A program made the translations under genes and the position numbers. The notes under the pieces were generated by a model. That model saw only the letters and a list, made by a program, of their open reading frames with translations, ran no database searches and was not told the DNA's origin. Below are positions 1-64,000 of a DNA stretch of 64,000 bases, piece by piece (the stretch's first letter is position 1; every line of letters begins with the position of its first letter). The DNA comes from Bacteroidaceae bacterium (GTDB taxonomy: Bacteria; Bacteroidota; Bacteroidia; Bacteroidales; Bacteroidaceae). The stretch is from the NCBI GenBank assembly GCA_024698925.1, contig JAILQO010000057.1, positions 1-64,000 on the forward strand. Reading direction: 5' to 3'.

Positions 1-1959
1 CTTCAAGTAATCCGGGTTGATCATGCCGGCACCGTTGTTGCCAAGGAATACATTGTTGACTATCACGTGCGAGCCCATCTTCAATTCCACCGTCGGTTTC
101 GCTAGCTTGGTGGCCAGACTGGCACAGTTACCGCCTACATAGACTGAGCCCTTGATGACTGTCGGTTTTTCCTCGGTACCGTAGAGTCGGACGGACACCT
201 GCTCGGCATTGGGACGGAACGCTTTTAAGGCTGCGGTAGATGTTAAAGAGCCTGGATTGTAATAGAAGTCGCCAAAGGTACTGTTGTTGGCCAAATCCTC
301 ATTGTCGGTATATGGATAGGCACCATTGCCACCACCATAGACATCGCCGCGGATAGTGGTATATATACCAACGGCATTGCCGCCATAGACGACACCTGTC
401 ACGTCGTTACCGCCATATACATTGTTGATGTCGCCACCCCTAATGAGCGTACGTGCCGAGAAGCCATCGGGGAAATGATAACCAGGAAGATTCGTACAAG
501 CTACATAGACATCGTTCACTGTTGGCATCACGTCAGCCATACGACAACCGCCATAGAGGTTGTCGACGATGAGGGTCGAATAGTCCTTAATTTCAAGGAG
601 CAGGCCTTCCGAACAGGTCATGGCACCCTTATTACCACCACTGTAGAGGTTACGTATCTTACCACTCAGCAGGTTCCATGTAGGACGGATATGCATCTCC
701 GCCTTGTTGTTACCACCAAAGAAACGGCCCACCTGGTACGCACCGCTGCTGGGCTGCGAGAAGGTGGTATTGATACCCATCTCCAGGAAGCGGTTGTCTG
801 AAAGCAATTCGGTAAAGCCCGGAGGAACCGGATTAGCAAACCCACTGGCTATATTGGCCTCATAAGTCGTATAAGTCGCATCTTCCGCCTCCACGCCTGT
901 TGTATTATCCACCAGGATATGGTTCACTACCTCACTGAGGTTGTCGATGTGGATGATATTTTGCTCCTTCACCGTAGCATTGTTACCGCCACCATAGGCA
1001 TAGACGATAGAGCCACCCAAGACCTCCAGATAGGTACTATCCAGTTCAGGACGCACGAAGGGCGACTTACTCCTTGCAATGATTGTTTCTCCTTGTTTGA
1101 TGACATATTCACCATTTACTTGTTCATCAGGATATTCAAAGTCACCATTACCACCGGCAAAGAGCTGTCCGATATATACCTTCTTGGCATCGGGGTCTTG
1201 CACGGCAGCAGTCTTCACATGATTAGTTGTCTTGCCGTAGGCTGGATCACTCGGATCCGACGCGGCAGCAATCTCTTCTGCGGTATAATAAACATTAGGA
1301 CTTGTCAACTTGGTGCTGATGCGCACATAGCTGTTGAAGGTGTTGGTGATTACATTCTTCTTCGGGTCTGGGTCTTCTGCAGCCTTCACCGCAGTCAGTT
1401 CTGTAGGCTTGCTTTCTCCTATCGTCATTGCCGTACCGATCTTTCCGGCAATATCATTACCGCCATATACCTGATTGATAAGGATATAGTCCGTGGCGTG
1501 CTCACCATCGATATGTACAAAGGTGTTACCACCCACATTGGCCATACGGGCACCACCAAACACCTTACCCTGCGGGTCTGCCAGCGGACGCGTTGCATTC
1601 GGGTCCATCACAGCACCGATATCGCCAGCCTTCACCGTCACCTTCGTGCTGCCCTTCACCTCGCCTTTGTTGCCACCACCATAAACGTTACCACCAATCT
1701 TAATTCTCGTCTGCGCCTGAACGGAGAAGGGGCAGGACATGAAAATGAAAAATGAAAAATGGAGAATGAAGAATGTGAAATGATAAATGATAAATGACAA
1801 AGCCCCACGAAGCCCATTGGTCTCATTGGTCTCATTGGCCCATGTCCATTGTCCATTGTCCATTGTCCATTGTCCATTGTCCAATGTCCATTGGCCCATG
1901 CTTGCCTGAGCTCCGTTCTGCCCAGTCAGCCTATTCCAATATAATTTATAATTTATCAT
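1..1959 (-). CDS. large VYGGGN-repeat surface protein, 3' end outside window
   Basis: An open frame runs on the minus strand from an ATG at 1959 to base 1 with no stop, so at least 653 residues are present and the C-terminus is missing. From residue ~80 the protein is built of spaced glycine-rich motifs such as GGNVYGGGNKG, QVYGGNDIAG, AYGGGNNAT, NLYSGGNKGA and DVYGGGNGA, separated by beta-rich stretches. This suggests a repetitive beta-solenoid-like surface protein, but I do not recognise a named family. The start is uncertain: ATGs at 1959, 1863 and 1740 are all in frame. The stretch 1741-1800 encodes an almost uninterrupted hydrophobic segment (FTFFILHFSFFIF) followed by SVQAQ, a plausible signal peptide with cleavage after QA. 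That segment is made of TTTATCATTT/CATTTTTC simple repeats. It is the last visible gene of the minus-strand fimbrial cluster, so a surface role is inferred from neighbours. Confidence 0.6.
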   Translation of the reverse strand, partial: MINYKLYWNRLTGQNGAQASMGQWTLDNGQWTMDNGQWTWANETNETNGLRGALSFIIYHFTFFILHFSFFIFMSCPFSVQAQTRIKIGGNVYGGGNKGEVKGSTKVTVKAGDIGAVMDPNATRPLADPQGKVFGGARMANVGGNTFVHIDGEHATDYILINQVYGGNDIAGKIGTAMTIGESKPTELTAVKAAEDPDPKKNVITNTFNSYVRISTKLTSPNVYYTAEEIAAASDPSDPAYGKTTNHVKTAAVQDPDAKKVYIGQLFAGGNGDFEYPDEQVNGEYVIKQGETIIARSKSPFVRPELDSTYLEVLGGSIVYAYGGGNNATVKEQNIIHIDNLSEVVNHILVDNTTGVEAEDATYTTYEANIASGFANPVPPGFTELLSDNRFLEMGINTTFSQPSSGAYQVGRFFGGNNKAEMHIRPTWNLLSGKIRNLYSGGNKGAMTCSEGLLLEIKDYSTLIVDNLYGGCRMADVMPTVNDVYVACTNLPGYHFPDGFSARTLIRGGDINNVYGGNDVTGVVYGGNAVGIYTTIRGDVYGGGNGAYPYTDNEDLANNSTFGDFYYNPGSLTSTAALKAFRPNAEQVSVRLYGTEEKPTVIKGSVYVGGNCASLATKLAKPTVELKMGSHVIVNNVFLGNNGAGMINPDYLK
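1741..1907. repeat. simple-repeat block (GTCCATT / CTCATTGGT / TTTATCATTT)
   Basis: Three repeat families abut. A 7-bp unit GTCCATT is iterated at about 1853-1890, a 9-bp unit TCTCATTGG at 1811-1840, and an AT-rich TTATCATTT-like tract at 1741-1800 on the minus strand. The block lies inside the translatable 5' part of the VYGGGN gene and supplies its putative signal peptide. Confidence 0.75.
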
Positions 1960-2115
1960 TTCTATTAATTATTATTCTTCTATTTTTCTTCGGCCGCTTT
2001 CGTTATTACGTTATCACGTTATTTCGTTATCACGCTTTGTTTTGCGGCCTATATTTTCGTTTTCCCTTTGTTCTCCCCTCCCTTGGGGAGGGGTTGGGAG
2101 TGGGCCTGTCATTCG
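1960..2115. repeat. intergenic spacer with CGTTAT repeats and CCCCTCC..GGAGGGG palindrome
   Basis: Between the stop of the fimbrillin-family gene (2116) and the VYGGGN gene. It holds four imperfect CGTTAT(T/C)AC units at about 2002-2034 and a GC palindrome at about 2075-2095 (CCCCTCCC, TTGG, GGAGGGG) followed by TTGGGAGTGGGCC. The same palindrome type recurs inside the signal-peptide regions at 24.3 and 25.6 kb. No convincing terminator T-run was seen. Confidence 0.6.
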
Positions 2116-3501
2116 TCATTCAATCGTTACCGTTGGATTATCCAAATCCGGTTCCGACATCACATAGAGGAATGTCGGTTTGATGGTGAGATCTACCGTA
2201 TATTTTTTGCCACGTTCGGTGGCGGTGAAGTGACCTACCAACTCGTTCAGTCGGACGGTGTTGGTGGCTACGCAGTCCTTACGGACCAGGTTGCCTTCTG
2301 GATGCTCAGTCGTTTTGTTGTTGTCATACACGTCGTAGGTGCTGGTCAGGATGACGGTGGTGGTACCTGACGGCATGAAGTGTCCCACGAAGGTTTTAGA
2401 GGTTGTTTCCAGCTGCACACCGTCGTCTGTTTCTGAGACGAATACGTCGTCGCCTGTGGACACTACCGACGTATGCTCATATACGATGCTCTCGATGGGG
2501 TCGGCACCATCGGTGGTGTGCTTTAGCGTGATGGTGACATCTGTTTTCTTTGTGATTCCATCGCCATTGGCAGTCTTCATGTGGATCTTCTTCAGCTTGA
2601 TGGTGCGCATGGCGGCATAGTCCCCGTCAACCTTGTAGTTGATGTCCAGCGCAGCACATAGATGATCGAAGAGCAGGAACATGCAGTTGATCATATGTCC
2701 CTCACCGTCCTTGGTGTTATTATACTTGAACTTGAAGTCACCGGTCTGCAGACGGTTGGTGCGGGTGTCGGTACCGTCATCATAGCTGCTGTTGCTGTTC
2801 GTGTCGGTATAGCCACCATCGTAGTAGGTATAATCGGGATCAGAACCGGTTTTGAACCCTTCTCTTGCCCCCACAATGACGCAGGCATCTGACATCACCG
2901 ACGGCATTCCGTAGAGTGTCAGCTTGGCACCATCCTCATAGCTAGATGAACCATCACGCAGGCTGATATTGGCATTGTCGGCAGCATTACGGGGAATGAA
3001 GCCATAGACGTAGTAGTCGGCTTGGGCCATAACTGAAGGATCAGTAGGATCAGAGCCGTCATTGAGGGTGAGCTTCCAGCCCTTAGTTTTGTTATAGTGC
3101 AGACGACCGTGTCGGCTGGCGTCCGTTCCTGTCGTGAAGAACACATCGACAGCCTTCGTCGTCAGACTCTGATAGTTGGTGATGCCAGCGTAGAGGGCGT
3201 CATAGTTATAGAAGGTGGTATACATTTGTGTTGTGGGGATGACCCATGACGAGACGCGTCGGGCGCCGTTCTTAGCGGCAGCATCTTTCATCGCGGGCAA
3301 CATAGTCACCAGCGCCATGTCTGTCTCTGGTACAGATTCTTCAATCTGTGCCGGTACGGGCATATCATCGACATCCTCGGAGCAAGACGTGAAGAGCCAC
3401 CCGCAGCCCACCATCAGAAGGACGGACAGCAGGAGCAGGTGCAACGGGGTGGTCCACCCTGTTGTCCTATTTCTCTTCAGTATCATTGCTTCTTGCACCA
3501 T
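2116..3501 (-). CDS. fimbrillin-family lipoprotein (Mfa-like)
   Basis: A 461-residue secreted lipoprotein. Residues ~20-40 form a hydrophobic segment ending in LFTSC (Cys40), a lipobox; Met6 is an alternative start. The C-terminal stretch YTVDLTIKPTFLYVMSEPD matches what I know of Bacteroidales fimbrillin-family (Mfa_like_1) proteins, and the middle has the usual WKLTLNDG and VDVFFTTG beta strands. The role inferred is a minor fimbrial subunit or tip/anchor component on the outer membrane. It follows the lipoprotein gene at 3673 and precedes the VYGGGN gene, all on the same strand. No promoter of its own was found in the AT-rich spacer, so co-transcription is plausible. A more specific Mfa subunit number cannot be assigned. 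Confidence 0.75.
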   Translation of the reverse strand: MVQEAMILKRNRTTGWTTPLHLLLLSVLLMVGCGWLFTSCSEDVDDMPVPAQIEESVPETDMALVTMLPAMKDAAAKNGARRVSSWVIPTTQMYTTFYNYDALYAGITNYQSLTTKAVDVFFTTGTDASRHGRLHYNKTKGWKLTLNDGSDPTDPSVMAQADYYVYGFIPRNAADNANISLRDGSSSYEDGAKLTLYGMPSVMSDACVIVGAREGFKTGSDPDYTYYDGGYTDTNSNSSYDDGTDTRTNRLQTGDFKFKYNNTKDGEGHMINCMFLLFDHLCAALDINYKVDGDYAAMRTIKLKKIHMKTANGDGITKKTDVTITLKHTTDGADPIESIVYEHTSVVSTGDDVFVSETDDGVQLETTSKTFVGHFMPSGTTTVILTSTYDVYDNNKTTEHPEGNLVRKDCVATNTVRLNELVGHFTATERGKKYTVDLTIKPTFLYVMSEPDLDNPTVTIE

Positions 3502-3672
3502 ACCTATATATATATATTATAAATTATAAAGAATAAATTATAAATACTAATGTTTAATGTTTAACGTATTGTTTTGAATGTTGCGCTCTTTCAAGCTTTA
3601 TCATTTATTATTTCTTATTTCTTATCTATTATTTATTATTTCTTATTTATCATTTATAATTTCTTCGGCCTG
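3502..3672. repeat. AT-rich TTTATTATTTCTTATT repeat spacer
   Basis: Spacer of about 170 bp between two fimbrillin-family genes. Bases 3598-3662 are a run of degenerate TTATTATTTCTTATTTATC units, the same AT-rich family that encodes the hydrophobic signal region of the neighbouring genes at 1.75 and 4.9 kb. No other element was seen. Confidence 0.6.
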
Positions 3673-5073
3673 TTACCAGTTATACACCGACTCGCTTCCA
3701 GTGAAGCCCTTCTTCCACCCAGTGAAGGCAGTGAGCAGATCACCGAACTCGACGCCACCATCACCGCTCACCTTGAAGATGTAGGTGTACTGGTAGCCAG
3801 CCTTCCATGTCATGTAGCCGGCGGGCACCACTGCCGTGCGGGGCTCACCATAGACCATCAGCGAGAGTGTGAAGCTGCCCTGACTGCTGACAGGCAGCAC
3901 GGTGTACCACTTACCTGGTGTCTTTACATCGCTGGTCGTCTTGCCGTAAGCAGGGTCTCCTGATGTAGCAGCGCCTATCTCGGCTTGCGTAAAGTATATG
4001 TCTACATAATCCTGCGTCATGGCAGTAATCGTATTCGTCGGCGTTGAATCGAAGCGTTCGCGCAGGTTCGATCCCGTGATGGGGTATGTCACAGTCACGC
4101 TGCCGTTAACGCCGATGCCGCTGTCGTCAGTGGGCTTGAACATCATGTCGTCCAGCTCCATGTCCTCGATTTTCACGGTGGGGTCGGCTGAGATGAACAT
4201 GAAGCGCACCTTTGTGAAGGGCTTCACGAACTCCAGCACCACCGGCTTGCCGAACTGCTTGTCGGGGTACTCTGCGGGGGTGCCGGTCGAGAACCATAGC
4301 TTGCTGAAAAGCGGCGCATCCGCTACTTTGTCGCCATAAAGATCGGGGATGGTGATCTTCAGCTCGGTTGCCCCTGTCAACGCATTGACGCTAATCTCCT
4401 CGTTAGCCTCGATGGCGGTTGTCCTCGCTGCAAAGCGGTACGCTTTGGCATCCCAGTCCCAGTATTTGATGGTCTGGTCGACGGGACTTGACATCACATA
4501 CTCCCAGCCGCTGCTGTTCGTTGTTGATGAGGCGGCACTACCATCCAGCCAGTTTACCGCATAGCCCGGGAATACCGTTTGGTAGTCGGTGTAACCTGCA
4601 CCGTCTCCAATATTCTTGAAGCCCCACACCTTGAACTGCGTAGCGCTCTCGCTCAGCGGTGTTCCCGCTGCGCGGGTCCCATAGGCCCCATTAGTCTCAT
4701 AGGTCCCATTGGCCTTATTGGCCCCATAGGTGCGGTGGCCATTGCCTTTCGCGCCAGCGGACTGTTCTTGTTCTTCCGCCATCGCTCCGCTGAAGCGGAT
4801 GGGGGTGAGTAGCGTGCCCTGTTCCGTGCCCTGCACAGCCGGCACCACCTCCTCATCATCTGAGGAGCAGCAGGATGTGAGACAGGTCAATGAAATGATA
4901 AATGATAAATAATAAATCATAAATGATAATGCACGATGACGCCCACGAAGCCCACTGGCCATTCTTGAGGCGTCAAGCGTCCCTACGGGCCGAGCGGTCC
5001 ATTGTCCATTGTCCAATGTCCATTGGCTCTTAGCCCCAAGACGCCCATTCCAATATAATTTATTATTTATCAT
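3673..5073 (-). CDS. fimbrillin-family lipoprotein with repeat-derived N-terminus
   Basis: A 466-residue frame. The lipobox LTSC (Cys68) follows a hydrophobic run (MIYYLSFIISLTC), so the functional start may be Met52 (position 4920) or Met38 (4962) rather than the first ATG at 5073. The mature part has the fimbrillin pattern ('TQFKVWGFKNIG', 'SSGWEYVMSSPVDQTIKYWDW', 'AYRFAARTT', late 'AGYQYTYIFKVSGDGGVEFGD'), close in style to the large fimbrillins upstream. Residues ~109-136 read as a GANKANGTYETNGAYGT-like string, which is translated 9-bp simple repeat (4665-4745) inside the mature protein. The first 50 codons contain TLDNGQWT, a translation of the GTCCATT repeat. The inferred role is an accessory or anchor fimbrial subunit. 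Its 5' block is homologous to that of the VYGGGN gene at 1959. Confidence 0.72.
   Translation of the reverse strand: MINNKLYWNGRLGAKSQWTLDNGQWTARPVGTLDASRMASGLRGRHRALSFMIYYLSFIISLTCLTSCCSSDDEEVVPAVQGTEQGTLLTPIRFSGAMAEEQEQSAGAKGNGHRTYGANKANGTYETNGAYGTRAAGTPLSESATQFKVWGFKNIGDGAGYTDYQTVFPGYAVNWLDGSAASSTTNSSGWEYVMSSPVDQTIKYWDWDAKAYRFAARTTAIEANEEISVNALTGATELKITIPDLYGDKVADAPLFSKLWFSTGTPAEYPDKQFGKPVVLEFVKPFTKVRFMFISADPTVKIEDMELDDMMFKPTDDSGIGVNGSVTVTYPITGSNLRERFDSTPTNTITAMTQDYVDIYFTQAEIGAATSGDPAYGKTTSDVKTPGKWYTVLPVSSQGSFTLSLMVYGEPRTAVVPAGYMTWKAGYQYTYIFKVSGDGGVEFGDLLTAFTGWKKGFTGSESVYNW
4665..4745. repeat. in-frame 9-bp repeat inside a fimbrillin-family gene
   Basis: About eight imperfect 9-bp units (CCCATTGGC / CTCATAGGT type) lie within the coding region at 4674-4732. 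They keep frame and encode a low-complexity Asn/Gly/Tyr stretch just after the lipoprotein signal, presumably a flexible linker. Confidence 0.75.
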
Positions 5074-5269
5074 TTATTATCTCTTATTTCAATTATCAAT
5101 TAGCTTTGCTGACTTCTGTCACGACTCGGCCATTCAAGAGCAGGCTCTTATGGCGCTCGCTGTTCTAGAAGTTGTCCATTCTCAATTATCCATTCTTGAG
5201 GTATCAAGCGGCCCTCCGGGCTCCCGCCGAGGCGCTGGGCCTCAGCGGGAGGGAGAGGGGAGAGAGGGG
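4890..5269. repeat. mosaic of intergenic repeats upstream of and within the 3673-5073 gene
   Basis: It contains a TAAATGATAAAT AT-rich tract (4898-4930), a module beginning CCATTCTTGAGG (4960-4990) that recurs at 5188-5220, GTCCATT units (4998-5020), a second AT-rich tract (5050-5100), and a GC-rich palindromic stretch with GGGAGGGAGAGGGG (5207-5270). The same order of modules is found upstream of the VYGGGN gene at about 1.74-1.96 kb. Confidence 0.7.
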
Positions 5270-7339
5270 TTAATTAACTTTGATGACCTTCACAGAATAC
5301 ACTTTATTAAGGTTAGTATACTTCTTGTAATATGTGCCATCTGCATAGTCGGCCGCTCCACTACCGCTGTTAATAGCGGTTACTCCATCAGGATCTGTAT
5401 ACCATAATCCTACAGTTGCCCAATCAGCTGGCTGTGCAGTAAGTGCTTCAGCAGAATATATATAACCATCTGCACCATCAGAAACTTCATATACATATGC
5501 GTATGTAGCTGCAGTTGGTGTGAACTTAACAGCTGTATTCTTGCGGTAATAAGTTCCATCTGCATAACCTCCTGTAGCGGCCGTTACACATGCTGCATCC
5601 GTATAATAATTAGTAGGCCAATCACCAGGATTAGCAGTAAGAGTAACTTTCTTTGTTACAGGAACTGCGTTACCATCAGGTGAATCGTCAGCAGCAATCT
5701 CTGTTACTGCTGTAGAAGATTCCTCTCTTAAGGCAATTCCATTACGGCCGGTGATAACCAAAGGACTACCAGTTGCGCTAACTTGAACATTCAGAGCATC
5801 CATAACTGTAGCCTCTGTAATACCAGATCCTGTTACAGTATAGAGCTTGCCTTTAGAGTTCAAGTTTTCCTTTAAGTCAGCATCCTGTACCATCACATAG
5901 ACAGAGCCCTTGGCATCATCATATTCATTATCCGTATAAACATGTCCCTTTTGGTAAGTAGTGATAGCAGGTGTAGCAACAGTTGTGATAGTTGACTGAG
6001 TGCCGTCTTCAGTATCTAATACAATAGCATCGAAGGTGATGGGATAGAGACCTGCAGGGTCTGTATCTACCGTACTCGTCCAACCATTGGTATTATCGCT
6101 AATCTTGAAGAGATAGGTGTAAGCATAATTAGGCTTCCACTGTGCATAAACCTGAGGAACGAATGCCTTTGCGCCATGAATCTTAATAGTTTCCTTAGTA
6201 CCATCAATAGCTTCGAGGGTGTAGTCCACACGAAGTTCAAGGACATTACCTGCTTCATCAGGAAGAACCGTTACGTAATAAGGATCCGATGCACCAGCAA
6301 ATGATGGGGCTGCAGCAGTACGCTTGAGATAGGTATTAGGATTGCTCGCATAATTCAAACGAGCATCTTCCCAGTTAGCAGGAGTTGCTTCATAGTTCAG
6401 AGCACTGAATGTCATAGTTGATGCCGGAGTGTCACCAGCTCCTGCGGCAAAAGTAACGTGAGCCTTGTTGTAATCGGTCTCGCTTTTATTGCTCGTACCA
6501 ATGGTTGGGAATTTAACCGTCATCGTTCCTGTTGTATGGAAAACATTACTGCTTGCAAACAACGTGGCATTGGTTTCTGAGGTACCAGTAGCAATTGTTG
6601 TGGCATCATCAGAATAGAATTTGACATCTCTAACAGAGTAGCCAGGAATGGTCTCATAAAGAGCAATACGAACCTTGGAACCAAGGCGACGGAACTTGAA
6701 CGGCACTTCATCCTTATAGTTAATATCGGGTGATGAGGCTCCTGACTTTATTGCTGTAACCAGGTCGGCAATATAGCTCTCACCAAGATCTGTTGCACTA
6801 CCCGTCAGAGTATAGGCTGCTGTAGTGAGGTTGGCTTGGTCAATAGCTGTTGCCTTAATCTCATTTGTACCTGGCGTTCCTGTGATAATAATGCTTTGGT
6901 TCTTGCCTGCAGAGAAAGCAACAAAATCATAATAACTTGCTGCATAGTCCCAATACTTGATTGTCTGATCACCAGATGTGATGTGACCAGTAAAAGCAAG
7001 AGGAGATAGCCCTACATATTTCCAGTCAGAAGTATTGTCTGCTGTCGTTCCTGCAGTGTTTGCACCCCACTGTACCAAATAGTGATCGAATACTGTGGAA
7101 TAAGCACTACCATCATTCTTGTAACCTCCAACATAGAACTTTCCGCCTAACAGGTCAGCAGCATCAGCACCCACATGGTCTGCACGTGTGGTGGCTTTGA
7201 AAACACCTCCGAACGTGATTTCTTCAGTTCCTTTACCGGCTGCATTCAGCGCCTCTTGATCTCCGACGAAGCTTTCGTCGGCGCAGCTAACGAGCGTTAA
7301 AGCTCCAATGGCTGCCATGAATAAATACTTTGTCTTCAT
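5270..7339 (-). CDS. fimbrillin-family lipoprotein, large paralogue 1
   Basis: 689 residues from the ATG at 7339, which begins a textbook lipoprotein signal (MKTKYLFMAAIGALTLVSC, lipobox Cys19); frame upstream of it is read-through. It carries the fimbrillin hallmarks: an early ATTRADHVGADAADLLGGKF segment, SDWKYVG, QTIKYWDYA, a central 'FRRLGSKVRIALYETIPGYSV', and 'YAYTYLFKISDNTNGWTSTVD' near residue ~400. It is unusually long for the family. The C-terminal ~117 residues hold two imperfect copies of a module with YTD..(A)..YADGTYY(R/K)K and end VYSVKVIKVN. The paralogue at 8397 has the same architecture, so these arose by tandem duplication. It is predicted to be exported, lipidated and polymerised as a fimbrial shaft or variant pilin. 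Confidence 0.8.
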   Translation of the reverse strand: MKTKYLFMAAIGALTLVSCADESFVGDQEALNAAGKGTEEITFGGVFKATTRADHVGADAADLLGGKFYVGGYKNDGSAYSTVFDHYLVQWGANTAGTTADNTSDWKYVGLSPLAFTGHITSGDQTIKYWDYAASYYDFVAFSAGKNQSIIITGTPGTNEIKATAIDQANLTTAAYTLTGSATDLGESYIADLVTAIKSGASSPDINYKDEVPFKFRRLGSKVRIALYETIPGYSVRDVKFYSDDATTIATGTSETNATLFASSNVFHTTGTMTVKFPTIGTSNKSETDYNKAHVTFAAGAGDTPASTMTFSALNYEATPANWEDARLNYASNPNTYLKRTAAAPSFAGASDPYYVTVLPDEAGNVLELRVDYTLEAIDGTKETIKIHGAKAFVPQVYAQWKPNYAYTYLFKISDNTNGWTSTVDTDPAGLYPITFDAIVLDTEDGTQSTITTVATPAITTYQKGHVYTDNEYDDAKGSVYVMVQDADLKENLNSKGKLYTVTGSGITEATVMDALNVQVSATGSPLVITGRNGIALREESSTAVTEIAADDSPDGNAVPVTKKVTLTANPGDWPTNYYTDAACVTAATGGYADGTYYRKNTAVKFTPTAATYAYVYEVSDGADGYIYSAEALTAQPADWATVGLWYTDPDGVTAINSGSGAADYADGTYYKKYTNLNKVYSVKVIKVN

Positions 7340-7441
7340 AATGGTAAATGTTTTAGTTGTTATTAATATATTTATTTGTTTCTGTTTTTGTGCACCGTTC
7401 GGCACCGGCCTCGCGCGTGCGTATATATTTAATGTGTAGAT

Positions 7442-7768
7442 TTATTTGTTATTTATTCTTTTTATCAAGTTCTGAGGTGCTCGACGTGTATCCCAGATGT
7501 CTTCTATGACTACCATATCGTTTGCCTCGTTATACCAATATATTATTTTGAATCGTTTGTTGATTAGAGTGGCGCGGTAAATAGGAGTTCGCTTTTCAAG
7601 CAATGGCTCCCGGAATCCCATGCCAGGAAAGAGGGATAGTGCATCTGTAAGAGACTCTATCTTTCGAGCCATTTTCAGGGCTGTGAAAGTTCCATATTCA
7701 GTGGCTCCTCTCACATAGAGTTCCTTACGAACGGCTTTAGCCCTTTCAGTCAACTTTACAACAGCCAT
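7442..7768 (-). CDS. RelE/ParE-family toxin
   Basis: A 108-residue basic protein: N-terminal helical part (LTERAKAVRKELYVRGATEYG), then the RelE/ParE beta-sheet core with YRATLINKRFKIIYWYNEAND and VVIEDIWDTRRAPQNL. The ATG lies 13 bp inside the 3' end of the upstream antitoxin-like gene, the usual coupled arrangement. Known members act as mRNA interferases or gyrase poisons; which applies here cannot be told. The pair sits between fimbrillin genes 1 and 2, transcribed in the same direction. That is an odd place for a TA pair and may help stabilise the locus (inference). Confidence 0.8.
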   Translation of the reverse strand: MAVVKLTERAKAVRKELYVRGATEYGTFTALKMARKIESLTDALSLFPGMGFREPLLEKRTPIYRATLINKRFKIIYWYNEANDMVVIEDIWDTRRAPQNLIKRINNK

Positions 7769-8091
7769 GGGAATTCTTTTTTGAGTTCTTCACGTACTTC
7801 CCTTTCTGTGTAAACCTCTCCTCGCAGATACTGCTGATGAGATTCATCTATGCGGGCATTCAGTTCTTCGAGGGTGTAGGGCGGAAGGTCGCTGTCGTAG
7901 GTGTCCCATGCGGCATCGTCATCAATGTCCTCTTCGCATGCTACTTCCTGGGTGATGTAGCTGATCAGACATCTTTTGTCTGCCGTGCTCAGGCCACTAA
8001 TCTGTGTGAGCAGACCGCTGTTCACCAGATTTTCGCTCATGCCGTATGTTGATAACATCGGCTCGCTGACCTTATCATGATACTTTCCCAT
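7756..8091 (-). CDS. antitoxin-like protein paired with RelE/ParE toxin
   Basis: An acidic 111-residue protein from the ATG at 8091. The frame opens with a TTG at 8100, but the ATG is preferred. The middle is helical, with an aspartate-rich stretch (EEDIDDDAAWDTYDSD), followed by LPPYTLEELNARIDESHQQYLRGEVYTEREVREELKKEFPWLL. The 'YTLEELNARIDE..Q...G' form is common in Bacteroidales antitoxins next to ParE-like toxins. It overlaps the toxin start by 13 bp. No clear HTH is seen, so the DNA-binding part, if any, is unconventional. Confidence 0.7.
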   Translation of the reverse strand: MGKYHDKVSEPMLSTYGMSENLVNSGLLTQISGLSTADKRCLISYITQEVACEEDIDDDAAWDTYDSDLPPYTLEELNARIDESHQQYLRGEVYTEREVREELKKEFPWLL

Positions 8092-8396
8092 ATCTTTCAA
8101 TTACTCAATTGTTATTTCTCTAATTCTCTAATTCTTGACTTTTTTCGAGGCACCGGCCTCTTTTCATTTTCGTCTTCGTTAAATTACTGCATCACTATGA
8201 AAAACTTTTTCTATGCCTATGGAGAAATGTCTCTTAGGCCTTTCCGTAAAAATAGTTCTTTTGTATAGTTCTTGACAGTACTTGTTTTTTTCTTTCTTTG
8301 TTGTTACCAAGTGGGGAGTCGAACCCCACTTGGTTTTTGATTGTTTATCGGAGTCGCGCTCGGCCCTTAGGACGCTCGCAAGCTCATGAACAGAGA
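8092..8396. other. 305-bp spacer: AT-rich, one strong hairpin
   Basis: Lies between the end of fimbrillin paralogue 2 and the TA pair. Apart from the hairpin at 8307-8338 it holds only AT-rich sequence with T-rich runs. No open frame with recognisable features was found, and no Bacteroidetes-type promoter could be placed with confidence. Confidence 0.5.
8307..8338 (+). terminator. perfect 10-bp hairpin with T-run on plus strand
   Basis: CCAAGTGGGG, loop AGTCGAA, CCCCACTTGG, then TTTTT. The T-run follows on the plus strand although all nearby genes are on the minus strand. On the minus strand the loop reads TTCGACT with a GTGGG/CCCAC stem, like a tRNA T-arm. It may be a bidirectional or antisense terminator, or a tRNA-end relic. 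Confidence 0.5.
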
Positions 8397-10430
8397 TTAT
8401 ACGACCTTAATCACTTTCACGCCGTAAACCTTGTGGTCAACTTTGTACCTGCGGTAGTAGGTCTTGGTTTTGCCTGTAGCTGGAGCTACATATGTATCTA
8501 CAGCAGAACCTGTTCCATCAGGATTGTCCCAATAGTTGCCACTCCAATCCGCGGGTGCTGAAGTGTCTGTCTCAGTGAATACGACAGCTGAATAGATATA
8601 AGAATCCTTTGCATAGTAGGTCGTTGATGAACTCCAAGTACCAGTTGCTTCAGTTGTACATGTGGCATTAGTGTAGTAACCTGTGGGGAAGCCAGCAGGT
8701 GATTCAGACAAATAAAGTGGGCTATATGTCTTTGTGTCATAGACAAAAGCGTAAGTGCCTGCACTAACTGTGAGTTCCGCTGCTGTTTTTGCCCCAACAG
8801 TAATGGGATTACCATTCTCGCCTGGAATCTGTTCAATTGAAGTACTAACTGCTGTTGACGTAACCTCTGTAAGCTCGAGTTTGTTGCGACCAGAAATATT
8901 TAGAGCATCCAATACAGTCGCTTCTGAAATCTCAACAGCACAACCTGTTCCTTTTGCTACAGTATAGAGTTTACTATTAGCATCGAGGTCATTTCTAAGC
9001 TTTGGGTCTGCACTTTCCAAATATACTTGTGCATAAACCTTACCCTTACTTGCTGAGTACTCGGGACCGTCTGTAAATAAGTGCCCCTTCTGATAGGTGG
9101 TAATGCTTGGAGTAGCAACTGTTGTAATAGTGGTCTGCTCACTTGTTGTCTCAATAGGATTGAGAACTACAGCGTCGAAGGTGATAGGATAGAGACCTGC
9201 AGGATCAGTGGTAGTTGTGCTCGTCCAACCATTGGTGTTATCGCTAATCTTAAAGATGTAAGTGTATGCATAGTTAGGCATCCACTTTGTGTAAGTCGCT
9301 GGTACAAATGCCTTTGCTCCGTGAATATGAATAACATCACTTGTATTTCCATCCTCAGAAACAAGGTCATAGTTTACGCGCATCTCCAGAACAACGCCAG
9401 TTTCATTAGGCAGCACTGTCTGATAATATGGAGTTGTGCCAGCAAAAGTTGCAGCAGTGGATGTTACTCCTAGCTTCGAACTAGTATAATTCAGTGTACT
9501 AAAAGATTGTGTTGAAACAGCAGCTGATCCTGTGATACCAACGTGAGCCTTGTTGTAGTCACTGGTCGGGCTTGTGCCACCAGGAGCTTTAGCACTACCG
9601 ATATTGGGGAAAGTTACAGTATAAGTACCTTTTGAGTAGAATGCATCAGCACCAAAGAGAGTGGCGTTTGCATTGTTAAGCTGGCCCGAACCAGTACCGG
9701 AGACTTTGAGAGGATCTGTGTCATTCTCGTAGAACTGGACATTTTGTACAGAATAACCAGGAACGGTCTCATAGATTGCCATGCGAATCTTAGAGGCCAG
9801 TGAACGGAACTCAAGTTCTACTTCCTTTTGGTAGTTGGCTTTAGCTACGGTCTTCATATCGGTGATGTAGCACTTGGCGAGTTCATTACGGTTACCAGTC
9901 AGTGTATAAGCCCCAGTCGTTGCGTTAGCATATGAGATGGCAGTAGCTAAAATCTGATTATCGCCCGGTGTACCTGAGGAAATGAGTGTATTTCCCTTGC
10001 CGATTGAATATGCGCAGAAATCATAGGCCGTTGTACTGAAATCCCAGTATTTGATGGTCTGTGATGTAATTCCAGTTGTAGAACCAAAATCATGGGTTTT
10101 GCTAACATATTCCCAGTCAGAGGTGTTGCTTGCGGTGGTTCCTGCGGTGTTCGCAGTCCATTCTACAGAATAGGTCTTGAAGACATCAGTTTGTCCAGTG
10201 CCTGTTCCGTCACCTTTAACACCGTGAACGTAGAATTTGTTGCCGAGTAGGTCGGCTGCATCAGCTCCAACTTGGTCAGCACGGGTCATGGCCTTGAATC
10301 CACTACCAAACTGGATGGATCCGTCATTCACTCCTTCGACAGTGCCTGGGGTGGCGTCGCCGATGAAGCTTTCGTCGGCGCAGCTGGCCATCAACGTGAC
10401 GGCGGCTGCGAGGAAGAGAATCTTTTTCAT
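8397..10430 (-). CDS. fimbrillin-family lipoprotein, large paralogue 2
   Basis: 677 residues from the ATG at 10430 (MKKILFLAAAVTLMASC, lipobox Cys17); an ATG three codons earlier at 10439 is less likely. It follows paralogue 1 segment by segment: 'MTRADQVGADAADLLGNKF', 'TSDWEYV', 'QTIKYWDF', 'FRSLASKIRMAIYETVPGYSVQNV', 'YAYTYIFKISDNTNGWTST', 'DPAGLYPITFDAVV'. The ending is again two repeats of a (Y/W)(Y/W)TN/DN..T...TYY unit, then VYGVKVIKVV. The lipoprotein signal and fimbrillin core suggest an outer-membrane-exported pilin. The spacing to the upstream paralogue 3 is only 58 bp, so the two are probably co-transcribed. Confidence 0.8.
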   Translation of the reverse strand: MKKILFLAAAVTLMASCADESFIGDATPGTVEGVNDGSIQFGSGFKAMTRADQVGADAADLLGNKFYVHGVKGDGTGTGQTDVFKTYSVEWTANTAGTTASNTSDWEYVSKTHDFGSTTGITSQTIKYWDFSTTAYDFCAYSIGKGNTLISSGTPGDNQILATAISYANATTGAYTLTGNRNELAKCYITDMKTVAKANYQKEVELEFRSLASKIRMAIYETVPGYSVQNVQFYENDTDPLKVSGTGSGQLNNANATLFGADAFYSKGTYTVTFPNIGSAKAPGGTSPTSDYNKAHVGITGSAAVSTQSFSTLNYTSSKLGVTSTAATFAGTTPYYQTVLPNETGVVLEMRVNYDLVSEDGNTSDVIHIHGAKAFVPATYTKWMPNYAYTYIFKISDNTNGWTSTTTTDPAGLYPITFDAVVLNPIETTSEQTTITTVATPSITTYQKGHLFTDGPEYSASKGKVYAQVYLESADPKLRNDLDANSKLYTVAKGTGCAVEISEATVLDALNISGRNKLELTEVTSTAVSTSIEQIPGENGNPITVGAKTAAELTVSAGTYAFVYDTKTYSPLYLSESPAGFPTGYYTNATCTTEATGTWSSSTTYYAKDSYIYSAVVFTETDTSAPADWSGNYWDNPDGTGSAVDTYVAPATGKTKTYYRRYKVDHKVYGVKVIKVV

Positions 10431-10488
10431 AATAGTCATAGTTTATGAGTTAGTATTAATTTATGATTTATATAATTATTGTATCTTA

Positions 10489-12384
10489 TTATTGTACCTT
10501 GATGACCTTGACATCATAGACACCTGCAGTACCTTCATCGCCAGCCTTAATATAGGACAGCTTTGCAAGATTTGCCTCGAATGCAGCTTCTGTGGGTACA
10601 GAAACAGCATAATGTGCGCCGCTTAAGCTCTGCATGTAGTATGTCACGCTGGAACTGTAATTGCCAGTCGTCACAGCTGTGTAGGTGGGAGCTGCATAGG
10701 CGGTTCTCGTGTAAACGTATGCATAATATGTAGCTGCTGCAGAGGGCGTGAAATATACATTGCTGATGGAGGGAGTCGTACCATTAGCAAGGGGAATAGT
10801 GGTCCCAAGTGTAGTTGCCTCTGGTGTCAAGGTGATACCCATCGGTGAACCTGTCAGCTGACCGAGGACCTCAGCCTCAGTAGCGGGCTTATTTAATTTG
10901 TAGATTTGTGCTTTACCATCAGTGCTACCCAAGCCTGTCGGAGTAATCACAGGATGGCTTGCATTGCTGTTGTCAGTAATGGCAACATAAATTGGCTTGG
11001 AAGCGGTGTATTCGTTCACAATCTGGCCTTGCGCGTAGGTGGTGATGCTGTTTGTGGCAACAGAAGTGATAGTCTCCTGACGATCCTCGGTCATGTCCAC
11101 GACGATAGCATCGAAGGTGATGGGCTTCAGGCCTTCGGGATCTGTCGGATCGCCATCGCCGTCAACGTCACCGGTGGTACCGTTGGTCTTGTCGGAGATC
11201 TTGAAGATGTAGGTGTAAGCGAAGTTGCTCTTCCACTGGACATTTATAGCAGGAACGATGGCACGTGCGCCCTTGACATGAATAACGTCAGCAGAACCAT
11301 CATCTGCATACATCGTGAAGTCGAGTTTGAGGAGCAAAGGATTGTTGTTGCCCTCGAACGGGAATATAGGAATATAATAATTATTTGCAGCCTCGCCAGC
11401 TACCCAAGTCGGACTTGAAGCAGTAGTAGCCAATGTCTTGTTAATAATAGCAGAACCATCACCAAGCTTTAAGTAATAATTATAGCCACCAGTTGGGTTG
11501 CTCACCTTCGGGCGGTTAATCACTTGTGTAGCTGTTGTTGCGTCGTAATAGGTGACGTTGATGGTCTGGTCTGCGGCAGTCTTTACATTCTGGAGAGATG
11601 CATAGAAGCCGTCAGTTTTTACATCATTCATCTCTTTAAAACTGGTTACGGCAGCTGTCGCATCATAGTCGATGCGGAATCTGTCAATCTTGACGGTGTA
11701 GCCAGGAATGGTCTCGTAGAAACCTACGCGAACCTTAGAACCGAGGTTGCGGAAGGTGAGGTTGACAGTCTGATCATACTTGGAGAAAGGAACCTCAAGA
11801 CGGTCTGAGAAATACAGGTTGTTCAGTGTTGCGCCATTCTTGACCGTAACAGCATAACCCTTGTTGTACAAAGAGGTACCATCTGCGGTGGTCTTAGTAA
11901 CAACGACCTTGTCTGTAGCCGCAGCCTTAGGATAGCTGATGTCGCTGCTGGAGAATGCATAGAAGGTGTAGCCGTTGTCTGCGCTGTAGTCCCAGTACTT
12001 GATACCCTGAGCCGTGGGCGCTGCATCGTAAGACTGCAGGCCAACATACTCCCAGTCGTTGGTGTTGGAGGCTGTCTTTCCAGCTGTGTTAGCTGCCCAT
12101 GCTACCTGGAAGTTGTTGTAAACAACAGCATCATAGGAAGCGGTCTTGTCTTCAGCTGAGAAGTGCTTGGTACCGTACACAACAAACTTGTTGCCGAGCT
12201 TGGCGGCAGCGTCTGCTCCGTAGAAGTCCGCACGGGTCATAGCGGGAGCGGAACCACCGAAGACGATGGCACCATTGGTGGTCTCAACCACAGGCTCGGT
12301 GCTTTCGCCAAGGAATTCGCTTCCTGTGCAGCTAACCAGCGCGAAGCTCGTCAGGGCTGTGAGGAAAAGTGCTTTTGTTTTCAT
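10489..12384 (-). CDS. fimbrillin-family lipoprotein, large paralogue 3
   Basis: 631 residues starting MKTKALFLTALTSFALVSC (lipobox Cys19). It has the same order of motifs as paralogues 1 and 2 ('MTRADFYGADAAAKLGNKF', 'NDWEYVGL', 'GIKYWDYS', 'FRNLGSKVRVGFYETIPGYTV', 'FAYTYIFKISDKTNG', 'ITFDAIVVDM') but is shorter and more divergent. The C-terminal repeat is reduced to one recognisable GNYSSSVTYYMQS unit before VYDVKVIKVQ. The insert DVDGDGDPTDPEG is a calcium-loop-like Asp-rich run. As the upstream-most of the three pilins it may be the major subunit, but nothing in the sequence proves this. Confidence 0.8.
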   Translation of the reverse strand: MKTKALFLTALTSFALVSCTGSEFLGESTEPVVETTNGAIVFGGSAPAMTRADFYGADAAAKLGNKFVVYGTKHFSAEDKTASYDAVVYNNFQVAWAANTAGKTASNTNDWEYVGLQSYDAAPTAQGIKYWDYSADNGYTFYAFSSSDISYPKAAATDKVVVTKTTADGTSLYNKGYAVTVKNGATLNNLYFSDRLEVPFSKYDQTVNLTFRNLGSKVRVGFYETIPGYTVKIDRFRIDYDATAAVTSFKEMNDVKTDGFYASLQNVKTAADQTINVTYYDATTATQVINRPKVSNPTGGYNYYLKLGDGSAIINKTLATTASSPTWVAGEAANNYYIPIFPFEGNNNPLLLKLDFTMYADDGSADVIHVKGARAIVPAINVQWKSNFAYTYIFKISDKTNGTTGDVDGDGDPTDPEGLKPITFDAIVVDMTEDRQETITSVATNSITTYAQGQIVNEYTASKPIYVAITDNSNASHPVITPTGLGSTDGKAQIYKLNKPATEAEVLGQLTGSPMGITLTPEATTLGTTIPLANGTTPSISNVYFTPSAAATYYAYVYTRTAYAAPTYTAVTTGNYSSSVTYYMQSLSGAHYAVSVPTEAAFEANLAKLSYIKAGDEGTAGVYDVKVIKVQ

Positions 12385-12637
12385 AATCGTTTGTTTTTAG
12401 TTTTTGTTATTTGTTTTGTTTGTTTCTTTTTCTTTCGTTTCTGTTTCTTTTTTCTTGTGAATGGCGCCCCTGGGACGCGTGACACAAATCAGAGATTTTA
12501 GTATTTACTGGTTCGTAGTGAATGATTTTCTTAAATTTTTATTTTTTATTTTTGATTAATTCGTGAAATGAATTTATGTTTAATTATTGTAAAGTTCTTT
12601 TTTACATGAATTGTCCATGAATCGCGTCATGAATTTC
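12385..12637. other. 253-bp AT-rich leader upstream of the fimbrillins
   Basis: Pyrimidine-rich (TTTGTTTCTTT) next to the fimbrillin start, then AT-rich, with three CATGAAT units at about 12603-12645. No CAAAnnTA box suitable for a minus-strand Bacteroidetes promoter could be found. The length would allow a long 5' untranslated leader. Confidence 0.4.
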
Positions 12638-13141
12638 TCATGAATTATTATCGTTTAGTTCATTCTCTTTTTCGAATCTCCAATAATCTTCAGGGTCTAT
12701 ATCTGAATCTACGGGATAAAGCAAATTCATATTGCGGTCCAAAAGCACACATTCGTTTGTCTCTTCAATGTAGGCATATCGTTCACCCTGTAAACTCTTG
12801 CTCCCAAAATTGATGAGAAGACTGATAGGTGACTTTGTCAGACGCATGTAGTTGAATAGCTGTGCCCTATGGGCAGGGATGATGTCGCAGGTTGATTTTA
12901 GCTCGATGATGATATCCTTGACTGATAAGTCTGGTTGGTAGTATTTCTGCATTAGCTGTCCTTTGTAATAGCAAGGGAGGTGTTCCTCCATAGAGTGAGG
13001 GATGCCACGTGCCTGAAGTTCCATATGTAGAGCCTCTGTATATAAAGGCTCCAACAAACCCCAGTTTAGCTGGGAGTGGACGGTCATGGCTGCGCCAATG
13101 ATATCGTATACTACCTTTTTATAATCCTTTGGACTCACCAT
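12638..13141 (-). CDS. GxxExxY family protein (PD-(D/E)XK-like)
   Basis: 167 residues. The family motif appears as GLLEPLYTE (residues ~29-37), followed by 'HLPCYYKGQLMQKYYQPDLSVKDIIIELKS', where D..(I)IELKS resembles the D-ExK core of PD-(D/E)XK nuclease folds. GxxExxY proteins are common in Bacteroidetes; their function is not established. It sits between the DUF5119-like lipoprotein and fimbrillin 3, same strand, with 77 and 253 bp spacers. Its presence inside a fimbrial locus, like the TA pair, looks like insertion of a stability or defence-type cassette (inference). Confidence 0.8.
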   Translation of the reverse strand: MVSPKDYKKVVYDIIGAAMTVHSQLNWGLLEPLYTEALHMELQARGIPHSMEEHLPCYYKGQLMQKYYQPDLSVKDIIIELKSTCDIIPAHRAQLFNYMRLTKSPISLLINFGSKSLQGERYAYIEETNECVLLDRNMNLLYPVDSDIDPEDYWRFEKENELNDNNS

Positions 13142-13218
13142 TTGAATTTATGAATAATTTGTGACTTATATTTATGATTAATTCGTGTGAAAATAGGGTC
13201 GGGGGCGGGCCCGTTTCT

Positions 13219-14496
13219 TTACATTTCTATCACCCAGGTGCCGCCATCTTCGTAGTCCTTAACTACGGCATTGAATCCGGAGCCGCCGGGGCGGGTGGGT
13301 ATTGGGACTGTGTCCATATCGAGTTCCACTTTGATGACGCCACCTTTGTAGAGCCTTTTGACTTGGTCGGTTATGTCAAACACCAGCGTTGAATCCATAC
13401 CGTTGTTGAATTGCACGTCCATGTCCATGTAGTGGCGAAAGGGGTCGCGGACCTGTGAGGAGTGGGTGATCTTGTTGGCTGCGATGTCGCAGATGCCGAA
13501 GGTCATCACGCGCCCGCCCAGCACATCGGCGTACTCCGTCGTGGCGTCCGGGACCTTGGGGTCGTCGGGGTGGTAGCCCAAGAGGGGGATGTCCCTCTTC
13601 ATACGGACGTCGAAAGGCACGGAGACGGCTTCCGAACCGCCCTTACCGGTGTTCACGTTGGTGGAACGGGCGAAGCCAGAGATCTGGCCGGTACCGATTT
13701 CCTGTGCGATGCGTCCCTTGTTGTTATGTAGAATCAGCTCGATCAGGTAGATATAGGTGATGGGGCGCAGCGTCATGTTCAGCTGCTTGACCCATACATT
13801 GCGCTCGGCATCGAAATCGAAGCCCTCCAGATCGCGGTTGATCTCCATCGCCTGGTCGTAGGCGGAGAACAGGGCCTCGGGCTCGTAGAAGGCACGCGTA
13901 AATTGGGGAGCGTGGTAGCGCGAGGGCACCATCGAGGGGTTGGTGAAGGCCGTCACGGAGTCGAGTGACGTCGCCTCGTCGAAGTGAAGACTGACGATAC
14001 CGTCAGGTGACACGGTGTTGTTCCAGACCAGAATGTCCCAGAAGCCCCATTCGTACTCGCCCTGGAAGTGGTTGCCCGCGATGGGTGGGTCGTTGGGGGG
14101 CGCGACGGTGTGGTTGGCGAAGGGAATCTCGCCGGTATAGTAGCGGCGGAGGAGGAATACCTCAGGCTTGGTGTAGCCGATAGGACCCTGGTGGTCCAGG
14201 TAGTCCTTCTCGTCCCAACCGTAGTGCCACTCGGCTTCCCAGTCGTACTTGACACCGTACTCAATCTCGTAGTCCCACAGCACCTTCAGGTCCAAATCCA
14301 CCTCCGGGAATTCCAGCACCGCCTTCATGGAACGGTACAGGTGGAGCTCCGGCTCGCGCACGCAAGAGATAAAGACCATAATAAGCCCAATGAGGCCAAT
14401 GAGGCACATTGGTCCAATGGATAATGGACAATGGGCAATGGACAATGATTGTCCAATTGCGCTCATCCTGCTTATTATGGTCTTAATTCTTAACAT
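13219..14496 (-). CDS. DUF5119-like fimbrial lipoprotein
   Basis: 425 residues from the ATG at 14496; ATGs at 14466 and 14409 are alternatives. The hydrophobic run CLIGLIGLIMVFISC ends in a lipobox Cys45, then VREPELHLYRS. The 'C.RE.EL..Y' opening and aromatic-rich 'WDYEIEYGVKYDWEAEWHYGW' resemble DUF5119 lipoproteins that accompany fimbrillins in Bacteroidales. The family assignment is from memory and moderate. It lies between the OmpA-DUF3575 gene and the GxxExxY gene, so a pilus anchor or assembly role is likely. The signal-peptide core is coded by 9-bp CTCATTGGC repeats and the preceding residues by GTCCATT-type repeats, so much of the export signal is simple repeat. Confidence 0.65.
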   Translation of the reverse strand: MLRIKTIISRMSAIGQSLSIAHCPLSIGPMCLIGLIGLIMVFISCVREPELHLYRSMKAVLEFPEVDLDLKVLWDYEIEYGVKYDWEAEWHYGWDEKDYLDHQGPIGYTKPEVFLLRRYYTGEIPFANHTVAPPNDPPIAGNHFQGEYEWGFWDILVWNNTVSPDGIVSLHFDEATSLDSVTAFTNPSMVPSRYHAPQFTRAFYEPEALFSAYDQAMEINRDLEGFDFDAERNVWVKQLNMTLRPITYIYLIELILHNNKGRIAQEIGTGQISGFARSTNVNTGKGGSEAVSVPFDVRMKRDIPLLGYHPDDPKVPDATTEYADVLGGRVMTFGICDIAANKITHSSQVRDPFRHYMDMDVQFNNGMDSTLVFDITDQVKRLYKGGVIKVELDMDTVPIPTRPGGSGFNAVVKDYEDGGTWVIEM

Positions 14497-14580
14497 TAAA
14501 TTTTCGTTATCGTTCTCGTTTCGGCCTCATTGTCCATTGTTCATTGTCCATTGTCCATTGTCCATTAGGCCTATTGGTCT
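14380..14580. repeat. 9-bp and 7-bp simple repeats around the DUF5119-like gene start
   Basis: Bases 14385-14412 carry AATGAGGCC units read in frame as the LIGLIGLI signal core. Bases 14410-14460 carry TGGACAATG-type units. Bases 14526-14568 carry six GTCCATT units in the spacer to the OmpA-DUF3575 gene. The same families occur at 1.8, 4.7, 5.0 and 15.3 kb. Confidence 0.75.
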
Positions 14581-14581
14581 G

Positions 14582-16141
14582 TTATTGCAATATTTTCAAC
14601 TCTCTTGGAATCACACTCACACCCTTCTTGGTCCAGCGACGGTAGAGGAGGTCGTAGCTGAGAGTGATGCCTACGCGGGTGGGGCCGAGCCAGGTGAAGC
14701 GGTACTGGCGCTCCTTGAACAGGTCGGGGTCGGCGGTCCACTTGTAGTAGTAGAGGTCGTCGTGATAGTCCGGATTGACGGGGTTCTCGTACTGGTAGGG
14801 GTCGTACTGGCAACGGAAGAAGCCGGCTTGCACGCCGAACTCCAGTCGCCAGTGGCCTTTCTTCGTCAGGGGCAGGACGTAGCCTGCGCCGATGCCGGCA
14901 CCTGCACCTTCACCCATCCAACCGCGGTTGGCATCGAAGCAGATGCCGAAGATGGCGTTGTGGACATAGCCTTGCAGGTAGAGACCGCGGAAAGCGGCGC
15001 CTTCGCCTGCGGGATTGCGGTCGATGCTGCCGCTACGCAGGTAGTAGCGTGCCTCCAGCTGGTAGTTGCGGATCTGGAAGAACTTGTGGTCGGCATAATG
15101 CTGCCACCACGGGCAGTCCAGCGAGGCGCCGAAGGTAAAGTGCCCATAGAGCGGGTAGTACTCAACGGCGATATTGGGGATGGGGCACCAGCGGTCGTAG
15201 CCGGGAACGTAAGCCGCATCAAAGAGCAGATTGCTCTTCACCGACAGTACCTCGCGACGCGGGACGGTGAGCACAATCGGCTTCGAAACGGGTTCGGGAG
15301 TGACTGGCTCTTGGACCTCATTAGCCTCATTGGCCTCAGGGACCACAACGGGTTCTTTGGGTTCCTCGGGGGTGGGCTCTTCGAGCTTGGCTTTCTCGAA
15401 GAAGAGGATGACGCGGGCAGCACGCAGCTCGGGGAAGTAAGTGTGGAGCAGACGCTTCCACAGACGACCGCCCTGCAGTTTCTGCAGTTTGCGCTTCAGG
15501 ATGGTGTACTCGTAGTGCGGCACGTGGCGATCACAGAGTGTCTCGACGGTAGCGAGATCCGGATCGTTGGCCCTACGCATCATGGTCAGCAGGAGGGCGT
15601 AGTCCTCAGTGACGGCCTCAGAGGTGAAGCTGCTCTCCTCTACGGGCACGAGCAAGCGCGCGCGTAAAAAATTAGACAACGCTTCCAGACGACGACGTCC
15701 CAACATGCGGTTGTTGGGTACGGGACCTTCAGGTGACGCAGCACCACGCAGCACAATACGGCGCAGGCGCAGCGTGTCCTTGTTGATACGCGGCAATAGT
15801 TCATCCTCTAACAGGTGGAGCAACGAGTCGTTGGTGTAAATATCGTAGCGGTTCACGCGGAATACCACGCGCCCCGCCTTATCCAGAAAGTCTTCATCCG
15901 AGAGCCTAACCAGGCTGGCGTCCTCCTTGGCGTCGATAAAGCGGATGAAGGGATATCGGTTGTAAAACGTTGTGTCGATGGGGGTGGGCGGGGCGCTGAG
16001 ATCCAGGGATGCTAATGGTTCCATCTCCGCGCGCTCCAGTGGGATTGCGAAGATGTAATTCGTGCTCAGTAAAGCTGTAAATAAGACTGTTAACTTTACC
16101 AGAGTGAATGTCCTTTTGTATAACGTACTGAAAACCAGCAT
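14582..16141 (-). CDS. OmpA-like / DUF3575 outer-membrane protein
   Basis: 519 residues from the ATG at 16141 (MLVFSTLYKRTFTLVKLTVLFTALL signal). The frame is open to 16219, but that ATG lies in the promoter -7 box, which decides the start. Residues ~60-270 are an OmpA-like periplasmic region ('RIVLRGAASPEGPVPNN', 'RRLEALSNFL'). Residues ~295-519 match DUF3575 ('VLSVKSNLLFDAAYVPGYD', 'IAVEYYPLYGHFTFGASLDCPWW', 'ARYYLR', final 'GITLSYDLLYRRWTKKGVSV'), a beta-barrel domain typical of the first gene of Bacteroidales fimbrial loci. A linker at ~267 contains EANEANE coded by the 9-bp repeat. Likely role: outer-membrane partner in fimbriae assembly. Confidence 0.8.
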   Translation of the reverse strand: MLVFSTLYKRTFTLVKLTVLFTALLSTNYIFAIPLERAEMEPLASLDLSAPPTPIDTTFYNRYPFIRFIDAKEDASLVRLSDEDFLDKAGRVVFRVNRYDIYTNDSLLHLLEDELLPRINKDTLRLRRIVLRGAASPEGPVPNNRMLGRRRLEALSNFLRARLLVPVEESSFTSEAVTEDYALLLTMMRRANDPDLATVETLCDRHVPHYEYTILKRKLQKLQGGRLWKRLLHTYFPELRAARVILFFEKAKLEEPTPEEPKEPVVVPEANEANEVQEPVTPEPVSKPIVLTVPRREVLSVKSNLLFDAAYVPGYDRWCPIPNIAVEYYPLYGHFTFGASLDCPWWQHYADHKFFQIRNYQLEARYYLRSGSIDRNPAGEGAAFRGLYLQGYVHNAIFGICFDANRGWMGEGAGAGIGAGYVLPLTKKGHWRLEFGVQAGFFRCQYDPYQYENPVNPDYHDDLYYYKWTADPDLFKERQYRFTWLGPTRVGITLSYDLLYRRWTKKGVSVIPRELKILQ

Positions 16142-16216
16142 TTTCGTTTTTTTTGTCCGCCTTGCACGCGTGTGTAGATTATTAAGTCGCGTGTGTGCGT
16201 GAACTTTATTTAAATG

Positions 16217-16248
16217 CAAAGATACGGCAATTCTTTGAAGTTTCCAAA
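16217..16248 (-). promoter_or_regulatory. Bacteroidetes-type promoter of the fimbrial locus
   Basis: On the minus strand: -33 TTTG (16248-16245), 20-bp spacer, -7 TATCTTTG (16224-16217), a perfect match to the Bacteroidales consensus. It implies a transcript start near 16210 and places the translation start at 16141 rather than 16219. Confidence 0.75.
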
Positions 16249-16751
16249 TAAATCTTTAAAAAAATGTGGTCGTGCGGCAATATTTGATGCGTGTCAATTT
16301 TACAATTTTTATATCTTTAACGGCTCACAATTTCCTGTATCCCGCTACCACGGAGCCTTTCGCGTGATTGACCCGCCGAAAGTTAACAAACCAAAAGTCT
16401 TGCATAAAAAGTTAAAATTTGTCGGCGGCGGTGGGGCGGGGTGGCGAGAAAGACTAAAACCTTACTCAAGTAATCCGGATTCGTGAGTGTCTGGATGTCT
16501 GCCCAAATAAAAGAAATGCCTGCTTAAATGAGCCAAAGCGCCCAATTCCTTTCTAATTTGTATCTCCATTCCCTTCTTGCGGTCAAAAAGGGAACAAAAT
16601 CATGAAAATGCTTTTGTGTGGTAAATAAATGTTAATCAATATGTGGTATAAAGTTGAAAAGCGTTAAGGATTTTTGACTATTTTGCGCTATAATAGAAGA
16701 ACAAAAGAGCTGCTGTGTGCTTGTTTGACCATAAACCACAAAGAATATATT

Positions 16752-16862
16752 ACAACTACGGAAGCTACGGATTGTACGGCTCTAATCCTTTAGTAATCAG
16801 TGCGGTCAAGCGAATGATGCGGGTAGTAGAGAAAACCGTAAAATCCGTAAAATCTGTAGTTG
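16752..16862. repeat. imperfect inverted repeat
   Basis: ACAACTACGGAAGCTACGG at 16752 onward pairs with the reverse complement of a TACGGATTTTACGG-type arm ending TCTGTAGTTGT at 16862. The arms are about 28 nt with several mismatches, flanking ~55 bp. Confidence 0.5.
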
Positions 16863-17015
16863 TAAAAGATGAATTCGTTGTCTAATCCACGCTGAATCCG
16901 TACTGAAAGAGAGCCAACTAGATTAAACAGTGGTTATTTGTCTTTCTTCGATAGGCTGATGGGATATCTCTGTAAGTCCTATATAAAATATAATTAGAAC
17001 CTGATAGATTTTATG

Positions 17016-17118
17016 TTCCAAGCTTTGGAATATGTGTGCCAAGGCTTGAAACATGTGTACCAAGCCTTGGAATATAAGTTCCAGGACTTGGAACATAATT
17101 TCGTTCCAGGTCTATGAA
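17016..17118. repeat. array of five 15-bp palindromes at about 21-bp pitch
   Basis: Units start at 17016, 17037, 17058, 17079 and 17104 (TTCCAAGCTTTGGAA, TGCCAAGGCTTGAAA, TACCAAGCCTTGGAA, TTCCAGGACTTGGAA, TTCCAGGTCTATGAA), separated by 6-bp linkers such as TATGTG and CATGTG; the last linker is longer. A second array of the same family is at 62638-62715. Confidence 0.85.
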
Positions 17119-17162
17119 CTTATGTAGGCAAGCTCTGTACATAGAATATCCCTAAGGGAAGG

Positions 17163-17197
17163 CAAAAAAGAAAGAGACTGCGGTGCAGTCTCTTTCT
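17163..17197 (-). terminator. intrinsic terminator of the acyl-CoA synthetase gene
   Basis: Minus strand: AGAAAGAGACTGC, loop ACC, GCAGTCTCTTTCT, followed by TTTTT. A 13-bp perfect stem just downstream of the stop at 17248. Confidence 0.9.
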
Positions 17198-17198
17198 A

Positions 17199-17244
17199 AA
17201 TGGACAATTGACAATGGACAATTGACAATGGACAATTGACAATT
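17199..17244. repeat. GGACAATTGACAAT tandem repeat
   Basis: Three and a half copies of a 14-bp unit (ATGGACAATTGACA) between the terminator and the synthetase stop codon. A relative of the GTCCATT family. Confidence 0.75.
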
Positions 17245-17247
17245 GGA

Positions 17248-18981
17248 TTAAATCACCTCGATGCCTTGTTCGGCGCAGAGCTTCAAGCTGAGCTCTTTCA
17301 GCTTGAACTTCTGGATCTTGCCGGAGCCGGTGAGGGGGAATTCGTTGACGAAGAAGACGTACTTGGGGATCTTGTAACGGGCAATCTTGCCTTTGCAGAA
17401 GTCGCGGACATCTTCGGGTTCCATCTTCGCACCCTCGTAGAGGATGATGAAAGCGCCGACTTCCTCGCCATACTTCTTGGACGGAACGGCGGCAACCTGT
17501 ACGTCCTTGATGCCAGGCATGTGGTAGAGGAACTCCTCAATCTCTCGTGGATAGATGTTCTCACCACCACGGATAATCATATCTTTGATACGTCCTGTAA
17601 TCTTATAGAAACCGTCCTCGTTCATCACACCCAGGTCGCCGCTATGCAGGAAACCGTTCTTGTCGATGACCTCGGCGGTAGCCTCGGGGTTCTTGTAGTA
17701 GCCCTTCATGACGTTGAAGCCGCGACAGCACATCTCGCCCTGTACACCTACGGGACATTCCTCGCCCGTCTCGGGATCCAACACCTTCACCTCTACGAAG
17801 GGGAAGTCGCGACCCACCGTCGTGCAACGCTGTTCGAATGTGTCGTTGAGACACGTCTGCGTCATACCCGGCGAACTCTCGGTGAGACCATAGACGCTGG
17901 TGATTGTCATGAACATCTTCTCGCTGACCTGCTTCATCAGTTCCACGGGACAGAGCGAACCTGCCATGATACCTGTGCGAAGGCAGGACATGTCGAACAT
18001 CGAGAACATCGGGTGGTTCAGCTCCGCAATGAACATCGTGGGGACGCCATAAACTGCTGTGCAGCGTTCCTTGTGGATGGAGGCCAGTACCACGAGCGGG
18101 TCGAACTTCTCCACCATCACTTCCGTACAGCCGTGAGTGAGGCAGTTCATCGTGGCCAGCACGACGCCGAAGCAATGGAAGAGCGGTACGCAGACGCACA
18201 ACTTGTCGTCCTGCGTGAAGCCCATGTTCTCGCCTGTGAAATAGCCATCGTTGGCGATATTGTAGTGCGTCAGCATCACGCCCTTGGGGAAGCCTGTGGT
18301 GCCACTGGTATATTGCATGTTGCAGACATCGTGGCACGTGACGTTCTTCTTCATCTCGTCCAGCACCTCGTCATCGATGTTCTGGCCCAAAAGCAGCAAC
18401 TCGGCGGTATTGAACATACCGCGATGCTTCTCCATGCCGATGTACACGACGTTCTTCATGAAGGGGAAGCGCTTGCTGTTGAGGTGCCCGCGTTCGCATT
18501 CGCGCAGTTCGGGCAGCATCGTGTAGGTCATGTCCACGTAGTCGCACTCCCAGGTGCCATCGGTGATGCAGAGTGTGTGCATATCAGAGTTCTCGCAGAG
18601 GTACTCGAGCTCGTTCTGCTTGTAGTTGGTGTTCACCGTTACCAGCACGGCACCGATCTTGGCGGTGGCGTAGAGGAACGTGAGCCAGTCGGGCACGTTG
18701 GTAGCCCAGATACCGACATTGCTTCCTTTCTTCACGCCGATGCTGATCAGTCCCTTGGCGAGGTTGTCCACGCGCTCGTTGAACTGCTTCCACGTGAAGC
18801 GCAGGTCGCGGTCGCTATATACAATATATTCTTTATCGGGCGTAGTCTCGGCCCAATATTCAAGCCACTGGCCCAAAGTCCGCTCGGAAAGGGTGTAGCC
18901 AGTAGATCCCGTCTCGGCGGGATATGTTCTGTCAGGCAGTGGTCTGCCTGCCATATCTAATTTCACGTTGGTTGCTTCCAT
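17248..18981 (-). CDS. AMP-binding acyl-CoA synthetase
   Basis: 577 residues of the ANL adenylate-forming superfamily, forming acyl-CoA from a carboxylic acid, ATP and CoA. Visible core motifs: [13 protein letters not shown] (P-loop, residue ~220), [11 protein letters not shown], a GFLHSGDLG segment, [25 protein letters not shown] hinge, and the catalytic lysine context [12 protein letters not shown] near the C-terminus. The length and the [14 protein letters not shown] region fit medium- or long-chain fatty-acid-CoA ligases, but the substrate cannot be fixed. It is preceded by an XRE-cupin regulator gene on the same strand with a 53-bp gap, a pairing that suggests the regulator controls it. 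A strong terminator follows. Confidence 0.9.
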
Positions 18982-19034
18982 TGTCGGTCGATTTCGTTAT
19001 ATCGTTATTCCGTAAATCCGTTTATAACGAAAGG

Positions 19035-19619
19035 TTAGAATGGAATATACACGACGGCGAGGATTTTGGCAGCTTTGCCGGAAGCGCCGTGAACGTGATG
19101 TTTCACGATGGAATCGTAGAAAATGCTGTCTCCTTCGTGTAGGGTATAGGTCTCCTTACCATAGGCAATCTCCACCTCGCCGCTCATCACGTAGATGAAC
19201 TCCTCACCTTCGTGGGCTGAGAGCTGAAAATCCTTGATTTCATCGGGCTTTATCTCGATAATGAAGGGCTCCATGTGGCGACCTGCCTTCTGCTTGGCCA
19301 GCGAGTGGTAGATCATGTTCTGGCGTGCCTCCACGGCATCGTTGGAGAAGCTGATGCTGGCATCGCGTTCGCGATCCTCAGCGCGGCATACCACGGGTCC
19401 CAGGGCATCGTTGTCATCCAGGAAAGTACCCAGTCGCACACCCAGAGCGCGTGCTACCTTGATCAGCGGACCCAGGGAGGGGAGGTGCTGATCATTCTCG
19501 ATGGAATGGATTTGTTCTACCGACAGACCGCTACGTTCGGCGATCTCCTCGACAGAGAGATTCTTGGATTCTCTGAGGCCTTTGATTTTGGAACCTACGA
19601 TGGTTTGATGCTGTGTCAT
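19035..19619 (-). CDS. XRE-family HTH regulator with C-terminal cupin
   Basis: 194 residues from the ATG at 19619; the frame runs upstream to a TTG at 19700, which is not preferred. Residues ~10-65 are an XRE helix-turn-helix (GLRESKNLSVEEIAERSGLS, QIHSIENDQHLPSLGPLIKVARALGV). Residues ~115-190 are a cupin_2 fold (AHEGEEFIYVMSGEVEIAYG, YTLHEGDSIFYDSIVKHHV) with the HxxE..H pattern that may bind a metal or small ligand. This architecture is common in regulators of nearby metabolic genes, so control of the acyl-CoA synthetase immediately downstream is inferred. Confidence 0.88.
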   Translation of the reverse strand: MTQHQTIVGSKIKGLRESKNLSVEEIAERSGLSVEQIHSIENDQHLPSLGPLIKVARALGVRLGTFLDDNDALGPVVCRAEDRERDASISFSNDAVEARQNMIYHSLAKQKAGRHMEPFIIEIKPDEIKDFQLSAHEGEEFIYVMSGEVEIAYGKETYTLHEGDSIFYDSIVKHHVHGASGKAAKILAVVYIPF

Positions 19620-19736
19620 AAGACTGAAGATGAATAAATAAAATATGTTTGCGTACGAAAATTCGGGCGCAAAGGTACGAACTAATCGCGAATCAGCCAA
19701 ATAAATTGGTGATAAATCACCAGATGGCCCTAACGA

Positions 19737-20066
19737 TTACTTTTCGACGTGGTTGTGATGATGGTGGTGATGATGCTCGTGATCCGATGAGGGGCGGCGA
19801 ATGATGTGTACGCGGTGCTCCTTCGTCGTGCGGCGGTAACCCATGTACTCCAGCGTGCGAATGGCGAAGAGACGGACCAGCAGCCACAGGCCGTAGAAGA
19901 TAACAGTCAGACCGACGATGCCGATGATGAGATAATGAAGTTCAAAGGGATTGGCTCCTTTCTTGATGTAGAGAATAATGCATGCGGCTGCCATCAGCAC
20001 GAAGCTAAAAATCAGCCAGAAGATCTCCTTGCGGAGACGCGGGGTGGGAATGTAAATGTAAGGCAT
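19737..20066 (-). CDS. small two-TM protein with histidine-rich tail
   Basis: 109 residues with two transmembrane helices (EIFWLIFSFVLMAAACIILYI and LHYLIIGIVGLTVIFYGLWLLV) and a cytoplasmic-type basic stretch, ending in DHEHHHHHHHNHVEK. The nine-histidine tail could bind Ni, Zn or Co. I do not recognise the family. It lies 117 bp upstream of the XRE-cupin gene and downstream of obgE, same strand. The spacer to obgE is a long simple-repeat array. Confidence 0.65.
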   Translation of the reverse strand: MPYIYIPTPRLRKEIFWLIFSFVLMAAACIILYIKKGANPFELHYLIIGIVGLTVIFYGLWLLVRLFAIRTLEYMGYRRTTKEHRVHIIRRPSSDHEHHHHHHHNHVEK

Positions 20067-20089
20067 AGTGTGAAGTTAATGGAAAATTG

Positions 20090-20210
20090 ACAATGGAAAA
20101 TGGAGAATGATGAGTGAAAAATGAAAGAGTGAAAAATGAAAGAGTGAAAAGTGAAGAGTGAAAAGTGAAGAGTGAAAAGTGAAGAGTGAAAAGTGAAAGA
20201 GTGAAAAATG
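20090..20210. repeat. AGTGAAAAGTGAAG tandem array
   Basis: About 110 bp of degenerate 14-bp units (AGAGTGAAAAGTGA and AAAATGAAAGAGTG) fill nearly the whole spacer between obgE and the His-tail membrane protein gene. Confidence 0.85.
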
Positions 20211-20214
20211 GGGG

Positions 20215-21366
20215 TTAGAGGTCTACGATTTCGAGGTCGTCGAGGTCCTCAAAGTCCTCTAAGTCGTCTAGGTCTTCTAGTGCGTCCAGTTCCTCTATGG
20301 GCTCAATGTCCTCCAGCTCTTCCAGCTCCTCCAACTGCTTGTCGCGATGGGCGACGGCATGGGCAGCGAGGCGTTCGGCGGTGTCAAGGTGTTGCCAGAG
20401 GAGATCTTTGAGTTGTGCGGTATTGAAGCCGGTGACGGCGGAGATGAACAGGTGGGGAAGGTCGGTGGGAAGGTCGGCTTCCAGCATCTCCATCAACTCG
20501 TCGTCGAGTAGATCAGCTTTAGTAATCGCCAGCACGCGCTGCTTATGGAGCAACTCGGGGTTATAGGTGGTGAGTTCGTTTAGCAACACCTCGTAGTCGT
20601 GACGAATATCCTCGGTATCACCGGGAATCATGAACAGCAGCAGGGCGTTGCGCTCGATGTGGCGCAGGAAGCGGAGACCGAGGCCCTTGCCCTCGCTGGC
20701 GCCCTCGATAATACCTGGAATGTCGGCGATGACGAAGGAACGGTTGTCGTGATAGCTTACCACGCCAACGGATGGCTCCAGCGTGGTGAAAGGGTAGCCT
20801 GCAATTTTGGGATGGGCGGAACTGATGGCGTTCACCAACGTGCTCTTGCCTGCATTTGGGAACCCCACGAGGCCCACGTCTGCCAGCATCTTCAGCTCCA
20901 GGATGATGGTCAGCTCCTGTGCAGGTTCTCCGGGTTGTGCGTAGCGAGGTGCCTGATTCGTGGCAGTCGTAAAGTGCTTGTTGCCCAAACCGCCGCGTCC
21001 ACCCTTCAGAAGCTGTACCACCTGACCGTCCTCCGTGACATCACAGAGGAAACGTCCCGTCTCGGCATCGTAGATAACCGTTCCGCAGGGCACATCGATG
21101 TAGCGATCCTCGCCGTCGGCCCCGTGTGAACCGCTCTTGCCGCCGTTGCCGCCGTTGCTGGCAAAGATATGACGGTCGAAGCGCAGGTGCAGCAACGTCC
21201 AGTAGTTGCGATTCCCGCGCAGGTAGATGTGTCCGCCGCGTCCACCGTCGCCGCCGTCCGGTCCGCCATTGGGGACATATTTGGCGCGATGCATGTGCAT
21301 GGAACCGCGGCCGCCCTTACCCGAGCGGCAGATAATCTTGACGTAATCTATGAAGTTTGTTTCCAT
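20215..21366 (-). CDS. obgE: GTPase Obg
   Basis: 383 residues. The Gly-rich Obg fold (1-~158, '[28 protein letters not shown]') is followed by the G domain: G1 GFPNAGKST (~166-174), G3 DIPGI, G4 TKAD, and the SAVTGF G5 region. Obg is a ribosome-associated GTPase needed for 50S maturation and stress control. In place of the OCT domain the last ~45 residues form an acidic tail of (D/E)(D/E)L units ([26 protein letters not shown]), coded by a degenerate 9-bp repeat at 20221-20340. The start overlaps the end of nnr by 19 bp, so the two are translationally coupled. Confidence 0.95.
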
Positions 21367-22874
21367 TTGGTCTGCTTTATTGCCTGGGGCAGATAATCAA
21401 TGAGGTCGCTGGCGATGAGGCTTTCTTCGCCCAGTTCCGCAGCCGCAAGGTCGCCGGCGAGGCCATGAAGCCAAGTGCCGAGCTGTGCGGCTTCGGCGGG
21501 GAGATAGCCTTGAGCCAGAAGGCCGGCGATGATGCCTGTGAGGACATCGCCGCTGCCTGCTGTCGCCATTCCCGGGTTGCCGGTGGGGTTGAAGAGGACG
21601 TCGCCTGTGGGTGTGCAGATTTGCGTATAATGGCCCTTCAGAACCACAAACACGCCGCGTGCCTCGGCGAAATGGCGGACACGGTTCAGGCGGTCGAAAC
21701 TGTTGGCGGAGTGTCCCACAAGCCGATCCATCTCGGCGGGGTGGGGGGTGAGGATGCTCTCGGCAGGCAACTCATTTAGCCAGTCTGGGTATTCCGCGAG
21801 GATATTGAGGGCGTCGGCATCGAGCACCATCGGACAAGCCTGCTGCTGGAGATAGGTATGAAGCGCCGCTGCTGTGTGACGGCTGGTGCCGAGTCCCGGA
21901 CCGATAGCCATTGACTGATAGGGTGTGGCGTCGAGCGCCGTGGTGATGATGTCATTGTCGATATCCAACTGCGTCAGTGTCTCGGGAACCGCTACCTGCA
22001 TGATGTTCAGGCAGGAAGACGGCAACTGTTGTGTGACTTTGCCGGCTCCAGCGCGCAGGGCAGCGCGTGCGCAAAGGATGGCAGCACCCATCATCCCCCG
22101 CTGTCCGGTGACCATCAGCGCGTTCCCCATCGTTCCCTTATGCGCAAAGCGAGGACGGGGGCGTAACATCGCCCGCATCTCCGCTTCCTCTGTGAGCCAG
22201 AATGGTGTCTTGATGGCATCCAACCCTTCACGGCTCAGACCGATGTCTAAAAGCTTGAAGTCGCCTACGTAGCGCTGGTTCTCTGCAAACAGAAATGCCA
22301 TCTTCGGGAGTTGTATGGAGAGGGTCGCGCTCGCGCGTATGATAGAAGAGGTGTCGTTGAAGGTGTTATCCTCACACATCAGTCCCGAGGGCACATCGAT
22401 ACTCACGACGGTACCAGGGCTCTGGTTGATGCGCTTTGTGACGTTGGCAAAGCCACCGCTGAGGGGTTTGCTCAGGCCTGTGCCGAAAAGGGCGTCGATG
22501 ATAAAGTCTTCCGGGTGCAGTTCCGGAAACACCAGTTCGGAGGTGACCTCTACAAGCGTGGCTGCATCCGTTGCCAGCAGGCGATCGCGGTTGGTGGCGC
22601 AGTCCTCGTTCAGCTTCCCCGTGACATTGAACAGGTAGGCTGTAACGACACGTCCGGCCTCTGCCAGCAGACGTGCTACGGCAAGACCGTCGCCGCCATT
22701 GCCTCCAGGTCCTGCAAAGATGAAGATTCGCTGATCGTCGGTCAGCCAATGGGCCAGAAGTTCGTCCGTCAGGGCGCGTGCAGCACGCTCCATCAAATCG
22801 ATGGACGCTATGGGCTCGTGCTCGATGGTGTAGAGGTCCAATTCTCGGAATTTGCCGCCGGTGAGAATCTTCAT
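21348..22874 (-). CDS. nnr: bifunctional NAD(P)H-hydrate epimerase/dehydratase
   Basis: 508 residues. The N-terminal ~215 residues are the YjeF-N epimerase ([16 protein letters not shown], '[16 protein letters not shown]'); residues ~230-500 are the ADP-dependent dehydratase ([10 protein letters not shown], '[13 protein letters not shown]', '[13 protein letters not shown]', and the nucleotide-binding [20 protein letters not shown]). The fused enzyme repairs hydrated NADH and NADPH in the cytoplasm. Full length for the family. It overlaps obgE by 19 bp at its 3' end and starts divergently from hpt. Confidence 0.95.
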
Positions 22875-22899
22875 TGGTAATTTTTTTATAATTTCGGTG

Positions 22900-22930
22900 C
22901 AAATTTACGTCAAAGGCTGCGAAAAACAAA
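22900..22930 (-). promoter_or_regulatory. promoter of nnr-obgE
   Basis: Minus strand: TTTG (22930-22927), 19-bp spacer, TAAATTTG (22907-22900), matching the Bacteroidales -33/-7 consensus, 26 bp before the nnr start. On the plus strand a TAATTTTG at 22941-22948 could serve hpt, but no good -33 was found for it. Confidence 0.6.
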
Positions 22931-22989
22931 ATAATTTGTCTAATTTTGCGGCGCAAAGGCATCAATAAGCCTCAAAAAGACATTTGTAC

Positions 22990-23529
22990 ATGGAGAAATT
23001 GCAAGTCAAAGACAAGTCTTTCGCCGTCAGTATCCCCGAGGCGAAAATTCTGGAGCAGGTTCGTCGCGTGGCTGCTGAAATTACGCGCGATATGGAGGGC
23101 AAAGACCCTTTGTTCCTCCCCGTACTGAACGGCGCGTTCATGTTCGCTGCCGATTTGTTGCGCGAAGTAACGATCCCCTGTGAAATCAGTTTCATCAAGC
23201 TCGCCAGCTATGCCGGCACCCATTCCACTGGAGCAATCCGCGAGGTCATCGGCCTAGCCAAGGACATTACAGGACGTCACGTGGTGATCGTTGAAGACAT
23301 CATCGATTCCGGTCTGACGATGGCTCACATGATAGAGACGCTGGAGAAACACAACCCCGCCAGCATCTCCGTCTGTGCCCTGCTCGTCAAACCCGATGCC
23401 CTGAAGGTGGAGGTCCCCATTCACTACCGTTGCATGGACATTCCTAACGATTTCATCGTGGGTTACGGACTGGACTATGATGGTTTCGGCCGCAACACGA
23501 GGGATATATACACGTTGTGTAAAGAATGA
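22990..23529 (+). CDS. hpt: hypoxanthine phosphoribosyltransferase
   Basis: 179 residues from the ATG at 22990; a TTG two codons earlier is not needed. The PRPP-binding motif HVVIVEDIIDSGLTM (~103-117) is intact, and the PPi loop appears as KLASYAGTHSTG. It converts hypoxanthine and guanine to IMP and GMP with PRPP in purine salvage. The C-terminal 'DIPNDFIVGYGLDYDGFGRN' is typical of HPRT. It is followed by a ~100-bp repeat spacer and then adk, probably in one transcript; both are purine-nucleotide enzymes. Confidence 0.95.
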   Translation: MEKLQVKDKSFAVSIPEAKILEQVRRVAAEITRDMEGKDPLFLPVLNGAFMFAADLLREVTIPCEISFIKLASYAGTHSTGAIREVIGLAKDITGRHVVIVEDIIDSGLTMAHMIETLEKHNPASISVCALLVKPDALKVEVPIHYRCMDIPNDFIVGYGLDYDGFGRNTRDIYTLCKE

Positions 23530-23632
23530 TGAATGACGAATGATGGATGACGAATGATGAGTGATGAATGACGAATGACGAATGATGAATGACGAATGAT
23601 GAATGACGAATGAAGAGTGAAAAGTGAAAAAT
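23527..23632. repeat. GAATGATGAATGAC tandem array
   Basis: Immediately after the hpt stop, ~100 bp of imperfect 14/15-bp units (GATGAATGACGAAT). The same kind of array as at 20.1 kb in its placement directly behind a housekeeping gene. Confidence 0.85.
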
Positions 23633-23714
23633 AAGAGTTTCTTTAAGCACTTAAATTCAATTGTAAAATAGCAAATCGTATAATCGTAAAATTGTAAAAT
23701 CGTAAAATAATAAT

Positions 23715-24296
23715 ATGAAGAACATTATCATCTTTGGTGCCCCGGGCTCCGGCAAAGGCACATACAGCGAAGAAATCGTGCAGCGTTACGGCATGGGACA
23801 TATCTCCACCGGCGACGTGCTGCGCGCAGAGATTAAGAACGGCACAGAATTGGGCAAGATTGCCCAAGGCTATATCGACAACGGACAACTCATCCCTGAC
23901 GAGTTGATGATTGATATTCTGGCAAAGAAATATGATAGCATCGCCGTGGACGGCAAGGGTGTAATCTTTGACGGTTTCCCCCGCACCATCGCACAGGCAG
24001 AGGCCTTGAAGCAGATGTTGGCACAGCGCGGTCATGAGATGGGTATGATGATTGAGCTCATCGTTGGCGAGGATGTGCTGATGGCACGCTTGTTGCGTCG
24101 TGCTCAGCTGGAAGGACGCGCCGACGACAACGAAGAGACCATTCGCAAGCGCTTCGCCGTCTATCACAGCCAGACAGAACCTCTTTCCAAGTGGTTCGCT
24201 GCTGAAGGCATTCGCCACACCTTTGACTGGAGCATCTGCAAGACCAAGGAAGGTATGCTGGAAGCCATCTTTGCTGAAATCGAGAAAGAAAACTAA
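23715..24296 (+). CDS. adk: adenylate kinase
   Basis: 193 residues. Walker A GAPGSGKGT (residues 8-16), the NMP-binding region ('HISTGDVLRAEI'), DGFPRT (~90) and the LID stretch 'RRAQLEGRADDNEETIRKRF'. It is a short adenylate kinase lacking the extended Zn-type LID, as usual in Bacteroidetes. It interconverts AMP+ATP and 2 ADP in the cytoplasm. Six bases separate it from the DUF4831 gene, suggesting an operon. Confidence 0.95.
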   Translation: MKNIIIFGAPGSGKGTYSEEIVQRYGMGHISTGDVLRAEIKNGTELGKIAQGYIDNGQLIPDELMIDILAKKYDSIAVDGKGVIFDGFPRTIAQAEALKQMLAQRGHEMGMMIELIVGEDVLMARLLRRAQLEGRADDNEETIRKRFAVYHSQTEPLSKWFAAEGIRHTFDWSICKTKEGMLEAIFAEIEKEN

Positions 24297-24302
24297 ATAA
24301 CA

Positions 24303-25421
24303 ATGATTAGTTCTTTGTTCAAAAGGAATATATTCTCCTCCATGAAAGGGAGAGGCGTGGGGGCGGTCCTGTTATTGCTTGCATGTCCTCTCTATGCCCA
24401 GACTGAGTTGACTCCCTTCCGCCCTGGTGCTACGCTGGAAGGTGTCAACTACTTCTTGCCCAAGACCGTCTTTGAAATCGTGCTGACGGCTGACAAGGCC
24501 GTGACGACACCGGGTGAATTTGCAGCGTACTCCGACCGCTACCTGCGGCAGCCCCATGTGCCGAAGGAGGAATCTACGCTATGGACCCTCAAAGAGGTGG
24601 CGATGTACGCCTATGGCATCCCCGATTCCACGAAGGCCTACACCATCAACATCCGTTCCAAAAGCAATGCGCCCCTCGTGAGCCTTACCGATGATGGATT
24701 GTTGCTGGGTATCAATACACAAGTGGCTCCTGAGGCGCTGCCTACGTTGCCCAAGGGCACGCCGGCACCTGAGCCAGTGAATGGTCGCGACTTCATGACG
24801 CATGAGATCCTTAGCGCTGGTAGCACCGCCAAGATGGCGCAACTCACCGCCGAAGAAATCTATGATTTGCGTGATAGTCGCAACGCCCTCATCCGCGGAG
24901 AGGCAGACAATACGCCCAAGGACGGATCGCAGCTCAAACTGATGCTGGACAACCTCAGCGCTCAGACGGCGGCGCTCGAAGCCCTATTCAAGGGACAGAC
25001 GCTGACCAGCACCGAGGTGATGAGCTTTGACTATGAGCCCAATAGCCTCATTGACGAAGAGGGCACCCGCGAGATGCTCTGCCGCTTCTCACGCCGCCTC
25101 GGATTGGTAGATCCTGATGATCTCAGCGGAGAGCCTGTCTGGATTACTATCAAACCGTTAGGAACCCTGCCTGTAACCACAGAGGATGAAGCCGTCGCCA
25201 AGAAAAAAGCCAAAATAGAGCGGGGCGTTTATGTGAATCAGCCACAGCGCTGTCGTGTGACTATTACGATGGGGGCACAAACCCTCCTTTCCACCGAAGT
25301 ACCCATCGCTCAAATCGGCACTACTGAACTCCTCTCCGACCTTCTCTTTGACAAAAAGAAAACGACCCGCGTGACCATCCATCAGCACACGGGTAGCGTG
25401 AAGGATATTAGTGAGGAGTAG
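24303..25421 (+). CDS. DUF4831-like secreted protein
   Basis: 372 residues. 'ATLEGVNYFLPKTVFEIVLTADKAV', 'GEFAAYSDRYLRQPHV' and 'TLKEVAMYAYGIPDSTKAYTINI' match the Bacteroidales DUF4831 family as I remember it; function unknown. The most likely start is Met14 (24342), giving a compact signal MKGRGVGAVLLLLACPLYAQ. This can be read as a Sec signal (cleavage LYA-Q) or as a lipoprotein signal (LLAC). The bases coding this signal (24335-24385) belong to the CCTCC..GGGAG..GTGGGGG repeat family seen at 2.07 and 25.58 kb. A domain of ~110 residues repeats the start 'LTPFRPGAT' no further. Likely co-transcribed with adk. Confidence 0.7.
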   Translation: MISSLFKRNIFSSMKGRGVGAVLLLLACPLYAQTELTPFRPGATLEGVNYFLPKTVFEIVLTADKAVTTPGEFAAYSDRYLRQPHVPKEESTLWTLKEVAMYAYGIPDSTKAYTINIRSKSNAPLVSLTDDGLLLGINTQVAPEALPTLPKGTPAPEPVNGRDFMTHEILSAGSTAKMAQLTAEEIYDLRDSRNALIRGEADNTPKDGSQLKLMLDNLSAQTAALEALFKGQTLTSTEVMSFDYEPNSLIDEEGTREMLCRFSRRLGLVDPDDLSGEPVWITIKPLGTLPVTTEDEAVAKKKAKIERGVYVNQPQRCRVTITMGAQTLLSTEVPIAQIGTTELLSDLLFDKKKTTRVTIHQHTGSVKDISEE

Positions 25422-25438
25422 GAGAAGGGGTCTTCTAG

Positions 25439-25515
25439 CCCTCTTCTTACCCTCTTCTTACCCTCTTCTTACCCTCTTCTTGGCCTATTCTATGCCTATA
25501 CTACGCCTATACTAC
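25439..25515. repeat. seven-unit 11-bp tandem array
   Basis: Four CCCTCTTCTTA-like units followed by GCCTATTCTAT and two GCCTATACTAC units, exactly 11 bp each, between the DUF4831 gene and the multidomain secreted protein. The period equals one DNA helical turn. Confidence 0.85.
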
Positions 25516-25540
25516 ACAACCTTATAAACATTTAATAGCA

Positions 25541-28354
25541 ATGAAAATGCTCAACACAATCCTCAACCGGATTTTACGCCCCTCCATCACAGGGAGGGGT
25601 TGGGGGGTAGGTCTCCTCCTGTTAGTTTCTCTCCCAACCTTTGCTACCGATTGGAACGCCAAAACCGATACCGTGTGGGCTGGCCGTCACTATCGCGAGA
25701 TTAACGGTATAGCCACCGATGTATGCGACCAGAACACCACCGCTCGCTGGAACTATCCGACAGGCACCATGCTTGTCTATGGCCTTCGTATGCCGAATGG
25801 TCACGTTCGTGGCGACCTCACTGTGACGGTAGATAACGGACACGCCGTGAATCTCCATGTACGCATTCTCTATCCCGCTACCAATAGCGTTATCGTGGAC
25901 CACACGGTGAAAACAGCCGCAGGTAAGACCAGTAAGCAAACCATCGAGTTCCTGCCGGATACAGAGCTGGAGCATGACGGATGGTACCGCATGGAAGTGA
26001 CCAGTGACGATGCCAAGGACATCCTCACCATGCACCACCTGCTCTTCCAACGTACCTCCAGACAGACGGTTACCGATGCCAATTCGCTGATGACGCAGGC
26101 GGTACATCTATGGTGGAGTTCTACCGACCCAGGTGCCAATACCACCGAGGACCGCTACGACTGGGTCTATATGGAAGCCCGTGTTCCAGAGGCATTTAAG
26201 CAATCCTGCACCTACCAGATGACCATCGGTTCCTCTGGCCTATATTCCGGCATCCAGACCAACCACCTGTTGGCAGATGACTCCTGGACACATGCCGTAA
26301 TCTTCTCGGCATGGGACAATGGTGACGTGGATGTGGATAAGAACCTGCCCGACTACTTGCGGTCTGGCGCCCTGGACACAGGTGACGAAGCCTATGCCGT
26401 GCGCTTCGGCGGTGAGGGCACCGGTGCCAGCCTGCGCTATCCCGAGGGGCAGCGCTGGCAGACCGACCATTGGGTCCAGATGCTGCTCTACGAACGTCCG
26501 GACTACATGGAAACCGTTAGTACCGATGCAGAAGGGAAGACGACGGTGATGCCTTTCCGCAGCACGCTGCTGTCCTATTGGTACAAGCAGGCAGAGGAAA
26601 CCGAATGGCATTATTTTGGCACGCTCCGCATGGCCAATAACTACCGCATGGAAGGCAACAACTCAGGCCTTTACAGTTTCCTCGAGAACTGGTCCGGTTT
26701 TGGCGGCGACCTCTACCGTCGTGTCTATTACCGCAACGGCTGTATGCGCTCTGCGGCAAGCGGCAAGTGGTTCAGTCTCAACAAGGTGGGCTTCGGAAGC
26801 ACCGATAAGAATACACGTAATTCGCGCACCGACTATGGACACGGCGTGACCCGTTTATACGAGAACAGTTTCTATCTGGAGTCTGGCGGATATATCGCCA
26901 AGGACGACAGCGCCAATACCTATCCCTATGTGGCGCAGGGAAAGATGCCGTGGGTGGACACCATCAATATCCAAGCGCTGCGCGACCGCGTGGATAAGGC
27001 TGTCCTGCGCAACAACAACAAAGACATCCTGTTCCGCATCGAAGGGACCAGCGTCGTTTCAGACCCCGCCACATGGCAACTCATTGGTTACAGCGACGAG
27101 GAGACACAAGGTGAAGGCGACTACGGACGTGCTGCACAGATCCTGGACGGCAGCACGACGACGTACTACCGCAATCAGTACAATCCCACGTGGAAAGGTT
27201 TCCCGCACATGTTCTCCTTCGATGCTGGAGAACCCGTTACGGTGCGCAGTATCGGCCTTTACCAAAGTCAAGATGTCAATCACCGCGCCAAGGACATGCA
27301 ACTCTATCTCTCGGATGACGGCAAGAGCTGGACCAATAAATGCAAGGTCACATTCCCAGAATCCGATGCACCTTCCGTGGTGCTTCCTGAACCCGTCACC
27401 TCGCGCTATTTCCGCTTGCGCTTCACTTCGGGCTATGGCTGGAATGACGGACGTCTGGCCATCAACGAAGTCTATTTCAAGAACGAATACCGATTGGAGG
27501 ACATGAAGGTTCTAGCCTCTGAACTTCTGGCGCAGGAAGACTGCTTCAGCGGCTATCGCCCAGAGGACCTACAGACGCTGAAAGACGTCTATGAAGAAGG
27601 GCGTTGCACCGACCTGGAGGCCCTCAAATCCGCCATCGAAGCGTTGGGCGCGTCGGCATTGCCGCTGACGTGGGGTAATGTGGACAAAATCAGCCATATC
27701 AGTTCCTTCTCTGCCTATCAGTTGCATAATGTAGGTGGACTTGGTAATCTCGTTGTGGATGAGGCCGGTAAACTTACTCTCTCCGGCGCTACCGTCGAGG
27801 GCGCCTTGGAGGCTTACTGCCAGCCTACGCGTGTCTCGCAACCCTTGAACAACTGGCTCGTTTTGCGTTCCGAGCGTTTCGGCGAATACTACATCTACAA
27901 CCTCGGTGCCAAGAAGTACCTCAACCTGACTACCGACCGCGTCTATCAGCTCGCTGACGAGCCGCAGGCTTTTGCACTCACACTCCGCAACAGCGCTTTC
28001 ATGCTCGGCACTCGTGCAGCCCATGTCACCCTCAATGCAGCAGATTCCGAGGCTCCCGTCGCACCGTCATCACGTATTGATGACAGTTGCCTCTTTGAGT
28101 TGCGCAACAACTACGGCCTCTCGCCGACAGATCAGGAAATCTGTCAGCAACTGGCAGCCTGTGAAGGAGCGGTGCATGTCGGCGTGGGAGACATCGTGCC
28201 CGACGAGAATACACTCTTTGGAAAGCAAGTCAGCGTCTATAACCTCCAAGGCATCGAGGTTTGCCGTGCACCCTATGAGCGCATCCCGCGCCTCAAGCCC
28301 GGCACCTATGTCCTCAAAAGTGGCAAGAAAGTAGTCAAGAGACTAGTTCAATAA
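25541..28354 (+). CDS. multidomain secreted protein (DUF5077/DUF3472/F5-8C) with C-terminal tail
   Basis: 937 residues. The signal is the segment TGRGWGVGLLLLVSLPTFA, coded by a repeat element. Residues ~40-150 resemble DUF5077 and ~160-330 DUF3472 ('VHLWWSSTDPG', 'YDWVYMEARVPE', 'GIQTNHLLADDSWTHAVIFSAWD'); both are associated with carbohydrate-active proteins. Residues ~505-650 are an F5/8 type C (discoidin) domain ('AAQILDGSTTTYYRNQYNP', 'SIGLYQSQDVNHRAKDMQLYLSDDGKSW'), a sugar- or surface-binding module. Residues ~760-870 contain a 'YYIYNLGAKKYLNLTT' lectin-like repeat. The last ~40 residues ('VYNLQGIEVCRAPYERIP', 'LKPGTYVLKSGKKVVK') resemble secretion-associated C-terminal tails. It is predicted to bind or process extracellular polysaccharide. 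Confidence 0.75.
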   Translation: MKMLNTILNRILRPSITGRGWGVGLLLLVSLPTFATDWNAKTDTVWAGRHYREINGIATDVCDQNTTARWNYPTGTMLVYGLRMPNGHVRGDLTVTVDNGHAVNLHVRILYPATNSVIVDHTVKTAAGKTSKQTIEFLPDTELEHDGWYRMEVTSDDAKDILTMHHLLFQRTSRQTVTDANSLMTQAVHLWWSSTDPGANTTEDRYDWVYMEARVPEAFKQSCTYQMTIGSSGLYSGIQTNHLLADDSWTHAVIFSAWDNGDVDVDKNLPDYLRSGALDTGDEAYAVRFGGEGTGASLRYPEGQRWQTDHWVQMLLYERPDYMETVSTDAEGKTTVMPFRSTLLSYWYKQAEETEWHYFGTLRMANNYRMEGNNSGLYSFLENWSGFGGDLYRRVYYRNGCMRSAASGKWFSLNKVGFGSTDKNTRNSRTDYGHGVTRLYENSFYLESGGYIAKDDSANTYPYVAQGKMPWVDTINIQALRDRVDKAVLRNNNKDILFRIEGTSVVSDPATWQLIGYSDEETQGEGDYGRAAQILDGSTTTYYRNQYNPTWKGFPHMFSFDAGEPVTVRSIGLYQSQDVNHRAKDMQLYLSDDGKSWTNKCKVTFPESDAPSVVLPEPVTSRYFRLRFTSGYGWNDGRLAINEVYFKNEYRLEDMKVLASELLAQEDCFSGYRPEDLQTLKDVYEEGRCTDLEALKSAIEALGASALPLTWGNVDKISHISSFSAYQLHNVGGLGNLVVDEAGKLTLSGATVEGALEAYCQPTRVSQPLNNWLVLRSERFGEYYIYNLGAKKYLNLTTDRVYQLADEPQAFALTLRNSAFMLGTRAAHVTLNAADSEAPVAPSSRIDDSCLFELRNNYGLSPTDQEICQQLAACEGAVHVGVGDIVPDENTLFGKQVSVYNLQGIEVCRAPYERIPRLKPGTYVLKSGKKVVKRLVQ

Positions 28355-28375
28355 GGCCCACGAGCCATCTCCCTC

Positions 28376-28414
28376 AAAAAAAAGCCCTGCAGCCATTGCT
28401 GTTTGGGCTTTTTT
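28376..28414 (+). terminator. intrinsic terminator overlapping the ssrA promoter
   Basis: AAAAAAAAGCCC pairs with GGGCTTTTTT, with an inner CAGC/GCTG stem. The right arm overlaps the region between the -33 and -7 elements of the ssrA promoter. Confidence 0.8.
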
Positions 28415-28425
28415 CTTTACCTTTG
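28396..28425 (+). promoter_or_regulatory. ssrA promoter
   Basis: TTG (28396-28398), 19-bp spacer, TACCTTTG (28418-28425), ~26 bp before the mature tmRNA 5' end. A good Bacteroidales-type match. Confidence 0.7.
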
Positions 28426-28450
28426 CGCCGCAAAAGCAACACGCTATTCC

Positions 28451-28846
28451 GGGGCTGACATGGATTTGACAGCAGGATGAGGTGTTACGTAAGCACGCAG
28501 AGAGTCGCTGATCGCTCTCTTAAATCAATGGTCTGTCAAAGATTATCTGGCGAAACTCGTTACGCTCTCGCTGCTTGATTGAAGTATAGTAGATCGGCCT
28601 ATCGCGGCACAAGGTGCTGCGACGAGACATCACTCAGAGGCTAAAGCCCCAAAGCGCTCTGGCTCAGTGGTGCAGCTAAATTGGGGATAGTCGTATGTGG
28701 CCTCGCACAGACGGCGAAATTTTAGAGGATAAGGCACAGGTTGGTGGTCCAGGTCTTGCCCGTGTTCGAAAATTCAGTCTGGAATAAGCGTGTAGAAAGC
28801 GTAGGACGTCCCTGTTTGGACGAGGGTTCAATTCCCTCCAGCTCCA
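28451..28846 (+). ncRNA. ssrA: tmRNA
   Basis: The 5' end GGGGCTG.CATGG.TTTGACAG and 3' end GTTCAATTCCC..CAGCTCCA form the tRNA-like half (GGGGCTG pairs with CAGCTCC). The tag frame at 28549-28578 reads GGC GAA ACT CGT TAC GCT CTC GCT GCT TGA, i.e. GETRYALAA, close to Bacteroidetes tags (GETNYALAA, GENNYALAA). CCA is not genome-encoded and must be added after processing. It rescues stalled ribosomes. Confidence 0.95.
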
Positions 28847-28960
28847 CTACGTTCCGCTATCGGGAATTGACCCATTTGTGGTTATATTTGGCAGCATTCC
28901 ATGCTGCTGGTCCCTCCAGCTCCAAAAGAAAACACATTTTCTACGGCGGGAATTGACCCT
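28828..28960. repeat. duplicated ssrA 3' end and flank
   Basis: TCCCTCCAGCTCCA occurs at 28833-28846 (tmRNA end) and again at 28911-28924. Each is followed, after different short spacers, by CGGGAATTGACCC (28861 and 28948). Between the copies is a perfect GCAGCAT..ATGCTGC hairpin (28892-28908). This looks like a scar of an integration event at ssrA or a segmental duplication. Confidence 0.6.
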
Positions 28961-29059
28961 CCTGCCGTTTTTTTTAGGGTATTCCTACAATAAAAAGACG
29001 ACTTTTGAGTTATATTTATATAACTTGGAAATTTCTGCGCGCAAGCGGACCCTCACAAT

Positions 29060-29695
29060 ATGATTCAACAGACTACTCTCGATATTGAAATTACAGATGG
29101 TATGAGCAGGGCAGAGCGCGGTGTTAAACGTTGTTTTGACGTCGTCTTTGCCCTGCTTGGCCTCATACTGTTATCCCCGTTGTTCCTCATAATCTTCGTG
29201 CTACTGAAGGTGAAGTCCAGCGAGCCGGTATTTTTCAGCCAGGAACGCATTGGTTACGGCGCTCGTCCATTTAGGATCCTGAAGTTCCGCACGATGGTAT
29301 CTGACATAGAAGAGGGTGGGGTGCCCATGCTGGCACAACGCGATGATCCGCGTCTGTTGCCGCTGGGACGTTTCCTGCGTGAATACCACCTGGACGAACT
29401 GCCGCAGCTATGGAATATCCTGTGTGGTGAGATGAGCTTCGTTGGACCTCGTCCAGAACGACAGTATTTCATCGACCAGATTCTACGTGAAAACAGCGAC
29501 TACCGCTATATCTTCCGTATGCGCCCAGGCGCTACATCCATGGCAACCCTCTACAACGGTTATACAGACACGTTGGATAAGATGCTCATTCGATTACAGA
29601 TGGACCTCGACTACTACCAAAAACGCTCGCTGGCCGTGGACGCCAGAATCCTTGGCATCACAGCGAAATATATCATCTTCAGTAAGAAATTCTAA
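29060..29695 (+). CDS. undecaprenyl-phosphate sugar-1-phosphate transferase
   Basis: 211 residues of the bacterial sugar transferase family (WcaJ/PglC catalytic core). A single hydrophobic reentrant segment (VKRCFDVVFALLGLILLSPLFLIIFVLL, ~22-50) is followed by 'FFSQERIGYGARPFRILKFRTM' and 'LGRFLREYHLDELPQLWNILCGEMSFVGPRPE'. It transfers a phospho-sugar to undecaprenyl phosphate on the cytoplasmic face, starting repeat-unit synthesis. It lacks the N-terminal domain of full-length WcaJ. It is the first gene of the polysaccharide operon; an 18-bp gap leads to the export gene. Confidence 0.9.
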   Translation: MIQQTTLDIEITDGMSRAERGVKRCFDVVFALLGLILLSPLFLIIFVLLKVKSSEPVFFSQERIGYGARPFRILKFRTMVSDIEEGGVPMLAQRDDPRLLPLGRFLREYHLDELPQLWNILCGEMSFVGPRPERQYFIDQILRENSDYRYIFRMRPGATSMATLYNGYTDTLDKMLIRLQMDLDYYQKRSLAVDARILGITAKYIIFSKKF

Positions 29696-29712
29696 GAAAC
29701 AATCAATAAGCG

Positions 29713-32295
29713 ATGAAAAAGAAAATACTCCTCCTGATGTTGGCATCCATTGCCTGGTACATGCCTGCCGCAGCGCAGTCTATGTCGGACAACCAGCTCA
29801 TCCAGTATGTGCAGTCTGAGATGGAAAAAGGTACGGCCCAGCAGACCATCGTCAAGAACCTAATCAAGCGTGGTGTCACGACACAGCAACTGCAGCGTGT
29901 GCGTCGTAAGATGGAAGCTGAACAGCAACAGCTCGGTGCTTCTGACCTCATGGGTAAGACCGATGACACACGACTCCGTGGTACACAGAATAAACAGAAC
30001 CAAACCCTCACGCAGGCTGAGAAGGATAAGCAGCAGCAACAACGCGACCGCCTGTCAATGGGCGGCGTACGCCAAGGTCTTACTCCTGCAGAGGAACGAC
30101 GTCTCTCCCAGAAGGATCGTGAAGTTCTGATGACGAGTGAAGGTAAGTTCCTCGGCTTCGAGGAAGAGGTGGAGTATGATGACGAGCTCTGGACGATTCC
30201 ACGTGAGGAGCAGGTCTTTGGCCGTAACCTCTTCAACCAGAAGGACCTCTCTTTTGAGCCGAGTCAGAATATAGCCACGCCACCAAACTACCGCTTAGGT
30301 CCCGGCGACAACGTCATCATCGATGTTTGGGGCGCCTCACAGCAAACCTTCCGCTGCGAGGTGTCGCCCGATGGTACCGTGACCATTGAGGGCGTAGGTC
30401 CTATCGTCATTGGCGGACTCTCTGTAACAGAGGCTACAAAACGGGTGAAGGCCCAGCTGGGACGATACTATGCCGACTGTCAGGTGAGTCTGAGTCTAGG
30501 CGAGACACGCAGCATCATCGTGCAGGTAATGGGTGAGGTACTGCGCCCCGGCACCTATACGATGAGCAGCCTCTCCTCTGCTTTCAACGCCTTGTATGCG
30601 GCAGGCGGTATCAGCGATGTAGGTACGTTGCGTGACATCAAGGTCTATCGTGGCGGTAAGTGCGTTGGCACCGTCGATGTCTATGAATATCTGGAGAATG
30701 GTAATGCCGGTGGTGACATCCACCTGCAGGATAACGACGTCATCATCGTTGGACCCTACGACTGCCTTGTCGCGGTGCGCGGTAAGGTGAAACGTCCCAT
30801 GTTCTATGAGATGAAGAGCACAGAGAGTGTGAAGCGTGTGCTGCAGTTTGCCGGTGGCTTTGCGGGCGATGCCTTCACGAAGAATGTACGTCTGGTGCGT
30901 AAGGCTGGTGATGAGTATAGCGTCCATACCATCGATGAATTTGAGATGGGTAGCTTCATGCTGGCTGACGGTGACAGCCTTTATGTGGATAGCGTGATTC
31001 CACGTTTCCGCAATATGGTAGAAGTGCGTGGTGCCGTAAAACATCCGGGCATGTACCAGATGGACGGTCGCATTCAAAGCGTGCGTGACTTGCTCCTCAT
31101 CTCCGAAGGCCTGCGTGAAGATGCTTTCACGGAGCGTGCTGTCATGCATCGCGAGAAGGATGACTTGACACTGGAGATGGTGTCCATTGATGTTCAGGGT
31201 ATTCTGGCCGGTACGACGCCTGACATCGCCCTACGCAAGAACGATGTTCTCTTTATCCCCAGCAAAACCGATATGCGTGGTGAAGAGACACTTTATATCA
31301 ACGGTGAGGTCAACTACCCAGGTAACTATAAATTCGCGGAGAATACTACTGTTCAGGACCTGATTCTGCAGGCTGGCGGTTTGACGCGCTCCGCTTCTAC
31401 GGCGAAGGTTGACGTATTCCGCAGGAATTTCGACCCTGGAGCACAGGCAAGTGGCAAGAATCTGGCCAGCATGTATTCCTTCAACCTCGCCAATGGCTTC
31501 CTTATCGAGGATACGATCTTCGCGCTACAGCCCTATGATGAGGTGCAGGTGCGTAAGAGCCCGGCATACAACGAACAGCAAAATGTCAGCGTCTCCGGTT
31601 GTGTGAACTTCCCTGGTGAATATGCGATGACGAATAAGGAATTCCGCCTGAGTAACCTCGTAAGCATGGCTGGCGGACTCTCGGAACTGGCTTATGCTAA
31701 GGGCGCCCGACTCATCCGTGAGATGACAGAGGAGGAACGCGAGCAACGTGAGAAATCGCTGCAAACCTCGCAGATATCGCTCTTGGAGCAAGGTCTGGAC
31801 AGCGACAAGGAATTCAACCGTGTGCTGGCAGACTCTCTTCTGGACCTAAAGATGAATAGTGGATTTGAATATCCCGTGGCAGTGAATCTGGAGGATGCTA
31901 TGGCAAATCCGGGAAGTAACAGCGACGTTGTCTTGCGCGCCAATGACCGCCTCGTTGTTCCACAGTTCTCGAATACTGTGCAGGTTTCTGGTGAGGTCAT
32001 GTACCCCATCTCCATCACTTACCGTAAGGGCAAGGGCCTGAAATACTATATCAACCGTGCCGGCGGCTACAGTAAGAAGGCCAGTAAGGGACAGACCTAT
32101 GCCATCTACATGAATGGTTCGGTGGATAAACTGGGACGCATCGCTTCAGGTGCTTCCATTGAGCCAGGTACGCAGATAGTGGTACCTACTAAACCTAAGA
32201 AAAATGGTATGTCAGCCGCTGAGATTTCTGTGCTCGGTACAGCCACAGCCAGCTTGACCACCATGATTATTGCCATCATCAACCTGTTGAAGTGA
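29713..32295 (+). CDS. polysaccharide export outer-membrane protein with multiple SLBB domains
   Basis: 860 residues. A Sec signal (ILLLMLASIAWYMPAAAQS), a Gln/Arg-rich helical region (~60-130), a Poly_export domain beginning 'NYRLGPGDNVIIDVWGASQQTF' (~193), then several SLBB repeats ('VMGEVLRPGTYTM', 'VRGAVKHPGMYQMDG', 'INGEVNYPGNYKFAENTTVQDLILQAGGL', 'VSGCVNFPGEYAM', 'VSGEVMYPISITYRKG') and a C-terminal hydrophobic tail. It is a Wza-like conduit but about twice as long as the second Wza lipoprotein at 51.9 kb. No lipobox cysteine was seen. It precedes wzz by 2 bp. Confidence 0.92.
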   Translation: MKKKILLLMLASIAWYMPAAAQSMSDNQLIQYVQSEMEKGTAQQTIVKNLIKRGVTTQQLQRVRRKMEAEQQQLGASDLMGKTDDTRLRGTQNKQNQTLTQAEKDKQQQQRDRLSMGGVRQGLTPAEERRLSQKDREVLMTSEGKFLGFEEEVEYDDELWTIPREEQVFGRNLFNQKDLSFEPSQNIATPPNYRLGPGDNVIIDVWGASQQTFRCEVSPDGTVTIEGVGPIVIGGLSVTEATKRVKAQLGRYYADCQVSLSLGETRSIIVQVMGEVLRPGTYTMSSLSSAFNALYAAGGISDVGTLRDIKVYRGGKCVGTVDVYEYLENGNAGGDIHLQDNDVIIVGPYDCLVAVRGKVKRPMFYEMKSTESVKRVLQFAGGFAGDAFTKNVRLVRKAGDEYSVHTIDEFEMGSFMLADGDSLYVDSVIPRFRNMVEVRGAVKHPGMYQMDGRIQSVRDLLLISEGLREDAFTERAVMHREKDDLTLEMVSIDVQGILAGTTPDIALRKNDVLFIPSKTDMRGEETLYINGEVNYPGNYKFAENTTVQDLILQAGGLTRSASTAKVDVFRRNFDPGAQASGKNLASMYSFNLANGFLIEDTIFALQPYDEVQVRKSPAYNEQQNVSVSGCVNFPGEYAMTNKEFRLSNLVSMAGGLSELAYAKGARLIREMTEEEREQREKSLQTSQISLLEQGLDSDKEFNRVLADSLLDLKMNSGFEYPVAVNLEDAMANPGSNSDVVLRANDRLVVPQFSNTVQVSGEVMYPISITYRKGKGLKYYINRAGGYSKKASKGQTYAIYMNGSVDKLGRIASGASIEPGTQIVVPTKPKKNGMSAAEISVLGTATASLTTMIIAIINLLK

Positions 32296-32297
32296 TT

Positions 32298-33362
32298 ATG
32301 GAAAAAGAGAAATCCTATAAAGTTATAGATCTCCGAGAGATTGCAAAACAACTATGGGCTCGCAAAGGCCTGTTCGTCAAGGTCTGGATAGTGACGCTCA
32401 TCACCTCTGTGGCGTGGATATTCCCACAGCCTCGTACTTATGACACTAGCCTGACGTTGGCGCCGGAAACGAGTAACGAAATATCTGGTGGCTCGTTGGG
32501 AAGCCTTGCATCCTCTTTTGGCATCAATATTGGCAATATGACCAATAACGATGCTATCTATCCGCTCCTGTACCCAGATGTGGTCAGCTCCAATGATTTT
32601 ATTGTCGGCTTGTTTGATGTTCCGGTGAAAACCATCGACGGAGAGGTGGAGACCGACTACCTAACCTATTTGGTGAAACACCAGAAATCTTCGTTCTGGT
32701 CATATCCTAAGAAATGGGTGAACAGTGCATTGGAGACGCTGAAGTCTGAAGACGACCGCCGTCCTATCGGTGGCGCATCGGGTAAGGTAGATCCTTATCG
32801 TCTGTCACGCAAAGAGGAGGCCTTAGTGAAGTCGCTACGTCATATGATTCATTGCAGCGTGGATAAAAAGACCGATGTCATTACCATTAGTGTCACGGAT
32901 CAGGATCCGTTGGTCTGCGCAACTATTTGCGATAGTGTTCGTGCCCGCCTGCAAAACTTTATCATCAGCTACCGTACCAGTAAGGCCCGCAATGACGTAG
33001 AATACTACACGCGCATGGCCGCAGAAACCTATAAGGAATACCAGAGCGCGCTGGATGCCTACAGTCATTTCTGCGATACCCATCGCGATGTCATCCTGCA
33101 GACCATGCAGTCGCGGCGCGATGAGCTGGAGAATGAGATGTCGATGAAATTCCAAACCTATACGGTGATCAATACGCAGCTGGATGCTGCCAAGGCTAAA
33201 GTGCAAGAGCGTACTCCCGCTTTCACCATCCTTCAGAACGCTTCTGTCCCGTCGAAGCCTTCCAAACCCAAGCGTGTGATGTTTGTTTTTATCATGCTTT
33301 TCCTGGCTTCTATCGGCACCGCGTTGTTTGTTGCTAGAAAGGAATTACATTTCAGCTTCTAA
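32298..33362 (+). CDS. Wzz-type chain-length determinant
   Basis: 354 residues from the ATG at 32298; a GTG at 32292 opens the frame but overlaps the upstream stop. Two TM helices flank a periplasmic coiled-coil domain: TM1 ~28-45 (VWIVTLITSVAWIF) and TM2 near the C-terminus (VMFVFIMLFLASIGTALFV), preceded by 'VPSKPSKPKR', the conserved pre-TM2 motif. There is no C-terminal kinase domain; the kinase is on a separate Wzc at 49.1 kb. It likely regulates polymer length with the Wzy gene downstream. Confidence 0.9.
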   Translation: MEKEKSYKVIDLREIAKQLWARKGLFVKVWIVTLITSVAWIFPQPRTYDTSLTLAPETSNEISGGSLGSLASSFGINIGNMTNNDAIYPLLYPDVVSSNDFIVGLFDVPVKTIDGEVETDYLTYLVKHQKSSFWSYPKKWVNSALETLKSEDDRRPIGGASGKVDPYRLSRKEEALVKSLRHMIHCSVDKKTDVITISVTDQDPLVCATICDSVRARLQNFIISYRTSKARNDVEYYTRMAAETYKEYQSALDAYSHFCDTHRDVILQTMQSRRDELENEMSMKFQTYTVINTQLDAAKAKVQERTPAFTILQNASVPSKPSKPKRVMFVFIMLFLASIGTALFVARKELHFSF

Positions 33363-33376
33363 TCCTATCTCTCATC

Positions 33377-34723
33377 GTGGCATTGCTCACACGCCTAACC
33401 CGCTTTTTGAATCTGTCCAGTACCAAAGAAGCCATCGTGCAAAACCTCTTCTGGGCAGTCTTGGGCAAGATTGTCAGCTTGCTCAGCGGTTTGTTGGTGG
33501 GTATAATTGTCGCCCGATATTTGGGGCCGGAACAATATGGACTGATGGATTATGTCATCAGTTATGTTTTCCTGTTCCAGTCTTTTGCCATCTTTGGGCT
33601 TGATGGCATTGAGATTCGAGAAGAGGCGCGTGGGCATGAACCCTTCCCCGTCATTATCGGTACGGCCTTCACACTCAAGGTGGTGCTGGCCATGATCTTT
33701 ATGGCGGCTGTCATCATCACCTCTTGGTTCATGGAGGCCGACGGTTACACAACGCTTTTGGTAGCGGTTTATTCGCTGTCCATAGTCTTTAATACATTAG
33801 GCGTCATCCGCAATTATTTCACAGCTATCGTGCAGAATGAGTACGTGGTTAAGGCTGAGATTGCACGTACACTCATCGGAATCGTTATTAAAGTTGCCCT
33901 TTTGCTATGCCATGCATCGTTGACCATCTTCATGGTGGCTTATATGTTCGACTTTGTGCTTGTTGCCAGCGGTTATGTCATGGCCTATCGTTCCAAGGTC
34001 GGGCGAATAAGGGATTGGCGTTTTGATGCCGATGTGGCTCGCTACTTATTACGAGAGTCCTTTCCCTTGTTGCTCACCAATGTTGCCGTCATCGTTTATC
34101 AGCGTATTGACCATGTCATGATTGGTCAGATGATCGATAAGGTAGCCGTTGGCTATTATTCTGTAGCGTCACGTTTCGTGGAGGTCCTGATTTATATCCC
34201 CATGATGTTGGCGCAGACCATTACTCCGGTCCTTGTGAGTGCACGTGAACGGAGTGAGCAGGAATACATCCATAAAGGTCAGCAATTCATGAATCTCTCC
34301 TTGTGGAGTTCATTCTTGGTCGCTGGGCTAACCTCGCTATTATCTTATTGGGTGGTGCGTTACACCTTCGGTACCGAATATTTGCCGGCAGTCGCAGTAC
34401 TGCAGGTACTGTCGTTCAAGGCTGCTAGTGTAGCATTGTCCAATACGGCGGGAGCCATGCTGGTCACAGAGGGCTTGCAGCGTTGGGCCATCTTGCGTGA
34501 TGGACTCGGTTGCATCGTATGCGTAGTTTTGAACTATCTTCTCCTTCCTCGTTACGGTATTATGGCAGCGGCTTTTGTGGCTATCGCGAGCAACGTGGCA
34601 GCTGGCTATCTTGCTGATGCGCTCATTCCTGCTTACCGCCACCTTTTCGTCCGTCAGACGAAAGCCCTGCTCTTAGGGTGGCGTGATATGGCACATGTCT
34701 TAGATCTCTTTAAACGGAACTGA
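33377..34723 (+). CDS. Wzx-type flippase
   Basis: 448 residues starting with GTG at 33377; no nearer ATG exists before the first TM. It has 12-14 predicted hydrophobic segments and the PST/MATE-like N-terminal 'NLFWAVLGKIVSLLSGLLVGIIVARYLGPEQYGLMDYV', typical of polysaccharide repeat-unit flippases. It moves undecaprenyl-linked repeat units across the inner membrane. Operon context: 14 bp after wzz and 6 bp before the polymerase-like gene. Confidence 0.9.
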   Translation: MALLTRLTRFLNLSSTKEAIVQNLFWAVLGKIVSLLSGLLVGIIVARYLGPEQYGLMDYVISYVFLFQSFAIFGLDGIEIREEARGHEPFPVIIGTAFTLKVVLAMIFMAAVIITSWFMEADGYTTLLVAVYSLSIVFNTLGVIRNYFTAIVQNEYVVKAEIARTLIGIVIKVALLLCHASLTIFMVAYMFDFVLVASGYVMAYRSKVGRIRDWRFDADVARYLLRESFPLLLTNVAVIVYQRIDHVMIGQMIDKVAVGYYSVASRFVEVLIYIPMMLAQTITPVLVSARERSEQEYIHKGQQFMNLSLWSSFLVAGLTSLLSYWVVRYTFGTEYLPAVAVLQVLSFKAASVALSNTAGAMLVTEGLQRWAILRDGLGCIVCVVLNYLLLPRYGIMAAAFVAIASNVAAGYLADALIPAYRHLFVRQTKALLLGWRDMAHVLDLFKRN

Positions 34724-34729
34724 CGAAGT

Positions 34730-35986
34730 ATGCTATTGATACCTCTCATATACTTTATTCTGACGACCATCTATTTCTACCGAATGCATGGTCATCTGAA
34801 TTTGGACGTAGCTGCTTCTTTCGTCTTGGCCGCAATATCTTTCTTTGCCATTCTGATAGACGTGAATGATTTATATGGTAAATATGGCATCAACGAGGAC
34901 TCGGTAAATCTCTTTACGGTTGTATTGTTTTGTCTCCAATGGACGCTCGTCTTGATTCCGTTGAATGTGCTATCTTCCATCCCGTTGAAACAACATGACT
35001 CTTTGAAGACACCACTTCTTTACGGACTGACGATAGTTGTGATCATAGCTTCTATTGTCATGATTGCCAACAGTATTACAGATATACGTGATGCCCTCAT
35101 CATGGATATGATAGACAACTATAAGACAAACGCTGCATTACGTTCTATCGGAGGTCAGGAAGAGAAGAGCAGTTTCATGATTTTCATAGCTTCTATTTTA
35201 ACCAGTAATCCTTTTCCCACATTGGCGCTGTTCTTGTGGTTCTATCTGACTGCTTTCCGTTCGGGCAATGTCGTGCTCCGTGTTGGATTATTGGGGGCTT
35301 CTATTGTCCAGGCGGTGCTCTCCATCATTGTTGCAGGACGTGCGGCCTTGATTTATTGGTTGTTAGAGTTCTTCTTGTTCTACTGCTATTTTTCGCAGTA
35401 TTTCTCTGCCAAGATCCGTCGGACGATTACCATCGCATCAATGGCTATCGGGAGTGTCATCATCGCCCTGCTTTTCTCCATCACCATGTCGCGTTTTGGC
35501 GATGACTCCGGTGATAAGACGAATGACCCGTTAATGTCCCTGTACGGCTATGCTGGCCAGCAAGTCAATAATTTCAGCACCATGATTATGGAAGGTGCTG
35601 ATGCTCCATTCCAGATTACGCGTATCCTACCATTCACTGGGCGTGTTCTTACAGGACAGCATTTTGACCTCATCGAACACTACGATAAAATCCATGCCGC
35701 TGTGAACATCCAAGCGAATGTATTCAGTACTTTTGGCGGTGAAGTCTATTTGGATCTTGGAGCATTCGGGTACATCATGATGCTCTTGCTGTTGGTGTTT
35801 ATATCCTTGAAACTTAAGTTCAGTTGGGAGGAATTGTCCTTTCATCGCATCTTTGCCTTTGTCATCATCGTGACATTCTTCAGCCGTGGCCTTTTTGCAT
35901 GGCCATTTGTAGGGCAGACGTGTACGTTTGCGTTGGTCTTCTTCGTCATGTTTCATATATTATTTAAATATGAATATAAGGTATGA
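34730..35986 (+). CDS. Wzy-type polysaccharide polymerase (membrane protein)
   Basis: 418 residues with about ten hydrophobic helices and one large loop around 'RFGDDSGDKTNDPLMSLYGYAGQQVNNFSTMIME' (~255-290) and 'FSTFGGEVYLDLGAFGYIMMLLLLVF'. Such a topology, with a loop rich in charged residues and the gene lying between flippase and glycosyltransferases, fits a Wzy polymerase. Wzy proteins share little sequence, so this rests on context. It overlaps the next gene by 4 bp (ATGA). Confidence 0.75.
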   Translation: MLLIPLIYFILTTIYFYRMHGHLNLDVAASFVLAAISFFAILIDVNDLYGKYGINEDSVNLFTVVLFCLQWTLVLIPLNVLSSIPLKQHDSLKTPLLYGLTIVVIIASIVMIANSITDIRDALIMDMIDNYKTNAALRSIGGQEEKSSFMIFIASILTSNPFPTLALFLWFYLTAFRSGNVVLRVGLLGASIVQAVLSIIVAGRAALIYWLLEFFLFYCYFSQYFSAKIRRTITIASMAIGSVIIALLFSITMSRFGDDSGDKTNDPLMSLYGYAGQQVNNFSTMIMEGADAPFQITRILPFTGRVLTGQHFDLIEHYDKIHAAVNIQANVFSTFGGEVYLDLGAFGYIMMLLLLVFISLKLKFSWEELSFHRIFAFVIIVTFFSRGLFAWPFVGQTCTFALVFFVMFHILFKYEYKV

Positions 35987-36888
35987 GTCAGCTATTTGCC
36001 ATCATCGTTACTTATAATGCGATGCACCGCGGTTGGATTGACCGGTGCATGAAGAGTCTGGCAGAGAGTACGGTGCCTATAGTGCCTATCATCATTGATA
36101 ACGGTTCTACAGATGGCACTCGCGACCATGTACCAGCTGCTTACCCTGATGCTGTGTGGTTACCACAGGAACGTAACCTCGGTTTTGGGCAGGCTAACAA
36201 TGTGGGACTTCGCTATGCGATGGAGCACAATGCTGATTATGTCTTGCTGCTGAATCAAGATGCAGCCCTTGAAACCGATGCGTTGGAGAAGATGCTGGCC
36301 GTCAGCGATGGTGAGTCACTGCTCTCGCCTTTGCATCTCAATGGCGATGGCACACGCATAGACGAGATGTTCCGTATCTCGCTCCGCGAGGCTCATAACT
36401 TGATGAACGATGATATGCTCATTCGTCAGACTTTGGCACCATGCTATGAGACGGGAGAGATATGTGCTGCCTGTTGGCTGATGCCTGCAACGCTCATCCG
36501 AAAGATAGGCGGATTCAATCCACTTTTCTTCCATTACAGCGAAGACAACAACTACTATCATCGGATGCAATACCATGGTGTGAAGACCCTCCTTGTACCT
36601 AATACCTATATGTATCATGACCGACAGCTCCAAGGGAATATGCAGGCTTTTAATCGTAATCGCCTGCGCCGTGACCTGTTGCTCTCGGCGACGAACATCA
36701 ATTGGTTGGCTGGTAAGCGCTGTGTCAGATGGTTGCGGACATTATATCGTTGTTACACACAGGATTTACGCCAACACCAGTATGTTCCCGGTGCTTGGCT
36801 CCTGGAGATGTGTTGGCTATTATGCCATCTTTCGCGAATCTGTACATCGCGGAAGATTGAAAAGCGTGTAGGAATGGCTTGGCTTTAA
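35983..36888 (+). CDS. GT2-family glycosyltransferase
   Basis: 301 residues. An N-terminal GT-A core: 'LFAIIVTYNAMHRGWIDRCMKSL', 'IIDNGSTDGT', 'RNLGFGQANNVGLRYAMEHNADYVLLLNQDA' (DXD-like), 'SEDNNYYHRMQYHGVKTLLVP'. It resembles rhamnosyl- or galactofuranosyltransferases that add sugars to lipid-linked repeats. ATGA overlap with the polymerase gene. Confidence 0.88.
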   Translation: MSQLFAIIVTYNAMHRGWIDRCMKSLAESTVPIVPIIIDNGSTDGTRDHVPAAYPDAVWLPQERNLGFGQANNVGLRYAMEHNADYVLLLNQDAALETDALEKMLAVSDGESLLSPLHLNGDGTRIDEMFRISLREAHNLMNDDMLIRQTLAPCYETGEICAACWLMPATLIRKIGGFNPLFFHYSEDNNYYHRMQYHGVKTLLVPNTYMYHDRQLQGNMQAFNRNRLRRDLLLSATNINWLAGKRCVRWLRTLYRCYTQDLRQHQYVPGAWLLEMCWLLCHLSRICTSRKIEKRVGMAWL

Positions 36889-36900
36889 TCTTTGTAGCGT

Positions 36901-38067
36901 ATGAATGTCGCCTATATCCTCAGTTCTGCAAAAGCACTTGGAGGTGCAAGCAAGGCTTTCAAGACGATGCTTACGGGCTTGATGCAGAAGGGCGTGCGCC
37001 CAGTTATTGTCATGCCGGAGGAGGGCCCCATGTGTGAATGGTGTCGGGAGAGAAACATTCCTTTCCTTGTTACGACATTCCGCTTTGCCACCTATCCTCG
37101 GTGGAAAACGCCAAAGGACTGGCTGCTGTTTGTTCCACGTCTGTTAGCGCGGCTATGGGTGAACGGGAAATCTGTACGTTTTCTGGCTCGAGAACTAAGA
37201 GCGCGGCATATTGAGCTGATACATACAAACGTAGGTGTCGTGGATATCGGATATGGGGTGGCCCGTAGATTGGGCGCTCCCCACATTTATCATATCCGAG
37301 AGTATGCAGATTTGGATTTTGATTTTCATTATTTCCCTTCGAAACGACGTTTTCGTAACCAGCTGTCTTCGTCTTCTGTCTATTCAATATGTATCACGCG
37401 CGGCATTCAGCGTTACCATGGTCTGGAACAGTCGCTGCGTTCTCGCGTTATTTACGATGGCATCCGTTCCGCGATGGCTACAAGTCCACCGGCCTCGCAA
37501 GGAGATTACTTTCTTTATGCAGGGCGTATAGAGCACACCAAGGGACTTGATATTCTGCTGCAGGCTTATGACCTCTGCCGTGAACGTGGAATACAGTTAC
37601 CCCCTCTATGGGTGGCAGGACGTGTGGCAGAGATCGGTTATATGGAAGATATGCAGACCTTTGTTCAAGTGCATCACTTGCAGGAAGTTGTACACTTTTT
37701 GGGTGAACGCCCCGATATTGAGGCCTTGATGCAAAAGGCACGAGCCTTGATAGTGCCTTCGCGTTATGAAGGCTTTGGCTTGTGTATGCCGGAAGCGATG
37801 TTCACGGGCTGCCCCGTCATTGCTCATGATACCGCGGGTACTCACGAACAACTTGACAATGGCTTGCGGATGACAGACGAAGAGATTGCCTATCGCTTTT
37901 CGTCGCCTGAGCAATTAGCCAAGTGTATGGAGCTACTCCTGTGTGCATCTCCAGATGTGCTATCGGCTATGACTACGCGTGCGTTCAACGTAGTGAACCA
38001 ATTATATACATCCGAAGCACATTGTGAAAAAGTTTTCCGTTTCTATCAAGATATATTGAACAAATAA
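36901..38067 (+). CDS. GT4-family glycosyltransferase
   Basis: 388 residues with a GT-B fold: N-terminal 'AYILSSAKALGGASKAFKTML' and, in the nucleotide-sugar half, 'FLYAGRIEHTKGLDILLQAYDLC', 'VHFLGERPDIEALMQKARALIVPSRYEGFGLCMPEAMFTGCPVIA', the E-x7-E retaining motif of group-1 enzymes. It transfers a sugar to the growing lipid-linked oligosaccharide. Spaced 12 bp from the GT2 upstream. Confidence 0.9.
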   Translation: MNVAYILSSAKALGGASKAFKTMLTGLMQKGVRPVIVMPEEGPMCEWCRERNIPFLVTTFRFATYPRWKTPKDWLLFVPRLLARLWVNGKSVRFLARELRARHIELIHTNVGVVDIGYGVARRLGAPHIYHIREYADLDFDFHYFPSKRRFRNQLSSSSVYSICITRGIQRYHGLEQSLRSRVIYDGIRSAMATSPPASQGDYFLYAGRIEHTKGLDILLQAYDLCRERGIQLPPLWVAGRVAEIGYMEDMQTFVQVHHLQEVVHFLGERPDIEALMQKARALIVPSRYEGFGLCMPEAMFTGCPVIAHDTAGTHEQLDNGLRMTDEEIAYRFSSPEQLAKCMELLLCASPDVLSAMTTRAFNVVNQLYTSEAHCEKVFRFYQDILNK

Positions 38068-38079
38068 AACTGGCAGCCA

Positions 38080-38709
38080 ATGAAAATCATGAAGAATATT
38101 ATTGCTACTCTCGGCGACGTGACCCATTGGGTTATCAACCTGCGTATTGTACAGGTTTTACAGATGTCGAAGAAGGTATTCTATTCCGCATGGGTTCAAC
38201 GTGAATTCCAGCAGTGTGGACGAGATTGTGAGTTCGGAGGCTTCTCTATCTTGCGTGGTGCCAAACACATACGTCTAGGCCGCAATCTATATATTGGCAA
38301 GGACGTGGTTTGGGAAGTTTTTGATGAGTTCCATGACCAGTCTTTTACGCCGTCGCTGTCCTTTGGTGATGGCTCTTCCTTCGGTGATGCCGGACATATC
38401 TCCTGTATCAATCGTGTTTCCATCGGCAATGGAGTGCGCATTGGACGTAAGGTCTTCATCACAGACAATAGTCATGGCGCTTCGGATCGTGCGTTGCTTG
38501 ACACGGCGCCCAATCTCCGCCCATTGGTCAGCAAAGGACCAGTGGTAATCGAAGATTGTGCATGGATTGGCGAAATGGCTTGTATCATGCCAGGCGTGAC
38601 CATCGGACGAGGTGCCATCGTAGGTGCTAGTGCCGTGGTTACACATGATGTGCCGCCTTATACGTTGGTGGCGGGCAATCCTGCACGAATTGTGAAACGA
38701 ATAGACTAA
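38080..38709 (+). CDS. left-handed beta-helix (hexapeptide) acyltransferase
   Basis: 209 residues. Hexapeptide repeats run in 'ILRGAKHIRLGRNLYIGKDVVWE', 'VSIGNGVRIGRKVFITDNSHG' and 'VVIEDCAWIGEMACIMPGVTIGRGAIVGASAVVTHDVPPYTLVAGNPARIVKR', the typical C-terminal signature of WbbJ-like O-acetyltransferases. Likely acetylates a sugar of the repeat unit. The start at 38080 (MKIMKN) or 38089 is equally plausible. Confidence 0.88.
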   Translation: MKIMKNIIATLGDVTHWVINLRIVQVLQMSKKVFYSAWVQREFQQCGRDCEFGGFSILRGAKHIRLGRNLYIGKDVVWEVFDEFHDQSFTPSLSFGDGSSFGDAGHISCINRVSIGNGVRIGRKVFITDNSHGASDRALLDTAPNLRPLVSKGPVVIEDCAWIGEMACIMPGVTIGRGAIVGASAVVTHDVPPYTLVAGNPARIVKRID

Positions 38710-38717
38710 GAAGGCGT

Positions 38718-39707
38718 ATGTGGAGGCGTTATTTCCGCTTATTCTTGTTGGCCTGTTGGGGAGCCCAATCATGCGTCAGTTTAATCGCCTGTGCTGACGA
38801 TGATGAGTTGCATATTGCCGGCTTGGAGTGGATTTTGGAACAAAATGCCAACAGACCCCCAAACGCCAATGCCTATTTCCAAAACCATCCATTACCGATA
38901 GGGCAGAGTCATTTACGTGTATTGGCCATCGGAAACAGCTTTTCGTCGGATGCATTATGTTATGTCTGCAAGATATTGTCAAATCTGGGTGTTGATTCAG
39001 ATTCCTATTCTGTTTATGGTGCCTCCCATAATGCCGCAACTTTGGAGCATTGGTGTGAGGTAGCATCCCAAAATTCAATGGTGGAACTCACCCATTTTGG
39101 CGGAGCGAAAATGCCTGTCGAACAGGGGACGCTTCCAGAAATCCTGATGCAGCAGTGGGATGTCATCATCTTGCTGCAGTATTCATACGATGCCGTCAAA
39201 TATGACACCTTTAATCCCTGGCTGCACCAATTGATAGACTTGATTCTGCAATATTGTCCCAATCCCAATATCACATTGGCATGGCAGATGCCATGGTCTT
39301 ACAATGATACTTTTATCACCGACTACTCCAATTATGAGCGTTGGCTTTTGATTTCTTTAGCAGTTCAGGAGATGATGTGGAACGATGGTATCGATATCAT
39401 CATTCCGGTGGGTACAGCCATTCAGAATGCTCGTGCTACCTCACTTAACTCCGAAAGTCAGCTTACGTCTGATGGATGGCATTTGGACCACGGCATCGGA
39501 CGTTATATTGCAGCATGCACCTTGGTACAGGCTATCTTCGAGCCAGTCTTTGGCATCTCTGTTCTTGGAAATACTGCAATGCCGGATATGGGCGAACAAT
39601 CCCCAAATCGCTATGTTTCTGTTCCTGTGACAGAAGATAATCGTTCAACATGCCAATCCTGTGCAGTTAATGCTGTGTTGCATCCCTTTAAGGTAACTAT
39701 TTTATAA
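38718..39707 (+). CDS. DUF4886 SGNH-like secreted protein
   Basis: 329 residues. The N-terminal hydrophobic segment (FRLFLLACWGAQSCVSLIACA) is a probable signal peptide with a possible lipobox. 'LRVLAIGNSFSSDALCYV' carries the GNSFS nucleophile block of DUF4886, an SGNH-hydrolase-like family; the late 'TSDGWHLDHGIGRYIAACTL' holds the Asp/His pair (DGWHLD). A sugar de-acetylase or esterase acting on the exported polymer is inferred from family and location. Its 3' end overlaps the convergent CotH gene by 11 bp. Confidence 0.8.
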   Translation: MWRRYFRLFLLACWGAQSCVSLIACADDDELHIAGLEWILEQNANRPPNANAYFQNHPLPIGQSHLRVLAIGNSFSSDALCYVCKILSNLGVDSDSYSVYGASHNAATLEHWCEVASQNSMVELTHFGGAKMPVEQGTLPEILMQQWDVIILLQYSYDAVKYDTFNPWLHQLIDLILQYCPNPNITLAWQMPWSYNDTFITDYSNYERWLLISLAVQEMMWNDGIDIIIPVGTAIQNARATSLNSESQLTSDGWHLDHGIGRYIAACTLVQAIFEPVFGISVLGNTAMPDMGEQSPNRYVSVPVTEDNRSTCQSCAVNAVLHPFKVTIL

Positions 39708-41496
39708 GGATTTTCTTGCCACTCACGATGTTAATGCCTTTCTGTAAATGGCGGAGTCGTTGGCCAGACATATTATAAATAACGTGAGGAGCCGTTGGCG
39801 AGATATGATTTCCTGCAATATGCAATGGCGCCTCAAAGTCAAATAATAGGTCAATGAGCTCTGTTCTCCTGTTCACCCACTCAAAAACGCGCTCCAAACT
39901 ATCTGTGTAGCCAAGTTGGGCATAGGGTCGGACACCGCGGGTTTCAGTAGTCGCTGTCCATATGCGTTCTGCTGCCTTACATTTGTCACCTGCAAGGTAT
40001 GTGGTACTATCATTATAATCTGGTAATTTTGAGTACCCACTCCAGTCGTCGCTCGTCGTCCATGTTTCGTTACATATGGTCTGTCCGATGCACTTGCAGT
40101 CTGGCCATTTTTGCCATTCCATATTGTATGACGGTTGTCCGATGCGGTTACACCACTTCTTTAATAAGGACTTGACGTTGGTGGTAGAGAACACTCCAGA
40201 CATACGTAGTTCTGCATAGCGCTCTTTAAGATCTTCCCAATAGTACTTACGGAGATAGTCGATAGGTGCACGGCTGGAGATGAAGCTATAGTTCCCCCAT
40301 TCATAATTCCATTCCGGCGGTATAATAAAGTTGCCGGAGGCATGGTTCCCGAAGGTACAGTCCAAATCGTAAGGGGCAACAAACCATTTGGTACCGTCAT
40401 AGGTGAACCACTGCCAATTCTTCCAGAATCCGTCATAGTTGTTGACATAGTAAGAAAAACAGACGTAATCAATCAATGAGGGAATGTCGAAACGTTGCTG
40501 CATTTCAGCTCGAATGACTTCGGCTGTGGCTCCAGTACGCTCCAGCGCAGCGAGGTCTCTTGAAAACTTGCTGAAAGCCTTGATGTAACGTTTCACACTG
40601 GCACTACGTTCTTTGGCCGCTTTTACACGCTCTGAATCTTCCGGTAAATCATAGAAATCAGAGGTCTCATCCATCAGCTCCTGTGGATTGTCGCCGTCAT
40701 AAGGCTGTCCATCCATGCAGTAGAGCCCTTTGGGATTGCGGATTTCAAATTGTGTCCAGTCGAGATAGTTTCCCCAGAAGAGTCTGTCCTCAAAATTTCC
40801 GTCCAAATGAATATGCTCTGTTACATCTTTCTGTTGGTTCATGTTATTACGATCTTTCTTCAGCTGCCACGTATAAATGCCGTAGAACTCGCCATTTATA
40901 TAGACAAGGCATGGAAAACCGTCAGGGTAGCATCTGGCTAATGGGTTGGCAGACGAGTGTATGGCACGTCCCCACATCGGACCACGATCGGCTTGTGTCT
41001 GATGGAACAACTGATAGGCTACACATCCTACACCCCGGAAGAAGTCTATATAATAGGCTTTGAAATGAAATACATCTTGGTCAACCCAGTCGCCGATGGC
41101 AAATGTAGGAGTCTCTGATTCAGAAGCAGAGAAATCAGCCTTAAAGTTCCTTTTCACAAACCCAAGTGATGAGTTCCCTTGTGCGCTTATGTAGGCTCGC
41201 TTCCGAAAAAAATTACCCAATCCATCGTAAATATCCATCCAAGCAGTTAACTGTTTGTTCTTTCGGCGGGGCAAATCGTCAATACCAGTAATATTGATAT
41301 AGGCGCAGGATGGTTGGGCAATTTTGATATAAGTAGAATCACTCCAGTCCCGAAGTGATGCCTGGGATATATGTTTGTCTTGGAGCAAGATCTCGAATGG
41401 AGTCTGTGCGTCCCCTGATATCGGCCGGACAAATGGCAGGACAAGAAACAATAGTATGACTTGAACTCTAACAGAATACATTTTATCCCAATCCAT
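39697..41496 (-). CDS. CotH-kinase-family secreted protein
   Basis: About 599 residues from the ATG at 41496; the ATG at 41481 (MYSVRVQVILLFLVLPFV) is equally good, and the frame extends to 41559. The signal peptide is followed by 'AWMDIYDGLGNFFRKRAYISAQGNSSLGFVKRNFKADF', 'CLVYINGEFYGIYTWQLKKDRNNMNQ', 'HLDGNF', and 'FVAPYDLDCTFGNHASG', the Mg-binding DxD region of CotH-like kinases. CotH enzymes phosphorylate secreted proteins. The C-terminus 'VIYNMSGQRLRHLQKGINIVSGKKILIK' is the same tail type as in three other proteins here. It is reversed within the polysaccharide operon and divergent from the WbsX-like gene. Confidence 0.82.
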   Translation of the reverse strand: MDWDKMYSVRVQVILLFLVLPFVRPISGDAQTPFEILLQDKHISQASLRDWSDSTYIKIAQPSCAYINITGIDDLPRRKNKQLTAWMDIYDGLGNFFRKRAYISAQGNSSLGFVKRNFKADFSASESETPTFAIGDWVDQDVFHFKAYYIDFFRGVGCVAYQLFHQTQADRGPMWGRAIHSSANPLARCYPDGFPCLVYINGEFYGIYTWQLKKDRNNMNQQKDVTEHIHLDGNFEDRLFWGNYLDWTQFEIRNPKGLYCMDGQPYDGDNPQELMDETSDFYDLPEDSERVKAAKERSASVKRYIKAFSKFSRDLAALERTGATAEVIRAEMQQRFDIPSLIDYVCFSYYVNNYDGFWKNWQWFTYDGTKWFVAPYDLDCTFGNHASGNFIIPPEWNYEWGNYSFISSRAPIDYLRKYYWEDLKERYAELRMSGVFSTTNVKSLLKKWCNRIGQPSYNMEWQKWPDCKCIGQTICNETWTTSDDWSGYSKLPDYNDSTTYLAGDKCKAAERIWTATTETRGVRPYAQLGYTDSLERVFEWVNRRTELIDLLFDFEAPLHIAGNHISPTAPHVIYNMSGQRLRHLQKGINIVSGKKILIK

Positions 41497-41642
41497 GGGC
41501 TCGCGTACATTTCTATGATGCGACAAAAGTAGTGATTCTCCTGCACATAGCCAAATCATTCTTTAATTTTTTAGCGATGACCATTAGGATTGTGCCGTCA
41601 GGTGCTAATGCGCTACTTTTTTCAAAAGAAAGTTCACTTTTT

Positions 41643-41673
41643 TTTGCCACACCAAATGAAAGCATTATCTTTG
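41643..41673 (+). promoter_or_regulatory. promoter of the second polysaccharide transcription unit
   Basis: TTTG (41643-41646), 19-bp spacer, TATCTTTG (41666-41673), 17 bp before the start at 41690. A close match to consensus; the leader would be only ~10 nt. It splits the polysaccharide locus into two transcripts around the reversed CotH gene. Confidence 0.75.
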
Positions 41674-41689
41674 TGGCGAAAAACAGACA

Positions 41690-42859
41690 ATGATGAAAAA
41701 ATCAGCCAAAGCAAGGGTCATTGCATATTATCTTCCACAGTTTCATCCCATCCCGGAGAATGACGCTGCGTGGGGTAGGGGATTTACGGAATGGACAAAT
41801 GTTGCCAAGGCGCGTCCGCTGTTCCGTGGCCACTATCAACCGCGTATTCCCGCAGACTTAGGGTTCTATGATCTTCGACTACCCGAGATTCGGGAGCAGC
41901 AGGCTGAATTGGCACGTGAGGCTGGTATAGAAGGCTTTTGTTATTGGCATTATTGGTTTGGCGGCGGTAAAATGCTACTGCAACGACCTTTTGAAGAAGT
42001 CCTGTCCAGTGGCCGGCCGGACTTCCCGTTCTGCTTGTGCTGGGCCAACCATAGTTGGACGACAAAGACTTGGAACAAGGATAGTAGCAAAGCGGAGGAT
42101 ACGATGATTGCAGAACAGCAATACCTGGGAGAGGAAGATGATATCGCCCATTTTGAGTATTGTCTGCCAGCGTTCAAGGATTCCAGGTATATCACGGTAG
42201 ATGGAAAGCCAGTCTTCGGAATCTTTGAGCCGTTTCACCATCCCCATGCCAGGCAGTTCATGGAAACATGGCGCCGACTGGCTGCAGAGAATGGTCTTAA
42301 GGGAATCTATTTCTATGCCATTACACGCTCGGCTAATTTCAACCGCTTCATGCCAGATGGCACCGTTGGACGTGTGATGCCCAACCTAAAGAGTAGCGCG
42401 GATGATTATGAGGCGATGCTGGCTCAAGGCTATGACGCTTTGAATTCTACGGGCCAAGTACGTGCCGAGATGGCCTACTATAATAAATATGTCAATCTTG
42501 GCTTAATCGGTCTTCGCAAATATCTGCCGTTCATTCCTGCCACGCGTTTCAACTATTCACGTCTCATTAAGAACTTTTTTGCACCTGAAGATACCTGGGA
42601 GAATGTGTTCCCAACGGTATTCCCTCAGTGGGACCGCAGTCCGCGTATTGGTAAAGCCGAAGGCGTCTATGTTCATGCTACGCCACAACACTTTGAGCAG
42701 CATATGCGCGATGCATTGCACACCGTGGAAAAGAAGGAACCAGATCATCGTATCATCTTTCTACGTTCATGGAATGAGTGGGCAGAAGGTAATTATGTGG
42801 AGCCGGATCTGCGATATGGTCATGGATTCCTCGAGGCGATTAAGAATGTCATTTTATAG
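41690..42859 (+). CDS. WbsX-like glycosyltransferase (GH99-like fold)
   Basis: 389 residues. 'VIAYYLPQFHPIPENDAAWGRGFTEWTNVAKARPLFRGHYQPRIPADLGFYDL', 'REAGIEGFCYWHYWFGGGKMLLQRPFEEVL' and 'SWNEWAEGNYVEPDLRYGHGFLEAIK' match the WbsX family found in polysaccharide clusters. It is assigned to a GH99-like TIM-barrel; true activity is unproven. Two ATGs in tandem (41690, 41693). Nine bases before the next GT2 gene. Confidence 0.88.
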   Translation: MMKKSAKARVIAYYLPQFHPIPENDAAWGRGFTEWTNVAKARPLFRGHYQPRIPADLGFYDLRLPEIREQQAELAREAGIEGFCYWHYWFGGGKMLLQRPFEEVLSSGRPDFPFCLCWANHSWTTKTWNKDSSKAEDTMIAEQQYLGEEDDIAHFEYCLPAFKDSRYITVDGKPVFGIFEPFHHPHARQFMETWRRLAAENGLKGIYFYAITRSANFNRFMPDGTVGRVMPNLKSSADDYEAMLAQGYDALNSTGQVRAEMAYYNKYVNLGLIGLRKYLPFIPATRFNYSRLIKNFFAPEDTWENVFPTVFPQWDRSPRIGKAEGVYVHATPQHFEQHMRDALHTVEKKEPDHRIIFLRSWNEWAEGNYVEPDLRYGHGFLEAIKNVIL

Positions 42860-42867
42860 CTGAGCGC

Positions 42868-43854
42868 ATGGATCAGAAAGTTTCGGTCATTATCCCAGTT
42901 TATAATGCTGGTAAGTACCTGCGACGTTGTCTGGATTCTATCGTTAACCAGACCTATAAGCAGCTGGAAGTCATCTTGATTGATGATGGCTCCCAGGATG
43001 ATAGCGCATCCATCTGCGAAGAGTATTGCAAGGACGTCCGTTTCCGTGTACTCCATAAGGAAAATGAAGGGCAGGCAAGGGCCAGGAATATCGGGCTTGA
43101 TATTGCCACCGGTGAGTATATAGCTTTTGTGGATGGTGATGACCGTATTGCTCTTGATATGTTAGCCTATTGCGTGGGCTACATGGTGCAAGAGCAGACG
43201 GATGCGGTGCTCTTTGACTGCTTAATGAGCGAAGACTTAGAGACAGAGATTCCTAACATCGCAGAACGCGTGCAGCATGTGTCGGGCAACGATATTTTGC
43301 GTTTCTATATGGAGGAATCCACACGCAACTCCAAACTCTATAGCCCTTGTCTCTGCCTATATCGTAAGGAAACGCTGGGAGATTTGCGTTTTCGTGAGGG
43401 CAAGATATACGAGGATATGGACTTTAAATACAAATACTTGAAGCGTTGTAGTTCCATCGTCGTTTCCAATCAGATCAAGTATTACTATTTTGTCTCTGGA
43501 GAAAGCACGGTTTCGGGCAAATTGCGCCGTAAGAACTTTGAGTTGCGCGAGGTCGATGAAATCATTTACCGTCTCACGCAAGAGGAATCAGATTCCAGAG
43601 TCCGTTTTCTGGGTCAAGTAAGGCGCTCACGCACAGCATTCTCTCTACTTGGACGCATGGCACGTTACGGTGTGCTTGAGTCGGAAATCAACGAGAAGGA
43701 AACGGCCTGTATCCTGCAAAAAGAATTGCGTCAGAATCTACCAACCCTGTTGCGTGCGCCTATTGGATTCAAACGCAAAGTACTGGCGGTGCTGATGTCT
43801 GTCAGTTATCCTTTATCCAAATGGCTGATGGGACGGCAGAAAACAATCTATTAA
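42868..43854 (+). CDS. GT2-family glycosyltransferase
   Basis: 328 residues. A classic GT-A start 'VSVIIPVYNAGKYLRRCLDSIVNQTYKQLEVILIDDGSQDDS' with 'GEYIAFVDGDDRIA' (DXD) and 'LRFREGKIYEDMDFKYKYLKR'. The C-terminal ~100 residues are basic and helical, suggesting membrane association. Inverting enzyme of undetermined sugar specificity. Confidence 0.9.
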   Translation: MDQKVSVIIPVYNAGKYLRRCLDSIVNQTYKQLEVILIDDGSQDDSASICEEYCKDVRFRVLHKENEGQARARNIGLDIATGEYIAFVDGDDRIALDMLAYCVGYMVQEQTDAVLFDCLMSEDLETEIPNIAERVQHVSGNDILRFYMEESTRNSKLYSPCLCLYRKETLGDLRFREGKIYEDMDFKYKYLKRCSSIVVSNQIKYYYFVSGESTVSGKLRRKNFELREVDEIIYRLTQEESDSRVRFLGQVRRSRTAFSLLGRMARYGVLESEINEKETACILQKELRQNLPTLLRAPIGFKRKVLAVLMSVSYPLSKWLMGRQKTIY

Positions 43855-43878
43855 CAGGTATCAAAACGAAATGTAGTG

Positions 43879-44664
43879 ATGGTCTCGATCATTATTGTGG
43901 AATATCATAGTAGAGAAGAGGTGCGCTCTTGTGTGGAGGCGCTGCAACGACATTTGCGTGTTTCGTACGAGGTGTTTATTTCTTCAAATTCTTGTTATGA
44001 CGCTCAAACGCGGAAAGAGATTGGCAATACAGATGAACATATCCATTGGATTTTCAATCAACGAAATGGAGGATTTGCCTATGCAATGAATGAGGGATTG
44101 CGTCGAGCGAAAGGCGATACCTTGTTAATCATGAACTCGGATTGTCTCCTAAACGATGATTTAGGAGAGATGATTGACTTCCTGCATCATCATCCCGAGA
44201 TAGGGGCCATTGCACCACAGATGCGCGATGAAAAGGGGAATATTCAGGACACAGCGCGCCCATACGTTTCATTGTCACGCTTCCTCGTCCGGCAAATGAA
44301 GCGTGTGATTGGTCGTTCTGAGAGCGTTTTAGAAAATATGGACTACAGCCGTATACAAACGGTTGATTGGCTCATCGGAGCCTTTATCATGGTCTCTCGC
44401 GAGGCGTATGAGCGCACTGGAGGATTGGATGATAACATGTTCATGTACGCCGAAGATCTTGATTGGTGTACACGCATTCGACAACAAGGTCTTGAAGTAG
44501 TGTACTACCCTCGTATGAAGGTCGTCTATAAAGGAACACGCCGTGCACGTTGGCATTGGAAGTATGCACGAATCTTTATCCGTAGCCATGTTATCTATTG
44601 GCTTAAGTTCGGTTTTTTCTCAGGATACCCTCGAAAAAAGGTAATTTTTTATTCGGAAGATTAG
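43879..44664 (+). CDS. GT2-family glycosyltransferase, WbbL-like
   Basis: 261 residues from the ATG at 43879 (GTG at 43876 opens the frame). 'SIIIVEYHSREEVRSCVEAL', 'NQRNGGFAYAMNEGLRRAKGDTLLIMNSDCLL', and 'VDWLIGAFIMVSREAYERTGGLDDNMFMYAEDLDWCTRIRQQG' follow the rhamnosyltransferase (WbbL/RfbF) pattern. RfbA at 52.8 kb would supply dTDP-sugar, making a rhamnosyl role plausible but not proven. Confidence 0.88.
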   Translation: MVSIIIVEYHSREEVRSCVEALQRHLRVSYEVFISSNSCYDAQTRKEIGNTDEHIHWIFNQRNGGFAYAMNEGLRRAKGDTLLIMNSDCLLNDDLGEMIDFLHHHPEIGAIAPQMRDEKGNIQDTARPYVSLSRFLVRQMKRVIGRSESVLENMDYSRIQTVDWLIGAFIMVSREAYERTGGLDDNMFMYAEDLDWCTRIRQQGLEVVYYPRMKVVYKGTRRARWHWKYARIFIRSHVIYWLKFGFFSGYPRKKVIFYSED

Positions 44665-44711
44665 TTTTTAGTCCCATCATATAATAAAACCGTTAAATCT
44701 GCGTTATATAG

Positions 44712-45842
44712 ATGAAACATCTATATATGGCAGCGTCTAGGTTGTATATTATCATAGCATTGCTCATCGGGGCGACTTTTACAGCGATAGTCATCCCGCT
44801 GATTGTTGCCTTTTGCCGTAAGTTCGGTTATTTTGATCATCCGAACCAACGCAAGCTTCATCATGTCGCTATTCCGCGGTTAGGGGGCTTGGCTTTCCTT
44901 CCGTCTATGGCGATGGGCGGTATCATTACGCTGTTGATATATTACGCTAATACGGTGAAAACGCCGGATTTCCATATCACGGCGGCGTTAATGATTATTG
45001 GCGCTTCCATCGTGTATCTTGTAGGCGTGCTAGATGATCTGTTGGATTTGTCAGCAAATCTTAAGTTCGTCATCTTGGCGGTTGGATCCGCCATGCTCCC
45101 AATCGGCAACCTTTTGATAGATAATCTCTATGGTTTGTATGGCATAGATACGCTCCCCTTGTGGGTGGCATATCCACTGACGGTGTTGGTTATCATGACC
45201 ATCGTAAATGCCATCAACCTCATTGACGGGATTGATGGCTTGGCTTCAGGTTTCGCTATCATCTGTCTGGCTGTCTTTGTCTATCTTTTTGCGGACTTGC
45301 GGACAGAAGTCTTTACTATACTATCAGCGGCGTTACTGGGCTCTGTGGTAATGTTCTTCTGTTTCAATGTCTTTGGTAAAGTAGGAAGGCTGAAGATTTT
45401 CATGGGTGATGCGGGTAGCCTGATTCTGGGCTATGTTCTTTCATACCTCGCCGTGAAATATATGATGATGACAGAGCAGAATATTTATACCGACATCAAT
45501 CCTATACTGATTCCGTACTCGTTGTTCATCGTGCCTGTTTTTGACCTCGTTCGTGTAGCACTGACGCGCGTATTGGTGGGCGAGCCGATGTTTCAGGCTG
45601 ATCAACGTCATATTCATCACATGCTAATGCGTTGCGGCTTGTCGATGCATCAGGCGTTGGTTACTATCCTCGCCTTTGTCATTGTTTTCATCTTGGGGAA
45701 TCTGTTCCTGAGTAATGACATGGAGGTGCCCCTTACCATCATATTCTTCCTGGATGTGTCCATCTACCTTTTGTTCTTTGTGGTTGTACACAGTCTCATC
45801 CATCGCAAGGAAGCGTTGATGAGGCTATTGGCAGAAGAGTAG
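44712..45842 (+). CDS. WecA/TagO-type undecaprenyl-phosphate phosphosugar transferase
   Basis: 376 residues with ~10 TM helices and the MraY/WecA motifs: 'RKLHHVAIPRLGG', DDLLDL, NLIDGIDGLASG, MGDAGSL and 'QADQRHIHHMLMRCG'. It links HexNAc-1-phosphate to undecaprenyl phosphate. With the PglC-type enzyme at 29.1 kb, the locus carries two initiating transferases, so two products or alternative starters may be made. A bidirectional terminator follows. Confidence 0.92.
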   Translation: MKHLYMAASRLYIIIALLIGATFTAIVIPLIVAFCRKFGYFDHPNQRKLHHVAIPRLGGLAFLPSMAMGGIITLLIYYANTVKTPDFHITAALMIIGASIVYLVGVLDDLLDLSANLKFVILAVGSAMLPIGNLLIDNLYGLYGIDTLPLWVAYPLTVLVIMTIVNAINLIDGIDGLASGFAIICLAVFVYLFADLRTEVFTILSAALLGSVVMFFCFNVFGKVGRLKIFMGDAGSLILGYVLSYLAVKYMMMTEQNIYTDINPILIPYSLFIVPVFDLVRVALTRVLVGEPMFQADQRHIHHMLMRCGLSMHQALVTILAFVIVFILGNLFLSNDMEVPLTIIFFLDVSIYLLFFVVVHSLIHRKEALMRLLAEE

Positions 45843-45848
45843 ATATAT

Positions 45849-45888
45849 CAAAAGAAGCATTCCACCGTCGGGCGGAATGCTTCTTTTG
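45849..45888. terminator. bidirectional terminator between wecA-like gene and rny
   Basis: CAAAAGAAGCATTCC, 10-nt loop, GGAATGCTTCTTTTG: a 15-bp stem with A- and T-rich ends that serves both converging genes. Confidence 0.92.
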
Positions 45889-45905
45889 ATGTGTTATGGT
45901 GAGTG

Positions 45906-47465
45906 TTACTTGGCGTAGCTCACTGCTCGTGTCTCGCGAATTACGGTAATCTTCACTTGACCGGGGTAGGTCATTTCGTTCTGAATTTTCGTGGCAATGT
46001 CCGTGCTGAGCGTTTCAATCTGCTTGTCGTCAATCTTGTCGGCTCCCACAATGACGCGTAGCTCGCGACCTGCCTGAATGGCGTAGGTCTTGGTAACACC
46101 AGGATAGCTCATTGCAATATTTTCGAGGTCTTTCAGACGTTTGATGTAGGCCTCGGCAATCTCGCGGCGGGCACCTGGGCGTGCGCCGCTGATGGCATCG
46201 CAGACTTGTACAATGGGGGCGATGAGGCTCGTCATCTCCATCTCTTCATGGTGGGCTCCGATGGCGTTGCAAATATCTGGTTTCTCCTTATATTTCTCTG
46301 CCAGCTTGGCACCATAGAGTGCGTGAGGCATCTCAGGCTCTTCGTCGGGAACCTTGCCGATATCATGGAGCAGACCTGCGCGTTTTGCTTTTTTGGCGTT
46401 GAGGCCAAGTTCAGAGGCCATGACGGCGCAGAGATTGGCTGTTTCACGGGCGTGTTGCAACAGGTTCTGACCATAGCTGGAGCGATATTTCATTTTACCA
46501 ACGATACGGATCAGCTCGGGGTGAAGTCCGTGAATACCGAGATCAATAGCGGTGCGTTTGCCCACCTCCAGGATTTCTTCATCAACCTGCTTCTTAACCT
46601 TGGCGACCACTTCTTCAATGCGTGCGGGATGGATGCGGCCGTCGGCAACGAGCTGGTGCAGGGCCAGGCGGGCGATTTCACGACGTACGGGATCGAAACC
46701 GCTGATAACAATCGCCTCGGGGGTGTCATCAACGACAATCTCAGTACCTGTAGCTGCTTCGAGGGCACGGATGTTGCGCCCTTCGCGACCGATGACGCGT
46801 CCCTTGACATCATCGTTGTCAATGTGGAAAACGGTGACACTATTTTCAACGGCAGCCTCTGTGGCCACGCGCTGGATGGTCTGAATGACGATGCGTTTGG
46901 CTTCCTTGTTGGCCGTCATTTTGGCATCGTCCATGATTTCGTTGATATAGCTAGCCGCAGCTGTCTTTGCCTCATCTTTGAGGGTTTCGATGAGACGCTC
47001 CTTCGCTTCCTCTGCGGTGAGGCCGCTGATTTTCTCCAGTTGTGTACGCTCTTGGGTGATGAGACTTTCCAGACGTTGGCCCAGCTCCTCTTCTTTCTTC
47101 TGAAGGAGCGCTTGCTGTTGGTCCAGGCGTCTGCGCTCATTTTCCTGCTCGCTCTTGCGGCGTGTCAGCTCATCCTGACGTTGATTGAGGCTGATCTCGC
47201 GCTGCTTCAGACGGTTTTCGCCCTGCTGAATCTGCTGGTTGCGCTGTTGCACTTCCTTCTCCAGTTCAGCCTTTTTGTTGAGGAACTTCTCCTTGACCTC
47301 AAGCAGTTTTTTCTGCTTGACGACCTCGGCGTCCTTCTTTGCCTCTTCATGGAGTTCCTTCATCTTACTGGGGCGTATATGTCGGAACCAAATCACCTGA
47401 TAAATGAACACCGCGATGGCGATGCAGGCAGAGGCAATGGTGATGATTAATCCAATGGTTGTCAT
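45906..47465 (-). CDS. rny: ribonuclease Y
   Basis: 519 residues. N-terminal TM ([24 protein letters not shown]), a long coiled coil (~35-190), a KH domain with [19 protein letters not shown] (~215-235), and an HD domain with [17 protein letters not shown] and LLHDIGK (~335-440). A membrane-anchored endonuclease initiating mRNA decay. Normal length for the family. Confidence 0.95.
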
Positions 47466-47570
47466 GTTGTTGAATAATAATTTGATATAAAATAACGCAC
47501 CATCCTTGTCCTTGCTCTTAGGGGAGCATCAGAACATGGTGGTGCGTCGGTAGATGATTTCAGAGAAATG
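47466..47570 (-). ncRNA. possible 6S-like structured RNA between zapA and rny
   Basis: On the minus strand, directly after zapA, ACGCACCA pairs with TGGTGCGT (outer stem), enclosing an inner TGCTC/GAGCA stem and internal loops, then a T-rich tail TTATTTTAT. 6S RNA often lies next to zapA in other bacteria, so the position is suggestive. At ~105 bp it is short, so it could equally be a terminator-like structure or leader of rny. Position and a long bulged hairpin are the only support. Confidence 0.35.
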
Positions 47571-47861
47571 TTATCTCAAAGCATCGTTCAGCTCATTAAC
47601 GAGTCCATTGAGCGTAGCCATGATGGGCTGCAGGTTTGCCGTAGCCTCCTCTTTCTGCAGACGGACGGCGATGTCCAATACCGTCATGAGCAGGTAGGTG
47701 TTCACGGATTGCCCGGTAAAGTGGTCCGCGTAGTAGCGGTAGCGCTGATTGATGTGCTTCTCTGCTTCACGGTAAAATAACTCTTCATCACGACGGATCG
47801 TGATGGAGAAGTTCTGGCCGCCCAGCTTGAGATTTATCTGAAAGGTATCGCTGATTTCCAT
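47571..47861 (-). CDS. zapA: cell division protein ZapA
   Basis: 96 residues matching ZapA: 'FQINLKLGGQNFSITIRRDEELFYREAEKHINQRYRYYADHFTGQSVNTYLLMTVLDIAVRL', an N-terminal beta strand followed by coiled-coil. It binds FtsZ and stabilises the division ring. It lies 13 bp after the gene at 47875. Confidence 0.9.
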   Translation of the reverse strand: MEISDTFQINLKLGGQNFSITIRRDEELFYREAEKHINQRYRYYADHFTGQSVNTYLLMTVLDIAVRLQKEEATANLQPIMATLNGLVNELNDALR

Positions 47862-47874
47862 TTATCGTTTTCTT

Positions 47875-48195
47875 CTATAGCGTCGTCGTTGCGTCTGGCC
47901 CCATGGCTTTCAGCAGAGCGATACATTTATCTACGTCACGCACCAGACGGTTCAAACGCTGCTTGGCGCTACTGAGATCTGTATCGCCGATTTCCAGCAT
48001 CTTTGCCATCTTAAGGTTTGCATAATTGGCTTCCAGCAACTGGTTCTGCCGCTTGAGTTCCAGAAGTTCACGGTCTTTGACGACAACCTCCTCCTGCAAC
48101 TCTTCAACCTCTTCCTTCGTCTGTTGAAATTTGAGGATGAGCTGCCTGATTCGCGTTTCGAGCGTCTTGAGCGTTTTCTCTTCTTCTGTAGTCAT
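47875..48195 (-). CDS. small coiled-coil protein upstream of zapA
   Basis: 106 residues, almost entirely helical: 'LETRIRQLILKFQQTKEEVEELQEEVVVKDRELLELKRQNQLLEANY', then a short C-terminal part with 'SAKQRLNRLVRDVDKCIALLKA'. No TM or signal. The 13-bp spacing to zapA suggests a ZapA partner, possibly ZapB-like, but the sequence alone does not prove it. Confidence 0.75.
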   Translation of the reverse strand: MTTEEEKTLKTLETRIRQLILKFQQTKEEVEELQEEVVVKDRELLELKRQNQLLEANYANLKMAKMLEIGDTDLSSAKQRLNRLVRDVDKCIALLKAMGPDATTTL

Positions 48196-48282
48196 TTGAA
48201 GCCTTAAAGTGTCGCTTTAGCGACTTTTAACGGCACAAAGATAGTGAACCTTTTCTGTTCGTGCAAGTTTTAAGCCGTTTTT

Positions 48283-48921
48283 TTACTTCTTTATGGTCTC
48301 GTCGATGTCTGCACGCTTCTCTTTTTTGGCCAACATGACGGTTGTATGGACATATTCTGTCATCCACGCCTCCGAAAGACCGAGCTGTTGTTGGTACTGT
48401 CGCACTTGTGCGGCCGTACGGCGTACATTGTCATCTTTCCAGTCGTTTTTGGTCATGATGTCGTGTACACTTTTCTCAGTCATGGTGCGCAAGGCGCCAC
48501 GTAAGAATGAAGGCAATCGGAATTTCCATTGCATGATGTTTCCCATCAACATCATCAGGTCCTGTGAGAAGCCTTGAAAGAGAATCAAGTAGGTTTGCAC
48601 GTCCTGGATCTTTTTGCAACGACGCTTCACACTGGTGTCAATCTCTTGTGTGAACGTCTCGCTGATGCCATACACTTCGCCCAGCATCTTGGCACAGCGC
48701 TTGCGCTCGCCAAGTCCCAACTTGTTATTCAGCGTCGGCACCTTCAGCGTCTGCTTGAAAACGCGCAGGTCAGGGAGGGCTGCCAAGTTGGTGATGCCTA
48801 CTTGTGCAGCTATGTCGGCTTGCAGATATACGCGGATGAGAGTCATGAAGTCCTCCATGCCTCCAACTTTAGTAGCTTGGTTATCGGAGTTCCGATGAAA
48901 TAGTTTGTTTAAAAAAGACAT
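48283..48921 (-). CDS. conserved helical protein of unknown function
   Basis: 212 residues, largely alpha-helical, cytoplasmic ('IRVYLQADIAAQVGITNLAALPDLRVFKQTLKVPTLNNKLGLGERKRCAKMLGEVYGIS', 'LSEAWMTEYVHTTVMLAKKEKRADID'). I do not recognise the family beyond its Bacteroidales look. Upstream of the coiled-coil gene, 87 bp apart, same strand; divergent from wzc. Confidence 0.65.
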   Translation of the reverse strand: MSFLNKLFHRNSDNQATKVGGMEDFMTLIRVYLQADIAAQVGITNLAALPDLRVFKQTLKVPTLNNKLGLGERKRCAKMLGEVYGISETFTQEIDTSVKRRCKKIQDVQTYLILFQGFSQDLMMLMGNIMQWKFRLPSFLRGALRTMTEKSVHDIMTKNDWKDDNVRRTAAQVRQYQQQLGLSEAWMTEYVHTTVMLAKKEKRADIDETIKK

Positions 48922-49034
48922 ATTTATGATGAAACTTGTTTGTTTTGCAGTGCAAAGATAGTGAAAAATGGGTGCTGAACCAAAAAAAGTAATGGTTTTT
49001 ATGGTTTTTGTGAGGATTTTTGAAAAACTATCCT

Positions 49035-49042
49035 TACCTTTG
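49035..49042 (+). promoter_or_regulatory. -7 element of the wzc promoter
   Basis: TACCTTTG matches the -7 consensus 57 bp before the wzc start. TTTG occurs at 49007-49010 and 49019-49022, but neither gives the ideal 19-21-bp spacing, so the -33 is not certain. Confidence 0.5.
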
Positions 49043-49098
49043 CAAACTCAAAGGAAACATTTTTTTGATTCTTTCGCGCGAACATTAATTTATAAGAT

Positions 49099-51549
49099 AT
49101 GGCAGAAGTTTTAGATTACGAAAAGAAAGAAGCTGAGGGGTCCTCAGGAATTGACTTTCGAATGGTATGGTCCATCGTGGTCTTGAATTGGTATTGGTTT
49201 ATCGTATCAGCTGTTGCCTGTATCGGCCTTGCTGCACTCTATCTGAGGTATCAAGCTCCCGTGTACCAAACCTCTACAAAGATTCTGATCAAGGATGACA
49301 AGAGTAAGCCTAATGGTGCCGATCTCACTTTGGATCAACTGGGTATCATCTCCAACTCCAATGGCTTCGAGAACGAGCTTGAGATTCTAGGCTCAACGGC
49401 TGTCGCTACGCGTGCCGTGAAATCGCTGAAGCTCTACGTTACCTATAATATTGAGGGACGTGTGCGTGAGGCGGAACTTTACAAGAACAGCCCTGTGCTG
49501 GTGGATTTGGAGGAAAGCCGTCTGGATTTGTTGAATAACCCCGTTCCAATTGAGATTACCAAGAAGGGTGATGAGAGCATTACGGTAGAGATCCAGTTGC
49601 CGACGAACAGCGATGAGCCCGAGATTATGAAGCGTGACATCGATCAGTTCCCTGCCTCGATTAACACGCGTGTTGGACAAATCCTCTTCTCTCGTAATCC
49701 TGGAACGGAACTGCCTGAACGTAAGTTAACGGCAGTCATTGTGCCGCCCATTAAAATGGGACGTGCCTACGCCAAGAGCTTGAATGCACAGGCTACTTCG
49801 AAGCAGACCAGTGTGGCCATGCTTTCTATCTTGGATACACAGCCTGAACGTGCGCTCGATTATCTTGCACAGCTGGTCAGCTCGTATAACGAGGATGCCA
49901 ACGAAGATAAGAACGAAATCGCTGAGAAAACCAAGGACTTCATCGACGAACGTATTCAAGTCATTCAGGGCGAACTGGATGACGCAGAGGGACGTATCGA
50001 AGGATATAAGCTGACTAATCAGTTGGTGAACCTGCCTACAGATGCCAACGCAGCACTCACGCAGAGTACCGAGTTCCAGAAACAGCAGGTGGATATCCAA
50101 ACACAGTTGAGTCTCGTACAATCCTTGCTGGACTATGTTCAGAATCCAGCCAACTGCCTGACCATCATTCCCGCCAATATCGGTATTTCCAATCAGGCTT
50201 CCAATAAGATGGTGGATGAATACAACGCTTTGATACTGAAGCGTAATCGCTTGATCCGTAGCTCTTCTGAGGATTCTCCGGCCGTCATACAAGCCACCGA
50301 GGAAGCTCAGTTGATGTGGAGCGCTATTTCCCAACAACTGCGTGGTATCTACCGAGATTTGAACATTCAAAAGAACAGCATCGATAAGCAGTATGACCGC
50401 TATGTAGGCCGCATGAACAGCACACCGACACAGGAACGTGCGATGAATGACATGGGTCGCCAACAGCAAATCAAGGCTCAGTTGTACTTGATGCTGGCAG
50501 AGCGTCGTGAGGAGAACTATATATCTCTGGCCTCCACAGCCAACAAGGCTCGTATCATCGATATGCCTCAGGTTGATGGCCAGGTAAGCCCGAAGAGCAA
50601 ACTGATACTTCTGGCTGCGCTCATTTTGGGCCTGGGTCTCCCACTTGCGTTGTTCTATCTCCGCGAGATGCTTCGCTTCCGTATCGAGAGCCGTGGCGAT
50701 CTGGAGAAGGCGACTAGACTACCGATTGTAGCAGACATCCCGCTGACGGATAAACTGGCAGAGGGCGAGCGCGCTATAGTGGTGAAGGAGAACAAGAACA
50801 ACATGATGGAAGAGGCTTTCCGCGGACTGCGTACCAATTTACGCTTCCTGTTGGGACCGGGCGAGAAGGTCATCTGCTGTACCTCTACCGTCCCGGGTGA
50901 AGGTAAGACTTTCGTGTCCACGAATCTGGCGATGTCATTGGCTTTGTTGGGTAAGCGTGTCATCATTGTGGGTCTGGATATCCGTAAGCCCCGATTGGTG
51001 AAGCTCTTCAACCTGCCGTCCTCCAAGCATGGTATTACGGTCTATCTGGCCGGTGATCAGGCCGACTTCGACCTTTTGGATGAACAGATTATCCATGGTG
51101 TCGTTAATCCCAACCTGGATGTACTGCCTGCTGGTATTATTCCTCCTAACCCGGGTGAGCTGATCACACGCGATTTGCTGGATAAGGCTATTGAGCATTT
51201 TAAGGAAACCTACGATTATATCATCCTTGATACGCCGCCTATTGGCCTTGTTAGTGATACATTCGAGTTGGCACGCCTGATTGACATCACCTTCTTTGTG
51301 GTGCGCTCAGAGCACTCTACAAAGGCCGACGTTGAGACGCTGAACCGCGCCTCTGCCGAGAATAAGTTCCCGAAGATGAATATTGTCTTCAATGGCGTTG
51401 ACCTGAAGAAGAAAAAGTATGGCTTCTATTATGGCTATGGTAAGTACAGCGGTTACAGCAAGTACGGTACCTACTACGGTCGCTATGGTCACTATGGTAC
51501 TTATGGCAACTATGGCGATGCATCTTCCAAGGTTCACGTAGAGAAATAA
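49099..51549 (+). CDS. BY-kinase polysaccharide co-polymerase (Wzc-like)
   Basis: 816 residues. TM1 ~30-50 (VVLNWYWFIVSAVACIGLAAL) and TM2 ~505-525 (LILLAALILGLGLPLALFYL) flank the Wzz-like periplasmic part. The C-terminal kinase has Walker A STVPGEGKTF (~594), Walker A' IIVGLDIRKP and Walker B YIILDTPP. The last ~45 residues contain 13 tyrosines in KYG/YYG units, the autophosphorylated cluster. It controls export and polymer length with the Wza-like proteins at 29.7 and 51.9 kb. A terminator follows directly. Confidence 0.95.
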   Translation: MAEVLDYEKKEAEGSSGIDFRMVWSIVVLNWYWFIVSAVACIGLAALYLRYQAPVYQTSTKILIKDDKSKPNGADLTLDQLGIISNSNGFENELEILGSTAVATRAVKSLKLYVTYNIEGRVREAELYKNSPVLVDLEESRLDLLNNPVPIEITKKGDESITVEIQLPTNSDEPEIMKRDIDQFPASINTRVGQILFSRNPGTELPERKLTAVIVPPIKMGRAYAKSLNAQATSKQTSVAMLSILDTQPERALDYLAQLVSSYNEDANEDKNEIAEKTKDFIDERIQVIQGELDDAEGRIEGYKLTNQLVNLPTDANAALTQSTEFQKQQVDIQTQLSLVQSLLDYVQNPANCLTIIPANIGISNQASNKMVDEYNALILKRNRLIRSSSEDSPAVIQATEEAQLMWSAISQQLRGIYRDLNIQKNSIDKQYDRYVGRMNSTPTQERAMNDMGRQQQIKAQLYLMLAERREENYISLASTANKARIIDMPQVDGQVSPKSKLILLAALILGLGLPLALFYLREMLRFRIESRGDLEKATRLPIVADIPLTDKLAEGERAIVVKENKNNMMEEAFRGLRTNLRFLLGPGEKVICCTSTVPGEGKTFVSTNLAMSLALLGKRVIIVGLDIRKPRLVKLFNLPSSKHGITVYLAGDQADFDLLDEQIIHGVVNPNLDVLPAGIIPPNPGELITRDLLDKAIEHFKETYDYIILDTPPIGLVSDTFELARLIDITFFVVRSEHSTKADVETLNRASAENKFPKMNIVFNGVDLKKKKYGFYYGYGKYSGYSKYGTYYGRYGHYGTYGNYGDASSKVHVEK

Positions 51550-51580
51550 GTTTTCAGCCCAATCAGTTTGGACTAATCGT

Positions 51581-51660
51581 TAGCTCCGACCTGAATCGTA
51601 TTTAGCTCCGTCCTGAATAGCAGTCAGCTCCGACCTGACTCCTGATCAGGACGGAGCTGA
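51581..51660. repeat. AGCTCCGACCTGA repeats at 22-bp pitch
   Basis: Direct copies begin at 51581, 51603 and 51625 (16-bp cores TAGCTCCGACCTGAAT, TAGCTCCGTCCTGAAT, CAGCTCCGACCTGACT), with an inverted copy at 51646-51660. The last direct copy and the inverted one form the terminator hairpin. Confidence 0.85.
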
Positions 51661-51665
51661 TTTTT
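51624..51665 (+). terminator. wzc terminator built from the repeats
   Basis: TCAGCTCCGACCTGA, loop CTCCTGA region, TCAGGACGGAGCTGA (one mismatch), then TTTTT. Confidence 0.85.
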
Positions 51666-51730
51666 CCTTTCTTCCTTGCACCTTCCTTCCCCCTTCCATC
51701 TCCCTCGCTTCGATATCTCTAGTCTCACTA

Positions 51731-51785
51731 GGATATCTTTAGGATATCGCTATGATATCGCTATGATATCCCTACGCTATCCGAA
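51731..51785. repeat. five-unit 11-bp tandem array (GGATATCGCTA)
   Basis: GGATATCTTTA, GGATATCGCTA, TGATATCGCTA, TGATATCCCTA, CGCTATCCGAA: exact 11-bp period, like the 25.4-kb array. Confidence 0.85.
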
Positions 51786-51815
51786 CATTAAAGGAATACA
51801 AAAAATTAAAGGAAA

Positions 51816-51845
51816 AGGAACCGTGCCGATGATGACACGGTTCCT
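51816..51845 (-). terminator. terminator of the wza-like gene
   Basis: On the minus strand AGGAACCGTG, 10-nt loop, CACGGTTCCT, then TTTCCTTT. Confidence 0.85.
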
Positions 51846-51871
51846 TTCTGTATAATGAACTCTCTTAAGCA

Positions 51872-52690
51872 TTATTTGGAGAGCGTGAAGACGAGGGCGG
51901 TGAGGGAGGTGACGAAACCGAGGATGCTGGCACCCGTGCTCAGGAATGTCGTGAAGGCGGAACTCTTCACGTTCTGGCTCTTGTTGGGCTGCACGTAGAT
52001 GACATCATTCTGCTGCACGTAGAAGGCAGGATTTTCGAAGATATCTACCTGCGTGAGGTCCATGTGAAACATGGAGCGCTGACCGTTCTCTTCACGATAG
52101 AGCGTCACCTTTTGGCGCAGCGCCTGATCGCTGACGTCACCACATTGTGCGAGCACGTCGAGAATGGTGTTGCGCTCTGAGGTAAGGCTGACAACATGAG
52201 CGCTCTTCACGGCGCCAAGCACGGTGACACGAGCGTTGAGCAGACGGACCGTCACCTCAGGGTTTTTGATGATGTTCTTGGAGACTACCTTATTTTCCAC
52301 AGCTTTGGCAGCTTGGTCACAAGTAAGGCCGCCAACGTGCACTTTTCCAAGGATGGGCAGTTGCAGGTCTCCTTCATTATCCACGGTATAGCCATACACG
52401 GAACCCATGGAGCCTGTGGTGCCATAACTGAGAGAACCACCATTACGTGATCCCGAACCCATGGTAACATCGGAGTTGAAGATTTCCAGCAGTTCGGGAC
52501 TGTCGCAGGTGATCTTGATGAGCACTTGGTCTGCTGGCTTCAGTTTCATCTCGTATTTCTGCTGAATGGCCTGGGCATAGGCATAGACGCTATCAGCACC
52601 TTGGAAATAAATGATTTTCTTGCTGCTGACGCAGGAGGAGAGGCAGAGTACCACTGCCCCGAGTAGCATGAGAACAGATAGTTTTTTCAT
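51872..52690 (-). CDS. Wza-like polysaccharide export lipoprotein
   Basis: 272 residues. Lipoprotein signal with lipobox LSSC (Cys20), then Poly_export/SLBB regions: 'KIIYFQGADSVYAYAQAIQQKYEMKLKPADQVLIKI', 'YTVDNEGDLQLPILGKVHVGGLTCDQAAKAVENKV', 'VTVLGAVKSAHVVSL'. C-terminal hydrophobic helix (TFLSTGASILGFVTSLTALVF) is the Wza barrel helix. Outer-membrane exit channel for polysaccharide, partner of the BY-kinase. rfbA lies 74 bp upstream on the same strand. Confidence 0.93.
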   Translation of the reverse strand: MKKLSVLMLLGAVVLCLSSCVSSKKIIYFQGADSVYAYAQAIQQKYEMKLKPADQVLIKITCDSPELLEIFNSDVTMGSGSRNGGSLSYGTTGSMGSVYGYTVDNEGDLQLPILGKVHVGGLTCDQAAKAVENKVVSKNIIKNPEVTVRLLNARVTVLGAVKSAHVVSLTSERNTILDVLAQCGDVSDQALRQKVTLYREENGQRSMFHMDLTQVDIFENPAFYVQQNDVIYVQPNKSQNVKSSAFTTFLSTGASILGFVTSLTALVFTLSK

Positions 52691-52764
52691 TGCTTTTATT
52701 ATTTTAATCTTTTCTTACTCAAATGTTAAGCCCGTTTTTTTTCTTTCTTGCGAGAGAAGGGGGC

Positions 52765-53643
52765 TTACTTCATGTCAATCAACCTTAACAAATACTGTCC
52801 ATATGGATTCTTGAGCATCGGTTGTGCCAACTGGCGCAGATGCTCTTCTGTAATCCAGCCCTTGCGGTAGGCGATGCCTTCGAGGCAGGCTATCTTCAGA
52901 CCTTGGCGCTTCTCAATGACCTCGATGAAAGTGGATGCTTCGCTGAGGCTGTCATGGGTGCCCGTATCGAGCCAGGCAAAGCCGCGGCCAAGTGTCTGCA
53001 CTTTCAACTCGCTGTCCTCCAGAAAGCGTTGGTTTACGGTCGTGATTTCCAGCTCACCACGGGCTGAGGGCTTGATGGTGCTGGCTACGTCAACCACCTT
53101 GTTGGGATAGAAGTAGAGACCTACGACAGCATAGTTGGATTTCGGCACTGTGGGCTTTTCCTCAATGCTGAGGCAGTTGCCGTCGTGATCGAACTCGGCC
53201 ACACCATAGCGCTCCGGGTCGTTGACCCAGTAGCCGAAGACCGTGGCTTTCTGCTCTTCCTCCGCTGTACGCACCGCTTCGCGAAGCATGGCCGAGAAGC
53301 CAGAACCGTAGAAGATGTTATCCCCTAAGACCAGGCAGGCGCTGTCATCGCCGATGAAGTCGCGACCGATGATGAACGCTTGTGCCAGCCCATCGGGAGA
53401 AGGTTGCTCGGCATAGGTAAACTCAACTCCGTAGTCGCTGCCATCGCCCAACAGCCGACGGAAGGCCGGTAGGTCTGTGGGTGTGGAAATAATCAGGATT
53501 TCACGGATTCCCGCCATCATCAGCACCGAGATGGGGTAGTAGATCATCGGCTTGTCGAAGATGGGCAAAAGCTGCTTCGAAACACCTTTGGTGATGGGAT
53601 ACAAACGCGTGCCTGACCCTCCAGCTAAGACTATACCTTTCAT
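52765..53643 (-). CDS. rfbA: glucose-1-phosphate thymidylyltransferase
   Basis: 292 residues. '[45 protein letters not shown]' is the nucleotidyltransferase signature; '[11 protein letters not shown]' and '[15 protein letters not shown]' complete the RmlA pattern. Makes dTDP-glucose, first step of dTDP-rhamnose synthesis, in the cytoplasm. rfbB, C and D are not in the window. Good own promoter. Confidence 0.95.
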
Positions 53644-53664
53644 AGTTTATGGTTTTTCTTGGTG

Positions 53665-53696
53665 CAAAGGTAGTATTTTGCTTTCATTCCACCAAA
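53665..53696 (-). promoter_or_regulatory. rfbA promoter
   Basis: Minus strand: TTTG (53696-53693), 20-bp spacer, TACCTTTG (53672-53665), ending 21 bp before the rfbA start. Confidence 0.8.
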
Positions 53697-53704
53697 GAAA
53701 TGTC

Positions 53705-53740
53705 AAGAAAAAGCCCTGCGCGGGGTGCGCAGGGCTCTTT
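53705..53740 (-). terminator. terminator of the 1275-aa secreted protein gene
   Basis: Minus strand: AGCCCTGCGC, loop ACCCC, GCGCAGGGCTT followed by TTTCTT. It lies just before the rfbA promoter and separates the two units. Confidence 0.85.
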
Positions 53741-53787
53741 TCTTGGTGTAATGTGTGCTGTGGATTTCCCACAACAGACGTTTTTGC

Positions 53788-56700
53788 TTACTTCACAAGT
53801 ACTTTCTGAACCTTACCGTTCGAGCGAACGATATTGACACCACGCTGCATGCGGCTAGCCTGACGGCCATCCAGTGTGAAGATGTTGACGACACCGTTAG
53901 ACATCTCGTTCTTGATGTTCTTGACGCCATCGGGAATTTCTGTGCCGATGTATGTCAGCATCCAGTTGCCGAAGATGGTCCAGTCTCCGTTGAGGTGTCT
54001 TCCGCTGTTGCGCAGACCGATGGTCATCACACCGTCTTCATCGACACCCAGCGTGAGGTCGTTGCGATAGAGGGAGTTGGGGCGTACCAGCATATCCGGC
54101 AAAGCGGTTTCGGTCAGGTCCTCGAGATCCAGCAGATCGAGGTATGCAGCAGCGGATGTCTTGTCGTTGGCAATCCAGAATTTGGTGCCATCGAGCGTAA
54201 TATCACTTTCGCCACCTGCGCCAACGGAAGCTTCCTGTGCGTTGACGGTGATGTTCTTGATCGGAGTCTTGAACTCGTCCAGTGATGTTCTTGCGTACAG
54301 GGTAACGTTGTTAACCCGTGCGAGAGAGTCGGTGATGTCGGCGGGGAAGCAAGGACGCTGGAAGGCGTCAACGCTGAGGATGTAGTAACCAGGAGTCAGG
54401 CCCTTAATGGTCTGATACACATCGAAGTTGGTCGCGTTGTAAACCTCAGCAAGTGCTGTGCCTGTGCTGAAGAGGCTAGCAGCGACGGAGTCGGGCTTCT
54501 CAAAGGTCCAACCCTTCGTAGTGTATGCCGTAGCATCTGTATAGGACGTGTAGCGGGCGTTGTAGATAGCCTCGGTAGCGTTACCGAAGTTGCTCTTAGC
54601 ATCAGCGTCGTAAGGATTCTCCTGGACGAAGTCCATGATGAGCCCAGTCCACTTCGTAGAAATCTCCTCGGGCATAGCCTTCAGATCGTCATTGCTCTTG
54701 ATGGTGCCGCTTTCGGCGAGAAGAGCCTGCTGCTGTTCCACATAGTCAGTGAAGCCTACGTTGTCGGTGAAGTCGGAGACACGGCCAGAACCGAGGTCCC
54801 AGTATTCTGCCAGCTGATCCTTCACGGCTTCTGCCAAATCCTGACCATCGGTGAGGTACTTCATGGCAGCATTCAACTTGGCGATGATGTCAGCCAGTTG
54901 CTGAGAAGCATTTTCGCCACCGATGTTGGCAGCTACGTCAATAGCCTCATTCTTTGTGCCTTGGTAGAGTGTCTCACCTTCCTCGGTGATGTAGATAGGC
55001 TCGCCAATACCGTCAGTCATCTCGTGGGTAGCATCGAGCTCCTCGATCTTCTTCAGAATCAAATTGCGGTAAGCTGTGAGATCCTCACCCACATAGGTGA
55101 TGGTGAGTGCATCCCACAAGCACCATTCCTGAGTGCTTTCGCAGCGGATACCGAGATCCAGATCGCCAACCTCGCTGTTCACAACTCTGATGGTGGTCTT
55201 GTAGTGGCCAGCATCGAAGTGCTTACGGGCTGAAGCCATACCGTTAGGCATGTAGTAAACCGTGCCATCAATCTCAGCGGCAATGTCATAGTCACCATTG
55301 TCAACCATGATATACTGCTCGGGCTCAGTCTCATCGCCGCGCTGGGCAATCAGCTCTTCGCTCGCACCAGCCAGAATGCTCTGAATCTTCTCGTCATTGG
55401 TGGGCGTGTAGATGGCAAAGGTAGTACCTTGCTGATCCTCCACAGTGAATGCCTTACGGTTGCCACCAGGCTGGTTGCGGGTGAAGCCTTGAAGGGCGAT
55501 CTCATAGACGCCAGCAGGCATGTCCTCAATCACCTGATGGATGTCGAACTTCTGCTGGTAAACTTCAGCCAGACCGGAACTGATGGTGGGTTTAGCACCG
55601 CTCTTCACTTCCCAACCGTCGAGGCTGGTGTCGAAACCAGGATTGGTTAGCAACCAAGTGAGGTCTGTGCCGGGTTTGATGGTCTGCGGGTTGATGCCAG
55701 CCTTGAGGGCAGGCATGATGCTGGAGGTGAGCTCTGTAATCTGGGCGGCGGTGAAGGTTCCTCCCTCGTAGGCTTCGCACCAGTCATCGCTCCATGTTTC
55801 AAACTGTTCAGCCAGCTCTTCCATGCCACAGTTCTCAGCAATATTATAGTAGTAGGACAACTTGTCCTCACCGCCATAGCTGACGGGCAGGTAAACCAGT
55901 AGTACCTTGTAAGCCTCAACGGAAGCCTTGATGGCTGTGATGGCATTGTTAATCTTCTCCACGGCCTCGTCGCAAGTAGCGTCGGTGTCGTCGGTGGTAA
56001 TTGCCTTTGCGGCTGTCAAAGCCATTGTCAACGAATCCTTGGCAGTAGCCTCGCAATAGATGTCATCCAAACTGCCGTAGTTCTCTTCAGCCTCTTTGAT
56101 AACCTTCTGCAGTTGCTTGTAGTGTGGAGATTCGGTCAATTCGCCGCAATAGTAGATGCGGAAGTTGTCGGCTGCAATCCAGTTTGCGGTAGCGCTCACA
56201 GTCTTCAGACCGAAGGTGAGGGATTCATGACCGTCGTTGTCAAAGTCAACTGTGAAGTGCTCAGGAAGACTGTTGCCAGTAGCCAGCGTTGTCTTCTCTT
56301 CCAATACACCAGCCTGAATAAAGAGATAAACACCTTCAGGAACCACATTTGCGTCAGCTTGCCAAGAAGAGATAGCGTCACATTCCAGACGGTATTTACC
56401 AGCGGGGAGACCGAAGACAGTCTGCTGTAAGTAGCCATCGCCAATACGTGCGTTGTCTCTCCAAGCCTCGATGAACTTGCTGACCCAACTGTCGCCGTTG
56501 TCATAACCAAGGTCGGTAGTTCCATCGGGGAGTGTGATGTTGTGTGTACCAGCTGTGTACTGGTAACCAATGTTGTTAGCCTGTTTGCCGCTCTCATAGT
56601 TGGTCTCCCAACCACCGATGTTACCTGCAGAGAAGTCGGGGTTCTTTAGCACCTCGGTAATCTCAATGGGATCTTCGGGTGTTGCAACCTTACCAGCCAG

Positions 56701-57615
56701 CTTGATGATGAGTTTCAACTGCGTGTTGGCAACTTCCATTTCGGCTGCGGTTGCATCGGGATTATTATAAACAGCTTCGGCTGTGGTGTAGTTGGCGCCG
56801 GCTTCCTCAGCAGCAACCAAAGTCTCATACAAAGCGAGCTTTGCCTCATAGATGGTCATCGCTGCCTTATATTCATTTTGGAGATCCTCGTTCTTGACAA
56901 AAGCATCGATAGCATCGGCTTCGCTAGTGGGCACAAAACGCCAGGTGAGGTAGTTTGTATCAACGTCGCCAAGGTCTGTCCAAGTATAAGAGGTCTTAGT
57001 GCCCATATTGTTTGGATCAACGCCAAACAATTTACTAGTAATAATATACTGTTCTTGCAGGTCGTTGTCCAAAATGGGAGAGCCCTCTTCGTCAACAAGT
57101 GTAACCAGGTCATGTGGACGCAGCTTGTAGGAATTATTAGCATCTTCAAGCGGCTCAATGCGCCAGTAACCGTTCTTTTCGGTGTCGCGACGGCCACTAC
57201 CTCCATCAACCCATGCAGCATTACCTTCATGGCAGAGGTAAATGTCGTTGGGAACTTTGTTGGTGCCCTGATGGGTGAAGTAAACCCATGTGCCGTCATA
57301 ATCAACTGCGCCAGCTTCGGCAACAGTAAAGGGGAGAATGTGGTTGCTGTTTCCACTAACATTGAAAGAGGATGCTCCAACCTTCTGGAGGTTCTCAAGC
57401 GTAACGACAGCGCGCGTACCCCAATCGTTACCGCATCCGAGGAACTGACCAGCACCAACATTGTAGATGTAATAGGTACCACCAGCCTCTGGAGTTACCC
57501 ATGTACCTTCGTATTGAGGGGCCTGTGGCTTGACGGGCTTGTCAAAGGCGAAAGCACTGGCACTCATGAACATTGCACCGGCGAGGGCAATGAGAGAGAG
57601 TAATTTGTGTTTCAT
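53788..57615 (-). CDS. giant secreted multimodular protein A
   Basis: 1275 residues from the ATG at 57615 (MKHKLLSLIALAGAMFMSASAFAFD signal). The N-terminal 'GTYYIYNVGAGQFLGCGNDWGTRAVVTLENLQ' is a lectin-like module shared with protein B at 57849. Next come jelly-roll-like modules announced by 'NPDFSAGNIGGWE' and 'LTNPGFDTSLDGWEVKSG', each with a 'LPAGKYRLECDA' or 'MPAGVYEIALQGF' strand, the last 'LTPGYYILSVDAF', separated by helical linkers rich in EA and TA. The last 35 residues (VNIFTLDGRQASRMQRGVNIVRSNGKVQKVLVK) form the common tail. Likely a polysaccharide-binding surface protein; no catalytic motif was identified. Confidence 0.72.
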   Translation of the reverse strand: MKHKLLSLIALAGAMFMSASAFAFDKPVKPQAPQYEGTWVTPEAGGTYYIYNVGAGQFLGCGNDWGTRAVVTLENLQKVGASSFNVSGNSNHILPFTVAEAGAVDYDGTWVYFTHQGTNKVPNDIYLCHEGNAAWVDGGSGRRDTEKNGYWRIEPLEDANNSYKLRPHDLVTLVDEEGSPILDNDLQEQYIITSKLFGVDPNNMGTKTSYTWTDLGDVDTNYLTWRFVPTSEADAIDAFVKNEDLQNEYKAAMTIYEAKLALYETLVAAEEAGANYTTAEAVYNNPDATAAEMEVANTQLKLIIKLAGKVATPEDPIEITEVLKNPDFSAGNIGGWETNYESGKQANNIGYQYTAGTHNITLPDGTTDLGYDNGDSWVSKFIEAWRDNARIGDGYLQQTVFGLPAGKYRLECDAISSWQADANVVPEGVYLFIQAGVLEEKTTLATGNSLPEHFTVDFDNDGHESLTFGLKTVSATANWIAADNFRIYYCGELTESPHYKQLQKVIKEAEENYGSLDDIYCEATAKDSLTMALTAAKAITTDDTDATCDEAVEKINNAITAIKASVEAYKVLLVYLPVSYGGEDKLSYYYNIAENCGMEELAEQFETWSDDWCEAYEGGTFTAAQITELTSSIMPALKAGINPQTIKPGTDLTWLLTNPGFDTSLDGWEVKSGAKPTISSGLAEVYQQKFDIHQVIEDMPAGVYEIALQGFTRNQPGGNRKAFTVEDQQGTTFAIYTPTNDEKIQSILAGASEELIAQRGDETEPEQYIMVDNGDYDIAAEIDGTVYYMPNGMASARKHFDAGHYKTTIRVVNSEVGDLDLGIRCESTQEWCLWDALTITYVGEDLTAYRNLILKKIEELDATHEMTDGIGEPIYITEEGETLYQGTKNEAIDVAANIGGENASQQLADIIAKLNAAMKYLTDGQDLAEAVKDQLAEYWDLGSGRVSDFTDNVGFTDYVEQQQALLAESGTIKSNDDLKAMPEEISTKWTGLIMDFVQENPYDADAKSNFGNATEAIYNARYTSYTDATAYTTKGWTFEKPDSVAASLFSTGTALAEVYNATNFDVYQTIKGLTPGYYILSVDAFQRPCFPADITDSLARVNNVTLYARTSLDEFKTPIKNITVNAQEASVGAGGESDITLDGTKFWIANDKTSAAAYLDLLDLEDLTETALPDMLVRPNSLYRNDLTLGVDEDGVMTIGLRNSGRHLNGDWTIFGNWMLTYIGTEIPDGVKNIKNEMSNGVVNIFTLDGRQASRMQRGVNIVRSNGKVQKVLVK

Positions 57616-57706
57616 AAATTTGATAAACAATTAGTTAGTAAAAAATAAAATGCGCTTGTTTGGACTCTTCGGAAAGCTTTTTTAGCTTTTTCCTCTGAAT
57701 AATGGG

Positions 57707-57738
57707 CAAAAATACACTTTTAATTTCCTTACGCCCAA
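57707..57738 (-). promoter_or_regulatory. candidate promoter of giant protein A
   Basis: Minus strand: TTG (57738-57736), 21-bp spacer, TATTTTTG (57714-57707), 91 bp before the start. Confidence 0.5.
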
Positions 57739-57783
57739 GTTCTGCTTGTTAAATCTCTATTTCGTTAAGATTATTTAACAAAA

Positions 57784-57814
57784 AGCGCCGCAGTCCAGAC
57801 TGCGACGCTAATTG
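57784..57814 (-). terminator. terminator of giant protein B
   Basis: Minus strand: AGCGTCGCAGTC, TG, GACTGCGGCGCT, then TTTTT (one wobble in the stem). Confidence 0.85.
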
Positions 57815-57848
57815 GCCTTATATATTATAATATAATAAGGTGTGATGT

Positions 57849-60800
57849 TTACTTCACGAGTACCTTGTGTACTGTACCTTCCTGCGTGCGGACAATGTTG
57901 AATCCGCGACGGAGCACGCGCTGCTGGCGACCATCAATGCTGAAGATCACAGCTGTGCGGCCAGCGACGTTGTTCACAAGTTGGATGCCATCAACGACCT
58001 CCTCGTTGGTAGGAGCTGTCGTACCCAGATATTCGAGTTTGAAGTTATCGAATGGGCACCAGTCGTTATCTACGCTGGGTTTCTCGTCCTTCCTCAGACC
58101 CAATGTGATCTTACCCTTGAGGGCACCCTCGATTCCTTCGCCATAAGCAAAGACAATCTGGTTGTGGTAACGGCCTTCTGCAAGCATATTCTCGAAGCCG
58201 GCTTTGTCGTTGACGGTGTAGAACGGAGCGACACCCTCGACATCGTCAACGGGATACTTGGTGAATATCGGCTTTTCTTCATCGTCCGTAGGAACGTTCT
58301 CTTCCGTGAAGGCACCGCCTTCGGTGTTGCTCCACAGCATGATGGGCTTCTTGATGGTGTTGATGTAGAGGTATTCCACGCTGCGTGCGGTATCGGCCTT
58401 GAGGGCATTAACCTCACTGGCAGTGCCGCCATAACGATAGAGGGCATCAACGCTCAGGCGCCAGTAACCGTCCTTCAGCTTACCCACCTGCTGATACATA
58501 TTGAAGGTGCTGGCACCCCAGAACTCTGCACAGCCATTGCCGTCGCCGCCTGCATTGCCTTCCTGTACGACGGTCCAACCATTCTTGTTGTTGCTCTTGA
58601 AGTCGTAGTTAACCATCAGTTCGCTGATGTCCACGGGATTGTCCTCGGTGGCATCGGCCAAATCACTACGTGTGAGGATGTAGTCGTACCAACCGTTCTT
58701 CAGCGTGTTGATGTAGCCTTCCACCTGCTCGTTGGTCTCCAGCGTGTAGTTGTCAACAGCGTTCTCAGCCTCGTCAAGGGTGTTCTCATAATCAATGCCG
58801 TCGTAAACGTAACCCAAATCCTGGATGGCAGTAATGCGCTCACGAACATCCTTAGTTACCTCGATGAGTTGGCCAATCAACTTGATGCTGTTCTTGGCGT
58901 AGTCGATAGACGCTTTCAGCTGCTCAATGGCAGTTACTTGCTCAGACAAAGATGCTTGAAGGGCAGCAGCGCCAGCGGTAATGGCATCGTCCAAATTGGT
59001 AATAGCCTGAGCTGTGAGGTCCATCTCTTCCTTGAGCGCCTCAGCCTCGGCGATGAGGCCGTCAATCTCGAGTGCCTGTGACTCGCTGTCGATAGCACCA
59101 ACATAGAGGAGGGTGATGTCAGACCATACAACCCAACAATTGGAGTTCACGCCTTCGAGGTCCTTGGCACCAATGGTGAGGGAGCCGGCTTCGCGCAAAG
59201 CGATAGGCAGTTCGATGGTGGTCTTCTCAACAGCACCAGCCTCGTCAGCGCCAGTGAAGCACTTGTTGGCAGCCTGCTGGCTGTTGGGGCGATTGTCGAT
59301 GGTGACTTCTTCCTGGCCAGTGATGTTGCCGCCGTCGTCCTTTACATCTCTCATCTCAGTCGTGTTGGGATAGAACTCCAGAAGCTCGTCCCAGTTGATG
59401 ATGGGCTTCTGAACGGTACCAACACCGTTGTTGGCATAGATGAAGGCGAGTTCGCTTCCGTCATAGTTCTCCTCGAGGAGGTCTGTGCCCATCGGACGAT
59501 AGAAGGCGTTCACCTTGATGACATATTTACCCTTGGGCAGGTTCGCGACAACCGTGTTGGCGTCAAACTGGCAGCTCCAGCCTTCAGCGGTGTGGTACTC
59601 GAACTTCAGACCGTCGTTGCCGTTGAACTCCTGGTACTGTGTCCAGTTCCAGTTGTACTTGTCTTCCAGGTTCTTAGCCAATGTCTTGGCGCTGGGGAAG
59701 GTGAGCTGGTTATAAAGACCCGTGATGTCGATGGGCTCTTCAAGGGTGTTGCCTGCAGCTACTTTTGCGGCAGCATCGTCGAGGGTAGCTCTGACCTCAG
59801 CCTTGCGGCCTTCCTTGGCGGTCTCGATGGCTGCGTTGTACTCAGCCATGAAAGCTTCGATTTCAGCCTTGCTCCAAGTGCGGTTGTTGAATGCATCGTT
59901 GGCAAGCTCGTCCCATTCTCCGGAGACCTTGTCGTAGAGTGTCTTGTAAGCGGCAGAGTTCTCAGCCAACTTCTCGTAGTATTCCTCGTCAGCGAAAAGG
60001 GTCTCGCCTACGAAGTACTCAAGTGTCTGATAGGCCTTCGCCTCCAGCGCTGCGCTGTCAACCATTGCCTGAATCTCGCTGATAACGGCGGTGTTCAGGG
60101 CTTCGTCCTCGCTGTTGCTGGAAATCAAATCCTGAGTTCTCTTGTTGAGGTCCTCAATCTTAGCCATTAGCGCCTGACCAACAATGTGTTCATCTTCAGC
60201 GTCCACATAAGGAGTGAGCTCCTTGAGGGCGTTGCGCATGATGATGACGGTGGGAGATTCACCAGTACCCAGATAGTAGAGGCGGAACTTATCCACAGCT
60301 ACCCAAGCAATCTTGTTGCCGGCAGGGGGATTGAAGTCGAATCCGAGGGTGAGGTCGCCACCAATGTGTACGAAGTCAAAGCTGAGGCGCTGCACCTTCT
60401 GTGTAGGAATGGTATTCTCCTGACGGATACCGTTGGTGATGGCATAGAGCTTACCGCCCTGACCAACGCCAACGAGCTGCAGGCGATAGCTACCTGCGGG
60501 CAGGTCGGACACGACTTGGTGGGCATCCTGCGCAGCATCAATACCGCCGCTCTTCCAGAATTCCAGCCAACCGCCGGTATCGAGGCCTTCCTCGCCGACG
60601 CCTTCGCCTTCCTCAATGGGGTGAGGACTGTTGTTCTGTGTCTTCGCATAGGAACCTGTCAGTGTCCAACCCTTTGTGCTCATACCATCGAAGTCGGGAT
60701 TCACGAGGAAGATGGAGGTGACGTTAACGGGGTTGGTCTCGCTGGCACCGTCGCCCAATACGGCGATGATGGCAACCTTCAGCTCAACAATCGCTGCTTC

Positions 60801-61517
60801 TACAGCTTCAACTGTTGTTGCATTCTCGAGGATGGAAACGAAGTTGTCAACGGGGACATCATTATCCTCAGCTGTGTTAATCAGGCTGAGCAATTGCTGC
60901 TTGACGGTTACGAGCTCGTTGTATGCCTTGTAGTTTTCTTTGGAAATGATGAGCCAATCTACGTGTGCATCTGCTTCATCTAAAGTAACGTTGCCATATA
61001 CGCCAGCTCCGAAACCGAGGGAACTGTTGTTGTGGTCAATGTCCTCACGGGTGGGAACCTGTCCGATATATGTGCCGGGATAGGCTTCCTGACCGTAGGT
61101 CTCATCGTTGACGTTGCTCTGGATGCGATAGTAGTTGCCAACCTTGGTGAAGGTGAAGGTTGTGCACCAGCCACTCTGATTGTTGTAGTCGATGAATAGA
61201 TCAGCTTCGGTGGAGCGACCGAGAATCTGCTGACTCTTGGAGCCCTCGAAGAAATAGACGGTCCATGCATCTTCTGCGTTGGAGGTGAGGCGAATGGGCA
61301 GACCATTCGTGCCGAGGGCTGCGTGGGTGCCCCAGTCTGTACCGCCAATCAGGAATTGTGCAGCTCCTACGTTGTAGAGATAAACGGTATCCGTCTCACT
61401 GCTTTTCAACTCAACGCCCAAGGACTCGTCCAAGGCCGGAGGCGTCCATGTCGTCTGTGCGAATGCTGTCAGCGCAAGTGTTGCGATGACGGCAAACGAA
61501 AGTAAACGTTGTTTCAT
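57849..61517 (-). CDS. giant secreted multimodular protein B
   Basis: 1222 residues; signal MKQRLLSFAVIATLALTAFAQ. Same architecture as protein A: N-terminal 'VYLYNVGAAQFLIGGTDWGTHAALGTNG', jelly-roll-like modules ('FLVNPDFDGMSTKGWTLTG' with 'LPAGSYRLQLVGVG', 'FDANTVVANLPKGKYVIKVNAFYRP', 'FNMYQQVGKLKDGYWRLSVDALYRYGG'), helical linkers with AE and AL, and the tail 'VIFSIDGRQQRVLRRGFNIVRTQEGTVHKVLVK'. It lies 233 bp upstream of protein A, same strand, so the pair is a tandem duplication. Presumed cell-surface or secreted glycan-binding role. Confidence 0.72.
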   Translation of the reverse strand: MKQRLLSFAVIATLALTAFAQTTWTPPALDESLGVELKSSETDTVYLYNVGAAQFLIGGTDWGTHAALGTNGLPIRLTSNAEDAWTVYFFEGSKSQQILGRSTEADLFIDYNNQSGWCTTFTFTKVGNYYRIQSNVNDETYGQEAYPGTYIGQVPTREDIDHNNSSLGFGAGVYGNVTLDEADAHVDWLIISKENYKAYNELVTVKQQLLSLINTAEDNDVPVDNFVSILENATTVEAVEAAIVELKVAIIAVLGDGASETNPVNVTSIFLVNPDFDGMSTKGWTLTGSYAKTQNNSPHPIEEGEGVGEEGLDTGGWLEFWKSGGIDAAQDAHQVVSDLPAGSYRLQLVGVGQGGKLYAITNGIRQENTIPTQKVQRLSFDFVHIGGDLTLGFDFNPPAGNKIAWVAVDKFRLYYLGTGESPTVIIMRNALKELTPYVDAEDEHIVGQALMAKIEDLNKRTQDLISSNSEDEALNTAVISEIQAMVDSAALEAKAYQTLEYFVGETLFADEEYYEKLAENSAAYKTLYDKVSGEWDELANDAFNNRTWSKAEIEAFMAEYNAAIETAKEGRKAEVRATLDDAAAKVAAGNTLEEPIDITGLYNQLTFPSAKTLAKNLEDKYNWNWTQYQEFNGNDGLKFEYHTAEGWSCQFDANTVVANLPKGKYVIKVNAFYRPMGTDLLEENYDGSELAFIYANNGVGTVQKPIINWDELLEFYPNTTEMRDVKDDGGNITGQEEVTIDNRPNSQQAANKCFTGADEAGAVEKTTIELPIALREAGSLTIGAKDLEGVNSNCWVVWSDITLLYVGAIDSESQALEIDGLIAEAEALKEEMDLTAQAITNLDDAITAGAAALQASLSEQVTAIEQLKASIDYAKNSIKLIGQLIEVTKDVRERITAIQDLGYVYDGIDYENTLDEAENAVDNYTLETNEQVEGYINTLKNGWYDYILTRSDLADATEDNPVDISELMVNYDFKSNNKNGWTVVQEGNAGGDGNGCAEFWGASTFNMYQQVGKLKDGYWRLSVDALYRYGGTASEVNALKADTARSVEYLYINTIKKPIMLWSNTEGGAFTEENVPTDDEEKPIFTKYPVDDVEGVAPFYTVNDKAGFENMLAEGRYHNQIVFAYGEGIEGALKGKITLGLRKDEKPSVDNDWCPFDNFKLEYLGTTAPTNEEVVDGIQLVNNVAGRTAVIFSIDGRQQRVLRRGFNIVRTQEGTVHKVLVK

Positions 61518-61585
61518 TGTTTTGATGAATAAAATTAGTTAGTATTTAGATGATGAAAATCTATCATTTTTTCCTGAGTCGGCCG

Positions 61586-61593
61586 CAAAGGTA
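61586..61593 (-). promoter_or_regulatory. -7 element of giant protein B promoter
   Basis: TACCTTTG on the minus strand, 69 bp before the start; no convincing -33 TTG at the right spacing. Confidence 0.45.
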
Positions 61594-61691
61594 AAATAAA
61601 AATATGGTTCGCGTGCGTCATACGCGAGAAACATCGTCGTGTGTTAAGGGTTTTTAACAAATCACGGCTCTTTCGTTTGATTCCTTTTCCG

Positions 61692-61699
61692 TACCTTTG
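61692..61699 (+). promoter_or_regulatory. -7 element of HAD gene / rnpB promoter
   Basis: TACCTTTG, 29 bp before the ATG. TTTG at 61676-61679 is too close to serve as the usual -33, so the upstream element is unclear. The same transcript may extend into rnpB, four bases after the stop. Confidence 0.45.
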
Positions 61700-61728
61700 C
61701 ACCGCAAAACCAAATACACCTATTATAT

Positions 61729-62154
61729 ATGACTATTGCAGTAGATTTCGATGGCACCATCGTACGTCACAGGTATCCTGCTATCGGCGAGGAGATTCTG
61801 TTTGCCACAGAGACGCTCAAGAAGCTGATTGAAGAGCATCACAAGCTAATCCTTTGGTCTGTGCGTGAGGGTAAGTTGCTGGACGAGGCTGTTGAATGGT
61901 GTCGCGAGCGTGGTGTGGAGTTCTATGCCGTCAATCGCGACTATCCCGAGGAGGACATCACGCTCAACCAGCATTTCTCCCGCAAACTGAAGGTGGATAT
62001 GTTCATAGACGACCGAAACATCGGTGGCTTGCCCGATTGGGGAACAATCTATCACATGATTCATGACAACAAGACCTGGGAACAGGTGCTGATGGCGGAG
62101 ATGAATCAAGAGCCTCCGAAGCCAAAATCTTTCTGGCAGCGTCTGTTTGGATAA
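61729..62154 (+). CDS. HAD-superfamily hydrolase
   Basis: 141 residues. AVDFDGTIV gives the nucleophile D-x-D motif (Asp6/Asp8), 'LILWSVREG' the second motif, and 'VDMFIDDRNIGGLPDW' the acidic motif IV. It is the short cap-less type. The small size and Bacteroidales spread recall BT0820-like phosphatases; substrate unknown. It directly precedes rnpB. Confidence 0.85.
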   Translation: MTIAVDFDGTIVRHRYPAIGEEILFATETLKKLIEEHHKLILWSVREGKLLDEAVEWCRERGVEFYAVNRDYPEEDITLNQHFSRKLKVDMFIDDRNIGGLPDWGTIYHMIHDNKTWEQVLMAEMNQEPPKPKSFWQRLFG

Positions 62155-62157
62155 ATC

Positions 62158-62565
62158 AGTGGAACGGCTTGCCGCTGGCTGAAGCCTTAAGGTGGAGGCG
62201 AGAGGAAAGTCCGGGCAACATAGGGCACTCTGCTACCTAACGGGTAGAAGTCCGCGAGGGCTTGCACGTGTAGAAGAAAAGAACCGCCACGCCGAGTTGC
62301 AAGACAAGGCGTGGTAAGGGTGAGAAGGCGAGGTAAGAGCTCACCAGACGTGTGGCGACATACGTGCTGTACACACCAGAGGTTGAAAGTTCACGTAAAC
62401 CGGCGAAGCACCGACTGCGTCCGCTTACGGGCGTAAGGGTGGGAGAGGGCGACCCGTCCGAGCCGGAGGGTAGAACGATGGAGGCGTCGTGAGAACGGCG
62501 TTCTGGATAAATGGCAAGCGCTCCCGCTTCGGTGGGAGTACAGAACCCGGCTTATAGTTCCACTG
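62158..62565 (+). ncRNA. rnpB: RNase P RNA (type A)
   Basis: ~408 nt with the conserved GAGGAAAGTCCGGGC near the 5' end, AGGGTGAGAAGG and GCAAACC-type core, and the 3' ACAGAACCCGGCTTATAG. The 5' AGTGGAAC pairs with 3' GTTCCACT. It begins 4 bp after the HAD gene stop. Catalytic subunit of tRNA 5' processing. Confidence 0.96.
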
Positions 62566-62596
62566 TTTTTTGATTATTCGTTAACTTTTTGGATAG

Positions 62597-62639
62597 GTCC
62601 TCGTAGAGAATGTTTTTTCTACGAGGACTTCTTTTTATT
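62597..62639 (+). terminator. rnpB terminator
   Basis: GTCCTCGTAGA, loop GAATGTTTTT, TCTACGAGGAC, then TTCTTTTTATT. Confidence 0.9.
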
Positions 62640-62715
62640 CCAAGGCGTGGAACTTATGTTCCAGGCCTTGAAACACATGTTCCAAGCCTTGGAATACATG
62701 TACCAAGCCTTGGAA
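62638..62715. repeat. array of four 15-bp palindromes at 21-bp pitch
   Basis: Units at 62638, 62659, 62680 and 62701: TTCCAAGGCGTGGAA, TTCCAGGCCTTGAAA, TTCCAAGCCTTGGAA, TACCAAGCCTTGGAA, each separated by 6-bp linkers (CTTATG, CACATG, TACATG). Same family as the array at 17016. Confidence 0.9.
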
Positions 62716-62879
62716 CATAAATTATTGTTCGTGACAGAAACATAGTTGCACAGGAACAACGTCTTCAGTACTTGGCCAGAAAAGGAGGGTTGCGAAATGT
62801 AAAAATGTCAGTCTCTCTGTTTAACAGCGGTTAAGCCGAGGGGTTCGGTTGTTAAAAGAAAGGAAAAAATAGCGACAAA

Positions 62880-62912
62880 TTGGCAGCGGGATAAACTTTC
62901 GCACTACTTTTG
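62880..62912 (+). promoter_or_regulatory. candidate degP promoter
   Basis: TTG (62880-62882), 22-bp spacer, TACTTTTG (62905-62912), 95 bp before the start. Spacing is one base longer than ideal. Confidence 0.5.
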
Positions 62913-63007
62913 TGTCCGAAAAAGCGAGGAGACCGCTCTCGCGGGGGACGCCCTGAGGTAGCATCTCAACAAGTAAAAGTGTAAATAGTAATCATTTATT
63001 GAATAAA

Positions 63008-64000
63008 ATGACACAAAAACAAAAGACATGGCTCGGCGCCGCAGCGCTGGTGCTGAGCAGCAGCCTGCTGACAGGCGCTATCGTGAGTAACAAGATTGCT
63101 GTGACTTCCACGGCAACAGCTGCGAGCACTCCCACGCTGGCGGCTTCACAGCCCGCTCCCGCTGTTGCGGGTCTGGTGGATCTGACCACAGCCGCAGAGC
63201 GATCCGTGAACTCTGTAGCTTATATTAAGGTGACGCAGAATGCCAAGCGTCAGACGGTGACTGTTCGCGATCCGTTTGAGGATTTCTTCGGCGATTTCTT
63301 CGGCTACGGCAATCGTGGTCGCGGCGGCCGTCAACAGGAAATCGAGACGCAACCCAAGCGCCAAGGTGCAGGTTCAGGCGTTATCATCTCTGCCGACGGC
63401 TATATTGTCACGAACAATCACGTCGTTGAAGGTGCTGATGAGATTCTTGTGAAAATGAACGACAATACGGAGTATAAAGGCCGCGTTATCGGTCTGGATG
63501 CTACCACCGACCTTGCCCTCATCAAGGTGGAGGCGAAGGGGCTTCCGGCCATCACCATTGGAAACTCTGACGATCTGAAGATTGGACAGTGGGTCCTGGC
63601 CGTCGGCAATCCTTTCAACCTGACCAGTACGGTAACGGCAGGTATCGTCTCGGCCAAAGCTCGCTCGCTGGGCGCTAACGGCGTTGAAAGTTTCATACAG
63701 ACTGACGCGGCTATCAATGCCGGTAATTCAGGTGGAGCGCTGGTCAACGAGCGTGGCGAATTGGTAGGTGTTAACGCGATGCTTTACAGCCAGACAGGCA
63801 GTTATAGTGGCTACGGTTTTGCCATTCCGACCACCATCATGAATAAGGTCGTTGCTGATCTGAAGGAATTCGGTATGGTGCAGCGTGCTATGTTGGGTGT
63901 GCGTGGTCAGGACGTTACCATTTATATTGACGTGCAGAAGGAAAAGGGCAACGAGGTTGATCTGGGCACCAATACAGGTATCTATATTCAGGATGTCGAG
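63008..64000 (+). CDS. DegP/HtrA-family serine protease, 3' end outside window
   Basis: 331 codons present. Signal/anchor (TWLGAAALVLSSSLLTGAIVSN) followed by a trypsin-like protease domain with catalytic triad: His in 'IVTNNHVVEG', Asp in 'DATTDLALIKV', Ser in 'INAGNSGGALVN'. The LA loop 'FEDFFGDFFGYGNRGRGGRQQEIE' is typical of DegP. The PDZ region begins near the window end and is truncated. A periplasmic protease/chaperone for misfolded envelope proteins. Confidence 0.93.
   Translation, partial: MTQKQKTWLGAAALVLSSSLLTGAIVSNKIAVTSTATAASTPTLAASQPAPAVAGLVDLTTAAERSVNSVAYIKVTQNAKRQTVTVRDPFEDFFGDFFGYGNRGRGGRQQEIETQPKRQGAGSGVIISADGYIVTNNHVVEGADEILVKMNDNTEYKGRVIGLDATTDLALIKVEAKGLPAITIGNSDDLKIGQWVLAVGNPFNLTSTVTAGIVSAKARSLGANGVESFIQTDAAINAGNSGGALVNERGELVGVNAMLYSQTGSYSGYGFAIPTTIMNKVVADLKEFGMVQRAMLGVRGQDVTIYIDVQKEKGNEVDLGTNTGIYIQDVE

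Follow-up and report, generated by a model that had tools for sequence, protein, structure and literature searches.

Dispersed 7-bp repeats encode predicted signal peptide cores in a Bacteroidaceae genome, probably in place of ordinary signal peptides

Results

A VYGGGN-repeat protein with a repeat-coded leader

The window, 64,000 nucleotides of contig JAILQO010000057.1 from the draft genome of a Bacteroidaceae bacterium of likely rumen origin, starts at the first base of the contig, and the ORF of the giant VYGGGN-repeat protein at its left end is therefore truncated (Table 1). The ORF has an ATG start and the N-terminus MINYKLYWNRLTGQNGAQASMGQWTLDNGQWTMDNGQWTWANETNETNGLRGALSFIIYHFTFFILHFSFFIFMSCPFSVQAQTRIKIGGNVYGGGN, and several close orthologues contain open frames of ~4,200-4,400 codons. 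The protein has no match in Pfam or NCBIfam, and a protein database search with residues 1-90 was uninformative, as none of its 12 candidates had E <= 0.01.

Read on the coding strand, the leader consists of four parts: a start motif, AATGGAC and 9-bp units, an NNNCATT array and a c-region. TRF reports 7-bp arrays at 1742-1801 (AAAATGA on the plus strand) and at 1814-1893 (CCATTGT on the plus strand). The initial annotation stated that the hydrophobic core preceding SVQAQ is repeat-coded, and this is confirmed, as the eight in-phase NNNCATT units at 1741-1796 on the minus strand lie within the stretch 1741-1800 that encodes LSFIIYHFTFFILHFSFFIF. The residues ahead of the core had been ascribed to GTCCATT units; they are repeat-coded as well, but the unit of the coding strand is the reverse complement, AATGGAC, translated as NGQWTMD. 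CPFSVQAQ is also present in the G083 and G127 orthologues. The predicted signal peptide is atypical, with 53 residues ahead of the core, an acidic stretch upstream of it and a hydrophobic core of ~20 residues, above the usual h-region length of about 10-15.

Other genes of the window have repeat-coded leaders as well. The predicted lipoprotein at 3673-5073, which has no match in Pfam, carries a leader similar to that of the VYGGGN gene, and a DUF5119 predicted lipoprotein carries heptamers and 9-bp units. Predicted lipoproteins and surface proteins, DUF5119 and DUF3575 among them, are clustered in the minus-strand region 1-16219, perhaps a fimbria-like locus, and three genes there have leaders coded by repeats. 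A second dispersed element, a G-rich palindromic repeat (CTCCCCTCCCTTGGGGAGGGG..GGG.GTGGGCC), was found at 32 sites in this genome (G000); it supplies a predicted signal peptide of the GRGWGVGLLLL type to the DUF3472 protein at 25541-28354 and likely also the one at 24303-25421.

Table 1. Repeat-coded leaders and related features. Positions are those of the window unless a contig or locus is named; a slash marks the predicted cleavage site.
Feature	Position	Strand	Source
5' part of the giant VYGGGN-repeat protein ORF, 653 aa	1..1959	-	ORF list
c-region MSCPFSVQA/Q, predicted signal peptidase I site, Q at +1	1711..1740	-	sequence
Eight in-phase NNNCATT heptamers, coding the hydrophobic core	1741..1796	-	
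AATGGAC heptamers and CCAATGAGA 9-mers, coding MGQWTLDNGQWTMDNGQWTWANETNETNG	~1814..1895	-	
AATNATA heptamer run forming the leader start motif (ATGATAAATTATAAATTATATTGGAATAGGC, translated MINYKLYWNR); probable start codon of the gene	1929..1959	-	
Intergenic copy of the G-rich palindrome	2075..2106	+	
Neighbouring predicted lipoprotein ORF, similar leader (MINNKLYWN ... LSFMIYYLSFIISLTCLTSC)	3673..5073	-	
Core of the 3673-5073 leader, coded by TATCATT-type heptamers	4893..4929	-	
Second start-motif copy, 3673-5073 leader	5043..5073	-	
DUF5119 predicted lipoprotein; CATTGTC heptamers at 14413-14447 and 9-bp CTCATTGGN units in the leader (MCLIGLIGLIMVFISC)	13219..14496	-	
G-rich palindromic repeat within the predicted signal peptide of the DUF3472 protein (SITGRGWGVGLLLL)	25579..25614	+	
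DPP IV (Peptidase_S9), heptamer-coded predicted signal peptide: MKKPLLFIIYHLSFIISVVA/QGTIDDY			
GH88/alginate lyase, heptamer-coded predicted signal peptide: MRRLLFIISYLSFIIYPAFA/QSD			
PorZ, heptamer-coded predicted signal peptide: LLFIILYLSFIISPDAYA/QIGSW			
DUF3316, heptamer-coded predicted signal peptide: CHSSFIIRHSSFVILLTFLSSPASA/QS			
Heptamers within protein bodies	G000 C13 5685-5747, 10324-10358, 11251-11285, 19618-19652; C75 50305-50339; C91 21070-21158		
RecG loci	L076 7996-8193 (G000 C91); L220-L246	- (L076)	

The repeats belong to a dispersed family of heptamers

Our sample of 440.8 kb came from the draft genome of G000 (2.81 Mb, 97 contigs, 85% complete); it consisted of non-random contigs and included the window. 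The other genomes of the genus are drafts too. Runs of three or more CATT cores, each exactly 7 bp from the next, occur 33 times in the 440.8 kb versus 0.33 expected (Markov resamples, mean of 3), and control spacings of 4-6 and 8-13 yielded 0-6 runs each, with 25 at a spacing of 14, the harmonic. The unit types include TTTATCA, TTTCACT, CATTCGT and CATTGTC, and their abundance differs among the genomes of the genus. Arrays of CATTCGT were detected in 27 of 139 genus genomes (at most 291 matches in one genome), those of TTTATCA in 63 of 139 and those of TTTCACT, with up to two mismatches, in 109 of 139; at the level of the order, with a different cut of up to one mismatch, 23 of 198 genomes had TTTCACT arrays. 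The unit types of the coding arrays also occur between genes. Reversed-pattern controls were high in some genomes for TTTATCA and zero in most for CATTCGT (19 in G116), and for TTTCACT the control is uninformative since the reversed unit is a rotation of TTTCACT itself; the case for a heptamer family is based on the lag and Markov tests and not on reversed patterns.

Some heptamers are read in frame within the bodies of proteins. These often form NGQWTMD-like linkers, and two of them directly precede a YDLSGR/YDLQGR motif at the C-terminus.

Heptamers encode the cores of predicted signal peptides in unrelated genes

Genes of the sample were called and sorted by simple, loose, home-made gene and signal peptide callers, the latter of which relies on hydropathy, K/R and a cleavage site and that passes 130 of 251 genes, membrane proteins included, and their first 90 nt were scored for identity at a lag of 7, a score without E-values. 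A lag-7 identity of at least 16/21 was reached by 7 of the 130 signal-peptide-like genes, a share that may overstate the genome-wide one as all sampled contigs had a GTCCATT match, versus 0 of the 108 others, a contrast that is not independent because the caller favours hydrophobic N-termini and the heptamer translation is hydrophobic. Two controls are independent of this bias. Synonymous-codon shuffles reached the cut in 0.36 of 130 genes compared with the 7 of 130 observed, and five of the seven genes match Pfam families, namely DPP IV/Peptidase_S9, PorZ, DUF3316, alginate lyase, and GH88 plus alginate lyase. The enzymes of these families, as well as PorZ, are generally known as exported proteins. 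At other lags the signal-peptide-like genes gave no hits (5, 8, 11 and 13), one (10) or eight (14, the harmonic). The seven include the window gene at 3673-5073; the VYGGGN gene, RecG and the DUF5119 gene at 13219-14496 fall outside this group, as does a DUF3256 gene (C8 79302), which scores 15, below the cut. Two of the seven were called from a TTG start, and genes lacking a usable ATG were left out (13/251, 19/242 and 10/212 in the three samples, respectively).

The same pipeline detected 1 of 127 genes in 400 kb of G016 and 0 of 103 in 400 kb of four heptamer-poor genomes, so that the counts for G000, G016 and the heptamer-poor sample (7/130, 1/127 and 0/103) track the tracts per Mb (54.4, 17.5 and 2.5). 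One gene of G016 without a predicted signal peptide scored 15/21, just below the cut.

The encoded segments have a core and a cleavage site like those of Sec signal peptides. Seven sampled genes with heptamer-coded cores pass the hydropathy cut for an h-region; the cleavage sites read SVQA/Q, VVA/Q, AFA/Q, SIA/Q, AYA/Q, ASA/Q and ATA/Q, the lipoboxes LTSC and FISC, and the single exception to Q at +1 is ASA/V at C13 13247. According to the Bacteroidetes Q-rule, as part of PMC5837995 presents it, Q occupies +1 after the signal peptidase I site. A positively charged n-region is present in the MKK-, MRR- and MKR- cases; the VYGGGN leader has its long, partly acidic pre-core segment. For DPP IV, PorZ and the lyases, the array comes after the start and ahead of the AxA/Q site, with no second signal peptide further on. 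The suggestion of the initial annotation that signal peptides here are taken from intergenic repeats is supported to the extent that more genes have repeat-coded cores and the same unit types are found between genes.

It could be argued that signal peptides with many codons for F, I, L and S drift towards pseudo-heptamers by local slippage, independently of intergenic repeats, as the codons of hydrophobic residues are T-rich and degenerate arrays (lag 7 of 13-14) exist in relatives. We consider such convergence improbable, as synonymous shuffling yields 0.36 genes and not 7, the same unit types have intergenic copies, the heptamer-poor sample contains 0 such signal peptides, and the leader start motif described below recurs before two gene families.

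Orthologues point to replacement of signal peptides

We traced three gene families among relatives. For DPP IV, 80 orthologous loci were kept from the named records, out of more matches; 6 of the 10 closest loci (74-83% identical) are heptamer-coded, one of them with another unit (FIFHFSFFI), and none of the remaining 70 is, their lag-7 maximum being 14/21, with 5 of the 70 aligned only downstream of the N-terminus and kept in the count. Of the GH88 loci, 4 of 26 are heptamer-coded, our own included, after 4 of 30 lacking a readable N-terminus had been dropped. The VYGGGN gene is heptamer-coded by score in 7 of 24 orthologues, our own included and loci not reaching the N-terminus left out, with the units TTTATCA, GTTCAAT, TCAATTC and others. 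The G120 orthologue (L204) has a TTTTTCA array in addition to these seven and was scored as non-heptamer in the tree because extra residues shifted the array outside the scored stretch, and that of G113 (L213), at 15, is just under the tree cut. The G142 orthologue carries the G-rich element (YGRGLGVVLLLL), as judged from its residues.

The fewest changes between the heptamer-coded and the other state, counted without direction on quick maximum-likelihood trees of the mature parts that contain several weak forks, are at least four for the VYGGGN gene, at least three for DPP IV and at least four for the GH88 gene. The cleavage region remains recognisable across orthologues though the core differs, being built from other units or from none. 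A conserved non-repeat signal peptide in the orthologues had been named as evidence against a repeat origin, and it is encountered in part: the G030 and G031 orthologues (71-75% identical) carry the non-repeat signal peptide MRRVITILISALLSTIVAQGQ at the same place. Since the heptamer-free members of all three families have signal-peptide-like starts, the comparison points to replacement, and it is most likely that the repeats replace the signal peptides of proteins that are already exported. The proposal that new secreted proteins could arise through the spread of repeats is for the same reason not supported as it stands; a newly exported protein was not found in the three traced families.

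A similar core that is not heptameric, VLxVATLSQL or VLSVAIASQL, is found on the DPP IV orthologues L082, L084 and L086 and on a different gene of G000, at C8 20752-23910, and is perhaps another shared signal peptide.

As G000 is an 85% complete draft of 97 contigs, repeats misjoined at gene ends during metagenome assembly could in principle mimic such leaders. This is very improbable, as records from other projects, metagenome-assembled genomes of roe deer, red deer and yak among them, have a heptamer-coded DPP IV core at the same position and the leader motif is common to five genomes.

Because the 7-bp unit is not divisible by three, slippage by one unit shifts the frame, and the coding heptamers could be phase-variable contingency loci in which each unit gained or lost toggles the protein. 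Such a mechanism has a precedent in print in the CTCTT pentamers of the leader-peptide region of Neisseria opa (PMC3960869, in part), and 10 of 11 heptamer leaders, RecG included, have an ATG only in the natural frame; nevertheless, in 4 of those 10 a different frame offers a GTG or TTG, and the VYGGGN gene has ATGs in two of the three frames. In sister species the unit numbers of 3 of 3 arrays are identical (twice between G152 and G157, once between G136 and G139), one array being in the PorZ leader of G152/G157 and two upstream of genes, in stretches that differ by 6-15% overall. Moreover, many arrays are imperfect, and imperfect repeat arrays slip more slowly. Given the equal unit numbers, phase variation is not our main reading, and we regard it as unlikely, if slightly less so than convergence. 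The short stretches around the arrays are near-identical in sister species (L290/L305, L293/L295 and L300/L309), with better conservation than in much of the flanks, which may reflect constraint or recombination.

The start codon and an inverted-repeat leader

The VYGGGN frame most likely starts at 1959, as the start motif is in frame in relatives and the ATG at 1740 is replaced by CTG in G083 and G127. Between the array and SVQAQ these two orthologues have no ATG, GTG or TTG but only a CTG, a rare start, so that translation from 1740 without a signal, which the initial annotation had raised as an objection, is unlikely. A scan of 139 genus genomes placed the start motif at 7 sites in 5 of them and the reversed motif at none; the motif sits ahead of two gene families. 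All 8 leaders compared, those of five VYGGGN orthologues and of the 3673-5073 gene with two likely counterparts, keep its ATG in frame across a middle part whose length varies; they share descent and are not eight independent tests. In six of them the ATG follows a stop by 0-9 codons, and 61-86 open codons precede the mature part. These leaders point to a long translated leader.

In both window genes the start codon sits in AATGATA, the inverse of the core heptamer TATCATT, and as the start thus lies in the opposite heptamer orientation, the leader is an inverted repeat with the start in one arm and the core in the other. In all 7 leaders folded as RNA, the AUG is predicted to pair with the core arm (in one of them through two of its three bases). 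The hairpin z-scores range from -0.2 to -6.6, those of the two window leaders being -3.6 and -5.4, and as only 4 of 7 are below -2 we mention the hairpin as a side remark; that pairing of the arms might affect translation is a guess.

An alternative is that the arrays are untranslated 5' sequence within an open frame and that translation begins at a downstream start. Such an extension is seen at RecG, where the open frame runs into heptamers upstream of the likely start, and at C8 86040, where an ordinary and complete signal peptide lies downstream of a heptamer-rich frame, and the VYGGGN gene has an ATG directly after its array. As a general account we find it about as improbable as convergence, as the DPP IV, PorZ and lyase arrays lie between start and AxA/Q with no further signal peptide, the ATG at 1740 is a CTG in G083 and G127, and all 8 leaders, which differ in length, keep the start motif in frame.

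RecG, a cytosolic helicase, was considered as a counterexample and set aside: its heptamers are read as a 5' leader, since relatives suggest a downstream AUC start. Among the 26 of 30 loci that were read, 13 have no in-frame ATG, GTG or TTG before LPGVG, and 16 have ATC at the position where three relatives have ATG. It is likely that RecG of this genus starts at a non-canonical AUC.

Discussion

Judging from sequence comparison, we think it probable that the core of the predicted VYGGGN signal peptide is coded by a tandem 7-bp repeat of a dispersed family that took the place of an ordinary signal peptide and did not bring about new export. Signal peptides tolerate very many hydrophobic sequences. 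In the CATT sense (TTTATCA)n is stop-free and encodes the hydrophobic seven-residue cycle FIIYHLS in all frames, the cycle being identical in every frame because a 7-bp unit passes through all three of them in 21 bp. An array landing between a start codon and an existing AxA/Q or lipobox site would therefore be a ready h-region, and selection on export would then be expected to keep it.

A more tentative thought, which we hold to be rather less probable than its opposite, is that the leader is portable. As AATGATA gives a start and TATCATT a core, an inverted pair before any gene could constitute a complete leader, and the heptamers might form a genome-wide reservoir that renews signal peptides, and possibly yields new secreted proteins, over evolutionary time.

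The natural replacement of one signal peptide by another is rarely caught, and here it can be traced gene by gene among relatives. The source of the replacing signal peptides is marked, being a 7-bp repeat with a hydrophobic translation in every frame, and through such leaders the origin of targeting sequences becomes directly testable. Gene starts and secretomes of such repeat-rich genomes are easily misannotated.

A title on repeat-derived signal peptides in Bacteroidales was not found among the matches listed from the open-licence PubMed Central literature, and the comparisons that follow draw on parts of the papers cited. Rickettsia palindromic elements are dispersed repeats that were co-opted into coding sequence, and to our knowledge neither they nor PARCEL elements amount to a heptamer signal peptide. 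PARCEL repeats are likewise dispersed and co-opted into coding sequence, as 25-residue domains (PMC2996958, in part). Borg tandem repeats are fast-evolving and lie between and inside genes, the proteins concerned being often extracellular (PMC9879509, in part); the heptamers resemble them in that one repeat class occurs both between and inside genes, whereas all coding units of Borgs are multiples of three, mostly in disordered regions, and here the unit is 7 bp and forms a signal peptide core.

The TAACTGA heptamers of Beggiatoaceae, Cyanobacteria and some Bacteroidetes were proposed to be translational control sites (PMC4679880, in part). Both they and the present repeats are dispersed direct repeats of 7 bp that lie close to start codons, lack stop codons in one orientation and sometimes fall in ORFs near protein ends, but the unit sequence here is different, with types such as TTTATCA in place of TAACTGA, and the abstract and sections 9, 12 and 15 of PMC4679880 contain no link to signal peptides. 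In Neisseria opa, as in our genes, a tandem repeat with a unit that is not a multiple of three (7 bp here) lies in the signal-peptide-coding region; opa, by the part of PMC3960869 used here, is one gene family with one pentamer and on/off switching, whereas the heptamers are dispersed, occur in unrelated genes, differ between species and have equal unit numbers in the three arrays compared.

In the GDF/BMP family the orthologous signal peptides diverge strongly through neutral and compensatory changes while their predicted function is kept (PMC2717928, in part). The signal peptides described here similarly combine strong divergence with a function kept by prediction, yet in place of accumulated neutral and compensatory changes we propose their replacement by repeat arrays.
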